Part shown: positions 1 to 49,621 of the stretch, in pieces
Layout: every line of letters starts with the position of its first letter
Numbering within the stretch: position 1 is the stretch's first letter
Virus record (IMG/VR): IMGVR_UViG_3300022750_000003
Span: 1 to 49,621 of that record
Strand: one strand, 5' to 3'
DNA from: a virus
DNA length: 49,621 bases
Notes under the pieces: model-generated
Seen by the model: the letters and a program-made list of their open reading frames with translations, nothing else
Database searches by the model: none
What the model was told of the DNA's origin: nothing
Made by a program: the position numbers and the translations under genes

Positions 1-127
1 AGGAGTTGTCTACGTGCTCTATCTCCAGTTTCCGCAGCGGCTCGGCCTTCAACTCCTGCCAGCGCTTGAGGTTATCCGCGTTCGGCTCCAGGGCCAGCAG
101 CCGCTCCAGTGCATCGGCGGGGCAGGC
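1..127. repeat. 127-bp direct repeat, left copy (contig overlap)
   Basis: Bases 1-127 are identical to bases 49495-49621. A gene crosses the junction in frame, so the molecule closes into a 49,494 bp circle. A length of exactly 127 matches a common assembler k-mer overlap, so this is best read as the end overlap of a circular or circularly permuted genome and not as a biological terminal repeat. Confidence 0.95.
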
Positions 128-259
128 AGCCGCGTAGGCCCGCTCTATCTTATGGCACCCTTCTAGCTCCATCCGGGCCTCAGTTTCTGTGGGCTCGCCG
201 TCCATCCAAACGCTAGGCGAGAACTCGTTGCGCCAAATGCGGTGGGCTATAGCTTGCAT
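1..259 (-). CDS. Unknown phage protein, N-terminal part (continues at the right end)
   Basis: The start ATG is at 259 with a GGAGG ribosome site, overlapping the last codons of the HD hydrolase gene. The frame stays open to base 1 and continues from 49494 down to a stop at 49322, giving a 143-residue protein on the circle. It begins MQAIAHRIWRNEF and has Trp- and acid-rich segments such as FYWAWMTDADGNLH. No signal peptide, membrane segment or catalytic motif is visible. It is near the end of the left-arm operon, coupled by short overlaps on both sides. I do not recognise a family; function is unknown. Confidence 0.8.
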   Translation of the reverse strand, partial: MQAIAHRIWRNEFSPSVWMDGEPTETEARMELEGCHKIERAYAAACPADALERLLALEPNADNLKRWQELKAEPLRKLEIEHVDNS

Positions 260-765
260 AGCGATTCCTCCAGTAGTTCGTTGGCTTGCGTCCACAGCGC
301 CGGGTGCGAACAGTCGCGCAGCACCTCCAGCAGTGCGGCTTTCTCTTTCAGGTACACCCGTGCGAACTCCGGGTCCCGGTCCACGATACTGCGGGTATTG
401 CTTATCAGGTCCGCCAGCTTCACCGACTTGGCGTACGGGTTTGCTCCTGCTAGTCGCTCACAGCTCAGCCGTTTGCGAGTGGCGCGGTTTCCCTCCTCGG
501 AGTCGGTCAGTTGCTCCACCAGGCGCAACACCACCGGCCCGAACACGGTTAACAGGTCCTGCGGCTGCACCTGGGTGTCCTCCAGCACGTCATGCAGCCA
601 GGCAGCCGCTAACGCCTGAGGCAGGTCCATTCCTGCCGCCTGGAGGATCTGCACCACCTCTGCCGGGTGCACAATGTACGGCTCGCCCGTGTACTTGCGG
701 ACTTGGCCCACGGCCCCGTGCGCCGCACTGGCGTAAATCTGCGCCTTGTAAACCAAACTGCTCAT
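247..765 (-). CDS. HD-domain hydrolase, MESH1/small alarmone hydrolase-like
   Basis: A 172-residue protein made of a single RelA/SpoT-type HD domain. Visible motifs are R23 with PYIVHP (H33), the metal-binding pair H58-D59 in WLHDVLEDT with E62-D63, and D119/N123 in KLADLISNTRS. This is the full set and spacing known from RelSeq and MESH1, which remove the 3' pyrophosphate of (p)ppGpp using Mn2+. No synthetase domain is attached. The start at 765 overlaps the previous stop as ATGA. Inference: it lowers alarmone levels in the infected cell or counters alarmone-like toxins. A general nucleotide phosphohydrolase cannot be excluded. Confidence 0.85.
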   Translation of the reverse strand: MSSLVYKAQIYASAAHGAVGQVRKYTGEPYIVHPAEVVQILQAAGMDLPQALAAAWLHDVLEDTQVQPQDLLTVFGPVVLRLVEQLTDSEEGNRATRKRLSCERLAGANPYAKSVKLADLISNTRSIVDRDPEFARVYLKEKAALLEVLRDCSHPALWTQANELLEESLCKL

Positions 766-1583
766 TGATTCAGCTCCTTGACCTTGTCGAGGCAGGCGTT
801 CCAACCATCGGAAAAGCGTGTGTAGTCGAAATCCTTCCGCGGGCCAGTCATGCGCTCAGGAAGCACCACCGCTACCAGCGTGGATAACTTGGACAGCGCA
901 TCGGTGACATTCGCGAAGCCCATGTCGCGAGCCTTCTGCCAAACCTCGTCATAAAGCTCTGCCCGGTACTTGTCGCTGGTTGTGCCTTCATCGACCGATA
1001 CCGGCGCGGGCGGCGAGGTGAACTGCTTGAATGCAACCCACAGACCCTGCACATACTCGTTTGCGTAGCCTTCGCGGTCGTCGCCTCGTTCAAGCCAGTG
1101 ACCATCTAGAAAACCCAGAACCGGATGCTCGGTCGCCAGGACCCATTTCTGAAACCGTTCGCGCGGTCCTTCCAGTTGCCGCTCGACGACCGGCCCCGCT
1201 TCCTGAGCGAGAACGGCGCGGAGTTCTTCGGCAATCGGAGTATTCGATTCGCCAATGTCATCGGCACGCAATGCCAGATATTCGACTGCATTCAGCGTTA
1301 ACTGAGCCAGCTCCCGCGACATGGTTGCGGTTTTATCGTTGGTCATGGCTTTAGCCATCGCATCGTATTCCGCCTTGCCGCCTTCGATCGGGGCTCCGGT
1401 TACCCGATCCTCGATCATCTTCCAGACTGGCTCGTACTCAGGCCAATCAGACTCAATCACCACAGCTTCGACAGTAGGAATGCCTTCGCCATGGATGCAG
1501 TTCTTCAGAAACCCTGTTTGTGCGTCGGTTAATTGGTTGTGCTTGATTACGGTGTAGCGTACTTCACGCTTAAATTCGCTCAT
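762..1583 (-). CDS. Unknown phage protein, 273 aa
   Basis: The start was set at the ATG overlapping the upstream stop (ATGA), giving MSEFKREVRYTVIKHNQL; an upstream in-frame extension lacks this coupling. The protein is soluble and acidic, with no membrane segment. The N-terminal strand-rich part (VRYTVIKHNQL) resembles openings of uncharacterised Pseudomonas phage proteins, and the C-terminal half is helical. It lies between a coiled-coil protein and the HD hydrolase in one tightly coupled operon, so all three are made together early. Function is unknown. Confidence 0.75.
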   Translation of the reverse strand: MSEFKREVRYTVIKHNQLTDAQTGFLKNCIHGEGIPTVEAVVIESDWPEYEPVWKMIEDRVTGAPIEGGKAEYDAMAKAMTNDKTATMSRELAQLTLNAVEYLALRADDIGESNTPIAEELRAVLAQEAGPVVERQLEGPRERFQKWVLATEHPVLGFLDGHWLERGDDREGYANEYVQGLWVAFKQFTSPPAPVSVDEGTTSDKYRAELYDEVWQKARDMGFANVTDALSKLSTLVAVVLPERMTGPRKDFDYTRFSDGWNACLDKVKELNQ

Positions 1584-1975
1584 GACTTGGCCTCTTCGGG
1601 TTTGGTGAGGGCGGCGTCGACCTTTGACCATAGTGCACGCGGTCGAAATGATCGAGCTCCTGGCAGCTCGACAACCTCGCGTAACAATTCAACCAGTTCC
1701 GCATTCCGCCGCTCGGCGTCCGCAAGGCGCTGCTGCAAAAGATCGGCCTCTTCTGCAAATGAGAGCGAGCCTTCCTCCGCGAACTTCAAGTTCATAACTA
1801 CGGCCGCCAGCTCTTCCCGCAAAGCAGCCAGCTCAGGCTGATCCGGCGCCAGGCGAAGCACCTCGACCGCCGTACCTTTGAGCCCTTCAAACTTAAATAC
1901 GTCGCGCAGTTGCTGCTCATGCTCAGCCCACCACGCCGCTACGCTCGCCCATTCAATCGTTCTTGCCTTGCTCAT
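1580..1975 (-). CDS. Coiled-coil protein, 131 aa
   Basis: The region from about residue 50 to 110 is dominated by heptad-like runs of Leu, Ala and Glu (LAALREELAAV, DLLQQRLADAERRNAELVE), predicting a coiled coil. The N-terminus is Trp-rich (EWASVAAWWAEHEQQ). It overlaps genes on both sides by four bases. Many phages carry such a protein near nucleotide-metabolism genes, but no function is established here. It may act as an oligomerisation scaffold for its operon partners (inference). Confidence 0.75.
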   Translation of the reverse strand: MSKARTIEWASVAAWWAEHEQQLRDVFKFEGLKGTAVEVLRLAPDQPELAALREELAAVVMNLKFAEEGSLSFAEEADLLQQRLADAERRNAELVELLREVVELPGARSFRPRALWSKVDAALTKPEEAKS

Positions 1976-2232
1976 AGGACCGCCTTAACCACAATGAAAA
2001 GTGAGAACGCCAGCACGCCTGCCGATACCGTCATAACCATGGCGTAGAACGACAGCTTCCGATTTTGAACCCGCGACCATTCCACCGTAGCCTGCAGCGC
2101 GTTGCGCTCGCCCGCGACCTGGTCGAAGTCCTCAGCCTTGACGAACTGCTGGGCACCCAGCCCGAACTCCCGGTGCGCGACCGTGCCGACCTTGGCCATC
2201 TGCTGCCCTAAACGAAAATACCGAGTAACCAT
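1972..2232 (-). CDS. Small membrane-anchored protein, 86 aa
   Basis: The start ATG at 2232 follows GGTGG and lies one base beyond the upstream TGA. A soluble N-terminal part of about 60 residues is followed by one C-terminal membrane helix (SFYAMVMTVSAGVLAFSL) ending in VVKAVL, a tail-anchored layout. The gene is the second of the operon driven from 2418. Early phage proteins of this shape often act on the host inner membrane, but I see no specific motif; function is unknown. Confidence 0.7.
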   Translation of the reverse strand: MVTRYFRLGQQMAKVGTVAHREFGLGAQQFVKAEDFDQVAGERNALQATVEWSRVQNRKLSFYAMVMTVSAGVLAFSLFIVVKAVL

Positions 2233-2233
2233 T

Positions 2234-2362
2234 TCACCACCTATTGAATTTAACCGGGGAATAGCCCCCATGGTCTCCTAGCATGTAGAACAGCTCGCCC
2301 TCAGCTATCCGCCAAGGGTAGACCCAGTCGATGTACCCCCGGAACAGAATCGCCGTTTTCAC
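2234..2362 (-). CDS. Small protein, 42 aa, first gene after promoter
   Basis: The GTG start at 2362 is chosen because GAGGAG lies eight bases upstream and the promoter at 2390-2418 would start transcripts near 2383; a longer frame would begin upstream of that promoter. The product begins MKTAILFRGYIDWVYPWR and is rich in aromatic residues. Its stop is one base from the next start. It is likely a real leader gene of the operon, with unknown function. Confidence 0.6.
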   Translation of the reverse strand: MKTAILFRGYIDWVYPWRIAEGELFYMLGDHGGYSPVKFNRW

Positions 2363-2389
2363 CGTTAGAACTCCTCTGAAAGTGCGCCC

Positions 2390-2418
2390 AGTATGCGCCC
2401 GCCTTTTATAGCTGTCAA
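2390..2418 (-). promoter_or_regulatory. Sigma-70 promoter P1 with GC-rich discriminator
   Basis: On the minus strand: TTGACA, a 17-base spacer ending GGCGGGCG, then CATACT, followed at once by GGGCGCAC. It drives the genes from 2362 through the circle junction to 49023. The -35 box is fused to the T-tract of the terminator just upstream. Confidence 0.85.
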
Positions 2419-2443
2419 ATAAAAAGCGGCCCCGAAGGACCGC
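2419..2443 (-). terminator. Rho-independent terminator after prim-pol gene
   Basis: Minus-strand hairpin GCGGTCC-TTCG-GGGCCGC followed by TTTTTATTT. It lies six bases after the prim-pol stop, and its T-tract runs directly into the -35 box of P1. Confidence 0.85.
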
Positions 2444-2448
2444 CCGTT

Positions 2449-5067
2449 TCATTGCGTCTTAACGCACCATTTTGTAACGCCGCCCTTGCCCCGCGTCTCG
2501 CTCGCCGTGAAGTACATTCCGTCGATCTTGCGGCCCTTCATCCGGCGCAGCCAGTACCCGAACTGCGCGGGGTCCTGCCGGCCTTTGTAGGTGGTGATAG
2601 ACCCGTAGACCTCCTGCCACTCCGCGGCCACCTCGCCCTCGAACGGAGAGGATGCCAGGTCGCGAAGCAGCATAGGCTCAGCACCGAACCTCTCGGACCA
2701 GACGTGCAGCATCCGGCGCAGTTGCATGGTCTCGCCGTCCTCTGCCTGCGCAGCGCGGATGGTGGCCATCGGATCCGCATAGCCCAGCCACAGCGTGCAG
2801 TTGCGCACCAGGCGCGACCACTCCTCGAACGACGCCAGGCCCTCCTTGCTCATCAGCGGCGAGCCGGCCGCCCGGTAGCTAGTCAGCAGGTCCAGCAGGT
2901 CCGCCCGGTAGTTCGCCAGGTTTTCCCGAATCACCGTCCGGGGGTCGAAGCCGTGCATGCGGGACTCGGGGTTCTCCGGGCTGTCCAGGATGATCGACAT
3001 TACCCGTCGCACCACGTCGCCCTGCAGACCTACGTTGTTGCCGTTGAGCACCCACAGTGCCCGGTTGCTGACAGACACCAGTTTCATTCCGCCCAGGCCC
3101 CGGGCCCGGTAGCTCTCACTGGTCATCGCCGAGCAGAACGTGGCGTTCGGCTTGAGCACTGACATGACGTTGTCGAACAGCACACCGCGCGGGCCTTCCA
3201 GCAGCATGGAAATAAGGGTTTTCCCCTGCTCCGCCGGGTCGTCCGGCAAGGTCAGCGGCGCCGGGGAACCGGTGGCGGCGATCATGAGCGCCTCAGACAG
3301 CAGCGTTTTACCAGTGCCGTGCACCTGGGCGTTCACCAAGAACGCCGGAGCCGTCGGCAACGATGGGCGGCATACCGCGGTCAGCAGCGCGGCTACCATC
3401 GTGCCCCGGGCCGCGTCGTCGGCAAACGGGAACTCTGCGAACGGTGCCCACACCCGAGCTTTGCACGCGTCCAGCTCCGCTCCTACAAGGGCCCGCGGCT
3501 CGCGCACCGGCTCGGATAGCAGGTACAGGCCGGTTTCCCGGTCCAGGCCCACCTCGGTGATAACCGACCCGTCTGCCCGCGCTGTCGGCATTGGCACGGC
3601 CGCTTTAACCTGGCGCACGCCCGGGAACTCGCCGTTACCGAGGAGCCGGCGCACCAGCGACTCAGGACACTTGGCTGCAGCGCCCTTGCCGCCCTTGGTC
3701 AGTTGCAGGTGCGTCTCGAGCAGATGCGACAGGCTGTGCACGTCGTGGTCGAGGATCCGGCCGTCGGAGGTCACCCGCACCAGCAGGCCGTCCCGCTCGA
3801 ACAGGCCTGGCAGGTGCTGGAACATCCCCAGGCACACCCGGAACGCGTGCACCAGGACACCGTCGTCTACCGATACTGTGGGCTGATCCTGCATTACTGC
3901 AGCTTGCTCAGGCGTGCGAGGCCGCACGGTGTACCAGGTCGTGCGGTACGCGCAGTTGTAGGCGATGGCAGAACGGTCGACCGTACGGCCGCCGAGCAGC
4001 AGTATCTCGGCCACCCGCTCGCAGTTGCCGCCGGTGCGCCAGCACAGGTCGTCCACCACGTCGGCACCGTTCTGCCAGCGCGTAGCGAACCCACGGTGGT
4101 TGTCGGTCAGCATGTCGCCCAGCAGCTCGGCGGCGGTGTCGTCACCCTGGAAGTTTGCCACCGGTGCGGTAGTCCACTCGACGGTCGATGCCTCGGGGCT
4201 GGAGAGGGCGAACGGTTCCCCAGCACCGGCGAACGCTGCGGCCGGGCACACCTGGTTCTGTTCGGCGGTTAGGCCAGCGTCGTGCAGCAGCGAGCCGAGC
4301 GTGCGCGCGTTGGTGGCGTCCGAGTTCCAGGTTTCCCACTTGTCCGCAAAGGCGCCGTCGTCGTGCCGCGCGTCACCGGCGGACCACGCGCGGCAGAGTT
4401 CGAAGCCCAGGCCCTCGGCGCCCTCGGTCGTGTCCTCCCAGTGCTTCACCGACGCGATGGCGCCCACCCACTGGTGGTAATCGCAGTCCGGTGGAATGAC
4501 GGCCAGGGCCTGCTCGATGCGGGAGGAGTCGGCGAGCGACCCGGTGTGGCCGCCTGCAGGACGCACGGCCGCGTGCTTGACCAGAAATCCCGGGATTGGT
4601 GCGGGCGCCGCGTCGTGCCCATTGGCCCACTCATAGCGGCCACCGTTCGGATGCAGGCTTGGCGGCAGCACCGCATAGCCGTTGTACTTGCCGTCGATGC
4701 CGGTGGCCGGCGCACCGCTGTAGCGGATACCTGGAGTGTTCGGCGCCACCAGGTAGTCGTGGTAGCCACCACCAGGGCTGCGCACCCGCAGGGGCGACTC
4801 GACAGGGGGCAGAGTGGCCAGTGACTCCAGGCCGCCGTTACGCGGGTCCACGTCCCACACGTACAGACCGCCGCACGAGGCCGACGGTTTGCAGGCGATG
4901 TTGGCCTCAGGGTTCGCGGTCCACCAGGCGTCTACGGTGGCCAGGTCGGTCGTAGCCTCGCTGCTCCCGTTGGAGCCGGCGAACGGGGATTTTGTGCCGG
5001 GGACGAGCGGGAACACAGCAAAGCCACGGGAGGCGTAATAGCGGGCCCACTGGTGAAGGGAGCTCAT
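2449..5067 (-). CDS. Bifunctional prim-pol and AAA+ helicase-like replication protein
   Basis: An 872-residue replication initiator. Residues 1-160 form an archaeo-eukaryotic primase/prim-pol domain, with the catalytic pair in YVWDVDPRNGG (D72, D74), H103 in SPGGGYHDY, and YNGYAVLPPSLHPNGG. Residues about 183-265 look like a PriCT-2 domain. A middle region carrying RTGGNCERVAEILLLG resembles the helicase-binding segment of NrS-1-type polymerases. The C-terminal motor has Walker A VHGTGKT (582-589) and a Walker B-like GVLFDNV. It would prime and unwind at the phage origin. It overlaps the HTH gene upstream (ATGA), and a strong terminator follows. Confidence 0.88.
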   Translation of the reverse strand: MSSLHQWARYYASRGFAVFPLVPGTKSPFAGSNGSSEATTDLATVDAWWTANPEANIACKPSASCGGLYVWDVDPRNGGLESLATLPPVESPLRVRSPGGGYHDYLVAPNTPGIRYSGAPATGIDGKYNGYAVLPPSLHPNGGRYEWANGHDAAPAPIPGFLVKHAAVRPAGGHTGSLADSSRIEQALAVIPPDCDYHQWVGAIASVKHWEDTTEGAEGLGFELCRAWSAGDARHDDGAFADKWETWNSDATNARTLGSLLHDAGLTAEQNQVCPAAAFAGAGEPFALSSPEASTVEWTTAPVANFQGDDTAAELLGDMLTDNHRGFATRWQNGADVVDDLCWRTGGNCERVAEILLLGGRTVDRSAIAYNCAYRTTWYTVRPRTPEQAAVMQDQPTVSVDDGVLVHAFRVCLGMFQHLPGLFERDGLLVRVTSDGRILDHDVHSLSHLLETHLQLTKGGKGAAAKCPESLVRRLLGNGEFPGVRQVKAAVPMPTARADGSVITEVGLDRETGLYLLSEPVREPRALVGAELDACKARVWAPFAEFPFADDAARGTMVAALLTAVCRPSLPTAPAFLVNAQVHGTGKTLLSEALMIAATGSPAPLTLPDDPAEQGKTLISMLLEGPRGVLFDNVMSVLKPNATFCSAMTSESYRARGLGGMKLVSVSNRALWVLNGNNVGLQGDVVRRVMSIILDSPENPESRMHGFDPRTVIRENLANYRADLLDLLTSYRAAGSPLMSKEGLASFEEWSRLVRNCTLWLGYADPMATIRAAQAEDGETMQLRRMLHVWSERFGAEPMLLRDLASSPFEGEVAAEWQEVYGSITTYKGRQDPAQFGYWLRRMKGRKIDGMYFTASETRGKGGVTKWCVKTQ

Positions 5068-5423
5068 AACGAAACCCGCTCGTGCAACATCATTGCGTAG
5101 TTACCGACGGACGCGTAGTCGCGCGCCGCGGCGGACCGGGCCAGCAGGTCGTGCAGTTCGTCCACCGGTGCCGATTCCCACCCGTGCTTCCCGTCCACGC
5201 GGCCCTTGGCCATCTTGTCGCGCATGGCGGCGGTGAACCGGGTAATAGCGGCGTCGTCAGCAGTCACCGCGCAGCCGGTGGACACCAGGACGGCCTGCAG
5301 GTCGAATCGCAGGAGGTCACCGAGACGGTGGTGGGGGATAGAGCCCTGTGCGGCTAGGCGTTGAACGTGTCGGACGGTTAGGCCCATGATTTCAGCAAGT
5401 TGCTTAGCGTTGATAAAGGTCAC
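5064..5423 (-). CDS. HTH DNA-binding protein, excisionase/MerR-type
   Basis: A GTG start preceded by AGAGGA at eight bases. The N-terminus (AKQLAEIMGLTVRHVQRLA, then GSIPHHRLGDLLRF) is a winged-helix HTH of the excisionase/MerR type. The C-terminal 70 residues are charged and of no known fold. It is directly coupled to the prim-pol, so it may bind the origin and load the replicase, or act as a repressor (inference). Excision itself is unlikely, since no integrase is present. Confidence 0.8.
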   Translation of the reverse strand: MTFINAKQLAEIMGLTVRHVQRLAAQGSIPHHRLGDLLRFDLQAVLVSTGCAVTADDAAITRFTAAMRDKMAKGRVDGKHGWESAPVDELHDLLARSAAARDYASVGNYAMMLHERVSL

Positions 5424-5463
5424 GTTGCGTCCTCTGCGTCATTTTGCGACATGCTACAGACAT

Positions 5464-5487
5464 AAAAAACCCGGCGCAATGGCCGGG
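5464..5487 (-). terminator. Rho-independent terminator upstream of the HTH gene
   Basis: Minus-strand stem CCCGGC/GCCGGG with a six-base loop, followed by six T. It follows the 63-aa gene and should lower read-through into the HTH/prim-pol pair. No clear promoter was seen between it and 5423, so those genes may depend on read-through or a weak promoter. Confidence 0.8.
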
Positions 5488-5498
5488 CGGATTAATTG

Positions 5499-5690
5499 TC
5501 AGGCCCAGTGGAACGAATCCCATGGTTGCCCGGTCCTTGCCCGTTTTAGGTGGCAGTCGAAGTAGAAACGCAAGTCCGTTCGAGTAGCCCAACCCGGCCG
5601 AAAAGGCTGGTAGCTCGCTCTCCTCGACCGAACCCTGGCGGCGGCCTGCTGCCACAGCGCACGGCTCGCTCGGTCCATCTTGCTGAGCAT
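5499..5690 (-). CDS. Small basic protein, 63 aa
   Basis: The ATG at 5690 shares a base with the upstream stop (TGATG), with GAGGTG upstream. The product is Arg-rich (WQQAAARVRSRRASYQPF) with aromatic residues near the C-terminus (FYFDCHLKRARTG), consistent with nucleic-acid binding but not diagnostic. A terminator follows immediately. A longer overlapping frame that reads through that terminator was not used. Confidence 0.65.
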   Translation of the reverse strand: MLSKMDRASRALWQQAAARVRSRRASYQPFRPGWATRTDLRFYFDCHLKRARTGQPWDSFHWA

Positions 5691-6037
5691 CAAGGATGCA
5701 CCTCATAGTCGTCTAGGATTTTCTCGTGGGTTTTCCAGTGGCTGCGGCCCTCCCACAGAGGCACCAGGTACGCCGCCGACCGACCACCCATCATGCGCCC
5801 GGACACTTGGTGAATGCGGAACCACTGGCCGTCCTTCTTGCGCTTGAGTAGCCGCCGCCCGAGGTTCATCACCCGGGCCAGTAGCTCCTCCCCTGCGTCC
5901 CGTTCGCGAACTCGGCGAATAGCCATTTCAATGCCAGCCCCGAAGGTGGCATGTATGACAGACTGCTTCCGCCCGGCTGCCCGCATTGCCAGGGCCTCGG
6001 CCACCATTTCATCGGTGTATTTCGTTGTGTTGACCAT
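5690..6037 (-). CDS. Putative HTH-containing phage protein, 115 aa
   Basis: The start ATG shares a base with the upstream stop (TAATG). The first 45 residues (YTDEMVAEALAMRAAGRKQ) look like a small HTH of the kind that recognises DNA repeats. A basic stretch, RRLLKRKKDGQWFRIH, follows, and then a Gly/Trp-rich end. It sits in a run of small left-arm genes and could be a transcription or replication accessory factor. No family was recognised with confidence. Confidence 0.7.
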   Translation of the reverse strand: MVNTTKYTDEMVAEALAMRAAGRKQSVIHATFGAGIEMAIRRVRERDAGEELLARVMNLGRRLLKRKKDGQWFRIHQVSGRMMGGRSAAYLVPLWEGRSHWKTHEKILDDYEVHP

Positions 6038-6360
6038 TAGCTAAAAGTCCCCTTCTGCCCCGGCTCGAGCGGCCACGGCTGTTCCTGTTTGCAGCCCGTG
6101 CAAAGCTTAGTGTTCGTGCTGTGCATCGGCACCAGCAGTTCACCCTCGCAGCACTTGGACGGCTTGCAGTTGTAGCCGTACTCGTCCCAGGTTTTCGGCC
6201 GGGCCGTGGCTACCGGCTGCATGCTTACCAGGTAGAGGGCCGTCAGCAACCCCGCCCCCATCATGCTCAGCACGGCGGCGTGAATAAACAAGCCTTCATA
6301 GGCCACCATCGCGGAGCTGACCGCACACCCGAACACGCACAACGCTAGATAAAGTTTCAC
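6037..6360 (-). CDS. Membrane protein with C-terminal zinc ribbon, 107 aa
   Basis: A GTG start overlaps the upstream stop as GTGA. Two membrane helices (about residues 2-20 and 27-47) are followed by a soluble tail with two cysteine pairs, SKCCEGELLVP and KLCTGCKQEQPW, which would form a zinc ribbon on one face of the inner membrane. The next upstream gene also ends in a cysteine cluster, so the two may work together (inference). Function is unknown. Confidence 0.72.
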   Translation of the reverse strand: MKLYLALCVFGCAVSSAMVAYEGLFIHAAVLSMMGAGLLTALYLVSMQPVATARPKTWDEYGYNCKPSKCCEGELLVPMHSTNTKLCTGCKQEQPWPLEPGQKGTFS

Positions 6361-6713
6361 AGGACCCGCTCCTTTTTATGCTTGCAGTGTTGGCATTTCC
6401 ATTGGTGGCGGACCAGCACCATCGGTTTCATATGGCACCGCGGCGGTGGCGGGGCGTCCGTCGCCCCTATCAGTTCGCACGTCTGGTCGAACATCTGCCA
6501 GGCGACGGCCAGCACCTTGTCGTCGCTCAGGGTGGTCGCCAGCTTGCGCAGGTTCGGCCGGTGCTCATAGGGTGCACTGTCCCGCATGCTCCGGGCGGTC
6601 TGCCGGATAGCGTCCGCAGTCCCGTGGATCCGAAGAGTCAAGGCCATGCACACCACTACGTCCATCGGCGAGTAGGGCGTGCTTTGAGTGCGTCCGCGCG
6701 TCACTGCTCGCAT
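6357..6713 (-). CDS. Small protein with C-terminal zinc finger, 118 aa
   Basis: The start at 6713 (MRAVTRGRTQST) has GGAGG nine bases upstream; a slightly longer start was rejected for lack of one. A helical central region (residues 20-90) is followed by a Cys/His cluster at the C-terminus (RCHMKPMVLV and WKCQHCKHKK). Coupled by GTGA to the membrane zinc-ribbon gene. Probably binds nucleic acid or a host protein; function is unknown. Confidence 0.72.
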   Translation of the reverse strand: MRAVTRGRTQSTPYSPMDVVVCMALTLRIHGTADAIRQTARSMRDSAPYEHRPNLRKLATTLSDDKVLAVAWQMFDQTCELIGATDAPPPPRCHMKPMVLVRHQWKCQHCKHKKERVL

Positions 6714-6934
6714 GGTTCGGGCCTCCAAGTAAACGACACTTCCGGGGCCGGGAACAGGTTCGGCTGGTTCTCAAAGCTGACGAAAACCCAGTCGGATCCC
6801 GATGCAAACACGACCAGGTTGCCTTCACAAACACCGTACCCGACAACTACCGCCGGCACCCGCTCTCCCGGTATCTGCGCGGCTACACTAATGCCGACCG
6901 GTGGCGGCCAGGTGCCGTCCCATTTCAGTTCCAT
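6701..6934 (-). CDS. Small MELK-type phage protein, 77 aa
   Basis: Begins MELKWDGTWPPPVGI and is strand-rich, with VPAVVVGYGVCEGNLVVF forming a likely small beta barrel. The start overlaps the upstream gene's last codons in the same way as its neighbour (the EQWN-stop/MELK junction). The two junctions share 19 identical bases, suggesting that one gene arose from the other by tandem duplication followed by divergence. Function is unknown. Confidence 0.72.
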   Translation of the reverse strand: MELKWDGTWPPPVGISVAAQIPGERVPAVVVGYGVCEGNLVVFASGSDWVFVSFENQPNLFPAPEVSFTWRPEPCEQ

Positions 6935-6941
6935 TGCTCGC
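6923..6941. repeat. 19-bp direct repeat at gene junction, copy 1
   Basis: Identical to 7384-7402. Each copy spans the overlap where one gene ends (EQWN and stop) and the next begins (MELK), so the repeat carries stop, start and part of the ribosome site. Confidence 0.85.
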
Positions 6942-7395
6942 GCTCCAGGGCGGCCCGTACCACCCAGCGGACGTCGTTAACTGTCCAATGCCGGTTGCAG
7001 CTCCAGTCAACCCCGGGGCTCGGGTCTACCACTTTCCCGAGTACGCCCATAGTCACCCGTTCGCACCTTGCGTCAAATTGCCCCGGGGTGTCGGGCAGCC
7101 GGCAGCCGGCGTCATACAGGGCTTCCACCATACCGCTGCGGTTAGCGCCGGCGGCCATGGTCAGGAGAACGCCGAACATGCGGTCGCAGTGCGCGGCCCG
7201 CGCCACCTTTTCCGGAATTTCACGGGTTACCAGTTTTTCCAAGATCGACGGAACCGGCAAGCGCGTAGGGTGCCAGTCAAAGCCGGTCCAGTAGGACCAC
7301 TGCTCGCCGTCCAGCCGGTAAGCACGGGTAGGGTAGCGGCCGAAAGCTGTACAGAAGTGGGTAGCCCCCTCCGGCCATTCAATTTTCAGTTCCAT
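6925..7395 (-). CDS. MELK-type phage protein, 156 aa
   Basis: The N-terminus MELKIEWPEGATHFCTAFG resembles short phage proteins that open with this Trp/Pro segment. An aromatic hairpin (EQWSYWTGFDWHP) follows, and then a helical C-terminal half with several cysteines. It overlaps the genes on both sides by ten bases. It is likely a small early protein of the left arm; I cannot assign an activity. Confidence 0.75.
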   Translation of the reverse strand: MELKIEWPEGATHFCTAFGRYPTRAYRLDGEQWSYWTGFDWHPTRLPVPSILEKLVTREIPEKVARAAHCDRMFGVLLTMAAGANRSGMVEALYDAGCRLPDTPGQFDARCERVTMGVLGKVVDPSPGVDWSCNRHWTVNDVRWVVRAALEREQWN

Positions 7396-7402
7396 TGCTC
7401 GC
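7384..7402. repeat. 19-bp direct repeat at gene junction, copy 2
   Basis: Second copy of the 19-base junction repeat, 461 bases from the first. The spacing equals the length of one gene, as expected after a tandem gene duplication. Confidence 0.85.
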
Positions 7403-7640
7403 CCTCCGGCTCGTCAGTGATTGAGAAGCAAACCCGGCGCTGGTATTCGCCGGACGCTATACGGACGTATTGGTGGTCGCAGCCCTTCGGCACTGAGGGC
7501 ACCCGCTCAACGAGGACAGAAATAGCCTCTCGGTTGAGCACAGTTCCGCGGGTTGCCTCCAGCACTGTCAGTTGGCCGGCCTCGACTTCCTTAATCAGCC
7601 CGCCCAGGTAGGCGTGCAGCAATTTCAGTTTATCCAGCAT
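7386..7640 (-). CDS. Small phage protein, 84 aa
   Basis: The ATG at 7640 shares a base with the exonuclease stop (TGATG). The protein starts with a helix (MLDKLKLLHAYLGGLIKEVE) and continues into a charged strand-rich part ending EPEGEQWN. No motif gives a function. Translational coupling to the exonuclease suggests joint expression from promoter P2. Confidence 0.7.
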   Translation of the reverse strand: MLDKLKLLHAYLGGLIKEVEAGQLTVLEATRGTVLNREAISVLVERVPSVPKGCDHQYVRIASGEYQRRVCFSITDEPEGEQWN

Positions 7641-8149
7641 CACAGCACCCCGAATTTCTGCAGTGCCATGGCTACCTGGCGCGCCTCGTGGCGGGCGTCG
7701 TCCTCGGCTTTGTGCGGCGTACCCTCGAACTGCAAGTCGTTCGCCTCGGGCACCATCTGCAGGATTGTCCGCACGCAGCGCTCCTGCCAGAACGACCAGA
7801 ACGCCGGCACCTTGACGCGAGCCATAGCGTTTTTCAGTAGCACGCAGTCGAACGACGGGCCTTTACCCCAAATGGTCGACGAGCGCCCCCAGCCGTTGGA
7901 CAGGGCCCACTCGCGCAGCTCTTTTACTGCCTGCTCGGTCGACAGAACGCCAGTCAGTTCCTCACGCGCTGCCGGGCATTGCTTAGCCCACCAGTCGAGG
8001 GTGGACTGGGTGGTTTCGCCGTGGCTCATCGCCTCCATAGGCATGATGCGCCACACGCGCGACGGGCCGTTCACAATAGCGGCACCGATGGATACGACGG
8101 CAGCGTTATCGCCAGTGCCCAGGGTTTCAAGGTCGAGAACTAATTGCAT
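7640..8149 (-). CDS. DnaQ-like 3'-5' exonuclease (Rv2179c/DexA type)
   Basis: A 169-residue exonuclease of the RNase H/DEDD fold. Residues D6 and E8 in LVLDLETLGTGDNAAVVSIG form the ExoI motif. STLDWWAKQ and SFDCVLLKNA (Asp of ExoII) follow, and a HKAEDDARHEA stretch near the end supplies the final His/Asp. The size and the DWW segment match the Rv2179c-like family, which includes T4 DexA, a 3'-5' exonuclease. AGGAG precedes the ATG at nine bases. It is the first gene of the P2 operon and would trim DNA or RNA during replication or recombination. Confidence 0.88.
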   Translation of the reverse strand: MQLVLDLETLGTGDNAAVVSIGAAIVNGPSRVWRIMPMEAMSHGETTQSTLDWWAKQCPAAREELTGVLSTEQAVKELREWALSNGWGRSSTIWGKGPSFDCVLLKNAMARVKVPAFWSFWQERCVRTILQMVPEANDLQFEGTPHKAEDDARHEARQVAMALQKFGVL

Positions 8150-8176
8150 CTGCTAAATCTCCTAGGTAGTGGGCGC

Positions 8177-8205
8177 ACTGTACGCCCCGTTTTTCTAGTA
8201 GTCAA
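8177..8205 (-). promoter_or_regulatory. Sigma-70 promoter P2 with dyad over the -10
   Basis: Minus strand: TTGACT, a 17-base spacer ending GGGGCG, then TACAGT followed by GCGCCCAC. The -10 is centred in a near-perfect inverted repeat, GGGCGTA-CAG-TGCGCCC. It serves the exonuclease operon. Confidence 0.85.
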
Positions 8206-8228
8206 ATAAAAGCGGCCACCGGGACCGC
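8206..8228 (-). terminator. Rho-independent terminator after the four-HTH gene
   Basis: Minus-strand hairpin GCGGTC/GGCCGC with a CCGGT loop and the tail TTTTATTT, which merges with the -35 box of P2. It isolates the regulator gene as a one-gene unit. Confidence 0.8.
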
Positions 8229-8233
8229 CTATT

Positions 8234-8911
8234 TTATTGAGCCAGTTTCGCCAGCTCGGCCATGTCGGAAAAGTGGTAGCGAACAGTCGACCCAGCCACG
8301 CCAATCTCCCGCCCTACCCGGCCACTGGTCAGGCGCACGCCGTCAGCGTGCAGGCGGCGGGCAGCGGCGATAATGGCCTCTCGGCGCTCGGCGCCGGTGA
8401 CAGTGGCCGGCGAGTCGCCCAGCACCGACAGGTCCGGGAAGTACGAGCGCACCAGCACGTCGGAGCAGCCGCAGGCCTTGGCCAGGTTCTGGTGGGTCAG
8501 GCCGGTGAACCCCATGTCCAGGGCGGCGGCCCGGATCTGCGCGCGGCGCTCGTCGCCCGTCTTTCGGGTACCTACGAACCCCCGGGCTTTAAGCCGGGTC
8601 CACACTGCCGGCATGCGGATTCGCTTCTCTGCCCACTTCTCGGACCGGCCGAAGAACGCCCCGAGGCTCGCATGGGTCACGGCGTCGAAGCCGGAACGCT
8701 GGGCCAGGGTCTCGGCTGCCAGCAGTAGCTGCTCGGCGGAGACGTCTGCAGGTGGCACCACAGCGCCAACCGCGGTGCGCAGCTCCTCGGGAGTGATGAG
8801 GCGGACCAGTTGGTGGCGGGAGATTCCCAGTTTACGCGCTACCGCAGCCTGGGTCGGTCGCTCGCCGACTTGCCGAGCAGCGGCCAGCACCTCGTCGCGG
8901 GTGATCGTCAT
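8234..8911 (-). CDS. Candidate transcription regulator with four tandem TetR-like HTH units
   Basis: A 225-residue protein with four successive helix-turn-helix units at about residues 4-40, 53-102, 117-160 and 172-220. The units are TQAAVARKLGISRHQLVRLI, VTHASLGAFFGRSEKWAEKR, LTHQNLAKACGCSDVLVRSY and LTSGRVGREIGVAGSTVRYH. Units 3 and 4 end in the TetR-like YF/HF signature. No ligand domain follows, unlike normal TetR proteins. The start at 8911 (MTITRDEV) has AGGTG upstream; a longer start would lie inside the -10 box. It is monocistronic, with its own promoter and terminator. Likely the phage's master regulator (inference). Confidence 0.8.
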   Translation of the reverse strand: MTITRDEVLAAARQVGERPTQAAVARKLGISRHQLVRLITPEELRTAVGAVVPPADVSAEQLLLAAETLAQRSGFDAVTHASLGAFFGRSEKWAEKRIRMPAVWTRLKARGFVGTRKTGDERRAQIRAAALDMGFTGLTHQNLAKACGCSDVLVRSYFPDLSVLGDSPATVTGAERREAIIAAARRLHADGVRLTSGRVGREIGVAGSTVRYHFSDMAELAKLAQ

Positions 8912-8948
8912 AATTCTAAACACCTGATAGTTATAGTTACTTGGGCGC

Positions 8949-8977
8949 ATTGTGCGCTTATTTCAGTCAGTGGGCAA
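8949..8977 (-). promoter_or_regulatory. Promoter P3 of the four-HTH gene
   Basis: Minus strand: TTGCCC, a 17-base spacer, then CACAAT followed by GCGCCCAAG. The -10 lies within the palindrome GCGCA-CAA-TGCGC. The weak -35 and strong dyad fit a regulated, possibly autoregulated promoter (inference). Confidence 0.7.
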
Positions 8978-9448
8978 CTCGCCGGTGCTGAATACCGCCA
9001 GCCCACCCTTGCTGCGAATCAGGCCGGCCCATGCGGTCTGCGCTTTCTCCCGCTTCGGGTCCTCGCCGGGCTTCCATCCGGGGTGCTTAGCTTCAATCGA
9101 AACGAACTGGCCAATAGTGCTGCCAACGTGCGCCGGAGTGATGAGCACGGGGCGCAAGCCTATTAGGTCAGCGGACTTGATAACGTCATTCATTGGCGCG
9201 CTATCGTTCGCTAGGCCGAAACGGACCCAACGCCCTGTCGAGGACTCCAACGCCCCAACGTTGTTACGGAACAGCGACCAGCCCCGGCGCGGGGCCTCCC
9301 GACGAATCAACGACTGCGCGTAGTCCTCCATTCGCCCGTCCGGATCCGCAGGCCCCAGAAGCTCGGGCGGGTAGAACATCGCCTGCAGTTCCATAAGCGC
9401 GGTGAACGGAATGTTATGGCGGATGGCCCATGCGTCGAACGGGGTCAT
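8963..9448 (-). CDS. VRR-NUC domain nuclease
   Basis: A 161-residue protein whose C-terminal 110 residues match the VRR-NUC branch of PD-(D/E)XK nucleases. The order is the helix MEDYAQSLIRREAPRRGW, the strand LFRNNVGA, D (SADLIGL) and E-x-K (VSIEAKHPG), then RSKGGLAVF. Related small phage VRR-NUC proteins cut branched or flapped DNA as stand-alone enzymes. ATGA overlap with the upstream gene. It probably resolves replication or recombination intermediates before packaging. Confidence 0.88.
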   Translation of the reverse strand: MTPFDAWAIRHNIPFTALMELQAMFYPPELLGPADPDGRMEDYAQSLIRREAPRRGWSLFRNNVGALESSTGRWVRFGLANDSAPMNDVIKSADLIGLRPVLITPAHVGSTIGQFVSIEAKHPGWKPGEDPKREKAQTAWAGLIRSKGGLAVFSTGELPTD

Positions 9449-9708
9449 TCCTCACCGTCCAGTATGTCCCGGATATCCCGCATGTATCCCGGAGCATCCG
9501 AGTACACAACGGCCCTAGGCTCAAAAGCTAGTTGCCGGACGCGTGCCAGTTTTGCGCGGAGTTCTTCAATTTCTTGAGCAGCCGCCAGTACCAGACCGTC
9601 GCCCCCAAGGTCCCGCCACGGACTACCGTTCCGGAGTGCATGAAAATCCGCCCCGTCAGTGTGAACCAGGGTGTATTTGCCATTTTCTAAATCGACTCGG
9701 GTTTGCAT
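9445..9708 (-). CDS. Small phage protein, 87 aa
   Basis: The start was set at the second ATG (MQTRVDLENGKYTLV), which lies eight bases from AGGAG; the first ATG is too close to it. A strand-rich N-terminal half (TLVHTDGADFHALRNG) is followed by one helix with heptad character (AAAQEIEELRAKLARV) and an acidic tail. It is the first gene of the P4 unit, coupled to the VRR-NUC gene. Function is unknown. Confidence 0.7.
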   Translation of the reverse strand: MQTRVDLENGKYTLVHTDGADFHALRNGSPWRDLGGDGLVLAAAQEIEELRAKLARVRQLAFEPRAVVYSDAPGYMRDIRDILDGEE

Positions 9709-9733
9709 CAGCATTTCTCCTGTTAGTGGGCGC

Positions 9734-9762
9734 AGGTTACGCCCGGTTTAGTAGGTCGTCAA
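9734..9762 (-). promoter_or_regulatory. Promoter P4 inside the 3' end of the helicase gene
   Basis: Minus strand: TTGACG, a 17-base spacer ending CCGGGCG, then TAACCT followed by GCGCCCAC. The dyad GGGCGTA-ACC-TGCGCCC covers the -10. The -35 lies within the helicase coding sequence. Confidence 0.75.
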
Positions 9763-11602
9763 TCTTGCCGCGCAGTTTCTCGGCGTCTACACGTTTCAGC
9801 GCCCTGGCGGACAGCACGTCGATACCGAACGTGGCGAAGAACCGTCGCTGTATTTTCGTGTCGCTCTCCCCCTTCGCCTTGTACACCCCGCCGAACCGGC
9901 CCATGGCCTCGTCCAGCGCCTCGAACTCTGCCAGCTTCTCCCGGTGCCTGTTGACCGCGTTACCTGCCATCACGGCGTTCATACGTCCCGTGGTGCGGCT
10001 GGCGATTTCTGAGCGGAACTGCTCGATAGACTGGCGGGCCTCCAGATAGCTGGCACGCAACGCGGCCATAGTCTCCTCGTCCAGCAGCTCCAGGTCTCCC
10101 TCCACCTGCGCGGGGTCGCGCCGGCCTTTCGACTCGGGCATGTAGCCGCAGAACTCGCAGCACCGTAGGAACGCCTCGTAGGGCTGGGCGCAGGGGATGC
10201 CGGTCTCGAAGGCGTGGCCGTGCTGCAGTAACAGGTCGTTAGTCCAACCGGCTTTGCGCAGGTCGTCCCACTTGAACGCCGGGTTAACGAGCTGCAGGCC
10301 CGGGTTAGTGCACGGCCGCAGCGGGATAGCGTCGGAGTCGCCGGACGACTTGCGCTCGCCGTCCAGCGTCCAGAAGTGCGGTTTGTCCGGCAGCCCGTGG
10401 GTGATGATGTTGTTCGCGTGGTCGATGATCCAGGCGTAGGGTTTCGGGCTCTCTGCGATGCGCTGGCGGCGCTGGGCGTCGGTTAGGTCGTCGTAGTTGG
10501 TGTAGTCGACCACCAGGCGCAGGGCCCGGCCAGCCCACTGCAGGAACCTGGATAGGCTGGCGGTCTTGGTGCCCATAATGACCACCTCGACAGCGGGCAG
10601 GTCCGTGCCCTCGCCAGCAATGTCGACGTTACAGAGCACCCAAATCTCCCGGCGCTCCAGCTTGCCGATGAGCTCGGCCCGTTCGTCGTCCGGGGTCGTG
10701 CCGGACATAGCCGCGGCGGGAATCCCGAGAGAATTAAACCGTTCCGCCAGCTCGTGCGCCCGCTTCACGCTGGAGACGAACGCCAGCGCTAGGAGCCCGA
10801 ACGTGTACATTTGGTAGGTCTTGACGATATCGCCGGTCAGCCCCGACGCGTCCTCAGCAGCCACCAGGCGGGCGTTAACATACTCGCCACCGGCGCCCAC
10901 CTTGACGTCGGAATAGTCCACCGACACCGGGGCGCACACCACTTTATAGGGCGTCAGGTAGCCCATGGTCATAAGGTCGCCCAGCATGGGCCCCTCTACC
11001 ATCACGTCGAACACCCCGTCCGAAGTCCGGCCCAGGCCGCCACCGTCGCCGCGGATAGGGGTAGCGGTCACGCCAAGGCCCTTAGCGTCGGCCGGGAACA
11101 GACCGAGCACGGTGCCCCAGATGTTGTCGGCCTGCAGGTGGTGGGCCTCGTCGTTCACCCATAGCGTGATCCGGTTGGCCCACGCCCGGTCCCCGGCGTA
11201 CTGCGCCGAGGTGTGAATGTTTTTGAGGGACGCCACAGACGCCACAGCGACCTCGGCGGTCGGGTCGTAATGGCAGACGCCCTGGCGCTTTTGAATAGCC
11301 TTAATAATGAGCTTGCGTACGTTTTTTGGCGCGATAATCCGGAACCGGACGCCCACCTGGTTAAGCGCGGCGGCGATCTGCCCTATCAGCTCCTGGCGGT
11401 GGGCAATGGCAACGCTCGCCCCGTTGTGCTGGCTCATCACGCTGGAGAAGCAGACGGTTTTGCCGGCACCGGTGGGCAGGACGGCCAGCACGTTTTTAAC
11501 GCCCGTAGCCCACGCCGCATAAATGCCGGCGATAACCTCCCGCTGGTAGGGCCGCAGTCGAACCGCCGCGGAGAGCGGTTTTAGCAGAAACGGTGCATTC
11601 AT
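9737..11602 (-). CDS. SF2 DEAD/DEAH-box DNA helicase
   Basis: A 621-residue helicase of superfamily 2. Motif I is LPTGAGKT (42-49), motif II DEAH (151-154, WVNDEAHHLQ), motif III GVTATP, motif V NVDIAGEGTD and motif VI QWAGRALR. Both RecA-like domains are complete. The C-terminal third holds a cysteine group (PCAQPYEAFLRCCEFCGY) that may bind zinc, then a helical end. The start at MNAPFLLKPL is preferred; frames extend to an upstream TTG but would include the divergent promoter. Probable roles are replication fork or recombination remodelling in the first left-arm operon. Confidence 0.9.
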   Translation of the reverse strand: MNAPFLLKPLSAAVRLRPYQREVIAGIYAAWATGVKNVLAVLPTGAGKTVCFSSVMSQHNGASVAIAHRQELIGQIAAALNQVGVRFRIIAPKNVRKLIIKAIQKRQGVCHYDPTAEVAVASVASLKNIHTSAQYAGDRAWANRITLWVNDEAHHLQADNIWGTVLGLFPADAKGLGVTATPIRGDGGGLGRTSDGVFDVMVEGPMLGDLMTMGYLTPYKVVCAPVSVDYSDVKVGAGGEYVNARLVAAEDASGLTGDIVKTYQMYTFGLLALAFVSSVKRAHELAERFNSLGIPAAAMSGTTPDDERAELIGKLERREIWVLCNVDIAGEGTDLPAVEVVIMGTKTASLSRFLQWAGRALRLVVDYTNYDDLTDAQRRQRIAESPKPYAWIIDHANNIITHGLPDKPHFWTLDGERKSSGDSDAIPLRPCTNPGLQLVNPAFKWDDLRKAGWTNDLLLQHGHAFETGIPCAQPYEAFLRCCEFCGYMPESKGRRDPAQVEGDLELLDEETMAALRASYLEARQSIEQFRSEIASRTTGRMNAVMAGNAVNRHREKLAEFEALDEAMGRFGGVYKAKGESDTKIQRRFFATFGIDVLSARALKRVDAEKLRGKIDDLLNRA

Positions 11603-11621
11603 TAAATTGACTCGGTAGGTG

Positions 11622-11650
11622 TTGACAGTGCCGGAACGATACCGCAACAT
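11622..11650 (+). promoter_or_regulatory. Promoter P5 of the right early arm
   Basis: Plus strand: TTGACA, 17-base spacer, CAACAT followed by GCGCCCCG. It lies in the 88-base gap between the divergent helicase and 11691 genes. On the opposite strand TTGTGA-17-TATCGT overlaps it and may serve the helicase, so the two arms could compete for polymerase. Confidence 0.75.
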
Positions 11651-11690
11651 GCGCCCCGTCACAACCAATTACTAAGACGGAGCAACACAG

Positions 11691-12464
11691 ATGCAATTCA
11701 CAGCAGACACCCGCAACGCCACCGCCTTCGAACTTACCGCCCTGGCCGAGTTCGTAGCCAAACTGGCCTCCGTTGCCCCTCAGGCGGCAGCAGGCTGGAA
11801 GGTTCAGCAGGCCCCGAGCGGCGCCCTGGTAGCAGAAGGTCCAGGTAACATGCCGGAGAGTTTTGCAGAACTTGTAAGCTCGAATGCCCCTACGGCCATC
11901 CCGCCGGTACCTGCGAATGCGACCGGCTCCGAAAGCCAGTCCCCTGTCCCTGCGGTTCCGTCCGATACACCTGCGACTGGTGCAAGCGCAGCGCCGGCGG
12001 TTCCCAACGATCAAAAATTGGATAGTGCCGGTTTCCCGTGGGACGCCCGCATTAACACCGCCAACAAGGGCACCATCGGCGACGGCACCTGGCGCAAGAA
12101 ACCGGGGGTCGACGCGGCCCTGGTAGAGTCGGTCCGTGCGGAACTGAAAGCAGGCGCCGCTCCAATCACCGACGCACCCGCTATCCCAGCAGCACCTGAC
12201 CTGGGAAACGCTGCAGCTACTGGGGGGATCCCGGCTGTACCAGCCCAGCAGACCGATGCGCCTGCCGTTCCTACTCTCACCGCACAGGACGTCTTGGCGC
12301 GCTGTACTGAAATCCAAATGTCTGATGCCAGCAAAGGCGCGGCCTTGTTCCAGGCCATCGTTAGCGCCGGCGTAGCTGCAGGCCCTATGGGTTTGATAGC
12401 CGTTACCGACGCTGCCGTGCTGACCGCCTGCCTGACCGCGGTTAACGCCGTCGGTGCTGCTTGA
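11691..12464 (+). CDS. Conserved phage protein with Pro/Ala linkers, 257 aa
   Basis: Residues 1-55 form an ordered N-terminal part. A long Pro/Ala/Val linker follows, with repeats such as PAVPSDTPA and PAVPAQQTDAPAVP. Within it is a compact motif, AGFPWDARINTANKG followed by DGTWRKKPGVD, seen in many phage proteins encoded next to DUF2800 and DUF2815 genes; the C-terminal 60 residues are helical. Its position as first gene of the recombination operon suggests a DNA-binding or recombination accessory role (inference). It overlaps the next gene by ATGA. Low-complexity linkers separate the modules. Confidence 0.78.
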   Translation: MQFTADTRNATAFELTALAEFVAKLASVAPQAAAGWKVQQAPSGALVAEGPGNMPESFAELVSSNAPTAIPPVPANATGSESQSPVPAVPSDTPATGASAAPAVPNDQKLDSAGFPWDARINTANKGTIGDGTWRKKPGVDAALVESVRAELKAGAAPITDAPAIPAAPDLGNAAATGGIPAVPAQQTDAPAVPTLTAQDVLARCTEIQMSDASKGAALFQAIVSAGVAAGPMGLIAVTDAAVLTACLTAVNAVGAA

Positions 12465-13609
12465 CGGCCCACGCCCGCCATGCTCCAAGTTCTGCCGACT
12501 GCTGGGTGTTCTGCCCAGGGTCGGTAGGGCTGTCCGAACAGTTCCCCGACATTGGCGACGGGGAGGCCGCTGCAGAAGGTGACGCGGCGCACTGGGTCGG
12601 GTTTCAAATGCTCACTACAGGGGTACCGGAGCTCGGCACCATCACCCCTGGCGCCCGAGGGTTCGCCGTGGACGAGGCCATGCTGGACGGTGGGCGACTC
12701 TACTACAACCACGTTTTCGCAACGGTGAACAACCTGCAGGGTATGTCCGCCTGCCGCTTCGAGCAGCGCGAGCAGATGCCGAGTATCCACCCGGACATGT
12801 TCGGCACGCCGGACGGGTCGTACTTCGACGGCAAGGTCCTGCATCTTTTCGACTACAAGTACGGGCACCTCGAAGTTAGCCCGGTGGAAAACTGGCAGCT
12901 TGCGTGCTACGCCGCCGGGGTACTGGACCGCATCCGGGCTAACTTCTATCACGGCCTGGACGCCTCGTGGATCGAGGAGCATCTACCCGTCGTGTTCCAC
13001 ATTGTGCAGCCTCGGTCCTACGTTCCTGGCGGTCCTATCCGCACCTGGCACACGACGACCGGCGAACTGCGGGCAATGTGGAACAGGCTGCGGGCTGCGG
13101 CTGCTGAGGCTACGGCGGTACGGGTTGGCGACTGGTGCAAGTACTGCCCGGCTCGCCGAGGATGCGCCACGTTCAAGAAGGCGGCAGATGCTGCGAAAGA
13201 CTATGCCGGGCAGGCGTTGCCGATGGGGCTCAAAGGGCACGATCTGTCGACGGAGCTCTACTGGTCCGAGCGGCAACTGGCAACCCTGGCGGCGCGGGTA
13301 AACGCACTGCAGGAGCAGGCCGAGCACGAGCTGCGCACTGGCGGGCCAGTCCCCGGCCGGGAAATGCAACGCACCGACGGGTCCGAGAAATGGAAAGTGC
13401 CCGAGGCGAACGTGGCCAGTTTCGGGGACATGCTGGGGGTAGACTTGCGCAAGCCGTTATCCGTTTTGACCCCGACGCAATGCAAGGCAGCCTTAAAGAA
13501 AAAAGGTGTTGACGGCGCGTTAATCGCTCCGTACATTGAGCGCATTCCGGGCAAAGCTAAGCTCGGCATAGCAGACCATTCATTGATAGAGAAGGCGTTT
13601 AGAACATGA
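12461..13609 (+). CDS. DUF2800 PD-(D/E)XK exonuclease, Cas4/RecB-like
   Basis: A 382-residue nuclease of the DUF2800 family. It opens with HAPSSADCWVFCPGSVGLS, a first cysteine region. The catalytic core is GTPDGSYFD, then HLFDYKYGHLEV (D-x-Y-K) in the RecB/Cas4 pattern. A later CKYCPARRGCATF cluster could hold an iron-sulphur centre with the N-terminal Cys, as in AddB and Cas4. The C-terminal 120 residues form a helical domain. It would resect DNA ends for annealing by the next gene's product. Coupled by ATGA on both sides. Confidence 0.87.
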   Translation: MTAHARHAPSSADCWVFCPGSVGLSEQFPDIGDGEAAAEGDAAHWVGFQMLTTGVPELGTITPGARGFAVDEAMLDGGRLYYNHVFATVNNLQGMSACRFEQREQMPSIHPDMFGTPDGSYFDGKVLHLFDYKYGHLEVSPVENWQLACYAAGVLDRIRANFYHGLDASWIEEHLPVVFHIVQPRSYVPGGPIRTWHTTTGELRAMWNRLRAAAAEATAVRVGDWCKYCPARRGCATFKKAADAAKDYAGQALPMGLKGHDLSTELYWSERQLATLAARVNALQEQAEHELRTGGPVPGREMQRTDGSEKWKVPEANVASFGDMLGVDLRKPLSVLTPTQCKAALKKKGVDGALIAPYIERIPGKAKLGIADHSLIEKAFRT

Positions 13610-14547
13610 CCGCACAAGCCGTTAAACCGCAAATCCAGGGTGTTGACTTCGAAGTAACCGGCATCGGCCGCATCGTACAGGGTGACCTCGAAACCTTGAG
13701 CAACCTGGACTATCAAACCGGCAAGCCTCGCACGAACGCCGACGGGTCCGAAAAGAAACCGGAGAACTTCTACTCCGTCGCGTTCCCGAAGCTTATCAAC
13801 GGCCAGCCTAACCAGGACTGGGCCCGGGTGCAGGCGTACTTGAACAACATTGCCCGCCGTGACTGGCCTACCTTCTACCCGAACGGTTCGCAGCAGTGCG
13901 TTAACCCGAACTTTCATTTTAAGGTTACCGACGGCGACGGCTACGACAAACAAGGGGTCCACAACGCTACGAAAGAAGGTTTCGCCGGACACTGGGTTCT
14001 CCGCTTTTCGAGCCAGTTCCTGCCAAAGCGTTTCTACCAGGGCCAGACCCGCGCAGACCAGGAGATTACGCAGTCGGGCGCCATTAAACGTGGTGACCAC
14101 GTTCGCGTCCTGTTCACCTGCGCGGGTAACGGTTCCACTCAAAGCCCCGGTCTGTTCGTTCGCAGCTCCGCGGTAGAGCTGTACTTTGTCGGTAACGCCA
14201 TCGTATCCGCCGGTACGGGTCCGGATGCGGCTACTGGCCTCAGCTCTGGCCCCGCCCAGCACTACGTGCCCGAAGGTGCAACGGCGGCCCAGGCTCCGGC
14301 AAACGCCATGGGGCAGGAACAAGTGCAGCAGGCTCCGGCCGTCCAACCTCAGCAGCAGCAGCAGCAGCAGCAGCAGCCGGCGAACTACACCGGTTACATT
14401 CCTCCGGTCGAAGTCCCTGTAGTCCCAGGCGTGCCGGTGGCACCAGTGTTCCCTCCGGCGGGCTGGCAGGTCCACCCTCAGAACGCGGCCTACTACCACA
14501 ACGGGGTCGAGTGCATTACCGAGGCAGAGCTGCGAGCTCGGGGCTAA
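13606..14547 (+). CDS. DUF2815-like ssDNA-binding protein with polyglutamine linker
   Basis: A 313-residue protein. Residues 1-190 form a beta-rich domain (EVTGIGRIVQGDLETLSNLD ... VLFTCAGNG) matching phage ssDNA-binding proteins paired with DUF2800 nucleases. A flexible linker has a run of ten Gln encoded by nearly pure CAG repeats (about 14350-14376), then Pro/Val repeats. A C-terminal Trp/Tyr segment (WQVHPQNAAYYHNG) may dock partners. Such proteins coat ssDNA in replication and recombination. A hairpin terminator follows the stop. Confidence 0.83.
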   Translation: MTAQAVKPQIQGVDFEVTGIGRIVQGDLETLSNLDYQTGKPRTNADGSEKKPENFYSVAFPKLINGQPNQDWARVQAYLNNIARRDWPTFYPNGSQQCVNPNFHFKVTDGDGYDKQGVHNATKEGFAGHWVLRFSSQFLPKRFYQGQTRADQEITQSGAIKRGDHVRVLFTCAGNGSTQSPGLFVRSSAVELYFVGNAIVSAGTGPDAATGLSSGPAQHYVPEGATAAQAPANAMGQEQVQQAPAVQPQQQQQQQQQPANYTGYIPPVEVPVVPGVPVAPVFPPAGWQVHPQNAAYYHNGVECITEAELRARG

Positions 14548-14557
14548 TCGGACAAAC

Positions 14558-14583
14558 GGGGCTGCCTTCGGGTGGCCCTTTTA
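14558..14583 (+). terminator. Rho-independent terminator after ssDNA-binding gene
   Basis: Plus-strand stem GGGCTGCC/GGTGGCCC with a TTCG loop (two G-T pairs), then TTTTA. It likely gives partial termination, so the recombination genes are made at a higher level than the polymerase genes downstream (inference). Confidence 0.75.
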
Positions 14584-14602
14584 CTACCTGGGAGTTGTGA
14601 GC

Positions 14603-14785
14603 ATGGCCGTTCGATATTTTATCAATACAGCAACCCGCCGAGCCAAGTTGGGCCACGGCAAAGACTTCGCCGCTACTGCACTGGACGAGGGGTTTACCGA
14701 AGTGACGTCGGACCAGTTCGAGGACTTCCGCTGCGAGAACCGCGATCTGTACCGGGCTATGGTATCGGGAGGCCCCCATGCGTGA
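14603..14785 (+). CDS. Small phage protein, 60 aa
   Basis: The start ATG at 14603 lies eight bases after GGGAG; a nearby GTG two codons upstream is too close to the ribosome site. The sequence MAVRYFINTATRRAKLG then ALDEGFTEVTSDQFEDFR is a compact mixed fold, typical of small genes preceding phage polymerases. It overlaps the next gene by eight bases. Function is unknown. Confidence 0.7.
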   Translation: MAVRYFINTATRRAKLGHGKDFAATALDEGFTEVTSDQFEDFRCENRDLYRAMVSGGPHA

Positions 14786-15023
14786 AAAGTATGTAGACGA
14801 ACGCTGGCCCCGCCTGATGCAACTCGGCAGCGCCTCGGACGGCAAACTGGGGGTTTGCACGGTGGACGACCGGGTCGATGTTCTGCTTTCCCCTGAGGAC
14901 GCTGAAAAGCTAATCGCCGAGTGGAACAGGATGCAGGACGCCCTAGCGGCGTGCGCCTTGGCTTTTGATGAGGCTGCCCCCGAGGCATTTTCCGCGCACT
15001 GGTACGGAAAGGTGGCCCAATGA
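14778..15023 (+). CDS. Small phage protein, 81 aa
   Basis: A strand-rich N-terminal half (VCTVDDRVDVLLSPED) is followed by a long helix (AEKLIAEWNRMQDALAACAL). The stop overlaps the polymerase start as ATGA, so it is translated together with the polymerase and may be an accessory factor (inference). No family was recognised. Confidence 0.7.
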   Translation: MREKYVDERWPRLMQLGSASDGKLGVCTVDDRVDVLLSPEDAEKLIAEWNRMQDALAACALAFDEAAPEAFSAHWYGKVAQ

Positions 15024-17353
15024 ACGCCCCGGCCTTGCCGTTCGGCGTACCCATCATCCCACCTTTGCCGGTGTCCGCCGGCATTGCCACTCTCGACTTT
15101 GAAACCTACAGCGAGGCTGGCTACATCTGGAACGAGGCTAAACGTACCTGGGACGGCCCGAAAGGCTCCCGGGAGAAAGGCCTGTTCGCTGTCGGCTCGC
15201 GCAAGTACGCCGAGCACCCTACTGCGGAGATTCTGACCGCCTCCTATCGCCTACCCAACGGCTCCAAGAAACGATGGAAGCAAGGTGACCCCCTACCGTT
15301 CGACCTGTTCCACCATATTGCCCTGGGCGGCCTGGTGGAGGCCCATAACGCGATGTTCGAGCGGAACATCTGGACATTCGTAGGCCAACGGAAATACGGG
15401 TTCCCACCGGTGCCTCCGCGCCAGTGGCGCTGCTCTATGGCGAAGGGCCGGGCGTCTGGCTACCCGGGCAAGCTAACCGACCTGGGCGCAGCCATGCGCC
15501 TAAACGTGCAGAAGGACAAGCGCGGCGGCGAGTTAATCAACCTGTTCTGCAAGCCCCGCAAGCCCACCAAGTTGGATCCGTCCAAGCGCGTGCGGCCCGA
15601 GCACGACCCCGACGCGTTCGAGGGTCTGCAGTCCTACTGCGATACCGACCGGGACACTGAGCACGAGGCTTCCGGACGTCTGCCGGAGCTAAACCAGTTC
15701 GAGCAGGAATACTGGTTTGCCGACCAGGCTTGCAACTTCCGCGGGCTGGGGGTGGACCTGGCTCACGTCGAGGCCTGTGCGCAGATTGTAGGCCAGGTGG
15801 TCGACGTTCTGTCGGCTGAGGCTGTGCGCATCTGCGGCCTACGTCCAAGCCAGGTGCAGAAGGTAACCGCGTGGCTAGCCGACAACGGTTGCAAGCTGGC
15901 GAAGTTCGACGACGAGCACGTTACCGAGGCACTGAAACGTGACGACCTGTCTCCGGCTGTGCGCCGGGTGCTGGAGATTCGCCAGTTGACTGGGTCGGCG
16001 AGCGTCAAGAAAGTTTTCGCCATGCGCTCGTTCTGCTCGGACAACGCGCGATTGCACGACCTGTTCATTTACCACGGGGCCCGCACCGGCCGCGACACCC
16101 ATGCCGACGTGCAGCCGGGCAACCTGCCGAAGGCCGGCCCGAAGGTGTGGCACTGTCTGGCGCCCCTCTGTAACCGTTGGTACGGCTCACACGCTGCAAT
16201 CTGCCCCTGGTGCTCCTCGGACCAGCGCGAGGGCGAGGGCGCCGGCAAGCGGCCAGGTACAGGCAAGCGGGATAAGCCCGAGTCGTGGGGCTTCTACGCC
16301 GTCGGTGATGCCCTGGAGGCTATCAGCACCCGCAACGCTGCCGTTGTGCAGTGGGCCTTTGGTGACGCCCTACTGACGGTCTCTGGGGTCGTGCGCTCCC
16401 TCATCTGCGCCGGAGACGGTAATGACCTAATCTGTTCCGACTACTCGTCTATCGAAACCGTAGTTATCGCCGTACTGGCCGGCGAGCAGTGGCGTTTAGA
16501 CGCGTTCTCCCGCGGAGAGGACCTGTACTACCACGGGGCCGCCGGCGTAACTGGGCTGACCTACGAGTTCTATAAAGCGTGGGAGAACGAGAACGGCCAG
16601 AAACACCCAGACCGGCAGAAGCTGGGCAAGCCGGGCGAGCTGGGCCTGGGGTTCGGCGGTTGGATTGGCGCATGGCTGGCGTTTGGTGGCGAGGGTACCG
16701 ACGACGAGATTCGGACCATCATCAATCGGTGGAGGGCGGCCTCACCAAACATCGTGGAGCTATGGGGCGGACAGGTCCGTGGCGAGCCCTGGGCGCCGAA
16801 GGGCCGAGAGTTCTACGGACTGGAGGGCATGGCGGTTCAGGCGGTTCTAAACCCGGGCCAACGTTTCACCTATCGGCTAATCTCGTTCGAAATGGACAAG
16901 GTGGCAGACGTCCTCCATATGCACTTGCCGAGTGGGAGAACGATCAAGTACCGGGAGCCTCGGCTGGCGTACCACGCGCCGATAGATCATCGGACCGGGC
17001 AGTTCAGGGATGGGTGGGCCGAGATTTACCACCTGTCCTACATGACCCACAACACCAACCCGAAAATGGGTCCCCTCGGTTGGGTGCGAATGTCCACCTA
17101 CGGCGGGAAACTGGCGGAGAACGCCACCCAGGCAGTAGCCCGGGACATTATGGCAAATGCGGTTGTAAAACTTGAGGCAGCCAACTACCCGGTAGTGCTG
17201 CGAATCCACGACGAACTAGCAAGCGAGGTGCCCCATGGTTTCGGTAGCGTTGAAGAATACGAGCGGATTATGTGCGACGTTCCACTATGGGCCCGAGGGT
17301 GGCCTATCCGTGCGGACGGCGGCTGGGTCGGAAAAAGGTACCGTAAAGCATAG
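15020..17353 (+). CDS. Family A DNA polymerase with 3'-5' exonuclease
   Basis: A 777-residue replicative polymerase. The exonuclease domain shows D26/E28 in TLDFETYSEAG, HNAMFERN (ExoII-like, Glu in place of the usual Asp) and YCDTDRDTEHE (ExoIII-like). The polymerase domain has motif A DYSSIE (474-479), motif B RQKLGKPGELGLGFGG (from 532) and motif C HDE (730-732). Between them, C379, C384, C395 and C398 form a zinc-ribbon insertion just before the palm, in place of the usual smooth passage. It acts with the prim-pol, the helicase and the ssDNA-binding protein. Confidence 0.93.
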   Translation: MNAPALPFGVPIIPPLPVSAGIATLDFETYSEAGYIWNEAKRTWDGPKGSREKGLFAVGSRKYAEHPTAEILTASYRLPNGSKKRWKQGDPLPFDLFHHIALGGLVEAHNAMFERNIWTFVGQRKYGFPPVPPRQWRCSMAKGRASGYPGKLTDLGAAMRLNVQKDKRGGELINLFCKPRKPTKLDPSKRVRPEHDPDAFEGLQSYCDTDRDTEHEASGRLPELNQFEQEYWFADQACNFRGLGVDLAHVEACAQIVGQVVDVLSAEAVRICGLRPSQVQKVTAWLADNGCKLAKFDDEHVTEALKRDDLSPAVRRVLEIRQLTGSASVKKVFAMRSFCSDNARLHDLFIYHGARTGRDTHADVQPGNLPKAGPKVWHCLAPLCNRWYGSHAAICPWCSSDQREGEGAGKRPGTGKRDKPESWGFYAVGDALEAISTRNAAVVQWAFGDALLTVSGVVRSLICAGDGNDLICSDYSSIETVVIAVLAGEQWRLDAFSRGEDLYYHGAAGVTGLTYEFYKAWENENGQKHPDRQKLGKPGELGLGFGGWIGAWLAFGGEGTDDEIRTIINRWRAASPNIVELWGGQVRGEPWAPKGREFYGLEGMAVQAVLNPGQRFTYRLISFEMDKVADVLHMHLPSGRTIKYREPRLAYHAPIDHRTGQFRDGWAEIYHLSYMTHNTNPKMGPLGWVRMSTYGGKLAENATQAVARDIMANAVVKLEAANYPVVLRIHDELASEVPHGFGSVEEYERIMCDVPLWARGWPIRADGGWVGKRYRKA

Positions 17354-17367
17354 TAGGGTCCGAGGTT

Positions 17368-18126
17368 ATGAAGTTTTGCACGCAGTGCTCTACGCCTAAA
17401 ACGGTCCCGGAGTTCGCTAAGAACCGCCGCAACAAAGACGGCCTGGCCAGTTGGTGCAGGCCCTGCAACTCCGAATACCGACGCGACTGGGGCTTGCGGA
17501 ACCCTGGCAAGATTTCGGGGTACCATCAAAAGTCCTACAGCCTAAACGCCGAGAAGCACAGACAGAGGTCTCGAGATTGGTCCGCAGCCAACCCAGAGCG
17601 AAAGGCAGCAACTGACAAGGCCTACAGACTGGCGAACCTTGAGCGACTGCGGCAGACAGGCCGCGTCTACCGTCAGAGAAATGCGGAACGAATAGCCGAA
17701 GGTAAGAAACGATGGAAAGAGCAGAACCTAGAGAAAGTGCAGCAACGGCGGCACGACGTCTACTGGTCGGAGCCCGAGCGATACCGGGAGGCCGCGGGAG
17801 AGTTCAAGCGGGCGAACCGAGCGCGCTACAACCTATTGCACGCCCAACGCAAGGCCCGAAAGCGGAACGCGTCGCCGCTATGGCTGACCGAGGAGCACCG
17901 ACGGGTAATGCAGTTTACCTACGACCTGGCCGCAGCCTGCAGCGCGAAGCTGGGGCAACCCTATCATGTCGACCACTTTGTGCCGCTGAATGGAAAGGGA
18001 GTTTGTGGCCTGCACGTACCTTGGAACCTGCGGGCAATCCCGGCAATCGACAACATGAGGAAAAACAATGAGCTGCCAGATGAGTTGCAAGGCTGGAGAC
18101 GCCCGGACGGTTCCCGTTGCGGTTGA
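17368..18126 (+). CDS. HNH endonuclease with N-terminal zinc ribbon
   Basis: A 252-residue protein. Residues 4-32 hold two CxxC pairs (FCTQCSTPK, SWCRPCNSEYR), typical of HNH homing or phage nucleases that start with a zinc ribbon. A long basic helical region with repeated NxE/R units (residues 45-170) could lie along DNA. The C-terminal HNH core is YHVDHFVPLNGKGVCGLHVP then WNLRAIPAIDNMRKNN. It sits just after the polymerase gene, a common site for homing endonucleases. GAGG precedes the start. It may be a free-standing homing nuclease or serve in host DNA degradation. Confidence 0.88.
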   Translation: MKFCTQCSTPKTVPEFAKNRRNKDGLASWCRPCNSEYRRDWGLRNPGKISGYHQKSYSLNAEKHRQRSRDWSAANPERKAATDKAYRLANLERLRQTGRVYRQRNAERIAEGKKRWKEQNLEKVQQRRHDVYWSEPERYREAAGEFKRANRARYNLLHAQRKARKRNASPLWLTEEHRRVMQFTYDLAAACSAKLGQPYHVDHFVPLNGKGVCGLHVPWNLRAIPAIDNMRKNNELPDELQGWRRPDGSRCG

Positions 18127-18274
18127 ATCATCGGCAGAGTTCGCTAGGACTCGCCACTGGGCGCGAGGGATGGCCCATAAGCACACGACCCGAGGCGATG
18201 GGTACGAACGCTGGGACTTTAAGGACGGATCTGTCCTAATCCGGCAGTCCAATGGCGTTCTGGTAACTCGGTAA
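18068..18274 (+). CDS. Small protein overlapping the HNH gene, 68 aa
   Basis: An AGGA ribosome site precedes the ATG, and the first 59 bases overlap the end of the HNH gene in another frame. The product is basic and aromatic in its second half (RHWARGMAHKHTTRG, ERWDFKDGSVLI). It is the last gene of the right early arm, directly before a terminator. Function is unknown. Confidence 0.62.
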   Translation: MSCQMSCKAGDARTVPVAVESSAEFARTRHWARGMAHKHTTRGDGYERWDFKDGSVLIRQSNGVLVTR

Positions 18275-18280
18275 AGAAAG

Positions 18281-18303
18281 GCCCGCTTAGTGCGGGCTTT
18301 TTC
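18281..18303 (+). terminator. Rho-independent terminator of the right early arm
   Basis: Stem GCCCGC/GCGGGC with a TTAGT loop, then TTTTTCT. On the other strand the stem is followed by CTTTCTTT, so it may also stop the converging lysis transcript that ends at 18307. Confidence 0.88.
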
Positions 18304-18306
18304 TCG

Positions 18307-18771
18307 TCACTTCGGCCAGGCGGACTGGCACTCCTCCCGAGCTATTCGTTCCCGGTCAGCATACGCAGCAAGTTCTCCTGCTCTTTTTCCCACGCGGTCG
18401 AGCACGTCGGCAAGCATATCGCCGGGACTTCGGGACCCTTTGGGGGCGGCGGAGTTCTCGCAGGTTGCGAGCTTAGCGCCGGTTGCACGGGCTGCAGCGA
18501 GCAGCCGCTCATTGTTAGCAGTGACAGCACCAACGCGGTCAGAAACGGCCTGTAACTTCTCATCAGCTTGAGTCCTCGCAGTTTGCACCCGGCCCTGCCA
18601 GGTGCTTTCCAGTTCGCGCACCGCCCGCTCGGCGGCCAGTTGGGAGGCTGTCCAGTCGGCTAGGACCTCGGTGCGGCCCTGTTTCAGCCCGTGCCCGTAA
18701 ATGGCGATCCCGAAGTACACGATGGCCGCAGCCCCCAGCAGGTGCAGCCAGTACCGGCTAAGCCAAGTCAT
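18307..18771 (-). CDS. Rz: Rz-like inner-membrane spanin subunit
   Basis: A 154-residue protein. An N-terminal membrane helix (LHLLGAAAIVYFGIAIYGHG) is followed by a long periplasmic helix with coiled-coil character (WTASQLAAERAVRELEST, AVSDRVGAVTANNERLLAAA), the layout of lambda Rz. The start MTWLSRYW overlaps the endolysin stop (ATGA). The Rz1 gene lies entirely inside it in another frame. The pair spans the periplasm and fuses inner and outer membranes as the last step of lysis. Confidence 0.9.
   Translation of the reverse strand: MTWLSRYWLHLLGAAAIVYFGIAIYGHGLKQGRTEVLADWTASQLAAERAVRELESTWQGRVQTARTQADEKLQAVSDRVGAVTANNERLLAAARATGAKLATCENSAAPKGSRSPGDMLADVLDRVGKRAGELAAYADRERIAREECQSAWPK
18342..18563 (-). 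CDS. Rz1: Rz1-like outer-membrane spanin lipoprotein, nested in Rz
   Basis: A 73-residue protein, fully embedded in the Rz gene. A signal peptide (FLTALVLSLLTMSGC) ends in a lipobox-like LTMSGC with the lipidated Cys at residue 21. A Pro-rich segment (QPARTPPPPKGPEVP) follows, typical of Rz1. It would sit in the outer membrane and bind Rz through its C-terminus. The nested arrangement is the same as in lambda. Confidence 0.88.
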   Translation of the reverse strand: MRSYRPFLTALVLSLLTMSGCSLQPVQPALSSQPARTPPPPKGPEVPAICLPTCSTAWEKEQENLLRMLTGNE

Positions 18772-19244
18772 GCTATTCGCCCGCCCAGTTCCTCGAACTT
18801 GCGCAGCAGAGTAGCTATTGGGTGCATTTTCTGGCCGTAAGTGTTGCCTGGCAGGCTGGCCCAAATGTTCGAGCACTTGGCAATCGCCGACTCAATACGG
18901 CCCTGGCGGATATCGTCCAACGCTCGGCGCTCTCGGATCTGCTGGACTGCCACAGTGTCCTGGCTGGCGGGGGAAAAGTCTTTCAGCCCGAGGAGGTCTC
19001 GGTAGGCACCCCAGTACCGCTTAAGCAACTGGTAACGGCCCGCCGCGGTGGACTTGAGGCCTTTGCGGTTAACAGTGACGAGGATGCCGGGGTGGTCAGC
19101 AAAGGAGGCGAAGGTATTCGGGCTATCAACTCCGCCCACGATAACGTCGTACCCGTCGCACTTGGTGTAGCGACTGGTCGAAGTCCCTTCGCTCCAGGCG
19201 AGCAGGTCTAGAAATGCTTTAACGTTGGGCTCTAGTGTGGCCAA
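18768..19244 (-). CDS. R: Endolysin, lambda R-type murein transglycosylase
   Basis: A 158-residue protein closely following lambda R: the catalytic Glu19 in FLDLLAWSEGTS, GYDVIVGGVDSP, then KGLKSTAAGRYQLLKRYWGAY, DFSPASQDTVAVQQI and CSNIWASLPG. The family cleaves the glycan MurNAc-GlcNAc bond and forms 1,6-anhydro ends. There is no signal peptide, so it needs a holin lesion to reach the wall. It overlaps the holin-like gene upstream and Rz downstream. Confidence 0.95.
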   Translation of the reverse strand: MATLEPNVKAFLDLLAWSEGTSTSRYTKCDGYDVIVGGVDSPNTFASFADHPGILVTVNRKGLKSTAAGRYQLLKRYWGAYRDLLGLKDFSPASQDTVAVQQIRERRALDDIRQGRIESAIAKCSNIWASLPGNTYGQKMHPIATLLRKFEELGGRIA

Positions 19245-19491
19245 GGTGGAGACTCCTGATTAGCTTAGCGACGTTGCCTCGGCATCGTAGCACGGCTACC
19301 AGCAGAACCACTCCCAGGACGGACAGGAGGAGGGGCGGGGGAAAGACGATACTGTAGACCGTCAGCGCCAGGGACAGGCCGGTAAGTGCCGCAGCTGACA
19401 GGCTGATCGCCATTCGGTAGCGGGCGTCTTTTCCCTTATAGCTAACCAGTATTAGGAAGGTTGCGAGGTGGATAACCCACTCATAGCCCAT
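19219..19491 (-). CDS. Putative holin, three membrane segments, 90 aa
   Basis: The start ATG at 19491 (MGYEWVIHLATFLILV) has AAGGGTG upstream, inside the end of the previous gene. Three membrane helices are seen at about residues 5-18, 27-46 and 52-68, with a short basic C-terminal tail (RSLHLGHTRAQR). The segment SYKGKDARYR between helices 1 and 2 resembles three-helix phage holins. It overlaps the endolysin start. Either this or the next gene upstream could be the holin and the other the antiholin. Confidence 0.78.
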   Translation of the reverse strand: MGYEWVIHLATFLILVSYKGKDARYRMAISLSAAALTGLSLALTVYSIVFPPPLLLSVLGVVLLVAVLRCRGNVAKLIRSLHLGHTRAQR

Positions 19492-19870
19492 TGTCGTCAC
19501 CCTTGCGTTTCAGGACGGGGATGCGATCAAGGATGTTACCGACCCATAGTGGCAGTGGGCCGTTACGTTCCACCATCTTGACGGCTGCTAACCCTATGAC
19601 CACAGCCAGCGCACTAAGTGCCACAGCAGGTAGCATTGCAGAGGGGTCGTAGGGCGGGCCGTCGGGGTAGAAGAACACGCCCGAGCCGTAGCCGAACGAC
19701 CACGAAAACACGAGCAGGGCGAACCGAGCGAGGTAGGTGGTTTTCTTAGGTGGGTAGGCCATGAAGAAACAGCAGCCACCGGCCGCGCCAATGGCTGCCC
19801 ATGGATGTAGCGCGGCGAGGATCGCCAGGAACAAGGCGCAGAGCCAAGATGAAGATTGTTCGGTCAGCAT
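19481..19870 (-). CDS. Putative holin or antiholin membrane protein, 129 aa
   Basis: The chosen start MLTEQSSSWLC has a strong GGAGG site. A second in-frame start at 19906 forms an ATGA overlap with the fibre stop and would add 12 residues. Hydrophobic segments are at about residues 8-38, 47-68 and 78-99, with a basic C-terminus (RIPVLKRKGDD). It lies between the receptor-binding protein and the second holin-like gene. Two starts of different strength recall holins that make both effector and inhibitor from one gene, but this is unproven. Confidence 0.72.
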   Translation of the reverse strand: MLTEQSSSWLCALFLAILAALHPWAAIGAAGGCCFFMAYPPKKTTYLARFALLVFSWSFGYGSGVFFYPDGPPYDPSAMLPAVALSALAVVIGLAAVKMVERNGPLPLWVGNILDRIPVLKRKGDDNGL

Positions 19871-19902
19871 GCGCCGCCCCTCCGTAGGTTTGGCGCATTC
19901 TA

Positions 19903-21975
19903 TCATGGCTCTTGGTGGAAAATTATTCCCTTAGAGCTGACCGTGTTGATAGGGACGTTGAACGGGGCCGCCCCGGGGATACCCCCTACGAACTTGACTA
20001 TACCTCCGTCTTCGACCTCGACAGCCCAGTTTACAGCGCCCGTGCAGTTAGCGCCCGTCGCCACTACGTCGCCTCCCCGACAGGTGATAGCCCGGGATCC
20101 GGCGTTCTGCAGGTTCGCCTCCTGGACGTTAGCCCGTCCGCCGTCAATGGCAGAGCAGGCCCGGTCGGTACACCCGGAGATGTTAGCGCCCCGTGCTGAA
20201 ATTTCCCCGCCGTCCCGCGGTTCAATTCCTCGAGCGCACCCGGATAGGTTGCCGGCGGACACGTCGATCTTGCCCCCTTTATAGGCCAGGGCGCCGGCTA
20301 CTGAGCATCCGATGGCGATTACGTCCTCTGCCGAGATACCGCCAGGGCCGCCGAAAGCCTCTAGGCCGATCTTGGATCCGCTCACGTTGGCGCGGACCGC
20401 CGAGATAATTGCCCCGTTTTGCGACCAAACGCCACGGTTAGTGCAGGACTGGGCTACCCCGTCGATGAAACTGATAGTAGAGGTGTCGGAGGCTGAGATA
20501 CCTGCAGACCCGGTGCAGAAGCTGGCGTTAAGTTCCGAGGCTTCTACGTGGGAGTTGCCGCTGCTAAGCACACCGTACTCGGAGCAATACATGGCACCAT
20601 CACCGATCCAGATCATGGTCGGCCCCGTAATGCGCGAGCGGGCGTTGATACGGGCGTCATGGAGAGCGTGGAACGCACGTTTGGAGTGAGAGCCGTTAGA
20701 CTCCCGGCAGTTGAGGTTCGAGCCGTCCCGGCAAAGGAAAGCCGTCCCGTTTATCGCGTAACTGGCGTTCGACTGGTAGAGGTCGGCACGGCTATTCCAG
20801 ATAATGTAAACCCCCACGTCACCCTGGCTTTGGCTAAAGTCGCTTCGCCCCAACGCGGCGTCGGACCCGTAGGCTACGTGCAGGCCTCGCAGGCGGCAGT
20901 TCCGGAACCGAGCACCTACTGCAGTTCCAGCTCCGGTGCCATCGCCCCCTTGAGTCAGGCCGCGCGGGTAGCAATGCCCCTCTGACTTGTAGAAAATCAG
21001 GAACCCGCGCCGGCAGTTATCAATGCCGCAGGACGGCATTAGGGCCGACTTAGACCCGCCCATGACCGCAACCCCGTCCTTGGCGGTCAGGTTGCTAGCG
21101 TAGTGGAACTGGCAGCCCAGTACTGGCAGTACGCTGCCGTTGTCCGCCCCGAACGCGGGGATAGAGTCGTCGGCAACGCTCAGGTAGGTAGTGACATAGT
21201 CCGGGTCGATCAGTACCGAGGCGTCCGCCGAAGTTATCCGGATCCATCCGAGGTCATGCCCGCTCAGGATCAGCACCTGCTCACGCACCACGAACCCAGG
21301 TAAAAGGTGCACTTTGCACATTCCAGCCCCGTTAGTGTAGGTCGGGCGCATCCGTACTGCCGCCTCTAAGGCTGCAAGGATGGTGGAGAACTGACCGCCA
21401 GCCCCTACGGTAAGGGTAAACGCCGTGGGGTTGTTCAAGAAGAATTTAGACGGGTCTGAAACTACTGCAGATTCCGCCTCTGCTTGGCTGGAGTAGTCGC
21501 CGGGGCCGATAATTTCTCGGATTTTTTCCTGCAGCGTTCTGCTAAGCGCACCAGGGCCGGACGGGATGAAGCGAACGAGCGAGGACCCGGGTGGTGCGGC
21601 CAGCTCCTGCCGAAGCATAGCGTCACCGATAGGGTTGAAAAATGCCTCGTCAATAGCCCAGTTTTCGACGGTGGTGTACGGGAGCTCGAGAGTCGGCTTG
21701 GCAATCCAAAACTCACCGTCCTTGGAAAAAACCTGGTTGGGGAGGGATATGGTCAGCGGGCCGCTATCGTAGTCCCCGATCCTGGAGTAGCCGATACCTC
21801 GAATAGCTTCGTCAATCTCGAACTGCTGCCCGACCAGGGTTAGGATTTTTCGGCCCACCCTGTTTTCAGCCCAGGGGAGGGGAGAGGTGCACACCTCGTC
21901 AAAGGTTGAGGCGTTGTCGGAAAGGTCCTTGGGGCTGTTAGACCCCACCGGGTTCATCGTTCTGAATACGATCAT
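19903..21975 (-). CDS. Tail fibre/receptor-binding protein with beta-helix
   Basis: A 690-residue protein. The N-terminal ~100 residues (FRTMNPVGSNSPKDLSDN, LTLVGQQFEIDEAIRG) share a layout with the start of the other fibre and are the likely virion anchor. From about residue 190 to the end there are many short Gly/Asn/Cys-rich strands such as CRGGDVVATGAN and IDGGRANVQEAN, the pattern of a right-handed parallel beta-helix. Such domains bind or degrade surface polysaccharide. The end of the gene abuts the lysis genes. No S74 chaperone is present. Confidence 0.85.
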   Translation of the reverse strand: MIVFRTMNPVGSNSPKDLSDNASTFDEVCTSPLPWAENRVGRKILTLVGQQFEIDEAIRGIGYSRIGDYDSGPLTISLPNQVFSKDGEFWIAKPTLELPYTTVENWAIDEAFFNPIGDAMLRQELAAPPGSSLVRFIPSGPGALSRTLQEKIREIIGPGDYSSQAEAESAVVSDPSKFFLNNPTAFTLTVGAGGQFSTILAALEAAVRMRPTYTNGAGMCKVHLLPGFVVREQVLILSGHDLGWIRITSADASVLIDPDYVTTYLSVADDSIPAFGADNGSVLPVLGCQFHYASNLTAKDGVAVMGGSKSALMPSCGIDNCRRGFLIFYKSEGHCYPRGLTQGGDGTGAGTAVGARFRNCRLRGLHVAYGSDAALGRSDFSQSQGDVGVYIIWNSRADLYQSNASYAINGTAFLCRDGSNLNCRESNGSHSKRAFHALHDARINARSRITGPTMIWIGDGAMYCSEYGVLSSGNSHVEASELNASFCTGSAGISASDTSTISFIDGVAQSCTNRGVWSQNGAIISAVRANVSGSKIGLEAFGGPGGISAEDVIAIGCSVAGALAYKGGKIDVSAGNLSGCARGIEPRDGGEISARGANISGCTDRACSAIDGGRANVQEANLQNAGSRAITCRGGDVVATGANCTGAVNWAVEVEDGGIVKFVGGIPGAAPFNVPINTVSSKGIIFHQEP

Positions 21976-21995
21976 AGGGGGTTACTCGGTTGATA

Positions 21996-22020
21996 CAAAA
22001 AGCCCCGATTTCTCGGGGCG
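21996..22020 (-). terminator. Rho-independent terminator between the two fibre genes
   Basis: Minus-strand stem CCCCGA/TCGGGG with a GAAA loop, then CTTTTTG. No promoter fits in the 20 bases before the next gene, so the fibre and lysis genes downstream must rely on read-through or antitermination. Confidence 0.85.
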
Positions 22021-22034
22021 TCTTTTGGTTACTG

Positions 22035-22217
22035 TCAGCGCTTCCGAGGTGCTTTCGGAGCTGCCGGCTGAGGCTCAGGGGCGGGCTTCGGTTGAGGCTC
22101 CGGTACTGGCTGCAAGTTCTCGAGCCCCCGGAGCATAGCCGCGACCTCTCGGTACGTTCGGGCGGACAGGTAGTCGGCGATGGCTTGGGCGAGCTCTTGG
22201 CTAATCACGAACTGCAT
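22035..22217 (-). CDS. Small tail-associated protein, 60 aa
   Basis: The start was set at MQFVISQELAQAIADYL with GAGGG upstream. A helical first half (YREVAAMLRGLENLQP) is followed by a Pro/Lys-rich tail with EPQPKPAPEPQPAAPKAP repeats. Small proteins of this form sit beside fibre genes in several phages; it may be a fibre chaperone or a virion component (inference). It is followed by a terminator. Confidence 0.7.
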   Translation of the reverse strand: MQFVISQELAQAIADYLSARTYREVAAMLRGLENLQPVPEPQPKPAPEPQPAAPKAPRKR

Positions 22218-22228
22218 GTAGGTATCCC

Positions 22229-24508
22229 TCAATTTTTCAGCAAAGGTTGATTATGCGTCGCCGCTTCTTCAAGGGCAAGCACTCGGGCTACCAGCTCCTC
22301 GATGGTACGCCCCATAGGCAGGATGAACTCGGCGTGCTGCTGCTGGACTGCACGCGCCAAGGGTGCCACAAATTCGTCATAGCCCAGGGACAGGACGTCA
22401 CAGCCCCCATGTACCGAGTGGTCCTGGAACCCGCCGAAGTCCATACCCTGCTCGCGCAAAGCGTAGAAGTCCTGAGCACGGAACCCATGGTGGAACCGGG
22501 TACGCGCCTTGCTGCCGTCCCGCTCCCGGACTACCGCTACTTCCTCCCCGGTCTCCCCGTCCAGTTCCCACTCTATGTAGTCATCGCGCATGTCCCAGCG
22601 ATAGTCCACGGGCTCCAGTGCCAGGATAAAGTCGAGTCCGAGAGTGATACCGCGAATGTCTGTTTTGTCGCGCACGTCCGAACGGTTCTGCACGGTACCG
22701 TAGACATACGTGGTGGTGCTGCTATTTCCTATCTGAGCCTGGTTGTCCCCGGACACCCGAGAGTCCGCGCCGATACCGATGGTGTTTGTCATAGTCGTAG
22801 CAGACGAACCATCCTGCATAGTCCGAAGCGCGCTGCGGCCCAGGGCCGTTATGCCAGAGCCCCCGACCAGGGCGCCTGCGGCAAACTCTCCGACCGCAGT
22901 GTTCTGGCCGCCGGTGGCGAACCGGAGTGCCGAGTAACCGACGCCGGTGCACTGGGTGCTGGAGGTCAGAGCATTAAGGCATAGCGACCCTACGCCGGTG
23001 TTGCTATCCGACGCGCAGTTAGCCAGGGACGAGCTACCGACAGCGGTGTTGTTGTTGCCCCGGGGCGCCTGGCCCATGGAGTTGTTACCGACAGCGGTGT
23101 TGTTGGAGTTTGCCGCAACCGGGGTGTTGGTGTAGTACTCCAGTCGGGTGCAGGTGCCTGACCTCGTCGCGCTGTCGGGAGCTGCGGCCGTCCAGGTGTT
23201 CGCATTTATAACCGTCGCTACGGTCCAGTACTGGGCGTCCGGGGTATTCGGTGCTCCGGTGACTGTCAGCTTTACCCGAAACCCGGGCAGCAGTCCGTGC
23301 GCCGTCATAGAGACCGTTATTTCGGAGTCAACCTGGGCCCAGGTTCCGGCAAGGCTGGACTCGATGCTTTCGAAGCCGTCCGGGGAGGTACCTACTTCAA
23401 GGCGCCCGAGCGAGAAGTAGCCAACGGAAACGTTTCCGTTACCGATCTTGATTAGACTCGCCGAGTTTGCCCCTACAGCAGTGTTAGAAATGCCGTTAGA
23501 GTAGTCCAGCGCGGACATGCCAATAGCCGTCTGGAGGCCAGCAGTCCGGGGGAACGGGTTTACAATAACCCCGGAAATATCCAGTGGCCCCGCACCCGCA
23601 CCCGCACCCGATCCTATAAAGACATTACCGACTGCGGTAGTACCGACCTGGTCCGCGTTTCTGCCAATGGCAATACTCCGGTTCCCGGAGGTGTTGAATC
23701 GCTTGGCGTTATCTCCAATTGCCACAATTCGGGTGGCGTCGAATGGGTCCACCGGGGCGTTTATGCCGGTGAAGTACATCGCCTCCAGGCCAATTGCAAT
23801 GTTGTAGTGCCCGTACTTGTTGGAGTACATAGCCCGCGGCCCCACCGCGGTGCAGTTGTACAGGTCATTACCCGCCAGCCCCATCGCGTTAGTGCCGAAC
23901 GCCGTGAGGTTATACCCTCGGCCGGAACCCGCAGGGTCAGCGTAGCTAAGGTCCGTAAGGGCCGAGGCTACCGCTCTGCCTACAAGCGTGTTGCTATTGC
24001 CAACCCGCACCGCTGCGGTGTAAGCCGAGCCAACTACCAGGCCGTCAGAGGATCTTTTAAAGGAGCCGTTAAAATACCGGTTGCCGATAGGAAATGCCGT
24101 AACCAGGTACGTTTTCCCCAGCAAGTCGATGGGCTTTCCGGTGTGAGTTCCTTCGAGGCTGGAGAACTTGGCAGAGTCGTTAGTAACCCCGTCCCCTACC
24201 GCGCCGTAGTCCTCCGGCGTTACTAGTTCGCGAAGCTTACCCAGCACCTTGCGCGCAGTGGCCCCGGAACCCACTTGAATAAAGCCGACCCGGTCAGACC
24301 CCTCGGGGGCCAGGAGCTGCTCGCGCAGGCCAGCTACCTCGACGGCAGCCGCGGTCAAGCCGGCTAGGGTGTACACCGGCGCCCCGAAGCGGTTTAGCGA
24401 AGTGGGGTTTAGGCTATTTGCGAACTCGTCCAGGTGAAACGAGTTGTCGTACAAATCCCTCGGGTCCGTAGACCCGATGGGGTTCATGGTGTTGAATAGC
24501 GTGGTCAT
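22229..24508 (-). CDS. Tail fibre with S74 intramolecular chaperone
   Basis: A 759-residue protein. The N-terminal ~100 residues parallel the anchor of the other fibre (FNTMNPIGSTDPRDLYDN). EDYGAVGDGVTNDS begins a pectin-lyase-like segment. A long central region of NTAVG repeats (GNNNTAVGSSSLANC, GQNTAVGEFAAGAL) is of the YadA-head type. The C-terminal ~150 residues are a peptidase S74 chaperone (RSDVRDKTDIRGI with the cleavage Ser and Lys, then ALEPVDYRWD) that trimerises the fibre and removes itself. The start overlaps the upstream stop (ATGA). It is a second receptor-binding protein. Confidence 0.9.
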   Translation of the reverse strand: MTTLFNTMNPIGSTDPRDLYDNSFHLDEFANSLNPTSLNRFGAPVYTLAGLTAAAVEVAGLREQLLAPEGSDRVGFIQVGSGATARKVLGKLRELVTPEDYGAVGDGVTNDSAKFSSLEGTHTGKPIDLLGKTYLVTAFPIGNRYFNGSFKRSSDGLVVGSAYTAAVRVGNSNTLVGRAVASALTDLSYADPAGSGRGYNLTAFGTNAMGLAGNDLYNCTAVGPRAMYSNKYGHYNIAIGLEAMYFTGINAPVDPFDATRIVAIGDNAKRFNTSGNRSIAIGRNADQVGTTAVGNVFIGSGAGAGAGPLDISGVIVNPFPRTAGLQTAIGMSALDYSNGISNTAVGANSASLIKIGNGNVSVGYFSLGRLEVGTSPDGFESIESSLAGTWAQVDSEITVSMTAHGLLPGFRVKLTVTGAPNTPDAQYWTVATVINANTWTAAAPDSATRSGTCTRLEYYTNTPVAANSNNTAVGNNSMGQAPRGNNNTAVGSSSLANCASDSNTGVGSLCLNALTSSTQCTGVGYSALRFATGGQNTAVGEFAAGALVGGSGITALGRSALRTMQDGSSATTMTNTIGIGADSRVSGDNQAQIGNSSTTTYVYGTVQNRSDVRDKTDIRGITLGLDFILALEPVDYRWDMRDDYIEWELDGETGEEVAVVRERDGSKARTRFHHGFRAQDFYALREQGMDFGGFQDHSVHGGCDVLSLGYDEFVAPLARAVQQQHAEFILPMGRTIEELVARVLALEEAATHNQPLLKN

Positions 24509-25020
24509 GCTGGCCACTCCTCGTTTACGGTGCGGTCAAAAGTTACTATGTAGGTCTGGTATTTATTATCAGGCCACAGGTTATTGATAGCGTTGTCAAA
24601 AATTGACCGACCGGGCGGCAGCCAGAACTCTGGAAGCTCCAACCAGTCCGGATCGATGGTCGGCAGCCGACGCAACACCAGGTTTGCGGTTACTTTCCAT
24701 CGGTCGAACGTCAGGCGCTGGGGCCCGGAGTAGCCTTGCACAAAGTGGCATTCTCTTACCTCTCGGCCGTCCTCTGCCGCCAGGGGCATTTCGAACCACT
24801 CCACGCCCCAGTTCAATATGTTTGTGTACCAGGTTCGGAATAGCGCGAGCTCCGCGTCCGTGAAAATCCAGGAAACTGGGGTGGAGTAGGGCACGTCGGA
24901 GAACTGGCGGTCCCATCGGGTTTGCCCGTTGTCAAACGGGGTAGAAACCAACGGGTCCACCATTTGGTACGCCCGGTCAGCCTTCTGCGCAACCGGGAGG
25001 GAAGCGGGATACTTAAGCAT
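24505..25020 (-). CDS. Tail tip-associated protein, 171 aa
   Basis: The start MLKYPASLPVAQKADRAYQ has GGAG within the end of the J gene. The segment FDNGQTRWDRQFSDVP followed by PVSWIFTDAELALFRTWYTN and the C-terminal TYIVTFDRTVNEEWPA are strand- and aromatic-rich. It sits between the tip protein and the fibres, as phage adapters that join fibre to tip do. No enzyme motif was seen. Likely structural. Confidence 0.75.
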   Translation of the reverse strand: MLKYPASLPVAQKADRAYQMVDPLVSTPFDNGQTRWDRQFSDVPYSTPVSWIFTDAELALFRTWYTNILNWGVEWFEMPLAAEDGREVRECHFVQGYSGPQRLTFDRWKVTANLVLRRLPTIDPDWLELPEFWLPPGRSIFDNAINNLWPDNKYQTYIVTFDRTVNEEWPA

Positions 25021-27727
25021 CGGCCGGAGGCTCCGAGTCGTCGTATTGATAAACGCGTTCATCATACCCCAACGCCTCTACGCTGGCACGGAACTGCCCG
25101 GAGGGCTGCACGCTGGAGACCAGGGCTTGCCAGAACATCTGCTCCACTTTTCCGAACGAAAGCAGGGTCGGAGTGCGGCCGCCCTCGTCGTACTCGCGAA
25201 TCGGAGTAAACCCAAGCGCCTCAGAAATGGTAAAGCTATAGGTCCCGGTCTTTACCAGCGGAACCGGGCCGAACTTAGTTCCGTCGGGTCGGCGCATCGC
25301 CACCAGGGTGGCGTCCCCCACCGGCTCGTTGCTCTCGAAGTAGGATCCGTCCCAGTCTCGAAGGTGCCCGCTTCGCGCCAGTTCGGGTATCTCGTCGGAA
25401 AGCTCTACGTAGTCCATGTAGCCGCTGGCAAACGCGTCCATGCCGCAAGAGAAAGTATGCTTCCAGCGACGGTAACGGATGCCGCACAGCTCCCGCATGC
25501 CAAGTCGATAGGCCCGGGTGCGGTCGTTCACCCCCTCCACTGTCAGCTCGGTTACTTTGTTGGGGTTGGGAATGCCAGGCAGGCGGCAGCGGACGGTCTC
25601 GGTCGTCCAGGTTGTGGGGTCCAGGTACTTGACGTCGATCCCGTCCACGTCGTTCATCGACACCGGCTGCCCGCTGCGCAGCATTTCCTTAGAGTTGCCC
25701 GGGCCGTACAGCCGCGCTACGGCTTTCTCGTCGGCGCTTCTCAAGGCGTCCCGGACCGGCCTCAGGATACCCCGCGGGGCGATTACCTGGGCATAGCCTG
25801 GACGGCATATAACGTTCAGCGCGGCTTCTGCGGTGGTTTCCTTTTCAAACGAGCCGTCGAAGTAATCCCCGCGCGAGTCCCACAGGGTGCCTAGACGATT
25901 CCACTCGGGCAGGTCCAGGCGGGAGTCCGTGTAGCCTCGATCTCGCGCTAGGTACAAGGCGGCGTCCCGGATAGACCTGGTCGGGCCTTCGGTGCCGTCC
26001 TGGCGCGGCAGGATGCGGGTCACCCAAAAGGAAACCATCTGCTCTGCCTGAGCGGCCAGGGCTCCGCCTCCAAACACCCTGACAGCCGCTGACGACATGT
26101 CGTTGTACCGTGTAGGACGCGTCTGCAGCTTTGTTTTTAGGCCGTACCACTGTACCTGGTCCGACGTCGTGCCCTCGGTGGAGTCGACGGTTACCCGGCG
26201 TACCTGCACCTCCGGGCGGATTGGACTCGGCACGGAGAACCGGTGGGTAAACCCCACCTGTGCGATTTTGTCACCGGTATGGGTGAACTCGTGGGAGACC
26301 CAGGCGCCGGGGAACGATGCGTCTCGGTGCTGCACTTCGACAGTTACCGAGTGCTCCTCGGGGTTGCCGTCGGAGTTCGAATGGTACAGACCGGCCGGGT
26401 AGAAAAAATCTATCTCAATCTCCGAGGCTAGCTCCCCCTCGGGGCACGCGGCGTAGGGCCCGGTCCACCCGCCTTCCGTGTTCGTCGTCTCGAGTGAGAA
26501 CCGCGCAGAACTGGTGGTCAGTGTGTCGAACCCGGGCCACGCCAGGTCCTCGGCGCCGGTGTCGGTCAGCCTAACGAGGGTCATTACCTGCTCTGTAATT
26601 ACGCTGATCCGGTATCGCAAACCTGCATAACCTACCGTCAGGCTGTAAGTCCCGAGCGGCAGCTCAGTTACCGGGCTGCTGTCCGAGTAGTCCAGGGTCA
26701 CATAGGCCACCGACGGCCCGGACATGACGACCGCGGATACGGTAAACCGCCCAGAGAAACCGCCCGCCACCTCGAGTTGCATGCCAACAAACGGCGCGAC
26801 TTGGTCCCATGGCCCGCTGACCTGGTCCCGGACCCCCGGCCCCCCATCGGTGACAGTCCAGTCGTAGGGGGTCAATGCCCGCAGGGTCATGTTAATGTCC
26901 CAGCCTTCCGGCCACTTCCCGGCACCGAGCGGAATCGACACAGTGTTGCCCGACAGCACGTAGGTGGTGGCCTCCGCGTTTATCTTGATGGTGCTGGTGG
27001 TGGTCAGGTCCAGGCCGGCGGTACCGCTGGAGGTCCCACCTACTTCTGCGGACGTGTACCAGTTATCCGCCATCGGCTCCAGGGACACGTCCGCGCCTGG
27101 TTCGTACAGCCGCACCACTAGATTATCGCCGAGGGCCGACTGCGTCGTCTCGCCGACCTTAGAGCGCCCAAGGTCCGTGACAAAACGCCCGCGGCCGAAG
27201 CTTAGGAACATTTCCGAGGCCTGGCGCGTGGGATCACCCTCTAGGAAAAACCGGCGGATCTGCACCAGGTGGTCCGGGTAAATCCGACCCTGACCGAACT
27301 TCTCTCGGATAACTGACCCCTGCTTGACGACGTTGGCTTTAGCGGATGCCAGGTCTATGTCGTCTCGGTCCCGCTGGGCGCCAGAACCGCCAGCACCTGC
27401 AACCTTGGGAGTGAGGAACTTCATTACCAGGTTCCACGCGCCCAGGGTGAAAACGTTCAGCACCGTGTTGATAACATCGCCGCGCGGCGTGAGGAAAAAA
27501 TAAACATTCGTGTCCGGCCCCAGCACAACACGACCGTAGCGCTCCGGCGTTACCGGGGCGCCGTTCACTGTGCAGCTAAATGGTGTCGGCTTGCTAACGT
27601 CGTAGGAAGGTACCAGGCGCACAACGGCCTCCAGCAGCGTCTCGCCAGGGTCGATAGGGCACTCGTACAGGGCCTTGTGTTTTTCAGGGTCACAGAACGG
27701 GTTCGGGCTCGGGTAAATTTTTATCAC
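25013..27727 (-). CDS. Tail tip protein, lambda J-like
   Basis: A large tip attachment protein (904 residues from the GTG chosen here, which gives an N-terminus VIKIYPSPNPF; an ATG seven codons upstream is also possible). The N-terminal 200 residues carry DGDVINT-type loops (TPRGDVINTVLNVFTLG), a hydrophobic patch (LVMKFLTP) and GAGGSGAQRDRDD. This is the layout of J family proteins, which close the tail tube and contact the host receptor. Domains of fibronectin-like strands follow. It sits after the NlpC-like gene, as in lambda K-I-J order. Confidence 0.88.
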   Translation of the reverse strand: MIKIYPSPNPFCDPEKHKALYECPIDPGETLLEAVVRLVPSYDVSKPTPFSCTVNGAPVTPERYGRVVLGPDTNVYFFLTPRGDVINTVLNVFTLGAWNLVMKFLTPKVAGAGGSGAQRDRDDIDLASAKANVVKQGSVIREKFGQGRIYPDHLVQIRRFFLEGDPTRQASEMFLSFGRGRFVTDLGRSKVGETTQSALGDNLVVRLYEPGADVSLEPMADNWYTSAEVGGTSSGTAGLDLTTTSTIKINAEATTYVLSGNTVSIPLGAGKWPEGWDINMTLRALTPYDWTVTDGGPGVRDQVSGPWDQVAPFVGMQLEVAGGFSGRFTVSAVVMSGPSVAYVTLDYSDSSPVTELPLGTYSLTVGYAGLRYRISVITEQVMTLVRLTDTGAEDLAWPGFDTLTTSSARFSLETTNTEGGWTGPYAACPEGELASEIEIDFFYPAGLYHSNSDGNPEEHSVTVEVQHRDASFPGAWVSHEFTHTGDKIAQVGFTHRFSVPSPIRPEVQVRRVTVDSTEGTTSDQVQWYGLKTKLQTRPTRYNDMSSAAVRVFGGGALAAQAEQMVSFWVTRILPRQDGTEGPTRSIRDAALYLARDRGYTDSRLDLPEWNRLGTLWDSRGDYFDGSFEKETTAEAALNVICRPGYAQVIAPRGILRPVRDALRSADEKAVARLYGPGNSKEMLRSGQPVSMNDVDGIDVKYLDPTTWTTETVRCRLPGIPNPNKVTELTVEGVNDRTRAYRLGMRELCGIRYRRWKHTFSCGMDAFASGYMDYVELSDEIPELARSGHLRDWDGSYFESNEPVGDATLVAMRRPDGTKFGPVPLVKTGTYSFTISEALGFTPIREYDEGGRTPTLLSFGKVEQMFWQALVSSVQPSGQFRASVEALGYDERVYQYDDSEPPADA

Positions 27728-28106
27728 GGTAGTACAGGACCTCGGCATAACGGGCTTCGAAGTCCGCCAGCGCCTCGACGCCGACACCCCTGCCCGGGTT
27801 TATGTCCAGCACCATAAGCCGGCCATCTATTGAGACCACTATACCGACATGCACGCAAATCCGCCCGCGAAACGCCGCGGCTATGGAACCTTCGGCCGCT
27901 GGTGCTGCATCCATGTAGCCGGCCTGCTGCTCGTACGCCCGGGTGAACCCTCGCGGGTCCGTGTGCCTGCACTCCGTGAACGACGGGAGCCAAGGGTATC
28001 CCAGGTCATGCCGAACCTCCCGAACGAGGCCCCAGCAGTCTATGCGGTCCGGACCGCGCGCCCCGTCCTCATAGACCCAGCGTTTGTACCGCCGAAAGTC
28101 ACTCAT
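27690..28106 (-). CDS. NlpC/P60-like tail assembly protein (lambda K type)
   Basis: A 138-residue protein with the NlpC/P60 signature: catalytic Cys in RIDCWGLVREV, then His in ICVHVGIVVSIDGR and a polar residue in DINPGRGVG. Such proteins process tail components or cut peptidoglycan at entry. It starts on the ATGA of the upstream gene and runs 38 bases into the tip gene, the same order as lambda K before J. Confidence 0.87.
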   Translation of the reverse strand: MSDFRRYKRWVYEDGARGPDRIDCWGLVREVRHDLGYPWLPSFTECRHTDPRGFTRAYEQQAGYMDAAPAAEGSIAAAFRGRICVHVGIVVSIDGRLMVLDINPGRGVGVEALADFEARYAEVLYYRDKNLPEPEPVL

Positions 28107-28593
28107 TGATATAGCGGGTCCCGGGTGCCCGCTCGAGGTCGTACTTGACGCGCGGCCAGGCGGTATTTAGGAGGTCCAACAGGCCGGCCTTTACCTGGGC
28201 GGCCGATGCGTTAAACGCCGCGCCGATAACGGTCATGACACTGGCCGGCTCGGCGGGGGCTGAAATGTTCGGCCACAGATACATCCGGCGGGTAATCTCC
28301 ACCTCGGTCTGAGCGTCAATCGCCTGCGACATGAGTACCTGTGCGGCCCGGGAAACGTTGTCCAGGCCGAACTGTATTTCCTGCCGGGCCGATCCATCCG
28401 ACTTTGGCAGGGCAATGTCCATCCCGCTGGCCAGGAAAAGAAGCGCCCGCCCGTCCTCGGTAACGCAGAGCTGGTTCTCGAAACCCTGGCACAGCAGGAT
28501 CGGCTCGCTCCACCCCGCGCTGGTAATCTCCAGTGTCTGGAGCGGCACCTGCTCCGACGACCCCGAACAGTAGTAGATATCTAATGGGTTCAA
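28099..28593 (-). CDS. DUF1833-like minor tail protein (lambda L position)
   Basis: A 164-residue protein resembling DUF1833 in its segments YYCSGSSEQVPLQTLEITS and IQFGLDNVSRAAQ, with a conserved Trp/Pro region (MYLWPNISAPAEPASV). DUF1833 members sit between the tape measure and the NlpC gene in many siphophages, the place of lambda M/L. It is probably part of the tail tip baseplate. Overlaps both neighbours. Confidence 0.8.
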   Translation of the reverse strand: MNPLDIYYCSGSSEQVPLQTLEITSAGWSEPILLCQGFENQLCVTEDGRALLFLASGMDIALPKSDGSARQEIQFGLDNVSRAAQVLMSQAIDAQTEVEITRRMYLWPNISAPAEPASVMTVIGAAFNASAAQVKAGLLDLLNTAWPRVKYDLERAPGTRYINE

Positions 28594-31355
28594 TCGCCTA
28601 CCCTCTGCACGTTGGTTAGGCTCATGGTGGCCTGAGACATTGGGCCGCCCGACTCCCAGTCCTCGATGTAGAAACTGACGAAACGTCCCATTTCATTCTC
28701 CCCAGTCTCCGTTTGAACTTGCGCTCGGGAGCTGTTGTTGTAGACCTGAATATTAATCCCCCCGCCGTTCGAAGTGGCGTCAGCGTTCGAAGTGACCTGG
28801 CCATTTTTGTTGGCCATCATGTATTGGGAGCCATTATTTCCGGTCCAAATCTCCGGAGCCCCGCCCTCGTTCACCCGGTAGATATTACCGGCCGTGGTGT
28901 TGCCGCCCGACTTACGGGAAGCTGTGATAATCGCCGCCGCTGCCGGTGCTGCCGAGGCAATACCCGAGAGGCCGGCTACGGCAGCACCACCGAACGAGGC
29001 GATACTGGCCGCGATGGCCGCCGGGGTGTAGGCCGCCTGCAGCGCTGCACCCTGGGCGATGCCGCTGGCTGTCGCCGCTGCCTGGGCGCTCTGTCCCATG
29101 ATTACCGCCTTGACCTGGGCAAGGCCCCAGTCAACTACCGCCCCGATAGCCTGGGTGAAAATGGTATTAGCCAGGGCGCGCATGGCGTCCTCGCCGCTCA
29201 GCGTCCCGCTGAGGATGCCGGCCAGTACCTGGGTGCTGGTCTGCCCGAGGGCGTTCAAGGAGTCCATAACAAACGCGTTCCCGCGCGACTGGGCTGCAAA
29301 AATCTGTTCTTGGGCGGCCAGGCGCTGGGCCTCGTACTGGGTGGCCGATGCGTTCTTTAGCTCCTCGTACTGCTGGTCTGTGATGAGCTGGTTAGCTTTG
29401 TAGGCCTTGTACTGCTCCAGGTCTGTCGCATACTTGTCGGCGGCAGCGGTGCGGGGGTCGGCAGCAGTTGCGGCCTTGCGCATGGCGGCGGCGTTCTTCT
29501 CCTCCTCCGCGGCGTTCTTCACGAGTTCGGCCTGGTCGAAAATAGCCCGGCTCAATTTCTTGACGTTGGCGATTTGCTCCGGCGTTGCGAGCGGGTTTAG
29601 CTGCGCCAGGTTCTGCGCTTCGGCGAGCTCATAGCCGGACAGAGCTGCCTCTTTCTGCGCCTGCTCGAGCTCTTTGATTGCCGTAACGTTGGCGTCTAAC
29701 AGGGACTGGCGTTTCTTGGCGGCAGCGTCCTCTTTCGAAGTGTCCGGCGGGGTGATTAGGTCCGGTTCCCCCGGCTTCGAAGGTGCGAAACCTTTGCCGC
29801 GGTTGGCCAGTTCCTTGTCGACGTCGACAATCCGGTTTTTGTACTTCTCCAGTTCGGACCCGGCCGCCTCTGCGGCGGCCTGTTGCTCCGCGAGGTCTCT
29901 AGTCCACTCGTCTACCTTGGCGGACTTCGGAAATTCCTTGAGATTCTTCTGCAGACTCTCGATGCGGGCCGCACTGTTCGAAGCCACGCCGCCCAAGTCG
30001 CCCATCTGCTGGATTTTGTCCATCAGCTGGATTTTCTGGAGCTCCAGTGCTCGGGTGCCGAGATTTCCTACGGCTTCGGCCAGGTTGTCTACCGGGGCCT
30101 TAGCGTCCTTGGAGTTCTGGCCGAACGTGAAGATGGCAGCCGCTGCCAGGAGAATCAGGCCGCCCGGCCCGCCCAGCAGCGCCATAGCAGCGCCCAGTCC
30201 GCGGGCCGCTACTGCTCCGGCTGTCGTCACAGCGTTTAGGCGCTGCTGGGCGGCCGCTACTGCGTCAGTCGCCACCTTTCGGTGCGAGTAGTTGGTGGCC
30301 ACCGCCAGTTGCGCCTGGGCCAGTGCCAGGGCGGTCGTAGCAGCTGCGCGTTCGGCAAGGCTCTGCCGAATCATGCCGGCTATGAGCACTGACTGCTGGG
30401 CTACGTACGCGCCAATTGCCGTCAGCAGGCGGCCAGCCATTACCGCCGCCATGGCGGTTACTGCAGTGGTGGCCGACTTAATCAACACCGCCATTTTGTC
30501 AGTATCGCCGGCGGCTTCCAGGATCCAGTCGGCCGCGGTAATGATGCCGTCGGTCAGCGCTTGCCAGGCACCGGTCTGGTTCTCCACCTCGACGAAAATA
30601 GCAGTCAGCGCGGTAACCATCCGGGTCTTTGCGTCGACCAGGTTGTTAGACATGTTGGCCGCAGCGGTTGCGGTTTCGTCCAGGGCCTTGCGTAGGCCTT
30701 CCGTCAGGTCCTTGGCGGAGAGCTTGCCTGCCGCACCCAGCGCGCGCACCTGGGCGGCTGTCTTGCCGCTGGCGTCTGCCACGGCCTGAATGACCGATGG
30801 GGTGGCCGCTACGATGGTCTCCCAGGCGTCGGCCTCTACCTTGCCCTTGGACAGCACTTTCGAGAACGCGTCGATGGCTCCTGAGGCTTTCTCGGCGTTG
30901 GTGGCGTTGGTAACGAACGCATAGGACATGCTGTCGGTGACGTCCAATGCCTGCTGGGTCGTGTAGCCCATCGACCGCAGGGAGTCAGCCGTGCGAATGT
31001 ACAGCTCCTGCGCTTCGCCCAAGGATCGATAGGTCCCGTTTGCGGTCTGCACCAGGCGCGCCTGTACTGCTTCGAATTCCGCAGTGCTGGACGTTGCCAT
31101 GCGGACCCGGTCGGCCATTTCCTGGTAGCCCTGGACCATGGCGGCGATTTCACGCAGCGCAGATGCGGCCACGATTGCCTTGAGCGCTGAGGCAATGCCG
31201 TTCAGGCCGCCGCCCAGTTCCTTGGACGCTGCCGTAGCAGACTCCATTTTTTTCTCGACTTTTTCCAGTTGCTTGTCGACCTGCTTCGACTGGGTTAGGA
31301 AACTGTCCGCCTGGGCGTCAACCGTATAATAAATCGTGCCTAGATTTTCGCTCAC
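28590..31355 (-). CDS. Tape measure protein
   Basis: A 921-residue protein. The start is a GTG overlapping the upstream stop as GTGA (VSENLGTIYYTVDAQ). It is highly Ala-rich and helical: a coiled coil near residues 20-45 (SKQVDKQLEKVEKKM), an N-terminal tape-measure domain (QGYQEMADRVRMATSS), membrane-like segments near residues 300-330 and 390-420 (AMALLGGPGGLILLAAAA), and a Gly/Ala-rich C-terminus. Tape measures set tail length at roughly 0.15 nm per residue, giving near 135-140 nm. The position between chaperone and tip genes is canonical. Confidence 0.93.
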   Translation of the reverse strand: MSENLGTIYYTVDAQADSFLTQSKQVDKQLEKVEKKMESATAASKELGGGLNGIASALKAIVAASALREIAAMVQGYQEMADRVRMATSSTAEFEAVQARLVQTANGTYRSLGEAQELYIRTADSLRSMGYTTQQALDVTDSMSYAFVTNATNAEKASGAIDAFSKVLSKGKVEADAWETIVAATPSVIQAVADASGKTAAQVRALGAAGKLSAKDLTEGLRKALDETATAAANMSNNLVDAKTRMVTALTAIFVEVENQTGAWQALTDGIITAADWILEAAGDTDKMAVLIKSATTAVTAMAAVMAGRLLTAIGAYVAQQSVLIAGMIRQSLAERAAATTALALAQAQLAVATNYSHRKVATDAVAAAQQRLNAVTTAGAVAARGLGAAMALLGGPGGLILLAAAAIFTFGQNSKDAKAPVDNLAEAVGNLGTRALELQKIQLMDKIQQMGDLGGVASNSAARIESLQKNLKEFPKSAKVDEWTRDLAEQQAAAEAAGSELEKYKNRIVDVDKELANRGKGFAPSKPGEPDLITPPDTSKEDAAAKKRQSLLDANVTAIKELEQAQKEAALSGYELAEAQNLAQLNPLATPEQIANVKKLSRAIFDQAELVKNAAEEEKNAAAMRKAATAADPRTAAADKYATDLEQYKAYKANQLITDQQYEELKNASATQYEAQRLAAQEQIFAAQSRGNAFVMDSLNALGQTSTQVLAGILSGTLSGEDAMRALANTIFTQAIGAVVDWGLAQVKAVIMGQSAQAAATASGIAQGAALQAAYTPAAIAASIASFGGAAVAGLSGIASAAPAAAAIITASRKSGGNTTAGNIYRVNEGGAPEIWTGNNGSQYMMANKNGQVTSNADATSNGGGINIQVYNNSSRAQVQTETGENEMGRFVSFYIEDWESGGPMSQATMSLTNVQRVGD

Positions 31356-31990
31356 TGCTGTTCCCCTCGGGCGGCCTGTACTTTTTCGAACCATTCCATA
31401 GTCGAATGATACTCCGACTCGCTCGGGGCTCGCTTAGCCGATTGCTCTGCCGGGCTGTCCTGCTTCGGGTACTTCGCCTCCAAGGCCAGGCGAAGGCCAG
31501 TCATTGTCATATCCCAGGCCTCCCGCTCCGATAGCGACAGGTGGCCCATGGCGAGCGCCGCGTGCTTGCGGCAATCGAAGTTCGGCGAGTAGTCCGAGTC
31601 CCTCTCTGGCTCGTTCGGATCGCGCGGTTCTGGATCACCCAGCACGCCATGGCGGAGCAGGGCCTGCGCAACGATTACCACGTCCGCCGGGTCCGCGCGG
31701 CCCATCACCCACCCTCCGCGCGGGGAGAATCGGCCGGTAATGGGGTCCAGGTCGACGTCCTCGGCTGCGCATGCCTGCCACACTTCGAGAGCGGCGCGGA
31801 GCTGGTGCTTGTGGGCAACCTTGCGCGCGCCCGGGTGGCAGTTCAAACCCTGCCCGAACACGACGGCCACGGTGTTGACGATTTCTGCAGGCGTTCCGAG
31901 CCGGGACATTGCAAGCAAAGAGGGCCGCAAAATATGCGACCCCCCTGCATGGTGCACCCCGACCTCGCCGATATGGACGAGGACCCCCAT
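31352..31990 (-). CDS. Putative tail assembly chaperone, 212 aa
   Basis: The start has GAGGGG seven bases upstream. It lies directly before the tape measure gene, the usual place of lambda G/T chaperones. The protein is soluble, with features such as RPSLLAMSRLGTPAEIVNTV and FDCRKHAALAMGHLSLSERE, and a conserved charged C-terminus. It resembles short phage proteins that hold the tape measure. I see no slippery heptamer for a lambda-type frameshift. Confidence 0.72.
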   Translation of the reverse strand: MGVLVHIGEVGVHHAGGSHILRPSLLAMSRLGTPAEIVNTVAVVFGQGLNCHPGARKVAHKHQLRAALEVWQACAAEDVDLDPITGRFSPRGGWVMGRADPADVVIVAQALLRHGVLGDPEPRDPNEPERDSDYSPNFDCRKHAALAMGHLSLSEREAWDMTMTGLRLALEAKYPKQDSPAEQSAKRAPSESEYHSTMEWFEKVQAARGEQQ

Positions 31991-31993
31991 TGC

Positions 31994-32347
31994 TTACCCC
32001 TCGATAATCCAGGCCGACATAAGGGCATCACCGCCGGTGACGTTTACAACGCCGGCGAGGAAGTTCCGAATGCTCGCCAGGGTGACCGCGAGGATAGCTC
32101 CGGCCGGAACACTGATGGCGTAACCCGCCGCGTTGTTAATCGGCTTGCCCTGGCCGGGCAGGGAAACCGTAGTTACGGCATCCCCGTCGATGGTCACGAC
32201 TTGCGGAGTAACATCAGTATTCTGCAGGTACAGGACCTGCACGAGGGACGGGTTATAGGCCAGGGTGTCAGTGCCCGTAAGGGCCGTTTTCAGCACCTCG
32301 AACTCTGCCGACTTACCCCGGGCGGTGTTTGCTGCAATTAGTGCCAT
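31994..32347 (-). CDS. Small tail structural protein, 117 aa
   Basis: Beta-rich sequence with repeated Thr/Val segments (TLAYNPSLVQVLYLQNTD, GYAISVPAGAILAVTLAS). It has a GAGGAC ribosome site and lies between the tail tube and the chaperone genes. Likely a structural component or cap of the tail or head-tail region, possibly Ig-like. I cannot give a precise family. Confidence 0.7.
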   Translation of the reverse strand: MALIAANTARGKSAEFEVLKTALTGTDTLAYNPSLVQVLYLQNTDVTPQVVTIDGDAVTTVSLPGQGKPINNAAGYAISVPAGAILAVTLASIRNFLAGVVNVTGGDALMSAWIIEG

Positions 32348-32363
32348 GGCTCAGTCCTCAAGG

Positions 32364-32834
32364 CTAGACGGTAGGAACTGCGGTGCCACGTTGTACCGCG
32401 GTGGCCTCGAAGCTGAAAGTCACGGCCGAGCGGTTCTCACCCGAGCGGGACATGTTGTTCACCAGCGCCGGGAAAGTAAACGTCAAGTCCGGATAGGTAA
32501 GACGAATCCAGGCGTACGGCTGGTCACCGGTGGCGGTCGGGGTGTGGACGTGCTGGGTCAGCGCGATCTGGTTCGACGCGGTGCTGTCCGTTTTCATGCA
32601 CAGGCCGTCGCCGGAAACGGTCATGTTCAACGCGGAGGCCAGTTGCTCCATTACCGCGCCCTCGTTGTCGTCGCCGTCGGCCTCGGTCAGGTCCCACTCA
32701 ATGTTGAGGTCCTTGGTGGTCATAGCCCCGACGCGCAGCCAGTCGCCTACGAGCGGGGTTTCCTCAGGGCAGAGGATTTGGTATTCGAGTACCGCTACGC
32801 GGCCTACGAATTTACCGTTTGCACATTCAGCCAT
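32364..32834 (-). CDS. Major tail (tube) protein
   Basis: A 156-residue protein starting MAECANGKFVGRVAVLEY with GGAGAG upstream. It has the size, beta-strand content and position of a lambda gpV-like tail tube subunit: strands around LEYQILCPEETPLVG, then an acidic loop (EADGDDNEGAV), and SAVTFSFEATAVQ at the end. The tape measure follows two genes later and the terminator protein precedes it. It would form the hexameric rings of the tail. Confidence 0.82.
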   Translation of the reverse strand: MAECANGKFVGRVAVLEYQILCPEETPLVGDWLRVGAMTTKDLNIEWDLTEADGDDNEGAVMEQLASALNMTVSGDGLCMKTDSTASNQIALTQHVHTPTATGDQPYAWIRLTYPDLTFTFPALVNNMSRSGENRSAVTFSFEATAVQRGTAVPTV

Positions 32835-32845
32835 GGTCGGCTCTC

Positions 32846-33244
32846 CTAAACAGTTAGTTGCAGGGTTACGCCATACCACGGTCGGCCCGTGTCAGTATAG
32901 CCAGGGCCCATTATGCCACCGATCACGTCAATCTGCGCGACACCGCACGCCTCGAAGTCCTCGCCCGGCATCAGGCGCGTAACGATCACCTGCATCAGGT
33001 CGCGCAGCGCCTGCAGTTCGGCTGTCCGGCTCTCCCAGTCCAAGGGGCCAACCAGCACCACCCGGTAATGGTAGAACTGCTGGTGCACGTCAATCTGTCC
33101 GGGCTCCTCGACGAGTGACACTAGCCGACGGTTGCGGTTGGCCTCCAGGTCGCGCCAGGGGCCGCGAAAGAACTTACAGGCCGCCCACTGCGGGTCCTCT
33201 TTCAGCCAGTCGCTGAGAGCCTCGTAGGGCGTTGCGGTGGTCAT
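32846..33244 (-). CDS. Tail terminator protein (lambda U type)
   Basis: A 132-residue protein with an Ala/Trp N-terminus (PYEALSDWLKEDPQW) and a C-terminal beta sheet (YRVVLVGPLDWESR, GRPWYGVTLQLTV). Length, position before the tail tube gene and overlap with the upstream gene (ATGA) match the tail terminator that caps the tube and joins it to the head. Confidence 0.78.
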   Translation of the reverse strand: MTTATPYEALSDWLKEDPQWAACKFFRGPWRDLEANRNRRLVSLVEEPGQIDVHQQFYHYRVVLVGPLDWESRTAELQALRDLMQVIVTRLMPGEDFEACGVAQIDVIGGIMGPGYTDTGRPWYGVTLQLTV

Positions 33245-33666
33245 ATGCTCATGCCTTTTTTAAGTATCATCCGGATTGCCTGCAGGCCGTCCCGCTCGAA
33301 CCCTTTTACCAGGAATTCCGGTTCCGCGTTCGGGTCCCAGTAGTTCCCGACGCCGGTACCGCCGCCGAACGACTGTCCGTCCTTGGTCTTGCCGAAGTCA
33401 CCCCGCGGTTTTCCTTTCAGCTTGCCGCTCATGCCGTGCACCGCCGCCGCATAGGCCGCCGTGTAGCCGTACTGGCCGACCCACCCATTAGCAACCGGCT
33501 TCACTTCCCGGAACCGGGACCGCAGCAGGTGGCCGGTGTCAATCGGGGTTAGGAGGTCCGCGTACATGCCGCCGACAATCATTGCCTGGGTAACGCTCTT
33601 TTCGAGCATGGGCCCGACGATTTTAGCGGTCAGGGCCTTTAGATTCTTGCGGACGTTGCTTCGCAT
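33241..33666 (-). CDS. HK97 gp10-like head-tail joining/tail completion protein
   Basis: A 141-residue protein. Its core is TPIDTGHLLRSRF and GYTAAYAAAVHGMSG, then PEFLVKGFERDG, features of the HK97 gp10 family of minor tail/neck proteins. The start at 33666 (MRSNVRKNLKAL) has AAGGTG upstream. The protein probably sits at the neck and completes the tail end that binds the head. Confidence 0.83.
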   Translation of the reverse strand: MRSNVRKNLKALTAKIVGPMLEKSVTQAMIVGGMYADLLTPIDTGHLLRSRFREVKPVANGWVGQYGYTAAYAAAVHGMSGKLKGKPRGDFGKTKDGQSFGGGTGVGNYWDPNAEPEFLVKGFERDGLQAIRMILKKGMSI

Positions 33667-33668
33667 GG

Positions 33669-34010
33669 TCACACCTTCAGGGAGAACGCCGGGGGCTCGT
33701 CAAACATGGACATGTCGTCCTCGTTTCGGTCCAGGATTTCCCGCCACTCCGGGACCGTGGAGTTAAGACGGATCTGGTCGAAAATGCGCGGCCGCACGTC
33801 CTCCGTGAACACCTCCCAGGTCGGCACTACGTCCTTTCCCTGGCTGTCGGCGATCTTGGTCCGGGCCTCGCCTTGCGGAGCCCGCCAGGTGCATTCGATT
33901 TCGTACTCAGGCCCCCAGGTAACCCCGCCGTTCTCCGTGTCCGTGTCGAGGCGCGGCTTTACGGTGGCGGTGTTCGTGTTGGCCCAGCCGCTGGTGGTGT
34001 TGCTCGCCAT
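33669..34010 (-). CDS. Head closure/stopper-like neck protein, 113 aa
   Basis: A small beta-rich protein (YEIECTWRAPQGEART, KDVVPTWEVFTEDV) with the size and position of head closure proteins such as SPP1 gp16 or HK97 gp7. It is preceded by GGAGATAGG. It would seal the portal vertex after packaging and serve as tail docking point. Assignment is by position and size. Confidence 0.75.
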   Translation of the reverse strand: MASNTTSGWANTNTATVKPRLDTDTENGGVTWGPEYEIECTWRAPQGEARTKIADSQGKDVVPTWEVFTEDVRPRIFDQIRLNSTVPEWREILDRNEDDMSMFDEPPAFSLKV

Positions 34011-34014
34011 GGGC

Positions 34015-34419
34015 CTATCTCCGGTTGTAGCAGGCCACGCCTACTCGGGAAAAATACTTTTTAGTCACGGTTGGATCCGCCGGTAGGAAGTCGCCAAGGC
34101 AGTTGGCAGGGTCGAACGCGCCGAGAGCAGCTAGGGCGCCTTTCCACATATCTGACAGGGTGGCCTGGTTGAACGAGCGGCTAGCGCCGTTCGGAGCTGT
34201 CTGCGAGGTGATGAACCGAGAGAAGCTGCCCAGCGCTATCAGGTAGGCCAGGTACAGGCACAGCACCGTTTGCACCGCCGGGGTGTAGCCGTTCGCGTCG
34301 AAACACTCCTGCAGCGCTGGGTTGTTCGCAAGTTCTACGATGGCGTCGACCATGAGCGGGTCCAGGGTCACGCCTTGAGTTGCCAGGAAGGCGTTTAGCT
34401 GTTCGGCGGTGATCGCCAT
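34015..34419 (-). CDS. Neck adaptor protein, first gene of the tail operon
   Basis: A 134-residue helical protein (QLNAFLATQGVTLDPLMVD, VQTVLCLYLAYLIAL, ATLSDMWKGALAALG) resembling head-tail adaptors that bind the portal, such as HK97 gp6 and SPP1 gp15. It is the first gene after the 34435-34640 element on this strand, so that element likely contains its promoter. GAGGTGG precedes the start. Confidence 0.78.
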   Translation of the reverse strand: MAITAEQLNAFLATQGVTLDPLMVDAIVELANNPALQECFDANGYTPAVQTVLCLYLAYLIALGSFSRFITSQTAPNGASRSFNQATLSDMWKGALAALGAFDPANCLGDFLPADPTVTKKYFSRVGVACYNRR

Positions 34420-34434
34420 GTTCCACCTCGTGGG

Positions 34435-34640
34435 TAGGGATGTAGGGATAGATAGGGATGATACTACCGCTCCCGTGGTGGGGCTATGGGCCCGTATCCC
34501 TCTATATGTATTATTCTACCTTTACTCTTAAGAAGTATCTCTACATACCTTCCAGACATACACGTCGGCCAGTGTTTCCGGGGTTGCCGCAGGGGTGGAC
34601 ATGCTGGGCGTCGTCTCTACCGGATCCCTTCCTATCCCTA
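34435..34640. repeat. AT-rich intergenic element A (related to element B)
   Basis: A noncoding stretch between the divergent neck gene and the small plus-strand cassette. It shares with 48815-49025, in the same order and orientation, the words TAGGGATAGAT (34443), ATATGTATT (34504), CAGACA (34553), CCGGGG (34578), GGGGTGG (34592) and ACCGGATCCCT (34619). It begins with three TAGGGAT repeats and ends with the inverted ATCCCTA. An AT-rich core of about 55 bases stands out in this GC-rich genome. It may be an origin, a packaging or recombination site or a late promoter region; no coding frame is credible. Confidence 0.75.
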
Positions 34641-34669
34641 TTGACAGGGCGGAAAGGCGAGCGCATTAT
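34641..34669 (+). promoter_or_regulatory. Promoter P6 of the small-gene cassette
   Basis: Plus strand: TTGACA, a 17-base spacer ending GCGAGCG, CATTAT followed by GCGTCTAC. A GCGCA-TTA-TGCG dyad covers the -10. The -35 directly follows the last ATCCCTA of element A. Confidence 0.85.
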
Positions 34670-34698
34670 GCGTCTACCTAAACCGGAGCACTAAAGTA

Positions 34699-34977
34699 AT
34701 GGGAATTTTCGCAAAGTTGTTTCAATTCGACACCGTTGGCCAGGTTCTCGTAAAGCTGGACGACGAGGAGAACGGGCCGGAGGTCCGGCTGTACTTCCAG
34801 CCACCTGGCCTGGGCGTCTGCTCCTCGGCTTTCAAATTCGAGGCCGACGAGAACGGCACCGAGTGGGACAAGGCAGAGCGGGCTTTCGAACTGGTAGACG
34901 CCGAGAAGGCAGAAAAAATCGTAATGGGGGTACTGGAAACCATCCCTAAAAGCCTGATGGCCGAGGAGGACGAGTGA
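34699..34977 (+). CDS. Small acidic protein, 92 aa
   Basis: First gene of a four-gene plus-strand cassette with its own promoter. The N-terminus MGIFAKLFQFDTVGQVLV is followed by beta-rich, acidic sequence (DDEENGPEVRLYFQPPG, AERAFELVDAEKAEKIV) and an acidic tail (MAEEDE). Such compact acidic proteins can mimic DNA or block host enzymes, but I see no specific motif. TGATG coupling to the next gene. Confidence 0.72.
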   Translation: MGIFAKLFQFDTVGQVLVKLDDEENGPEVRLYFQPPGLGVCSSAFKFEADENGTEWDKAERAFELVDAEKAEKIVMGVLETIPKSLMAEEDE

Positions 34978-35354
34978 TGGCTAAGCGACCGACCGACCGA
35001 ATCAAACTGAAAGTGTGGAACGCCCGCACCACGATGGAGTACGACGGGGGTACCGTTGAGGGCCTCGGGTACTGCGGATGGGGGCTTACTGCGGCAGAAC
35101 GCAACACCTTGATAGAAAAGCTCGGGGAGCAGCGCGCAGAGTTGCTGGGCCAGGTTTCCGCCGCGCACGACGAAACCACTCTGCACCCATCCGACGAGCA
35201 TGCGCTCGACACCATTGACGCGGCGTTCTTTTCGGGTGACGCGTTCCACTCCCCGGAGTCGCTGTCTCGCGTTGAGTACTTCCTGGCGCGGTGGTTCCGA
35301 GAGGCGGAGCGCATCCGTTCGGCGAACTTCTTTGCAGACGAGGGGGACGAATAG
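34977..35354 (+). CDS. Unknown small protein, 125 aa
   Basis: Starts MAKRPTDRIKLKVWNA; the ATG shares a base with the previous stop. Conserved-looking segments are GLGYCGWGLTAAERNTLI and SRVEYFLARWFREAERIR, with an acidic end (FADEGDE). It is soluble and has no catalytic pattern. Its place in a dedicated early-type cassette inside the late region suggests a host-directed or accessory role (inference). Confidence 0.72.
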   Translation: MAKRPTDRIKLKVWNARTTMEYDGGTVEGLGYCGWGLTAAERNTLIEKLGEQRAELLGQVSAAHDETTLHPSDEHALDTIDAAFFSGDAFHSPESLSRVEYFLARWFREAERIRSANFFADEGDE

Positions 35355-35564
35355 GTGGCCGGTGCAGCCCTCCTGCTCATCGGTGCGCTATGTGACACCA
35401 CGGGCTGCACATACCTGGACGCCTCCAGTAAGTACTCGCTGAAAACCGCGGACGAGTGCTGGGAGGCCGCGCAGGCCATGAACGTGCTTAACAAATTCGC
35501 CGGGCAGGACATACGCTACGCCTGCCTCGATAAAATTGAACTGGATAGACTGAGGAAACTGTAA
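35355..35564 (+). CDS. Small putative membrane or secreted protein, 69 aa
   Basis: A GTG start directly after the previous stop. The hydrophobic N-terminus MAGAALLLIGALCDTTGC could be a signal or membrane anchor; the Cys at residue 18 has no strict lipobox. The rest (ADECWEAAQAMNVLN) is amphipathic. Third gene of the cassette, translated by tight coupling. Function is unknown. Confidence 0.62.
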   Translation: MAGAALLLIGALCDTTGCTYLDASSKYSLKTADECWEAAQAMNVLNKFAGQDIRYACLDKIELDRLRKL

Positions 35565-35741
35565 ATGGGTGAACTGCGCAGGACCGTTAAGCAGTTACTG
35601 AAACGCCATAAGAAACACGGGTCCCCAAGGCACGGCCACGCAGTAGCAGGCCTGTGGGACGGCGATTCAAGGCATCCGAAGGGCACAGTTTGCGAGGAGT
35701 GCGCTACCTGGGAAAAGCTTAGAAGACTGGTAGCCAAGTAA
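35565..35741 (+). CDS. Small zinc-binding-type protein, 58 aa
   Basis: The ATG follows the previous stop directly (TAA ATG). The product begins MGELRRTVKQLLKRHKKHG, is strongly basic with many His, and has one CxxC pair (GTVCEECATWEKLRRL). With the preceding His residues it could bind zinc and nucleic acid. It is the last cassette gene, followed at once by a strong bidirectional terminator. It is short but supported by spacing, codon pattern and context. Confidence 0.65.
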   Translation: MGELRRTVKQLLKRHKKHGSPRHGHAVAGLWDGDSRHPKGTVCEECATWEKLRRLVAK

Positions 35742-35742
35742 C

Positions 35743-35783
35743 AAAAAGCCCCGGCAGTCCTTTCAGACCCCGGGGCTTTTCTT
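35743..35783. terminator. Bidirectional rho-independent terminator
   Basis: Stem GCCCCGG/CCGGGGC with a 15-base loop, A-tract on the left and T-tract on the right. It stops the plus-strand cassette and the converging minus-strand capsid operon. Confidence 0.9.
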
Positions 35784-35795
35784 TGTGCAGGCTTT

Positions 35796-36164
35796 TTACT
35801 TCTTCGGTGCAGTCGCCAGTTTCATCGCTTCGGCCTGGGCGGCCTGTACGATTTCCGCTGCCTTCGCTTCGCCGGCTTTAACCAGTTCCGCTGCTTTGCC
35901 TTCGGCGTCGGAGACGATCTGTGCCGCCTTGCCCTCAGCCTCGGAAAGGTAACCGGCTACGGCGGTGTCGACTTTCGCCTTACCGTCGGCCAGGTACTGG
36001 GCCAGCTCGTCCTCGACGTCGTCGATAGAACGTGCAGCGCCGCCCTGGGTGATGCGGGAGGCGTAGAGCGGGCTTTCTGCCTGGGCGTCGGTCAGCTCTA
36101 CCGTGGAGCCTGGCAGAGCGTCACCGATTGCCGCGGTCAGGATGTAACGAGTGGTTTTAGACAT
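35796..36164 (-). CDS. Head-associated coiled-coil protein, 122 aa
   Basis: The C-terminal half is a regular Ala/Lys/Glu helix with about 11-residue repeats (SEAEGKAAQIVSDAEGKAAE). The N-terminal part (YILTAAIGDALPGSTVEL) is beta-rich. It overlaps the capsid stop and is last in the capsid operon. Possible roles are head fibre, capsid stabiliser or neck spacer; the family is not recognised. Confidence 0.7.
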   Translation of the reverse strand: MSKTTRYILTAAIGDALPGSTVELTDAQAESPLYASRITQGGAARSIDDVEDELAQYLADGKAKVDTAVAGYLSEAEGKAAQIVSDAEGKAAELVKAGEAKAAEIVQAAQAEAMKLATAPKK

Positions 36165-37237
36165 TACGCCGGTGCTCCGTAGAAAACGCCCTTGGATTTG
36201 CCCGCGCTGTCGGCCTTGATTTGCAGGCCAGTCGCGGTCCAGTTCAACACCTGGAAGTCGTCCATTGGAGTCTGACGAACCATCGGGGTGCTGGTCATCG
36301 GCATGCCGACTACAGGGCGGATATAGCGCTGGTCCAGGATAACGCCGGTGATTTCGTTTCCGGTGTAGTTCCGGTCGTAAACGATATCTTGAATGTCCGG
36401 GTTTTCTTTCAGGATCGAAAGAATAGAGCGAGTAGAACCGACCACGCCACCCATGCGGGACAGGTTCTGCATTACTGCGGACGAGGTGTAGAACTTCACC
36501 GCACCGGTGGCGAACTGGTTACGCATGGCCGCAACGACTTGGATAAAGAAGTTGTTAGCCTGCTCCAGGGTCAGAGAACCCGAGGTCAAGTCCACCGCGG
36601 TGATGCCCAGGCCACCGGTGGCCAAGCTTACTGCCAGGGTGTTAGGGCTGGTTTTGATGCCGTGGCCCTTGTAGCCCTTGTAGACCTTGGAGACATCGCC
36701 GTTCACCATGTAGCGCGCGGACTGGTCCTGCACTTCGAGGATGGAACCCGACTGGTCTTCCAGCAGGCCGTCGAAGCCTTCCGAGCGCTCGCCTTCCAGT
36801 TCGCGCCAGGTGCGGCCGACTTGACCGGTGTGCACCAGAATAACGGTGCCGTCGAAGTCGTAGGTACCTTTATCCATCGGCTTTTTGTGCTGGCCGTCGA
36901 TAGACGACTGAGCGGAGAACGCGCCGTTAGTGCGACGGTACTCGGAAACGATCTTGCCGATATTGACCGAACGGGCCAGGGGCGCGAGGTCAGCCAGCAG
37001 GATGGAATCCGGAGCACGGCCCAGGGTGGTGGTTTGGGCGTCGAAGTCGCGCCACACGGCGTCGATATCACGGCCGGCGTTTACCGCCAGTTGCAGCACG
37101 GAGCCGCCCGCGCGGCCTACGTCTGGGAAACGATCCTCGTTAACTGCGAAGTAGTATCGCAGCGCCTGGACGTCGTCCCACTGGCGCGCCAAGCCCGGGT
37201 TACCGGCCTGGTGTTTCTGGGTGAAAATGAAAGACAT
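36164..37237 (-). CDS. Major capsid protein
   Basis: A 357-residue protein. The start MSFIFTQKHQAGNPG has AAGGGG upstream; a longer in-frame extension was rejected. It has the length and composition of HK97-fold coat proteins, with an N-terminal arm, a helical spine (LEQANNFFIQVVAAMRNQF) and a Gly-rich strand region (TGGLGITAVDLTSG). It is preceded by decoration and protease/scaffold genes, the expected order. It forms the icosahedral shell. Confidence 0.85.
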   Translation of the reverse strand: MSFIFTQKHQAGNPGLARQWDDVQALRYYFAVNEDRFPDVGRAGGSVLQLAVNAGRDIDAVWRDFDAQTTTLGRAPDSILLADLAPLARSVNIGKIVSEYRRTNGAFSAQSSIDGQHKKPMDKGTYDFDGTVILVHTGQVGRTWRELEGERSEGFDGLLEDQSGSILEVQDQSARYMVNGDVSKVYKGYKGHGIKTSPNTLAVSLATGGLGITAVDLTSGSLTLEQANNFFIQVVAAMRNQFATGAVKFYTSSAVMQNLSRMGGVVGSTRSILSILKENPDIQDIVYDRNYTGNEITGVILDQRYIRPVVGMPMTSTPMVRQTPMDDFQVLNWTATGLQIKADSAGKSKGVFYGAPA

Positions 37238-37247
37238 GGCTTTCCCC

Positions 37248-37670
37248 TTACTTAAACTTGATAGCGATGCGCTGATCTGCGGTGGTAGCACCGGAGAAAC
37301 CAGCGTCACCGAAGCAGACCGGGTCGGTATCCGCGACCAAGGCAATCAAACGGCCGGTAGCGTTGACCGAGTACGGCACGTCTTCGCCAGCGGTCAGGCC
37401 CGCAGCTGCACGGCCGGTGAACAGGTCGCCGCTGTGAGTGTTGTAGAGGCGCTGGGTGTCGGTAGCTACCGGCACGTCGTCGATTCCGCCGTGGAGCTGC
37501 TCGCCCCAAACGTAAACCGGCAGACCTGGAACAGCGCCGGTGCCGTCCAGTTTCACCACGCAGCCCGGCAGGCGGGCAGCGGCAGTGCTGATGATCTTTT
37601 CGGTGGTTTCCGGGGTAGTGCGATGAACCCCGCCACGCCATACTTTATTCGGTACGCCTACAGTAGCCAT
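37248..37670 (-). CDS. Capsid decoration/cement protein
   Basis: A 140-residue protein starting MATVGVPNKVWRGGVHR with GGAGC upstream. The strand-rich middle (GCVVKLDGTGAVPGLPVYVW) and Gly/Ala segments (GRAAAGLTAGEDVPYSV) resemble small head decoration or structural cement proteins. It lies between protease/scaffold and coat genes, like lambda D. It would stabilise the expanded capsid. Confidence 0.8.
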   Translation of the reverse strand: MATVGVPNKVWRGGVHRTTPETTEKIISTAAARLPGCVVKLDGTGAVPGLPVYVWGEQLHGGIDDVPVATDTQRLYNTHSGDLFTGRAAAGLTAGEDVPYSVNATGRLIALVADTDPVCFGDAGFSGATTADQRIAIKFK

Positions 37671-37680
37671 GGGCTGCTCC

Positions 37681-38019
37681 TTATTCCGGCATCGCGGTTG
37701 GTTTGAACTCGCGGGCACCGGAGGTGCTGCGGTTGGTGGCGAGAGTGCCCGTCTGCACGTCGGTGGCCGGCTTGAACTTAGCCAGGGTCGCCTTGAGGGC
37801 GTTTACCGACAGTTCTGCAGCGGCTTCGGCGCCGACGTGGGTAGCCACTTCGGTACGCAGGGCTTCGGTCTCGGCAGCTTCGCCTTTACCGACCTGGTTT
37901 TCCAGGGCTTCCAGGCGCTTAAGCACCGGGTCGAGGCCTTCGGTTACTGCCGCAACGGCGTTAACTTTCAGGTCGGCGCCGATACCTTCGCGCAGTTCTT
38001 TAATCTGTTCCGGCGTCAT
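37681..38019 (-). CDS. Probable nested scaffold protein
   Basis: Within the protease gene an in-frame ATG at 38019 is preceded by a perfect AGGAGG with eight-base spacing. The resulting 112-residue product (MTPEQIKELREGIGAD ...) is helical and acidic, with a coiled coil (DPVLKRLEALENQVG), as expected of a scaffold. Lambda makes Nu3 from the C gene in the same way. The start is seen in the sequence; expression is inferred. Confidence 0.7.
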   Translation of the reverse strand: MTPEQIKELREGIGADLKVNAVAAVTEGLDPVLKRLEALENQVGKGEAAETEALRTEVATHVGAEAAAELSVNALKATLAKFKPATDVQTGTLATNRSTSGAREFKPTAMPE

Positions 38020-38919
38020 ATCGACAGCCTCCTGGGTAGTTGGGGAAACTTCTTGCAGGTCAAAGTTTAACGCGCCACGGTTGAAAACGCTATTAGCGAA
38101 AATCTGCCACTGGGCTTTACGTACTGCGGCTTTTACCTCATCACTCAGCACCGCCACCGCGCCGACGAACGAGTAGTCCACCGCGTTGTACCGTTGGGCC
38201 GGGGTAGGGCCGCCCTCGCGCTGCTCCAGTTCGAACACTGCGGTGGCGTCGGTGAAGTCTGCCAGCCACGCGTGGAACATCGGCCAGCGGGCCATGCCAG
38301 CAGCACGCAGCACCTCGTGTTTCTCCTGGCTGGTCATGCCTTCGAGAGTGCCGGTGTCGACGTTCACGAACAGGCCCACGCCCTGGTCGATACCGGCGGC
38401 CGGGGCTTCGCCGATTAGGATAGCGTCGTGGTCGATTTCCAGGTACTCCGCGCGGCCCTTGTACGGCAGGCCCTCGGCCACCGGATGGACGCGCAGCCAC
38501 ACTGCTACCGACGTGCTAATAGGCTGTTCGGCCTCGATAGCCGCAATCACCTCGGGCCCGCGCTCGGTTGCGTTGGCGTACAGAACGTCAATCCACTTTT
38601 CAACGTGCACGCGGCCGTCGTCGCCCAGGGTAACGTTACGATTGAACGCGCCGACATGGTTTGCGTGGATGGCCGTAGGGCTGCCAGCGCTGATCCAGTT
38701 ACCGTTTGCGTCTTTAGGGTGCCCCAAGGGCGCCAACTTGTTGTTTAGCTGCATGAACGTACGGGCCGTTTCCTCGGCCGGGTACAAGATGTCGTTCATC
38801 ACGATATTAGGCGGGAGCGTGGAGCTCGGGACGATAATGTAGTCCCGGCCGTCTACCGTTTCCCGGCGGATCTTGCTGTTATCGACCGCCGTAAAGGCGT
38901 TTACGCGTAGCTCCCGCAT
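37681..38919 (-). CDS. Prohead protease fused to scaffold (DUF2213)
   Basis: A 412-residue protein. The N-terminal ~200 residues are a DUF2213 prohead protease (RDYIIVPSSTLPPNIVMNDI, APLGHPKDANG with the likely catalytic His, ISTSVAVWLRV with Ser). The last ~110 residues form an acidic helical scaffold domain. It cleaves the scaffold and matures the prohead, then is removed. An internal start for the scaffold alone lies within. It is the first gene of the capsid operon, divergent from the portal gene. Confidence 0.88.
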   Translation of the reverse strand: MRELRVNAFTAVDNSKIRRETVDGRDYIIVPSSTLPPNIVMNDILYPAEETARTFMQLNNKLAPLGHPKDANGNWISAGSPTAIHANHVGAFNRNVTLGDDGRVHVEKWIDVLYANATERGPEVIAAIEAEQPISTSVAVWLRVHPVAEGLPYKGRAEYLEIDHDAILIGEAPAAGIDQGVGLFVNVDTGTLEGMTSQEKHEVLRAAGMARWPMFHAWLADFTDATAVFELEQREGGPTPAQRYNAVDYSFVGAVAVLSDEVKAAVRKAQWQIFANSVFNRGALNFDLQEVSPTTQEAVDMTPEQIKELREGIGADLKVNAVAAVTEGLDPVLKRLEALENQVGKGEAAETEALRTEVATHVGAEAAAELSVNALKATLAKFKPATDVQTGTLATNRSTSGAREFKPTAMPE

Positions 38920-38977
38920 GTCGGGGCCTCCAATGGGTTAAACTGCGCCAATCATAACGCAAACCGGAGCTTTACGC

Positions 38978-40243
38978 ATGGCGACCCCTGACGAACGCGC
39001 ACGCGCGGGAATGGTCCGCACCATGGGTCTGGACAACAAACGTCCGGACGCCTGGGCAGAATATGGCTATAAGGAAAAACTCGGCTTCCGGGACTTCTAC
39101 GACCTGTACACCCGGCACGGCGTGGCCGCTGGCGTGGTGGACCGGGTAGCCGAGAAGGTTTTCCAGACCGCCCCGTGGGTTATCCAGGGGCCGAAAGAGT
39201 CCGAGAAGAAACCCACCTCCCCGTGGGAAAAGGACTTTCAGACCCTCGCCGAGGACGTCGACCTGTGGTGGTATTTCAAAGAGGCCTATGCCATGCGCAT
39301 GGTGGGGGCCTGGTCCGGCCTTATCCTCAAGTTTGCCAACGACGACGGCGCGCTATCCGACGAGGTCAAAGCTAACGCTATCCTGCAGGACCTGGTGCCA
39401 GTATGGCGAGGCCAATTGCAGCCAGCTAAGCGGGACTCTATGGGCAACGTCACCCTGTGGAACTACACGCCGACCGGCTTCGACGCGACCGACCTGCAGA
39501 ACGACCCGCCCACCGCCCTGCACCCGTCCCGCCTTTACATTGTCGGCGACTACAAGCGCGGCCGATCCAAGCTCGAGTCCGGGTACAACGCTTTCGTAGA
39601 TATGGAGAAGGTTACCGGCGGCTCCGGCGAGGGCTACCTAAAGAACGCCGCGCGCCAGTTGCATATCAACTACGAGTCGGACGCGGTGCCGACTAAGCCG
39701 AACCAGCCGGACGACGAGGTGGCCGAGGACTTGAACGACCAGGTCAAGGCGCTGAACACCCGTAACGACCTGATGCTGGCCACCCAGGGTGCCACCGTAA
39801 CCCCCATCGTCGCGACCGTTCCGGACCCTGAAAAGCCGTTCAACGTATCGCTGCAGGTGGCCATGGCCTCGTGGCGAACCGCCGCGCGCCTGGTGGTCGG
39901 CAGTCAGACCGGCGAGCGCGCCAGTGTCGAGGATATCCGCGACTTTAACGAACGGTGCCAGGGCGACCGCGAGGGCGAAGTGTCCCGGGAGATTCGCGGT
40001 TTCGTGCGCCACCTGGAGGACGTGCAGGCCATCAAACCTGCCGGCAAGATTACGATTATGTGGGACGACCTGGCCGAGCCGACCAACACGGACCGCGCAG
40101 AACTTGCGCTCAAGATGGCGCAAACCAACCAGGCCAACGCCATTACCGGCGACGTGGTGTACACCCCGGACCAGATCCAGGTGGCCGCAGGCTTCGAAGC
40201 AGAGGACGCCGGAAAGCTCGGTGAAGACGGCCCGGAGGCTTAG
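38978..40243 (+). CDS. Portal protein (DUF1073 family)
   Basis: A 421-residue portal protein beginning with a GGAG site. It shows family features: LGFRDFYDLYTRHGVAAGVVD near the N-terminus, PSRLYIVGDYKRGRSKLES, then MEKVTGGSGEGYLKNAA and VGSQTGERASVEDIRDFNER, with an acidic C-terminal helix. The dodecameric ring threads DNA into the capsid. Unlike the other head genes it lies on the plus strand, with MuF downstream. I noted only a -10 box (TAAACT before GCGCC, about 38944) upstream. Confidence 0.88.
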   Translation: MATPDERARAGMVRTMGLDNKRPDAWAEYGYKEKLGFRDFYDLYTRHGVAAGVVDRVAEKVFQTAPWVIQGPKESEKKPTSPWEKDFQTLAEDVDLWWYFKEAYAMRMVGAWSGLILKFANDDGALSDEVKANAILQDLVPVWRGQLQPAKRDSMGNVTLWNYTPTGFDATDLQNDPPTALHPSRLYIVGDYKRGRSKLESGYNAFVDMEKVTGGSGEGYLKNAARQLHINYESDAVPTKPNQPDDEVAEDLNDQVKALNTRNDLMLATQGATVTPIVATVPDPEKPFNVSLQVAMASWRTAARLVVGSQTGERASVEDIRDFNERCQGDREGEVSREIRGFVRHLEDVQAIKPAGKITIMWDDLAEPTNTDRAELALKMAQTNQANAITGDVVYTPDQIQVAAGFEAEDAGKLGEDGPEA

Positions 40244-41112
40244 GAGTCGGTTTGAATGAAAGTGAGAATGGCGGGGTTAGCTTTTAGCCACTCGGTTGCC
40301 CCGTCAAACTTGCATAAGCCGGCACTTTCAAAAGTATCGTGCACTAACTTCTCTAGTTGTAAGGCTTTGAACCCATTTAACCTAACGACCTTTTCGAGCG
40401 TAAAGTAAAAAGGAGTCTGGAGGTGTAATTTCTGCATGCGCCTTTTAATACTCCCGCTTATGCCTACCTTTATGTAGCCGTTGCAGTCGCTCTTTAGTAC
40501 ATAGAGTGCTGCCCTCTTGTGAGGCTTAAACCCGCCGAAAGCGCAGCTAGGGCATCCGCACTTTTGCCTAACAAAAGCGTCAATACTTGTCTCATACTCT
40601 CCGTGTTGCGGGCATTTAAGTTTAAGTCGGGACCCTGTACGGGATAGAACTTGGACGCCGGTTTCAGCCTGCCGTTCAGTCAACCTACGCGAGACCTCTG
40701 TAGCCGGCAGCCTTAGCGCCTCATGCCAACAGGCGAGGCAGCCCGTGCCACCAGTTACTAGATGCTTTAGGCTTTTCTCTAAAGGCCCGTGAGCTATGCA
40801 AGTTAATAGCAGCCGGCTAGGCGTTAGCCACTTCTCAATCCGAAGGCCGGTCGAAGCTGCAGCCCTTCGGGCTCTTACCACGTTTTGAGCGGTTGACCAT
40901 TTAGGGTTGGCGGAACAGCCACACGGGATGACCCCTCGGTTTAACTTTGTAACTTTCCCTACGATATTTCCAGGGGGCCATAGTTCCGAGTCCTGAGAAC
41001 AAACAGAGCATTCTAATGAAAAAACCCTATGGCCGTTTCGGTCCGGAAGTAGCGAAACTGCTCTAATAAAACTTTTAGGAGTTGGCCAGATATAGCCTAC
41101 GTTAATTCGCAC
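40240..41112 (-). CDS. GIY-YIG homing-type endonuclease
   Basis: A 290-residue protein, visibly lower in GC than its neighbours. The N-terminal 190 residues contain zinc-finger-like cysteine groups (CSVCSQD, IPCGCSANPKWS, GGTGCLACWHE, KCGCPSCAFGG) that could bind DNA. The C-terminal nuclease is ALYVLKSDCNGYIKVGISG then SIKRRMQKLH, with a late Glu (KLVHDTFE), a GIY-YIG pattern. It sits between portal and MuF on the opposite strand and overlaps the portal stop by four bases. Composition and place point to a recently acquired mobile gene. Confidence 0.85.
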   Translation of the reverse strand: MRINVGYIWPTPKSFIRAVSLLPDRNGHRVFSLECSVCSQDSELWPPGNIVGKVTKLNRGVIPCGCSANPKWSTAQNVVRARRAAASTGLRIEKWLTPSRLLLTCIAHGPLEKSLKHLVTGGTGCLACWHEALRLPATEVSRRLTERQAETGVQVLSRTGSRLKLKCPQHGEYETSIDAFVRQKCGCPSCAFGGFKPHKRAALYVLKSDCNGYIKVGISGSIKRRMQKLHLQTPFYFTLEKVVRLNGFKALQLEKLVHDTFESAGLCKFDGATEWLKANPAILTFIQTDS

Positions 41113-41243
41113 TTGAACCTCGCTGAAGGTCTCGCCGATAGGAATTGCGGAAAGGTGCTCAGCGTTGCACCGGTTCGACTGGCCGGTCTATCCGCTCGAA
41201 CAGTGTATCATGGGCGCACTCTCCGTCCATCTAGGAACCCGAC

Positions 41244-42149
41244 ATGGGAAAGCCGATTCTACCTTCTGACCCTGCAAATCCTTCGGGCCAAGATCGTCGC
41301 GAGCGCGGCGCCATGAACGAAATGTCCAAGCGCATGGGCGAATGTGGGAAGGCCTACAAGGACTCGCTGGACAACATCACGTTTCTGGCGGTGAACGCTA
41401 AGCAATACGAGTTCCTGACGAGCCCGGACGCTGTGGCAATGCTGCTGGCCGACCTTGGGCAGGTGGTGGCGCAAATCATGAACCGCGGTGGGCTGTGGCT
41501 GTTCACCGGCTATATCAAGCCGGCCTATCAGCAGGGCACCGGCAAGGCTAACGCCAGCATTGCCAACCAGTCCAAGCTGTACGCCGAGGCCCGCCCGCTT
41601 GAAACGCTGCTGACCTCTCCGCCGTACTTGAAGCGCCTGGCCATGCTGCGCGGCCGGGTGTTTAACGACATGGCCGGCATTACCTCGGACATTGCGACCA
41701 CCCTAGCGCGCACGCTCACGCAGGGGCTGGCGGACGGGGTGGGGCCGTTGGAGATTGCCCGGAGGATCACCGATTCCACCGGCATTGTCGAGCGCCGGGC
41801 CAGGAACATCGCACGGACTGAGACGGGAGAGGCTCTGCGCGAGGGCAGGCTGGCCGAGACTGAGGACGCCCAGTCGTTGGGTATCCTGGTCGGTGTCATG
41901 CACCTTAGCGCCCTCAGCCCCACTACTCGGGTCGACCATGCCGAGCGGCACGGGGTTATCTGCACGGTTCAGGAGGAACGGGAGTGGTACGCCGCGAAGC
42001 CTGGGCGCAGGAACAACTGCAAGTGCTCCCCGTCCGAAATGCTGCTAAACGCTGATGGCACACCCGTATTCGGGGACGTGGTGGAAAGGACGCAGGCAGC
42101 CCGAGCGAAGTTCGTCGAGACCGCCCGCGAAGGGAAGTCAGAGGCCTAA
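41244..42149 (+). CDS. Minor head protein, Mu F/SPP1 gp7-like
   Basis: A 301-residue protein with an AGGA ribosome site. The central part (QSKLYAEARPLETLLTSPPY) leads to the conserved core VERRARNIARTETGEALRE, and the C-terminal VDHAERHGVICTVQEE and NNCKCSPSEMLL carry the family Cys/His pattern. MuF proteins enter the capsid with the portal and take part in DNA entry and head morphogenesis. It follows the portal except for the inserted endonuclease. Its stop overlaps the converging 42138 gene. Confidence 0.86.
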   Translation: MGKPILPSDPANPSGQDRRERGAMNEMSKRMGECGKAYKDSLDNITFLAVNAKQYEFLTSPDAVAMLLADLGQVVAQIMNRGGLWLFTGYIKPAYQQGTGKANASIANQSKLYAEARPLETLLTSPPYLKRLAMLRGRVFNDMAGITSDIATTLARTLTQGLADGVGPLEIARRITDSTGIVERRARNIARTETGEALREGRLAETEDAQSLGILVGVMHLSALSPTTRVDHAERHGVICTVQEEREWYAAKPGRRNNCKCSPSEMLLNADGTPVFGDVVERTQAARAKFVETAREGKSEA

Positions 42150-42989
42150 AGGAGAGTCCAGTCCGCCCTCGTATATTTCAAGCCGGGCGTAAACGTTCTG
42201 CGCAGTCCCGTTCCGGCTTTGAATTTCCAGCAGGTAGGCCGTGTTCGGCTCGTCCAGGATGCGGTTATTCCCGAACTCTCGAGGCGTTGACCCGCGACCC
42301 TGTGCACTGGCTGGTCCAATGCCGACGATATCCGCCCCACACTTGGTCCCGTTGTTTGTCAGCGTGAAGCCGGTAAGCAACTTGGCGAGCGGTTGGGCGC
42401 CCTGGAAACGAGGGTTCATGTTGAACCATGGATCCTCAGTACCGCCAGTGTACGTCGGCCCCTTATAGATCCTGCCAATCACCCCGAGCTCATCGTAGCC
42501 GAACACCCGCGACTTGAGGTCTACCGGCAGGGCGCCGGTAAGGATGATAGAAAACGCGTTGCTGGCCGGATCGTTGCTGGCAATGCTAATCAGCCGGGAC
42601 GCCTCCCACTGGCTGCCGTTCTTCTTGTTGGCCTCGTCGTAGGTTTGAAAGGTCATTGCGCGCAGGCCACTAAATGCCCCCTCGGGTGTCATTGCCAGGT
42701 CGTGCTCCGTACGCCACACCGTCGCCGTGTACGAGGTGAAGCCGGTAACACCAGTCATGTCGACGCGCACAAAAGGCGTCACCCCGTTGAATCGCCACTC
42801 GTTCCGGGCGAACTGGTAGACCTGCACCTCTACCAAACTGCCGGTACGAAAAACGCGGGGGACACCTACCGGAATTACCGGAGCGCCGCCCGCGTCGAAG
42901 AACTGAAAGGAGACAATGCCTCCGCTGTAACCGCCACCCATATTCGCGGTGACGGTCTGCCCGTTGGGTATTACGTGTGCTATCGGCAT
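42138..42989 (-). CDS. Unknown structural-type protein, 283 aa
   Basis: A Gly-, Asn- and aromatic-rich sequence with many strand-like segments (IVSFQFFDAGGAPVIPVG, FTSYTATVWRTEHDLAM, FTLTNNGTKCGADIVG) and no catalytic motif. Composition suggests a beta-sandwich virion protein such as a head fibre. GGAG lies nine bases before the start. It lies downstream of the P7 operon. Function is unassigned. Confidence 0.7.
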   Translation of the reverse strand: MPIAHVIPNGQTVTANMGGGYSGGIVSFQFFDAGGAPVIPVGVPRVFRTGSLVEVQVYQFARNEWRFNGVTPFVRVDMTGVTGFTSYTATVWRTEHDLAMTPEGAFSGLRAMTFQTYDEANKKNGSQWEASRLISIASNDPASNAFSIILTGALPVDLKSRVFGYDELGVIGRIYKGPTYTGGTEDPWFNMNPRFQGAQPLAKLLTGFTLTNNGTKCGADIVGIGPASAQGRGSTPREFGNNRILDEPNTAYLLEIQSRNGTAQNVYARLEIYEGGLDSPLGL

Positions 42990-43005
42990 TTCCGTGACTC
43001 CAGGT

Positions 43006-43233
43006 TTATCTCCCGGAGAGTGTACACCGTGTCATTTCCTCGTTAGCAAATTCGTCAGCGGTCCACAGGCCGGCCCGGCGATTGTAGGCCCGAATCGTGA
43101 TGGCCTTCATTTCGCCCCGGTTGAACGCCCGCAGCATTTCGTCCAGCGGGGCCTCCCGGTTGCGGATTTCCATGATGTTGAACGCAGCCACGCGGACCAG
43201 TTCGCAGTCGGTCATATCAGCAAGGGCGGTCAT
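43006..43233 (-). CDS. Small phage protein, 75 aa
   Basis: The ATG at 43233 overlaps the previous stop (ATGA): MTALADMTDCELVRVAAFN. It is compact and helical, with a basic segment (FNRGEMKAITIRAYNRRAG). Coupled to the DUF6378 gene upstream. No family was recognised. Confidence 0.68.
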   Translation of the reverse strand: MTALADMTDCELVRVAAFNIMEIRNREAPLDEMLRAFNRGEMKAITIRAYNRRAGLWTADEFANEEMTRCTLSGR

Positions 43234-43754
43234 GGGTGCACCGTTATGTTGCGGGGGCTGTAAGGCATCATAGGCTCCGGGCGAGAAACCCACACCATGC
43301 TTTTAGTTTCGAGCGGGGCTTTTGTCTCCCGTACATACGTATCCCCGTTAACGTTTAGAGACTCAAAGGTGTACAGCGTGCCTGAACCGCCGCGCACTTT
43401 ATCCCCCGGCCTCCACTGGGCCTGGTCTTTAGGATCAAATGGCACCGCCTGGAGGTACGCAGCGTCGGTCGGGATAGGCCGCGGGGCATTGCACAGCGCC
43501 TCAGCCTTCAACGCCGAGTACGCCACACCGTCCAGTGCGCTGTCGTGGTGGTAGCCCTTAGCGCTCCACTGGCGCACGTCTTTCAGCACCTGCAGCAGCA
43601 GCCAGCCCTCGGCCTCGGTCAGGTCCCGGCCGGTTATGGCGTTGAACGCCTGGACGGTCTGCCCCATGCTGCGCTCCCCGCCAGGCGAGTCGTAGTCCGC
43701 GGCCCGCTGGTTCTGCACGTCAATTGCCGCTTGTAGGAACTCAGTGCTTTTCAT
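43230..43754 (-). CDS. DUF6378-type phage protein, 174 aa
   Basis: The N-terminal 85 residues match the DUF6378 pattern (FLQAAIDVQNQRAADYDSP, FNAITGRDLTEAEGWLLLQV, LKDVRQWSAKGYHHDSALDG), a small helical domain common in phages. The C-terminal half is a beta-rich domain (KVRGGSGTLYTFESLNV). DUF6378 is often near nucleotide-metabolism genes and its helices recall MazG-like folds, but activity is not established. It is the second gene after promoter P7. Confidence 0.78.
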   Translation of the reverse strand: MKSTEFLQAAIDVQNQRAADYDSPGGERSMGQTVQAFNAITGRDLTEAEGWLLLQVLKDVRQWSAKGYHHDSALDGVAYSALKAEALCNAPRPIPTDAAYLQAVPFDPKDQAQWRPGDKVRGGSGTLYTFESLNVNGDTYVRETKAPLETKSMVWVSRPEPMMPYSPRNITVHP

Positions 43755-43758
43755 CCCG

Positions 43759-44319
43759 TTATACTCGTTTGATGGTGGAAAGGCCGGCAGGGTAAGTAGC
43801 GCCAGGTACTGCGTAGAACAGGCTGCGGGCCAGGTCAGCGGTAACCTCTACTGGTTTCGCCTGCAGCTCCTCCAGTTCGGCGGTCACGGCAGCCAGCTTA
43901 GCGTCCCGGTCTTTCAGCGCGTCTTTCAGGATCGCTAGGGCCTCCAGTTTGCGGAGGGTTTTGAAGTCCTCGCGGCCTTCGCACTTGCGGACTTGCTCGG
44001 GGGTGGCCCGGGCTTCGAGTGCCGAGAAGTCATAAGCTTTCGGCCAGTTTAGGCCTAGGACGTCAGCCGGCACTGGCTTGAAGTAGCCTTCCGCTATCAG
44101 CTCGGCCAGGGATGGCTCCGGGTCAACCTGGTACGACAGGGTGCCGATTGTTCCGCCAATGCTGCTGGCTGCGGTCGACTCGTTCAGCACCTTGCAGACC
44201 GCTTCGGCGTGTTCGTTCCAGCCGGACATGAGGACTACGGGGCGCTTGATAACGTTGGAGAGGTGGCGCCCGGTCGGGCTGGTGGAGACGATAGCGTCGT
44301 CGGTGTAGGAGAAGGTCAT
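43759..44319 (-). CDS. Unknown phage protein, 186 aa
   Basis: First gene after promoter P7. The N-terminal half includes SPTGRHLSNVIKRPVVLM and NEHAEAVCKVLNESTAAS. A coiled-coil segment near residues 120-160 (ALKDRDAKLAAVTAELEEL) precedes a short C-terminal tail. Soluble; no catalytic motif. Probably made early because of its promoter. Function is unknown. Confidence 0.72.
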   Translation of the reverse strand: MTFSYTDDAIVSTSPTGRHLSNVIKRPVVLMSGWNEHAEAVCKVLNESTAASSIGGTIGTLSYQVDPEPSLAELIAEGYFKPVPADVLGLNWPKAYDFSALEARATPEQVRKCEGREDFKTLRKLEALAILKDALKDRDAKLAAVTAELEELQAKPVEVTADLARSLFYAVPGATYPAGLSTIKRV

Positions 44320-44349
44320 TTCGGCTACTCGTTGAGTGGGTGTGCGCGC

Positions 44350-44378
44350 AGTATGGGGTGCCCTGTTAGTTCTGTCAA
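44350..44378 (-). promoter_or_regulatory. Sigma-70 promoter P7 with GC-rich discriminator
   Basis: Minus strand: TTGACA, 17-base spacer, CATACT followed by GCGCGCAC. It drives 44319-43006. The -35 continues from the T-tract of the tRNA terminator, as at P1 and P2. Confidence 0.88.
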
Positions 44379-44408
44379 ATAAAAAGCCCCGGGTTTTACG
44401 CCAGGGCT
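44379..44408 (-). terminator. Rho-independent terminator after the tRNA locus
   Basis: Minus-strand stem AGCCCTGG/CCGGGGCT (one mismatch) followed by TTTTTATTTG. It ends the tRNA transcript and merges with the -35 of P7. Confidence 0.82.
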
Positions 44409-44433
44409 AATTGTGTTCCGGATAACTGTTAGG

Positions 44434-44531
44434 TGGCGGCTAGTCGGGAATCGAACCCGAACGCCCCGCTGTAGCGGAGCACCTGCATCCGGCAGGCTAT
44501 GAACTGAGTCGAACAGAGATAGCGTCCAGCC
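44434..44531 (-). tRNA. Atypical class II tRNA-like element, tRNA-Ser(GGA)-like
   Basis: Ninety-eight bases including an encoded CCA. A canonical T-arm (TCGGG-TTCGATT-CCCGA), a long variable arm (GCTCCGC-TACA-GCGGGGC) and discriminator G are like tRNA-Ser. The acceptor pairs over six bases (GGCTGG/CTAGCC). The anticodon stem GCCTG/CAGGT holds loop CCGGATG, giving GGA, but lacks U33 and has U at position 37. The D-arm is enlarged and lacks the GG pair. It may be a degenerate tRNA, a divergent functional one or a tRNA-like RNA. Confidence 0.55.
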
Positions 44532-44545
44532 CTAACCGCATAAAA

Positions 44546-44622
44546 TGGCGCAACTGAGGGGACTTGAACCCCTGGCCTCCCGCGTGACAGGCGGGCGCTC
44601 TAACCAACCGAGCTACAGCTGC
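44546..44622 (-). tRNA. tRNA-Asp(GTC)
   Basis: Seventy-seven bases with full cloverleaf and encoded CCA. The acceptor is GCAGCTG/CAGTTGC, the D-arm GCTC-GGTTGGTTA-GAGC, the anticodon stem CCCGC/GCGGG with loop CTGTCAC (anticodon GTC), and the T-arm AGGGG-TTCAAGT-CCCCT. The tRNA reads the frequent GAC codons of the phage. The most likely promoter is P8, about 330 bases upstream. Confidence 0.95.
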
Positions 44623-44951
44623 AATAAATTAGAGGCGTTCCCACCCTTTCGCAACCGACCCACGGCACACAATGGCCCGGGAACTGCGGCACAGCTACTC
44701 ACGGTGGGAAACGCTTTGATAGACCGAATCTGGCCGGTAGCTCCTCCGGCTTTTTCCACCCTGACCTACACCCGGGACTAATCCTGGAGGTGAATCGGTC
44801 TATCAAAGCGTGCCGCTTTTGCGCCACCGGCGCGGCTGTCCGGCTGATACCTCACTCTCGGCTAGAACGTTCAGCCCGTTCTCCGTCGCGGACCCTAGCA
44901 CGCCCCTGGCTCAGTTTTGCTACCGCTGCCTTGTCAACTGGCCTTGGGCGC
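44623..44951. ncRNA. Noncoding tRNA leader or possible small RNA region
   Basis: About 330 bases without a credible gene, between promoter P8 and tRNA-Asp. It holds the 17-bp inverted repeat 44711-44811 and an inner plus-strand hairpin with a T-tract at 44733-44755. It would be transcribed from P8 as the tRNA precursor leader, or as a separate RNA. Type is inferred; only the structure is seen. Confidence 0.4.
44711..44811. repeat. 17-bp perfect inverted repeat with hairpin in the spacer
   Basis: Arms 44711-44727 and 44795-44811 are perfect reverse complements (key part CTTTGATAGACC), separated by 67 bases. Inside is GCCGG-8-CCGGC followed by TTTTT on the plus strand (44733-44755), which looks like an intrinsic terminator for plus-strand RNA. 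Confidence 0.85.
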
Positions 44952-44981
44952 ACTGTAGGGCTAATGCTAGGCGGCTGTCAA
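44952..44981 (-). promoter_or_regulatory. Promoter P8 facing the tRNA locus
   Basis: Minus strand: TTGACA, 18-base spacer, TACAGT followed by GCGCCCAA. It begins just after the methyltransferase-like gene and no protein gene follows before the tRNAs. Confidence 0.8.
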
Positions 44982-44993
44982 TAGCTCAGTTGA

Positions 44994-45683
44994 TTACCGG
45001 AATAGCCACCCCCATTGGACGCCGAAGGCCTCGGCGATGCCCGGGTAGGTTGCTGAGCGTTGTAACCAGCGTTTAGGGCCCGGGGGCAGGTTGTTGCACC
45101 CACCGTCCGTTTGGTTAGACCAGCGCGGCAGGGTCTTTCCGGACTTCTGCAGGCACCAGCGAGGCGGTATGTGTTTCGTGTGCTGCAGTTTCGGCAGGCG
45201 GTCCAGCCACAGGCCGGTATTTTTGCTCGCGTCGTCGCCGAACTGGTGCGGGTGGATACACTGGTCCGGCGGGCGGATCGCGGTATTGATGAACGACACC
45301 CCGGGGTTTTCTATGGCCTTCGGATAGGGGAGGGCCAGCAGCTTCCGGAAGTTTTCCAGTTCGATTGCCTGCTGCGCTCGGCGGGCAGCCCCGGTCAGGG
45401 TCTCCGGCTTTACGCGCTGGTGATACCCGACGCCCGGCCAGCGCTCAAAGTCCGGATCCTCGAACGCCCACGCGCCTGCAGTGGTCAGCACGGTGCACAT
45501 AGGGTGGAAAATGCCCATGTCCCAGTCCGGGCGCTCGGCAACCTCCCAGATATCGCACTCGAAGTGCTTCGGTGAGTTGTCCCGCGCTGGCAGTAGGTCG
45601 CACGTCCAGACGTCGTGCCCGAACCGCTCGAACGATGCCCGAGTGAGAGGGCAGGCCGAGTAGCCGATTAGAATTTTAGCCAT
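44994..45683 (-). CDS. DNA cytosine methyltransferase-like protein
   Basis: A 229-residue protein of a phage family related to Dcm enzymes. Motif I-like sequence ILIGYSACPLTRASFERFG is followed by DVWTCDLLP. A Pro-Cys-like motif is seen at IFHPMCTVLTTAG (M for P before Cys), ENPG in KAIENPGVSF, and RSATYPGIAEAFGVQWGW at the C-terminus, typical of the family. Cytosine methylation or another base-directed activity is possible; the HPMC in place of HPPC may reduce methylation activity. It has the strongest promoter of the genome (P9), suggesting early high expression against host restriction (inference). Confidence 0.8.
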   Translation of the reverse strand: MAKILIGYSACPLTRASFERFGHDVWTCDLLPARDNSPKHFECDIWEVAERPDWDMGIFHPMCTVLTTAGAWAFEDPDFERWPGVGYHQRVKPETLTGAARRAQQAIELENFRKLLALPYPKAIENPGVSFINTAIRPPDQCIHPHQFGDDASKNTGLWLDRLPKLQHTKHIPPRWCLQKSGKTLPRWSNQTDGGCNNLPPGPKRWLQRSATYPGIAEAFGVQWGWLFR

Positions 45684-45705
45684 CTGGAGCGCGTCCTTCT
45701 GTTTT

Positions 45706-45930
45706 CTATGCGCTCACTATAGGGCCTCCTTCTGAGTCTGTCAACACTCCCGACGAACGGTCACTGTCCGGCCCTACCAAGGCTATACGCGTCTGCTCCG
45801 GATCGCGCCAGTCTGCGGTCGGCCCGGTGGCTGCGATGTACTCCACGGCTACGCGCCGGGCGCAGGTCCGGCAGGCGGCCCGCACTGTCAGCACGCGGGA
45901 CCCGTTCGTTACTGTGAAAATGGCCATCAT
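45706..45930 (-). CDS. Small phage protein, 74 aa
   Basis: The start overlaps the terminase stop (ATGATG). The N-terminal part (MAIFTVTNGSRVLTVRAA) and a CxxC pair in CRTCARRVAVEYIAATG resemble a family of short phage proteins with one helix and a strand. The C-terminal coding part contains promoter P9. Function is unknown. Confidence 0.68.
   Translation of the reverse strand: MMAIFTVTNGSRVLTVRAACRTCARRVAVEYIAATGPTADWRDPEQTRIALVGPDSDRSSGVLTDSEGGPIVSA
45716..45744 (-). promoter_or_regulatory. Strong sigma-70 promoter P9
   Basis: Minus strand: TTGACA, exactly 17 bases, TATAGT (five of six consensus), then GAGCGCAT. It drives the methyltransferase-like gene at 45683 and lies inside the end of the preceding gene. 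Confidence 0.9.
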
Positions 45931-47561
45931 GCTGCCCTCTTGCGTTTGAATACTCGGGACACCGGCGGCGCTACCTGGGACTGCAGCGCGTAGAGCATCA
46001 TCACCATGTCCGCCAGGTTAGGGGACTTCGTGCCGTCCGGCGCTTTGTCCACCAGGACCTTGCCGCGGCTGGTCTTCTTGTAGACCGGCTGGCTCAGTTC
46101 GGCGCACAGCTTGTCCCGCAGCGGGATGGTCGGGGAAATGCTAATCAGGTCGTCCAGGTTGTACTCGCCGCCCTCGGTGACTGCCACGTAGGTAAGGCGG
46201 AACCGCTCGCGCAGCGCCCACCAGCACTGCGCCTTGTAGTTATCGAAAAACTCCCCGTTCGTGCGGCCTGGGTGATACTGGCCCGAGTCGTCCCAGTAGC
46301 CCTTGATAAACTCCTGGTCCTTGTCAACCACCGCCCCGCCGCCGTTGAACCCGTCCACCTCGATCTGCGACGAGCGCCCCTCGTTCAACGCTCGCGCATC
46401 CCCGCGCACGCCGGCGCCCATGCCGTCCGAGTCGAACCGAAGGAAATGCGTCTGCCAGCGCTCGCAGTTCTCGAAAGCGCGAATCGTCGTGCCGTAGATA
46501 TCCTCTGTGGTTTTCCCGCGCCACTCGTCCACGTCAGTCAGAACCAGGCCGTCGCGAAGGCCCTGTGCGCACGTATCCTTGCCTTTGTCGGCCACGTCCA
46601 GGGCTGAGGACTTCTCGCCCCGCATATCGACGCCCAGCTTCTCTGCGGCCCCTATCGCAGCCTGTACCCAGGTCGTCGGAATCAACACGCCGTCGATACT
46701 GGCTGAGAAATTAATGTCGATTTCCTGCGCCACGGTCACCGGATCCAGCAAGCGGCATTGCTTCTCGTACCAGGCGTCGTCCTTGCGCGGGTCGTCCCGC
46801 CAGTGAAACCGGAACGTGTCGAACTTGCCGGACGTGGCTTTCTCCGCGAACGGGTTGTTCGGGCCGTTGGGCGTTGATATGTCAATCCGGCAGTTGGTCG
46901 TCTGCGAGAGGGACGCCTCGACGAGCTGGGGGCGCTCCAGGAACGCTGCCTCGTCCACAAAGTAGATCGACGCCCGGTCACCCCGGCCGATACCGTCGCC
47001 AGCCTCACCAATGATCGCAGAGCCGGTCGTGGGGAACATCAGGCGCATATGCGGGGCGGACGTGGCCAGCGAGAACCCGCCGCGCAGCTCAGGCGGCAGG
47101 AGCGAGACGAACATCCGCCCCTTGTGGAACAGGGATTTCGGGCTGCCGATCTTGTCCACGTACTCCTCTTTCCGGGAGCCGAACCCCAGGACCAGGTCGT
47201 CGTGGGTGATCGCCAGGCAGCTTGCCGTTGCCATGGTCAGCCAGGACAGGCCCATGTCCCGGGATTTCACCGTGGGCGCGGGCTCCTGGTCTTTCCAGTG
47301 CCGCATGCACCAGTCCACCCACTCCTCCTGCCGCGGGAACAGGATAAACGGGATGATGGGGGGCAGGCCGCGCTCGGCGTTCCGCGGGTCGAACGTGCAG
47401 CCCCAGTCGGTAATCATCTGCGCGGGGTTGTCGCGGTAGTAGGTCAGCAGCCCGGGCAGCGCCGCCGGGTTCTTGCGCAGGCGCTCCAGGCGCTCGGCCC
47501 GCCAGGCGAACACCTCCGGATAGTCCGGGCGCTTGAAGTCGAACGGAAACGGGATAGGCAT
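45927..47561 (-). CDS. terL: Terminase large subunit
   Basis: A 544-residue packaging motor. ATPase: Walker A-like TVKSRDMGLSW (97-107), Walker B IYFVDEAAF (199-207), then coupling-motif-like IDISTPNG. Nuclease: LDVADKGKDTCAQGL starting at D322, further acidic residues at TDVDEW and near DNYKAQCWW. The C-terminal Lys/Arg tail (VFKRKRAA) may bind portal or DNA. The ATG shares one base with the terS stop. It cuts concatemers and pumps DNA through the portal. Confidence 0.93.
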   Translation of the reverse strand: MPIPFPFDFKRPDYPEVFAWRAERLERLRKNPAALPGLLTYYRDNPAQMITDWGCTFDPRNAERGLPPIIPFILFPRQEEWVDWCMRHWKDQEPAPTVKSRDMGLSWLTMATASCLAITHDDLVLGFGSRKEEYVDKIGSPKSLFHKGRMFVSLLPPELRGGFSLATSAPHMRLMFPTTGSAIIGEAGDGIGRGDRASIYFVDEAAFLERPQLVEASLSQTTNCRIDISTPNGPNNPFAEKATSGKFDTFRFHWRDDPRKDDAWYEKQCRLLDPVTVAQEIDINFSASIDGVLIPTTWVQAAIGAAEKLGVDMRGEKSSALDVADKGKDTCAQGLRDGLVLTDVDEWRGKTTEDIYGTTIRAFENCERWQTHFLRFDSDGMGAGVRGDARALNEGRSSQIEVDGFNGGGAVVDKDQEFIKGYWDDSGQYHPGRTNGEFFDNYKAQCWWALRERFRLTYVAVTEGGEYNLDDLISISPTIPLRDKLCAELSQPVYKKTSRGKVLVDKAPDGTKSPNLADMVMMLYALQSQVAPPVSRVFKRKRAA

Positions 47562-48175
47562 TAGGACTCTCGGCTCATGAGGTCCTGGTAGGCCCGGGCG
47601 GCCTCCTGCGGGGTCATCGTAGCGTCAGGCTTAGCCGTAACGGTCGCCTGGATTTTCTGCGGTGCCTCCCAGCCTTTCAGTTTTGCCAGGAGCTGCAGTG
47701 CGCCCCGGCGGTCGTGGGTTTTTACCTTGATGCCGTCTTTCCCGGCGGACAGCTCGGCGATCATCCCCATTTTCTCCGGGTCCTGCTCTACCGAGTCCTT
47801 AATCCGCCAGCCCGTCTGCCACTCCGTCACCTCTCCGGTTTCCATGCTCGAGGCGATAGGGTAGCGCGCCCATTCCACCAGGTCGGACAGGTTCGTGCGC
47901 GCCATAGCGGTTAGCAGTGCCTCCGCCTCCTCTTTTTCCATAATCGCGCTACGGACTGCCTGCACCTGCATTGCTGCCAGAAACGCGGCCGGCTTAACGG
48001 CGGCTAACATGCGGCTAGCAGCGGCGTCGGCCACGGCTGCGGTGCACGGTCGGCCCGCTGCGGCCTTTGCGGCCATGTAGGCCTCCCGTTGCGCCATACC
48101 GCCAGCCACGCGAGTGCAGACGGCGCGCTGCAGCGGCGTTAGTGCTTCTAGGAGAGCGATCTGCTCGGGAGTCAT
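47561..48175 (-). CDS. terS: Terminase small subunit
   Basis: A 204-residue protein; the start MTPEQIALLEALTPLQRA has AGGAAA upstream and overlaps the HNH stop by ATGA. The N-terminal HTH-like half (TPLQRAVCTRVAGGMAQREA) fits Terminase_2-type small subunits, followed by an oligomerisation helix (AAFLAAMQVQAVRSAIME) and a C-terminal tail for the large subunit. It would recognise the packaging site, possibly in element B just upstream. Confidence 0.87.
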   Translation of the reverse strand: MTPEQIALLEALTPLQRAVCTRVAGGMAQREAYMAAKAAAGRPCTAAVADAAASRMLAAVKPAAFLAAMQVQAVRSAIMEKEEAEALLTAMARTNLSDLVEWARYPIASSMETGEVTEWQTGWRIKDSVEQDPEKMGMIAELSAGKDGIKVKTHDRRGALQLLAKLKGWEAPQKIQATVTAKPDATMTPQEAARAYQDLMSRES

Positions 48176-48660
48176 TGTGCGGTTTCCTTCTGTGATGCCA
48201 GCCATTCTACCTGCGCGGCCAGTAGCAGGCGCAAATCCCTAGCCAGTTCCGGGGTTTCCACTACGGGCGTGCGGTGTCTTTTCCCCCCAAAGTAGATACT
48301 GCCCTGATACCCGCGGTGCTTTCCGGTGCGCTGGCACCGCATGACGCAGACTCCCGGGAATTTCCCCTCGTGAAACTTCTGTTTTGTTTTCTCGGGCTTC
48401 TTTTCGGCCGCAGGGTCGTAAAGGTTGTCCGGACGATTGTTTCCCGGGTCGCGGTCGCGGTGCCGGACGTGCGCGGGGAGGTATCCGAAGTGCATCAGGA
48501 AGCAGATGCGGGCGTAGTTCTGCATTTTGCCCTTTACGCCCACGACCAGTGTTTTGCTGCCTGGGTAAACCGGAGTCCCCGGGACGAGCTTACGCCCCCG
48601 GTACAGTCGGCCGGTTTTCGGGCAGTAGCGGAAAAGCGCGTTTAGTAGAAAAAGGTCCAT
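48172..48660 (-). CDS. HNH endonuclease with AP2-like DNA-binding domain
   Basis: A 162-residue protein. The HNH_3-type core spans YARICFLMHFGYLPAHVRHR and DRDPGNNRPDNL (residues about 48-80). The C-terminal part (FPGVCVMRCQRTGKHRGYQ, GSIYFGGKRHRTPVVETPEL) is like the AP2/ERF fold that recognises DNA in phage homing nucleases. It is first in the terminase operon. HNH proteins next to terminase in cos phages assist in end cleavage, so either a packaging role or homing is possible. Confidence 0.86.
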   Translation of the reverse strand: MDLFLLNALFRYCPKTGRLYRGRKLVPGTPVYPGSKTLVVGVKGKMQNYARICFLMHFGYLPAHVRHRDRDPGNNRPDNLYDPAAEKKPEKTKQKFHEGKFPGVCVMRCQRTGKHRGYQGSIYFGGKRHRTPVVETPELARDLRLLLAAQVEWLASQKETAQ

Positions 48661-48688
48661 GTTTAGGCCTGGTAGAGATACTCGGGCC

Positions 48689-48717
48689 AGTGTACACGGG
48701 GGTTTGCTGAGTGTCTA
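48689..48717 (-). promoter_or_regulatory. Promoter P10 of the terminase operon
   Basis: Minus strand: TAGACA, 17-base spacer, TACACT followed by GGCCCGAG. It drives HNH, terS and terL. The -35 differs by one base from the consensus; the GC-rich discriminator is present though its sequence differs from the others. Confidence 0.72.
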
Positions 48718-48814
48718 CGGGGGAGAACCGAAAGGGCTAAAGGGATATCTCGAACATCCCTCCCGCCAGTAACTGCGCGGCTTTGAGGCTATGTCTAGCT
48801 GACATGGGTGGAGA
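48718..48814. other. Noncoding gap next to element B
   Basis: No gene is seen between promoter P10 and element B. With element B it makes about 300 noncoding bases upstream of the terminase operon. Confidence 0.6.
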
Positions 48815-49025
48815 TAGGGATAGATTTTTCCTCGTCCCGCCGTGGCGGTGGGCCATGGTGCTGTAGCCCTACTCTCTTATATGTATTCTATTATATAAAG
48901 ATTATTATTAATTACTATTATACTATTCAGACAACGGTAAAACCCAACGTGGTATTGGTCGAAACCGGGGTGGCGATGCCGGGCTTTCATAGCTCCCTAT
49001 CGCCACCCTAGACACCGGATCCCTA
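48815..49025. repeat. AT-rich intergenic element B (related to element A)
   Basis: A noncoding stretch upstream of the terminase operon. It shares six words in order with 34435-34640: TAGGGATAGAT (48815), ATATGTATT (48879), CAGACA (48928, the same 49-base offset as in A), CCGGGG (48965), GGGGTGG (48967) and ACCGGATCCCT (49014). A pure A/T core runs from about 48879 to 48925. It also holds the palindrome CCCGCC-GT-GGCGG (48837-48849) and an inverted repeat with 10-bp arms at 48968-48977/48999-49008. Candidate cos/pac region or origin. Confidence 0.75.
48968..49008 (-). other. 10-bp inverted repeat in element B
   Basis: GGGTGGCGAT and ATCGCCACCC are separated by 21 bases. It follows the 49023 gene on the minus strand and may act as a weak terminator, though no T-tract follows; it could equally be a protein-binding dyad or a packaging feature. 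Confidence 0.55.
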
Positions 49026-49325
49026 CCTCATCTCCACCCCTCGAACCAGCGCCGGAGAAAACCAGCCTCTGCGCCGCGCGATAACCGCCATTTCAAACCG
49101 TACGCCGGCGATTTCTACCGGTTCTCCAGTTTCCCAGCTTTCGCGCAGTGCTGCCTCGTCCTCTCTGCTCGCCTCCACGATCACATAGCGCGGACGGGGT
49201 TGGCGGGAATTCCCGTCCGCCCGGCTAGGCTTGCACTGCTCGTGCGGGGCGCACGCGTCGAAAAATACAGCCTCCGGAATGCTGCGGGCCTTATCGGACG
49301 TGAACCAGAAACGCAGGACGCTCAT
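49023..49325 (-). CDS. Unknown small protein, 100 aa
   Basis: The start MSVLRFWFTSDKARSIP overlaps the preceding stop as ATGA; a longer frame was rejected. Beta-rich, with segments YVIVEASREDEAALRE and VEIAGVRFEMAVIARRRG, and a Cys pair (FDACAPHEQC). It is the last gene of the left-arm operon before element B. Function is unknown. Confidence 0.72.
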   Translation of the reverse strand: MSVLRFWFTSDKARSIPEAVFFDACAPHEQCKPSRADGNSRQPRPRYVIVEASREDEAALRESWETGEPVEIAGVRFEMAVIARRRGWFSPALVRGVEMR

Positions 49326-49621
49326 TTCCCCGCCCTCCATGCCGCCAGTTCCACCAGCGGGTCCCCGGTCGCCCCGATAACCTCCCATGCAAACCCGTTA
49401 CGCTCGCACCAGTCGGCCAGCTCGTACGGGTGATCTAACTGCGGCCCGACCTGGTGCAGGTTTCCGTCTGCGTCGGTCATCCACGCCCAGTAAAAGGAGT
49501 TGTCTACGTGCTCTATCTCCAGTTTCCGCAGCGGCTCGGCCTTCAACTCCTGCCAGCGCTTGAGGTTATCCGCGTTCGGCTCCAGGGCCAGCAGCCGCTC
49601 CAGTGCATCGGCGGGGCAGGC
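49322..49621 (-). CDS. Unknown phage protein, C-terminal part (joins the left end)
   Basis: The same gene as 1-259 on the circle, shown here at the right end. The frame is open through 49621, and bases 49495-49621 repeat 1-127. The C-terminal part reads FYWAWMTDADGNLHQVG, then YELADWCERNGFAWEVIGAT and AAWRAGK. The whole protein is 143 residues, with no recognised family. Confidence 0.8.
   Translation of the reverse strand, partial: ACPADALERLLALEPNADNLKRWQELKAEPLRKLEIEHVDNSFYWAWMTDADGNLHQVGPQLDHPYELADWCERNGFAWEVIGATGDPLVELAAWRAGK
49495..49621. repeat. 127-bp direct repeat, right copy (contig overlap)
   Basis: Exact copy of bases 1-127; see the left copy. It should be removed once when circularising the genome. 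Confidence 0.95.

Follow-up and report, generated by a model that had tools for sequence, protein, structure and literature searches.

Two related AT-rich word islands at operon heads of a phage genome and their possible role as promoter-operator elements

Satellite phage P4 carries ori and crr, two cis elements with iterons that are read by the alpha primase-helicase. In activator-dependent late promoters of phages, protein sites directly precede a −10-like AT core and a consensus −35 is missing, and centromere-like systems have arrays of heterospecific words flanking a core. By analogy, the nearest described logic to the locus analysed here would be that of the stoperators of Cluster A mycobacteriophages, whose consensus varies from phage to phage, as does the specificity of the repressor (PMC6550527). 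One Cluster A repressor binds DNA in monomeric form and has two DNA-binding domains (PMC9283540).

The present locus comprises two intergenic islands, A and B, in a DNA stretch of 49,621 nt (IMG/VR record IMGVR_UViG_3300022750_000003, positions 1 to 49,621; GC 61.5%), hereafter the window. Of the functions offered in the original prediction, late promoters bound by one regulator gave the best fit to the comparative evidence. We tentatively put just short of an even chance on A and B being two copies of one multi-operator promoter island read by a tandem-HTH phage protein. No description of these islands was found in the open-access literature searched.

Islands A and B and the operons beside them

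Island A (34420–34660, no strand) lay between the start of the tail operon (34419, minus strand) and a divergent plus-strand promoter, and was delimited by alignment with B and by synteny in relatives. Island B (48672–49037, no strand), which has equivalents in relatives, showed word copies at 48672, 48756, 48808, 48814, 48865, 49019, and 49030 around an AT-rich core (48866–48935). Both islands were outside gene-like ORFs, directly upstream of a minus-strand operon, and contained the most AT-rich 60-mers of the window genome, as the original prediction of AT-rich noncoding islands had stated. TAGGGATAGAT, ACCGGATCCCT, and TATATGTATT were common to A and B in the same order and orientation, and the two words claimed to be exactly 49 bases apart in both were identified as ATATGT and CAGACA (34504 and 34553 in A, 48879 and 48928 in B). 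The local A–B alignment score was 40, compared with 18.8 ± 2.6 for dinucleotide shuffles (maximum 28; 0/500 reached 40), and the global alignment gave a z of about 6. A and B are related beyond chance, and the claimed homology held against shuffles of the same composition.

The tandem triple array of A (34434–34459, plus strand) consisted of GTAGGGAT, GTAGGGAT, and ATAGGGAT. Inside the AT-rich core of A (34498–34545, minus strand), defined by alignment of 22 island cores, the word GTAGAGAT was followed by ACTTCTTAAG and then by the promoter-like TAGAAT/TATAGA towards the gene at 34419. The right-hand words (34613–34641, minus strand), with copies at 34613, 34624, and 34634, adjoined the −35 of the divergent promoter. 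Three direct TAGGGAT copies and one inverted copy had been predicted for A and were present (34435, 34443, and 34453; inverted at 34634), but the prediction had overlooked an extra inverted GTAGAGAT at 34537, in the centre of A and in its best conserved part among relatives. From the copies in the window, the island motif is better given as GTAGRGAT(G) than as TAGGGAT; all exact copies of GTAGRGAT in this genome (5/5) were within A and B.

In the control element, around ten words flanked the AT-rich core in opposite orientations. The order towards the late operon was word-word, ACTTCTTAAG or a similar sequence, an AT-rich stretch with −10-like hexamers, and inverted words in the leader; the pattern of word-word, ACTTCTTAAG, and AT-rich stretch was visible in most of the 22 aligned islands. 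In A and B alike, the core was at the operon head and faced the operon behind it in the correct orientation. A consensus scan of the minus strand of the core detected no −10/−35 pair; −10-like sequences were seen in the 22-island alignment, with no unique −10 hexamer.

The triple array of A was about 15 nt from the tail-operon ATG, in the putative 5′ leader. Such a position would suit words that act in RNA, with tandem copies in late leaders serving as antitermination or translation-control sites. This reading is very improbable, as the other copies are upstream of the core and inverted, and so would fall outside the transcript, and an Rfam scan returned only one tRNA.

Island A formed the head of the tail operon, of which the first gene (34015–34419, minus strand) belonged to phrog_786, a family that gives no known function. 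Island B formed the head of an operon with genes for an HNH endonuclease (48172–48660), the terminase small subunit TerS (47561–48205), and the large subunit TerL (45927–47561), all on the minus strand; TerL was homologous to an annotated phage terminase and to many IMG/VR contigs. The divergent promoter beside A (34641–34669, plus strand) was of sigma-70 type, TTGACA-17-CATTAT, and serves the genes from 34699 onward. At its site TTGAC[AG]-N17 was conserved in 8/8 genomes tested, including four without island A. An exact-pattern scan of IMG/VR for this promoter gave no match. The MCP and portal operons had no words.

Two other features of the structural region were observed. At 38919–38978 of the window, the portal operon on the plus strand diverged from the minus-strand MCP operon, and the same arrangement was seen in phage TPWB-08 and probably in Pseudomonas phage MR14. 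Another HNH endonuclease gene (40240–41112, minus strand; phrog_681, GC about 54%) was located between the portal and head-morphogenesis genes. These two genes are adjacent in TPWB-08, and the relative G001 likewise lacks the gap; this gene is therefore probably a homing insertion.

Islands and words in close and distant relatives

The original prediction depended on the islands being present in close relatives. Among those covering the site, window included, A was found in 6/6 and B in 8/8. Island A occupied the syntenic site in TPWB-08 (PQ358087, L002; around 66–80% identity to the window in conserved blocks), G001, L084, G006, and G008, and equivalents of B were present in TPWB-08, G001, L004, G005, G006, G007, and G008. 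The A-site island of TPWB-08 (20100–20310) had three perfect GGTAGAGATG, and its B-site island was at 34080–34440. In both TPWB-08 and G001, three GGTAGAGATG with a period of 9 stood at the position of the triple array, and GATCCC..ATCCCTATTGACAG or an equivalent represented the right-hand words. The most constant pieces of A among relatives were GAAGTATCTCTACAT and CTATTGACAG. Around the core, the likeness of A to B within a lineage was about that of A to A between the TPWB/G001 and G006/G008 lineages, a similarity that hints at joint evolution of A and B within a lineage. Exact words were inside the islands in 11/11 cases for G001, 4/4 for G008, and 9/12 for TPWB-08; words were degenerate in window B and in G006, whose islands hold 0 exact copies.

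A scan for three tandem GTAGRGAT gave ten stretches, one of them in the known relative G001; the remaining nine were simple repeats or repeats in coding sequence, from contigs that seem to be unrelated. Scans of genome_contigs with the MCP and the four-HTH protein described below as queries gave no relative, and a viral_contigs search with the phrog_786 protein gave none by that method. The pattern scan also returned genes for short cysteine-repeat proteins of NCSDC/NCRDC type (L104, 7246–7271; L105, 2403–2428). MR14 was rejected as an island carrier, its matching gap having two tandem CAACCTGAG and no ten-copy array.

Seven distant genomes (G009–G015; prim-pol 43–51% to the window in the best segment, MCP 37–39%) and contig L175 kept only B. 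The distant-clade island occupied the B position behind the prim-pol operon, following a terminator-like hairpin that ends this operon, and had the layout of the window islands. In 6/7 genomes no other 300 bp was as dense in repeats. Its words, of 8–9 bp, were GCTGAGTAT, TGCGACAT, GCAGGRGAT, GCCGAGTAT, GCAGGGGAT, and GCATAGGAT (the same in G011 and G012, with some GCAGGGGAT); L175 showed by eye the same core with the word GACAGGGAT. The site consensus thus varies among related phages, with at least six different words in the group. Distant islands usually had 7–10 exact word copies and none outside the island (G009 9/9, G010 10/10, G011 9/9, G012 7/7, G013 3/3, G014 10/10, and G015 9/9), where chance would give 0.2–0.8 copies of a 9-bp word per genome. 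The G013 words were degenerate, with 3 exact copies and 9 allowing at most one mismatch. The words were chosen from the islands themselves, which makes their binomial values descriptive, and their confinement (e.g., 10/10 with 0.36 expected genome-wide) is unaffected by that choice.

G014 and G015 were 89% identical in the polymerase and 87% in the prim-pol; their islands were collinear, and the words were exchanged at nearly every position. A spacer unit like CTACAGGCCACGTA-N-GGGCTCCAG was seen twice in direct orientation flanking the core, with the words inverted, in G014 (21940–22290), G015 (14030–14380), and G009 (47500–47860). One control element is at the same place in all sequenced relatives and its word set changes jointly between lines; the joint change probably matches a phage-encoded DNA-reading protein.

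At the A site, the gene start and the −35 were 199–221 bp apart in the window clade versus 50–65 bp in the distant genomes tested, the latter (G009, G010, G013, and G015) having the divergent promoter TTGACG-N17 alone. The longer gap indicates gain or, less simply, loss of an element of about 150 bp at the A site. B would then be ancestral, and A a later copy placed in the gap that separates the divergent promoter from the tail operon. A recent mobile insertion was not supported, the same site being occupied in all close relatives.

The terminase differed among the otherwise syntenic G009–G015, and a homologue of the window TerL was detectable in G011 only. The original prediction had also offered packaging sites, which would be pac or cos sites bound by TerS or the HNH protein, and B does immediately precede the HNH gene, with terS about 0.6 kb downstream of the island. 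We regard this as hardly credible, because the island was kept in 6/7 distant genomes, where no homologue of the window TerL could be detected, and a second copy is present 14 kb away in the tail-operon leader. TerS is likewise disfavoured as the island binder, the island persisting without a recognisable homologue of the window terminase.

Candidate readers and function of the islands

That every exact word of a distant-clade genome is found at a single locus, an arrangement commoner among origins, counts against a promoter-operator island and for an iteron-type replication origin, in which a word-bound initiator would open the AT-rich core and A would be a second cis element as in P4. Also in keeping with an origin are the several short repeats next to AT-rich DNA and, in the distant clade, the position of B right after the prim-pol gene; word switching would resemble plasmid iteron specificity. 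The replication origin named in the original prediction is the main rival reading, though a rather unlikely one. Detrended cumulative GC skew in 12 genomes was near a maximum around B, not the minimum looked for, although gene orientation confounds this measure, and no skew sign change occurred across B. A DnaA-box-like site was present in one island (n = 1) and in none of the others. The prim-pol with its C-terminal ATPase-like region (2449–5067, minus strand; Pfam Prim-Pol and PriCT_2) had been suggested as island binder; a search with its profile gave no solved structure at E ≤ 0.01. Its C-terminal segment NPQRLGWFLRDMKGRALNGRKF was identical in G014 and G015 despite their different words, a single comparison that disfavours the prim-pol as reader; other initiators are possible. 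The HTH_17 protein beside it (5064–5423, minus strand) is a second alternative reader.

The best candidate reader, absent from the binders of the original prediction, is predicted to be a 225-aa protein with four tandem HTH modules (8234–8911, minus strand), which matched Pfam TetR_N (E 6.5e-8) and, more weakly, other HTH families. Its AlphaFold2 model showed 16 helices in four repeats (pLDDT 78), and Foldseek gave no convincing PDB match for it. Orthologues (74–78%) were confined to the close clade. Near the same endonuclease gene as the four-HTH gene, G009–G015 encode a two-HTH protein of about 175 aa, with TetR_N in 6/6 scanned and a model pLDDT of 88; its best structural matches were TetR structures, though weak. 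Recognition helix 3 of the first HTH was among the most variable stretches of the two-HTH proteins and was the same in G011 and G012, which have a common word. This variation and the TetR matches argue for a tandem-HTH reader. Against it, the candidacy comes from synteny and helix variation, and presence follows phylogeny as a confounder. Alignment of the four-HTH with the two-HTH type was barely possible (hhalign probability 7.5%), so their presumed equivalence relies on synteny and module type. The word similarities predict a protein in which G009 is closer to G014 than G014 is to G015; a search of 22 alignments gave no clear winner. In MR14 (L173, 37066–38587), gp52 appears to have one TetR_N-like HTH and gp54, by eye, three tandem HTH-like segments; tandem-HTH proteins may thus be wider in this group.

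The promoter-operator reading is preferred for the location and orientation of the islands and their transcription-factor-like candidate reader. The words, GTAGRGAT in the window, would be bound by the 8234–8911 protein, or by its two-HTH counterpart in the distant clade, and the bound reader would switch the tail operon (A) and the HNH–terminase operon (B) on or off. The outermost words at A, adjoining the −35, might also control the divergent promoter. Homology, synteny, word confinement, the joint word change, and the longer gap with A are read directly from sequence; the promoter role of the core, the choice of reader, and the sign of control are inferred. Operon-head position, a core facing the operon, confined words, and the pattern recurring in most of 22 islands speak for this reading, together with the contact of the A words with a conserved sigma-70 promoter and the occurrence in both clades of a multi-HTH gene close to the same endonuclease gene. 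The lack of an assignable −10/−35 pair in the core, the wordless MCP and portal operons, and the degenerate words of window B and G006 speak against it.

A more specific proposal, which we hold to be rather unlikely, is a heterospecific control locus of probably lytic phages, in which words are swapped jointly, the reader is a modular tandem-HTH protein (two or four modules) that recognises tandem words, and the first recognition helix sets the word. If true, nature would here provide an operator system with code switching. At least six matched pairs of operator word and reader would be available in a conserved setting, which offers a way to study the joint specificity change of ten sites and their reader, and the sharing of one short site by tandem HTH modules. 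The islands are also an annotation landmark for a largely uncultured phage group.

Comparison with known systems

Stoperators share with the islands many short asymmetric sites and a consensus that differs among related phages (PMC6550527, PMC9283540). They are 13 bp long, genome-wide, and mostly in one orientation, whereas the islands have words of 8–9 bp in one or two clusters of 200–400 bp and in both orientations; stoperator dispersal is not seen here, exact words being confined to islands in nearly all genomes. No lysogeny genes were found among the proteins scanned. The flanking arrays and word heterospecificity resemble stoperator systems (PMC6550527, PMC9283540) and also centromeres, and two further readings were considered: partition or centromere-like sites, and operators for immunity in a phage that is temperate or plasmid-like. 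This is improbable, as the proteins scanned (part of the ORFs) included no integrase or partition gene, and stoperators are scattered where the present words are clustered.

A P4-type origin also combines a prim-pol genome with two cis elements that have a common short word and an AT-rich core. It differs in that A and B are at operon heads, skew gave no origin signal, the second element exists in one clade only, and the prim-pol C-terminus stays constant across the G014 and G015 words. The TetR family resembles the two-HTH proteins in the HTH, by TetR_N and structure matches, but has one HTH with a ligand/dimerisation domain, compared with two or four tandem HTH modules in the AlphaFold2 models. 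Activator-dependent late promoters likewise have sites directly before a −10-like AT core without a consensus −35; the islands differ from them in having about ten sites, which flank the core on either side, with words that change jointly.
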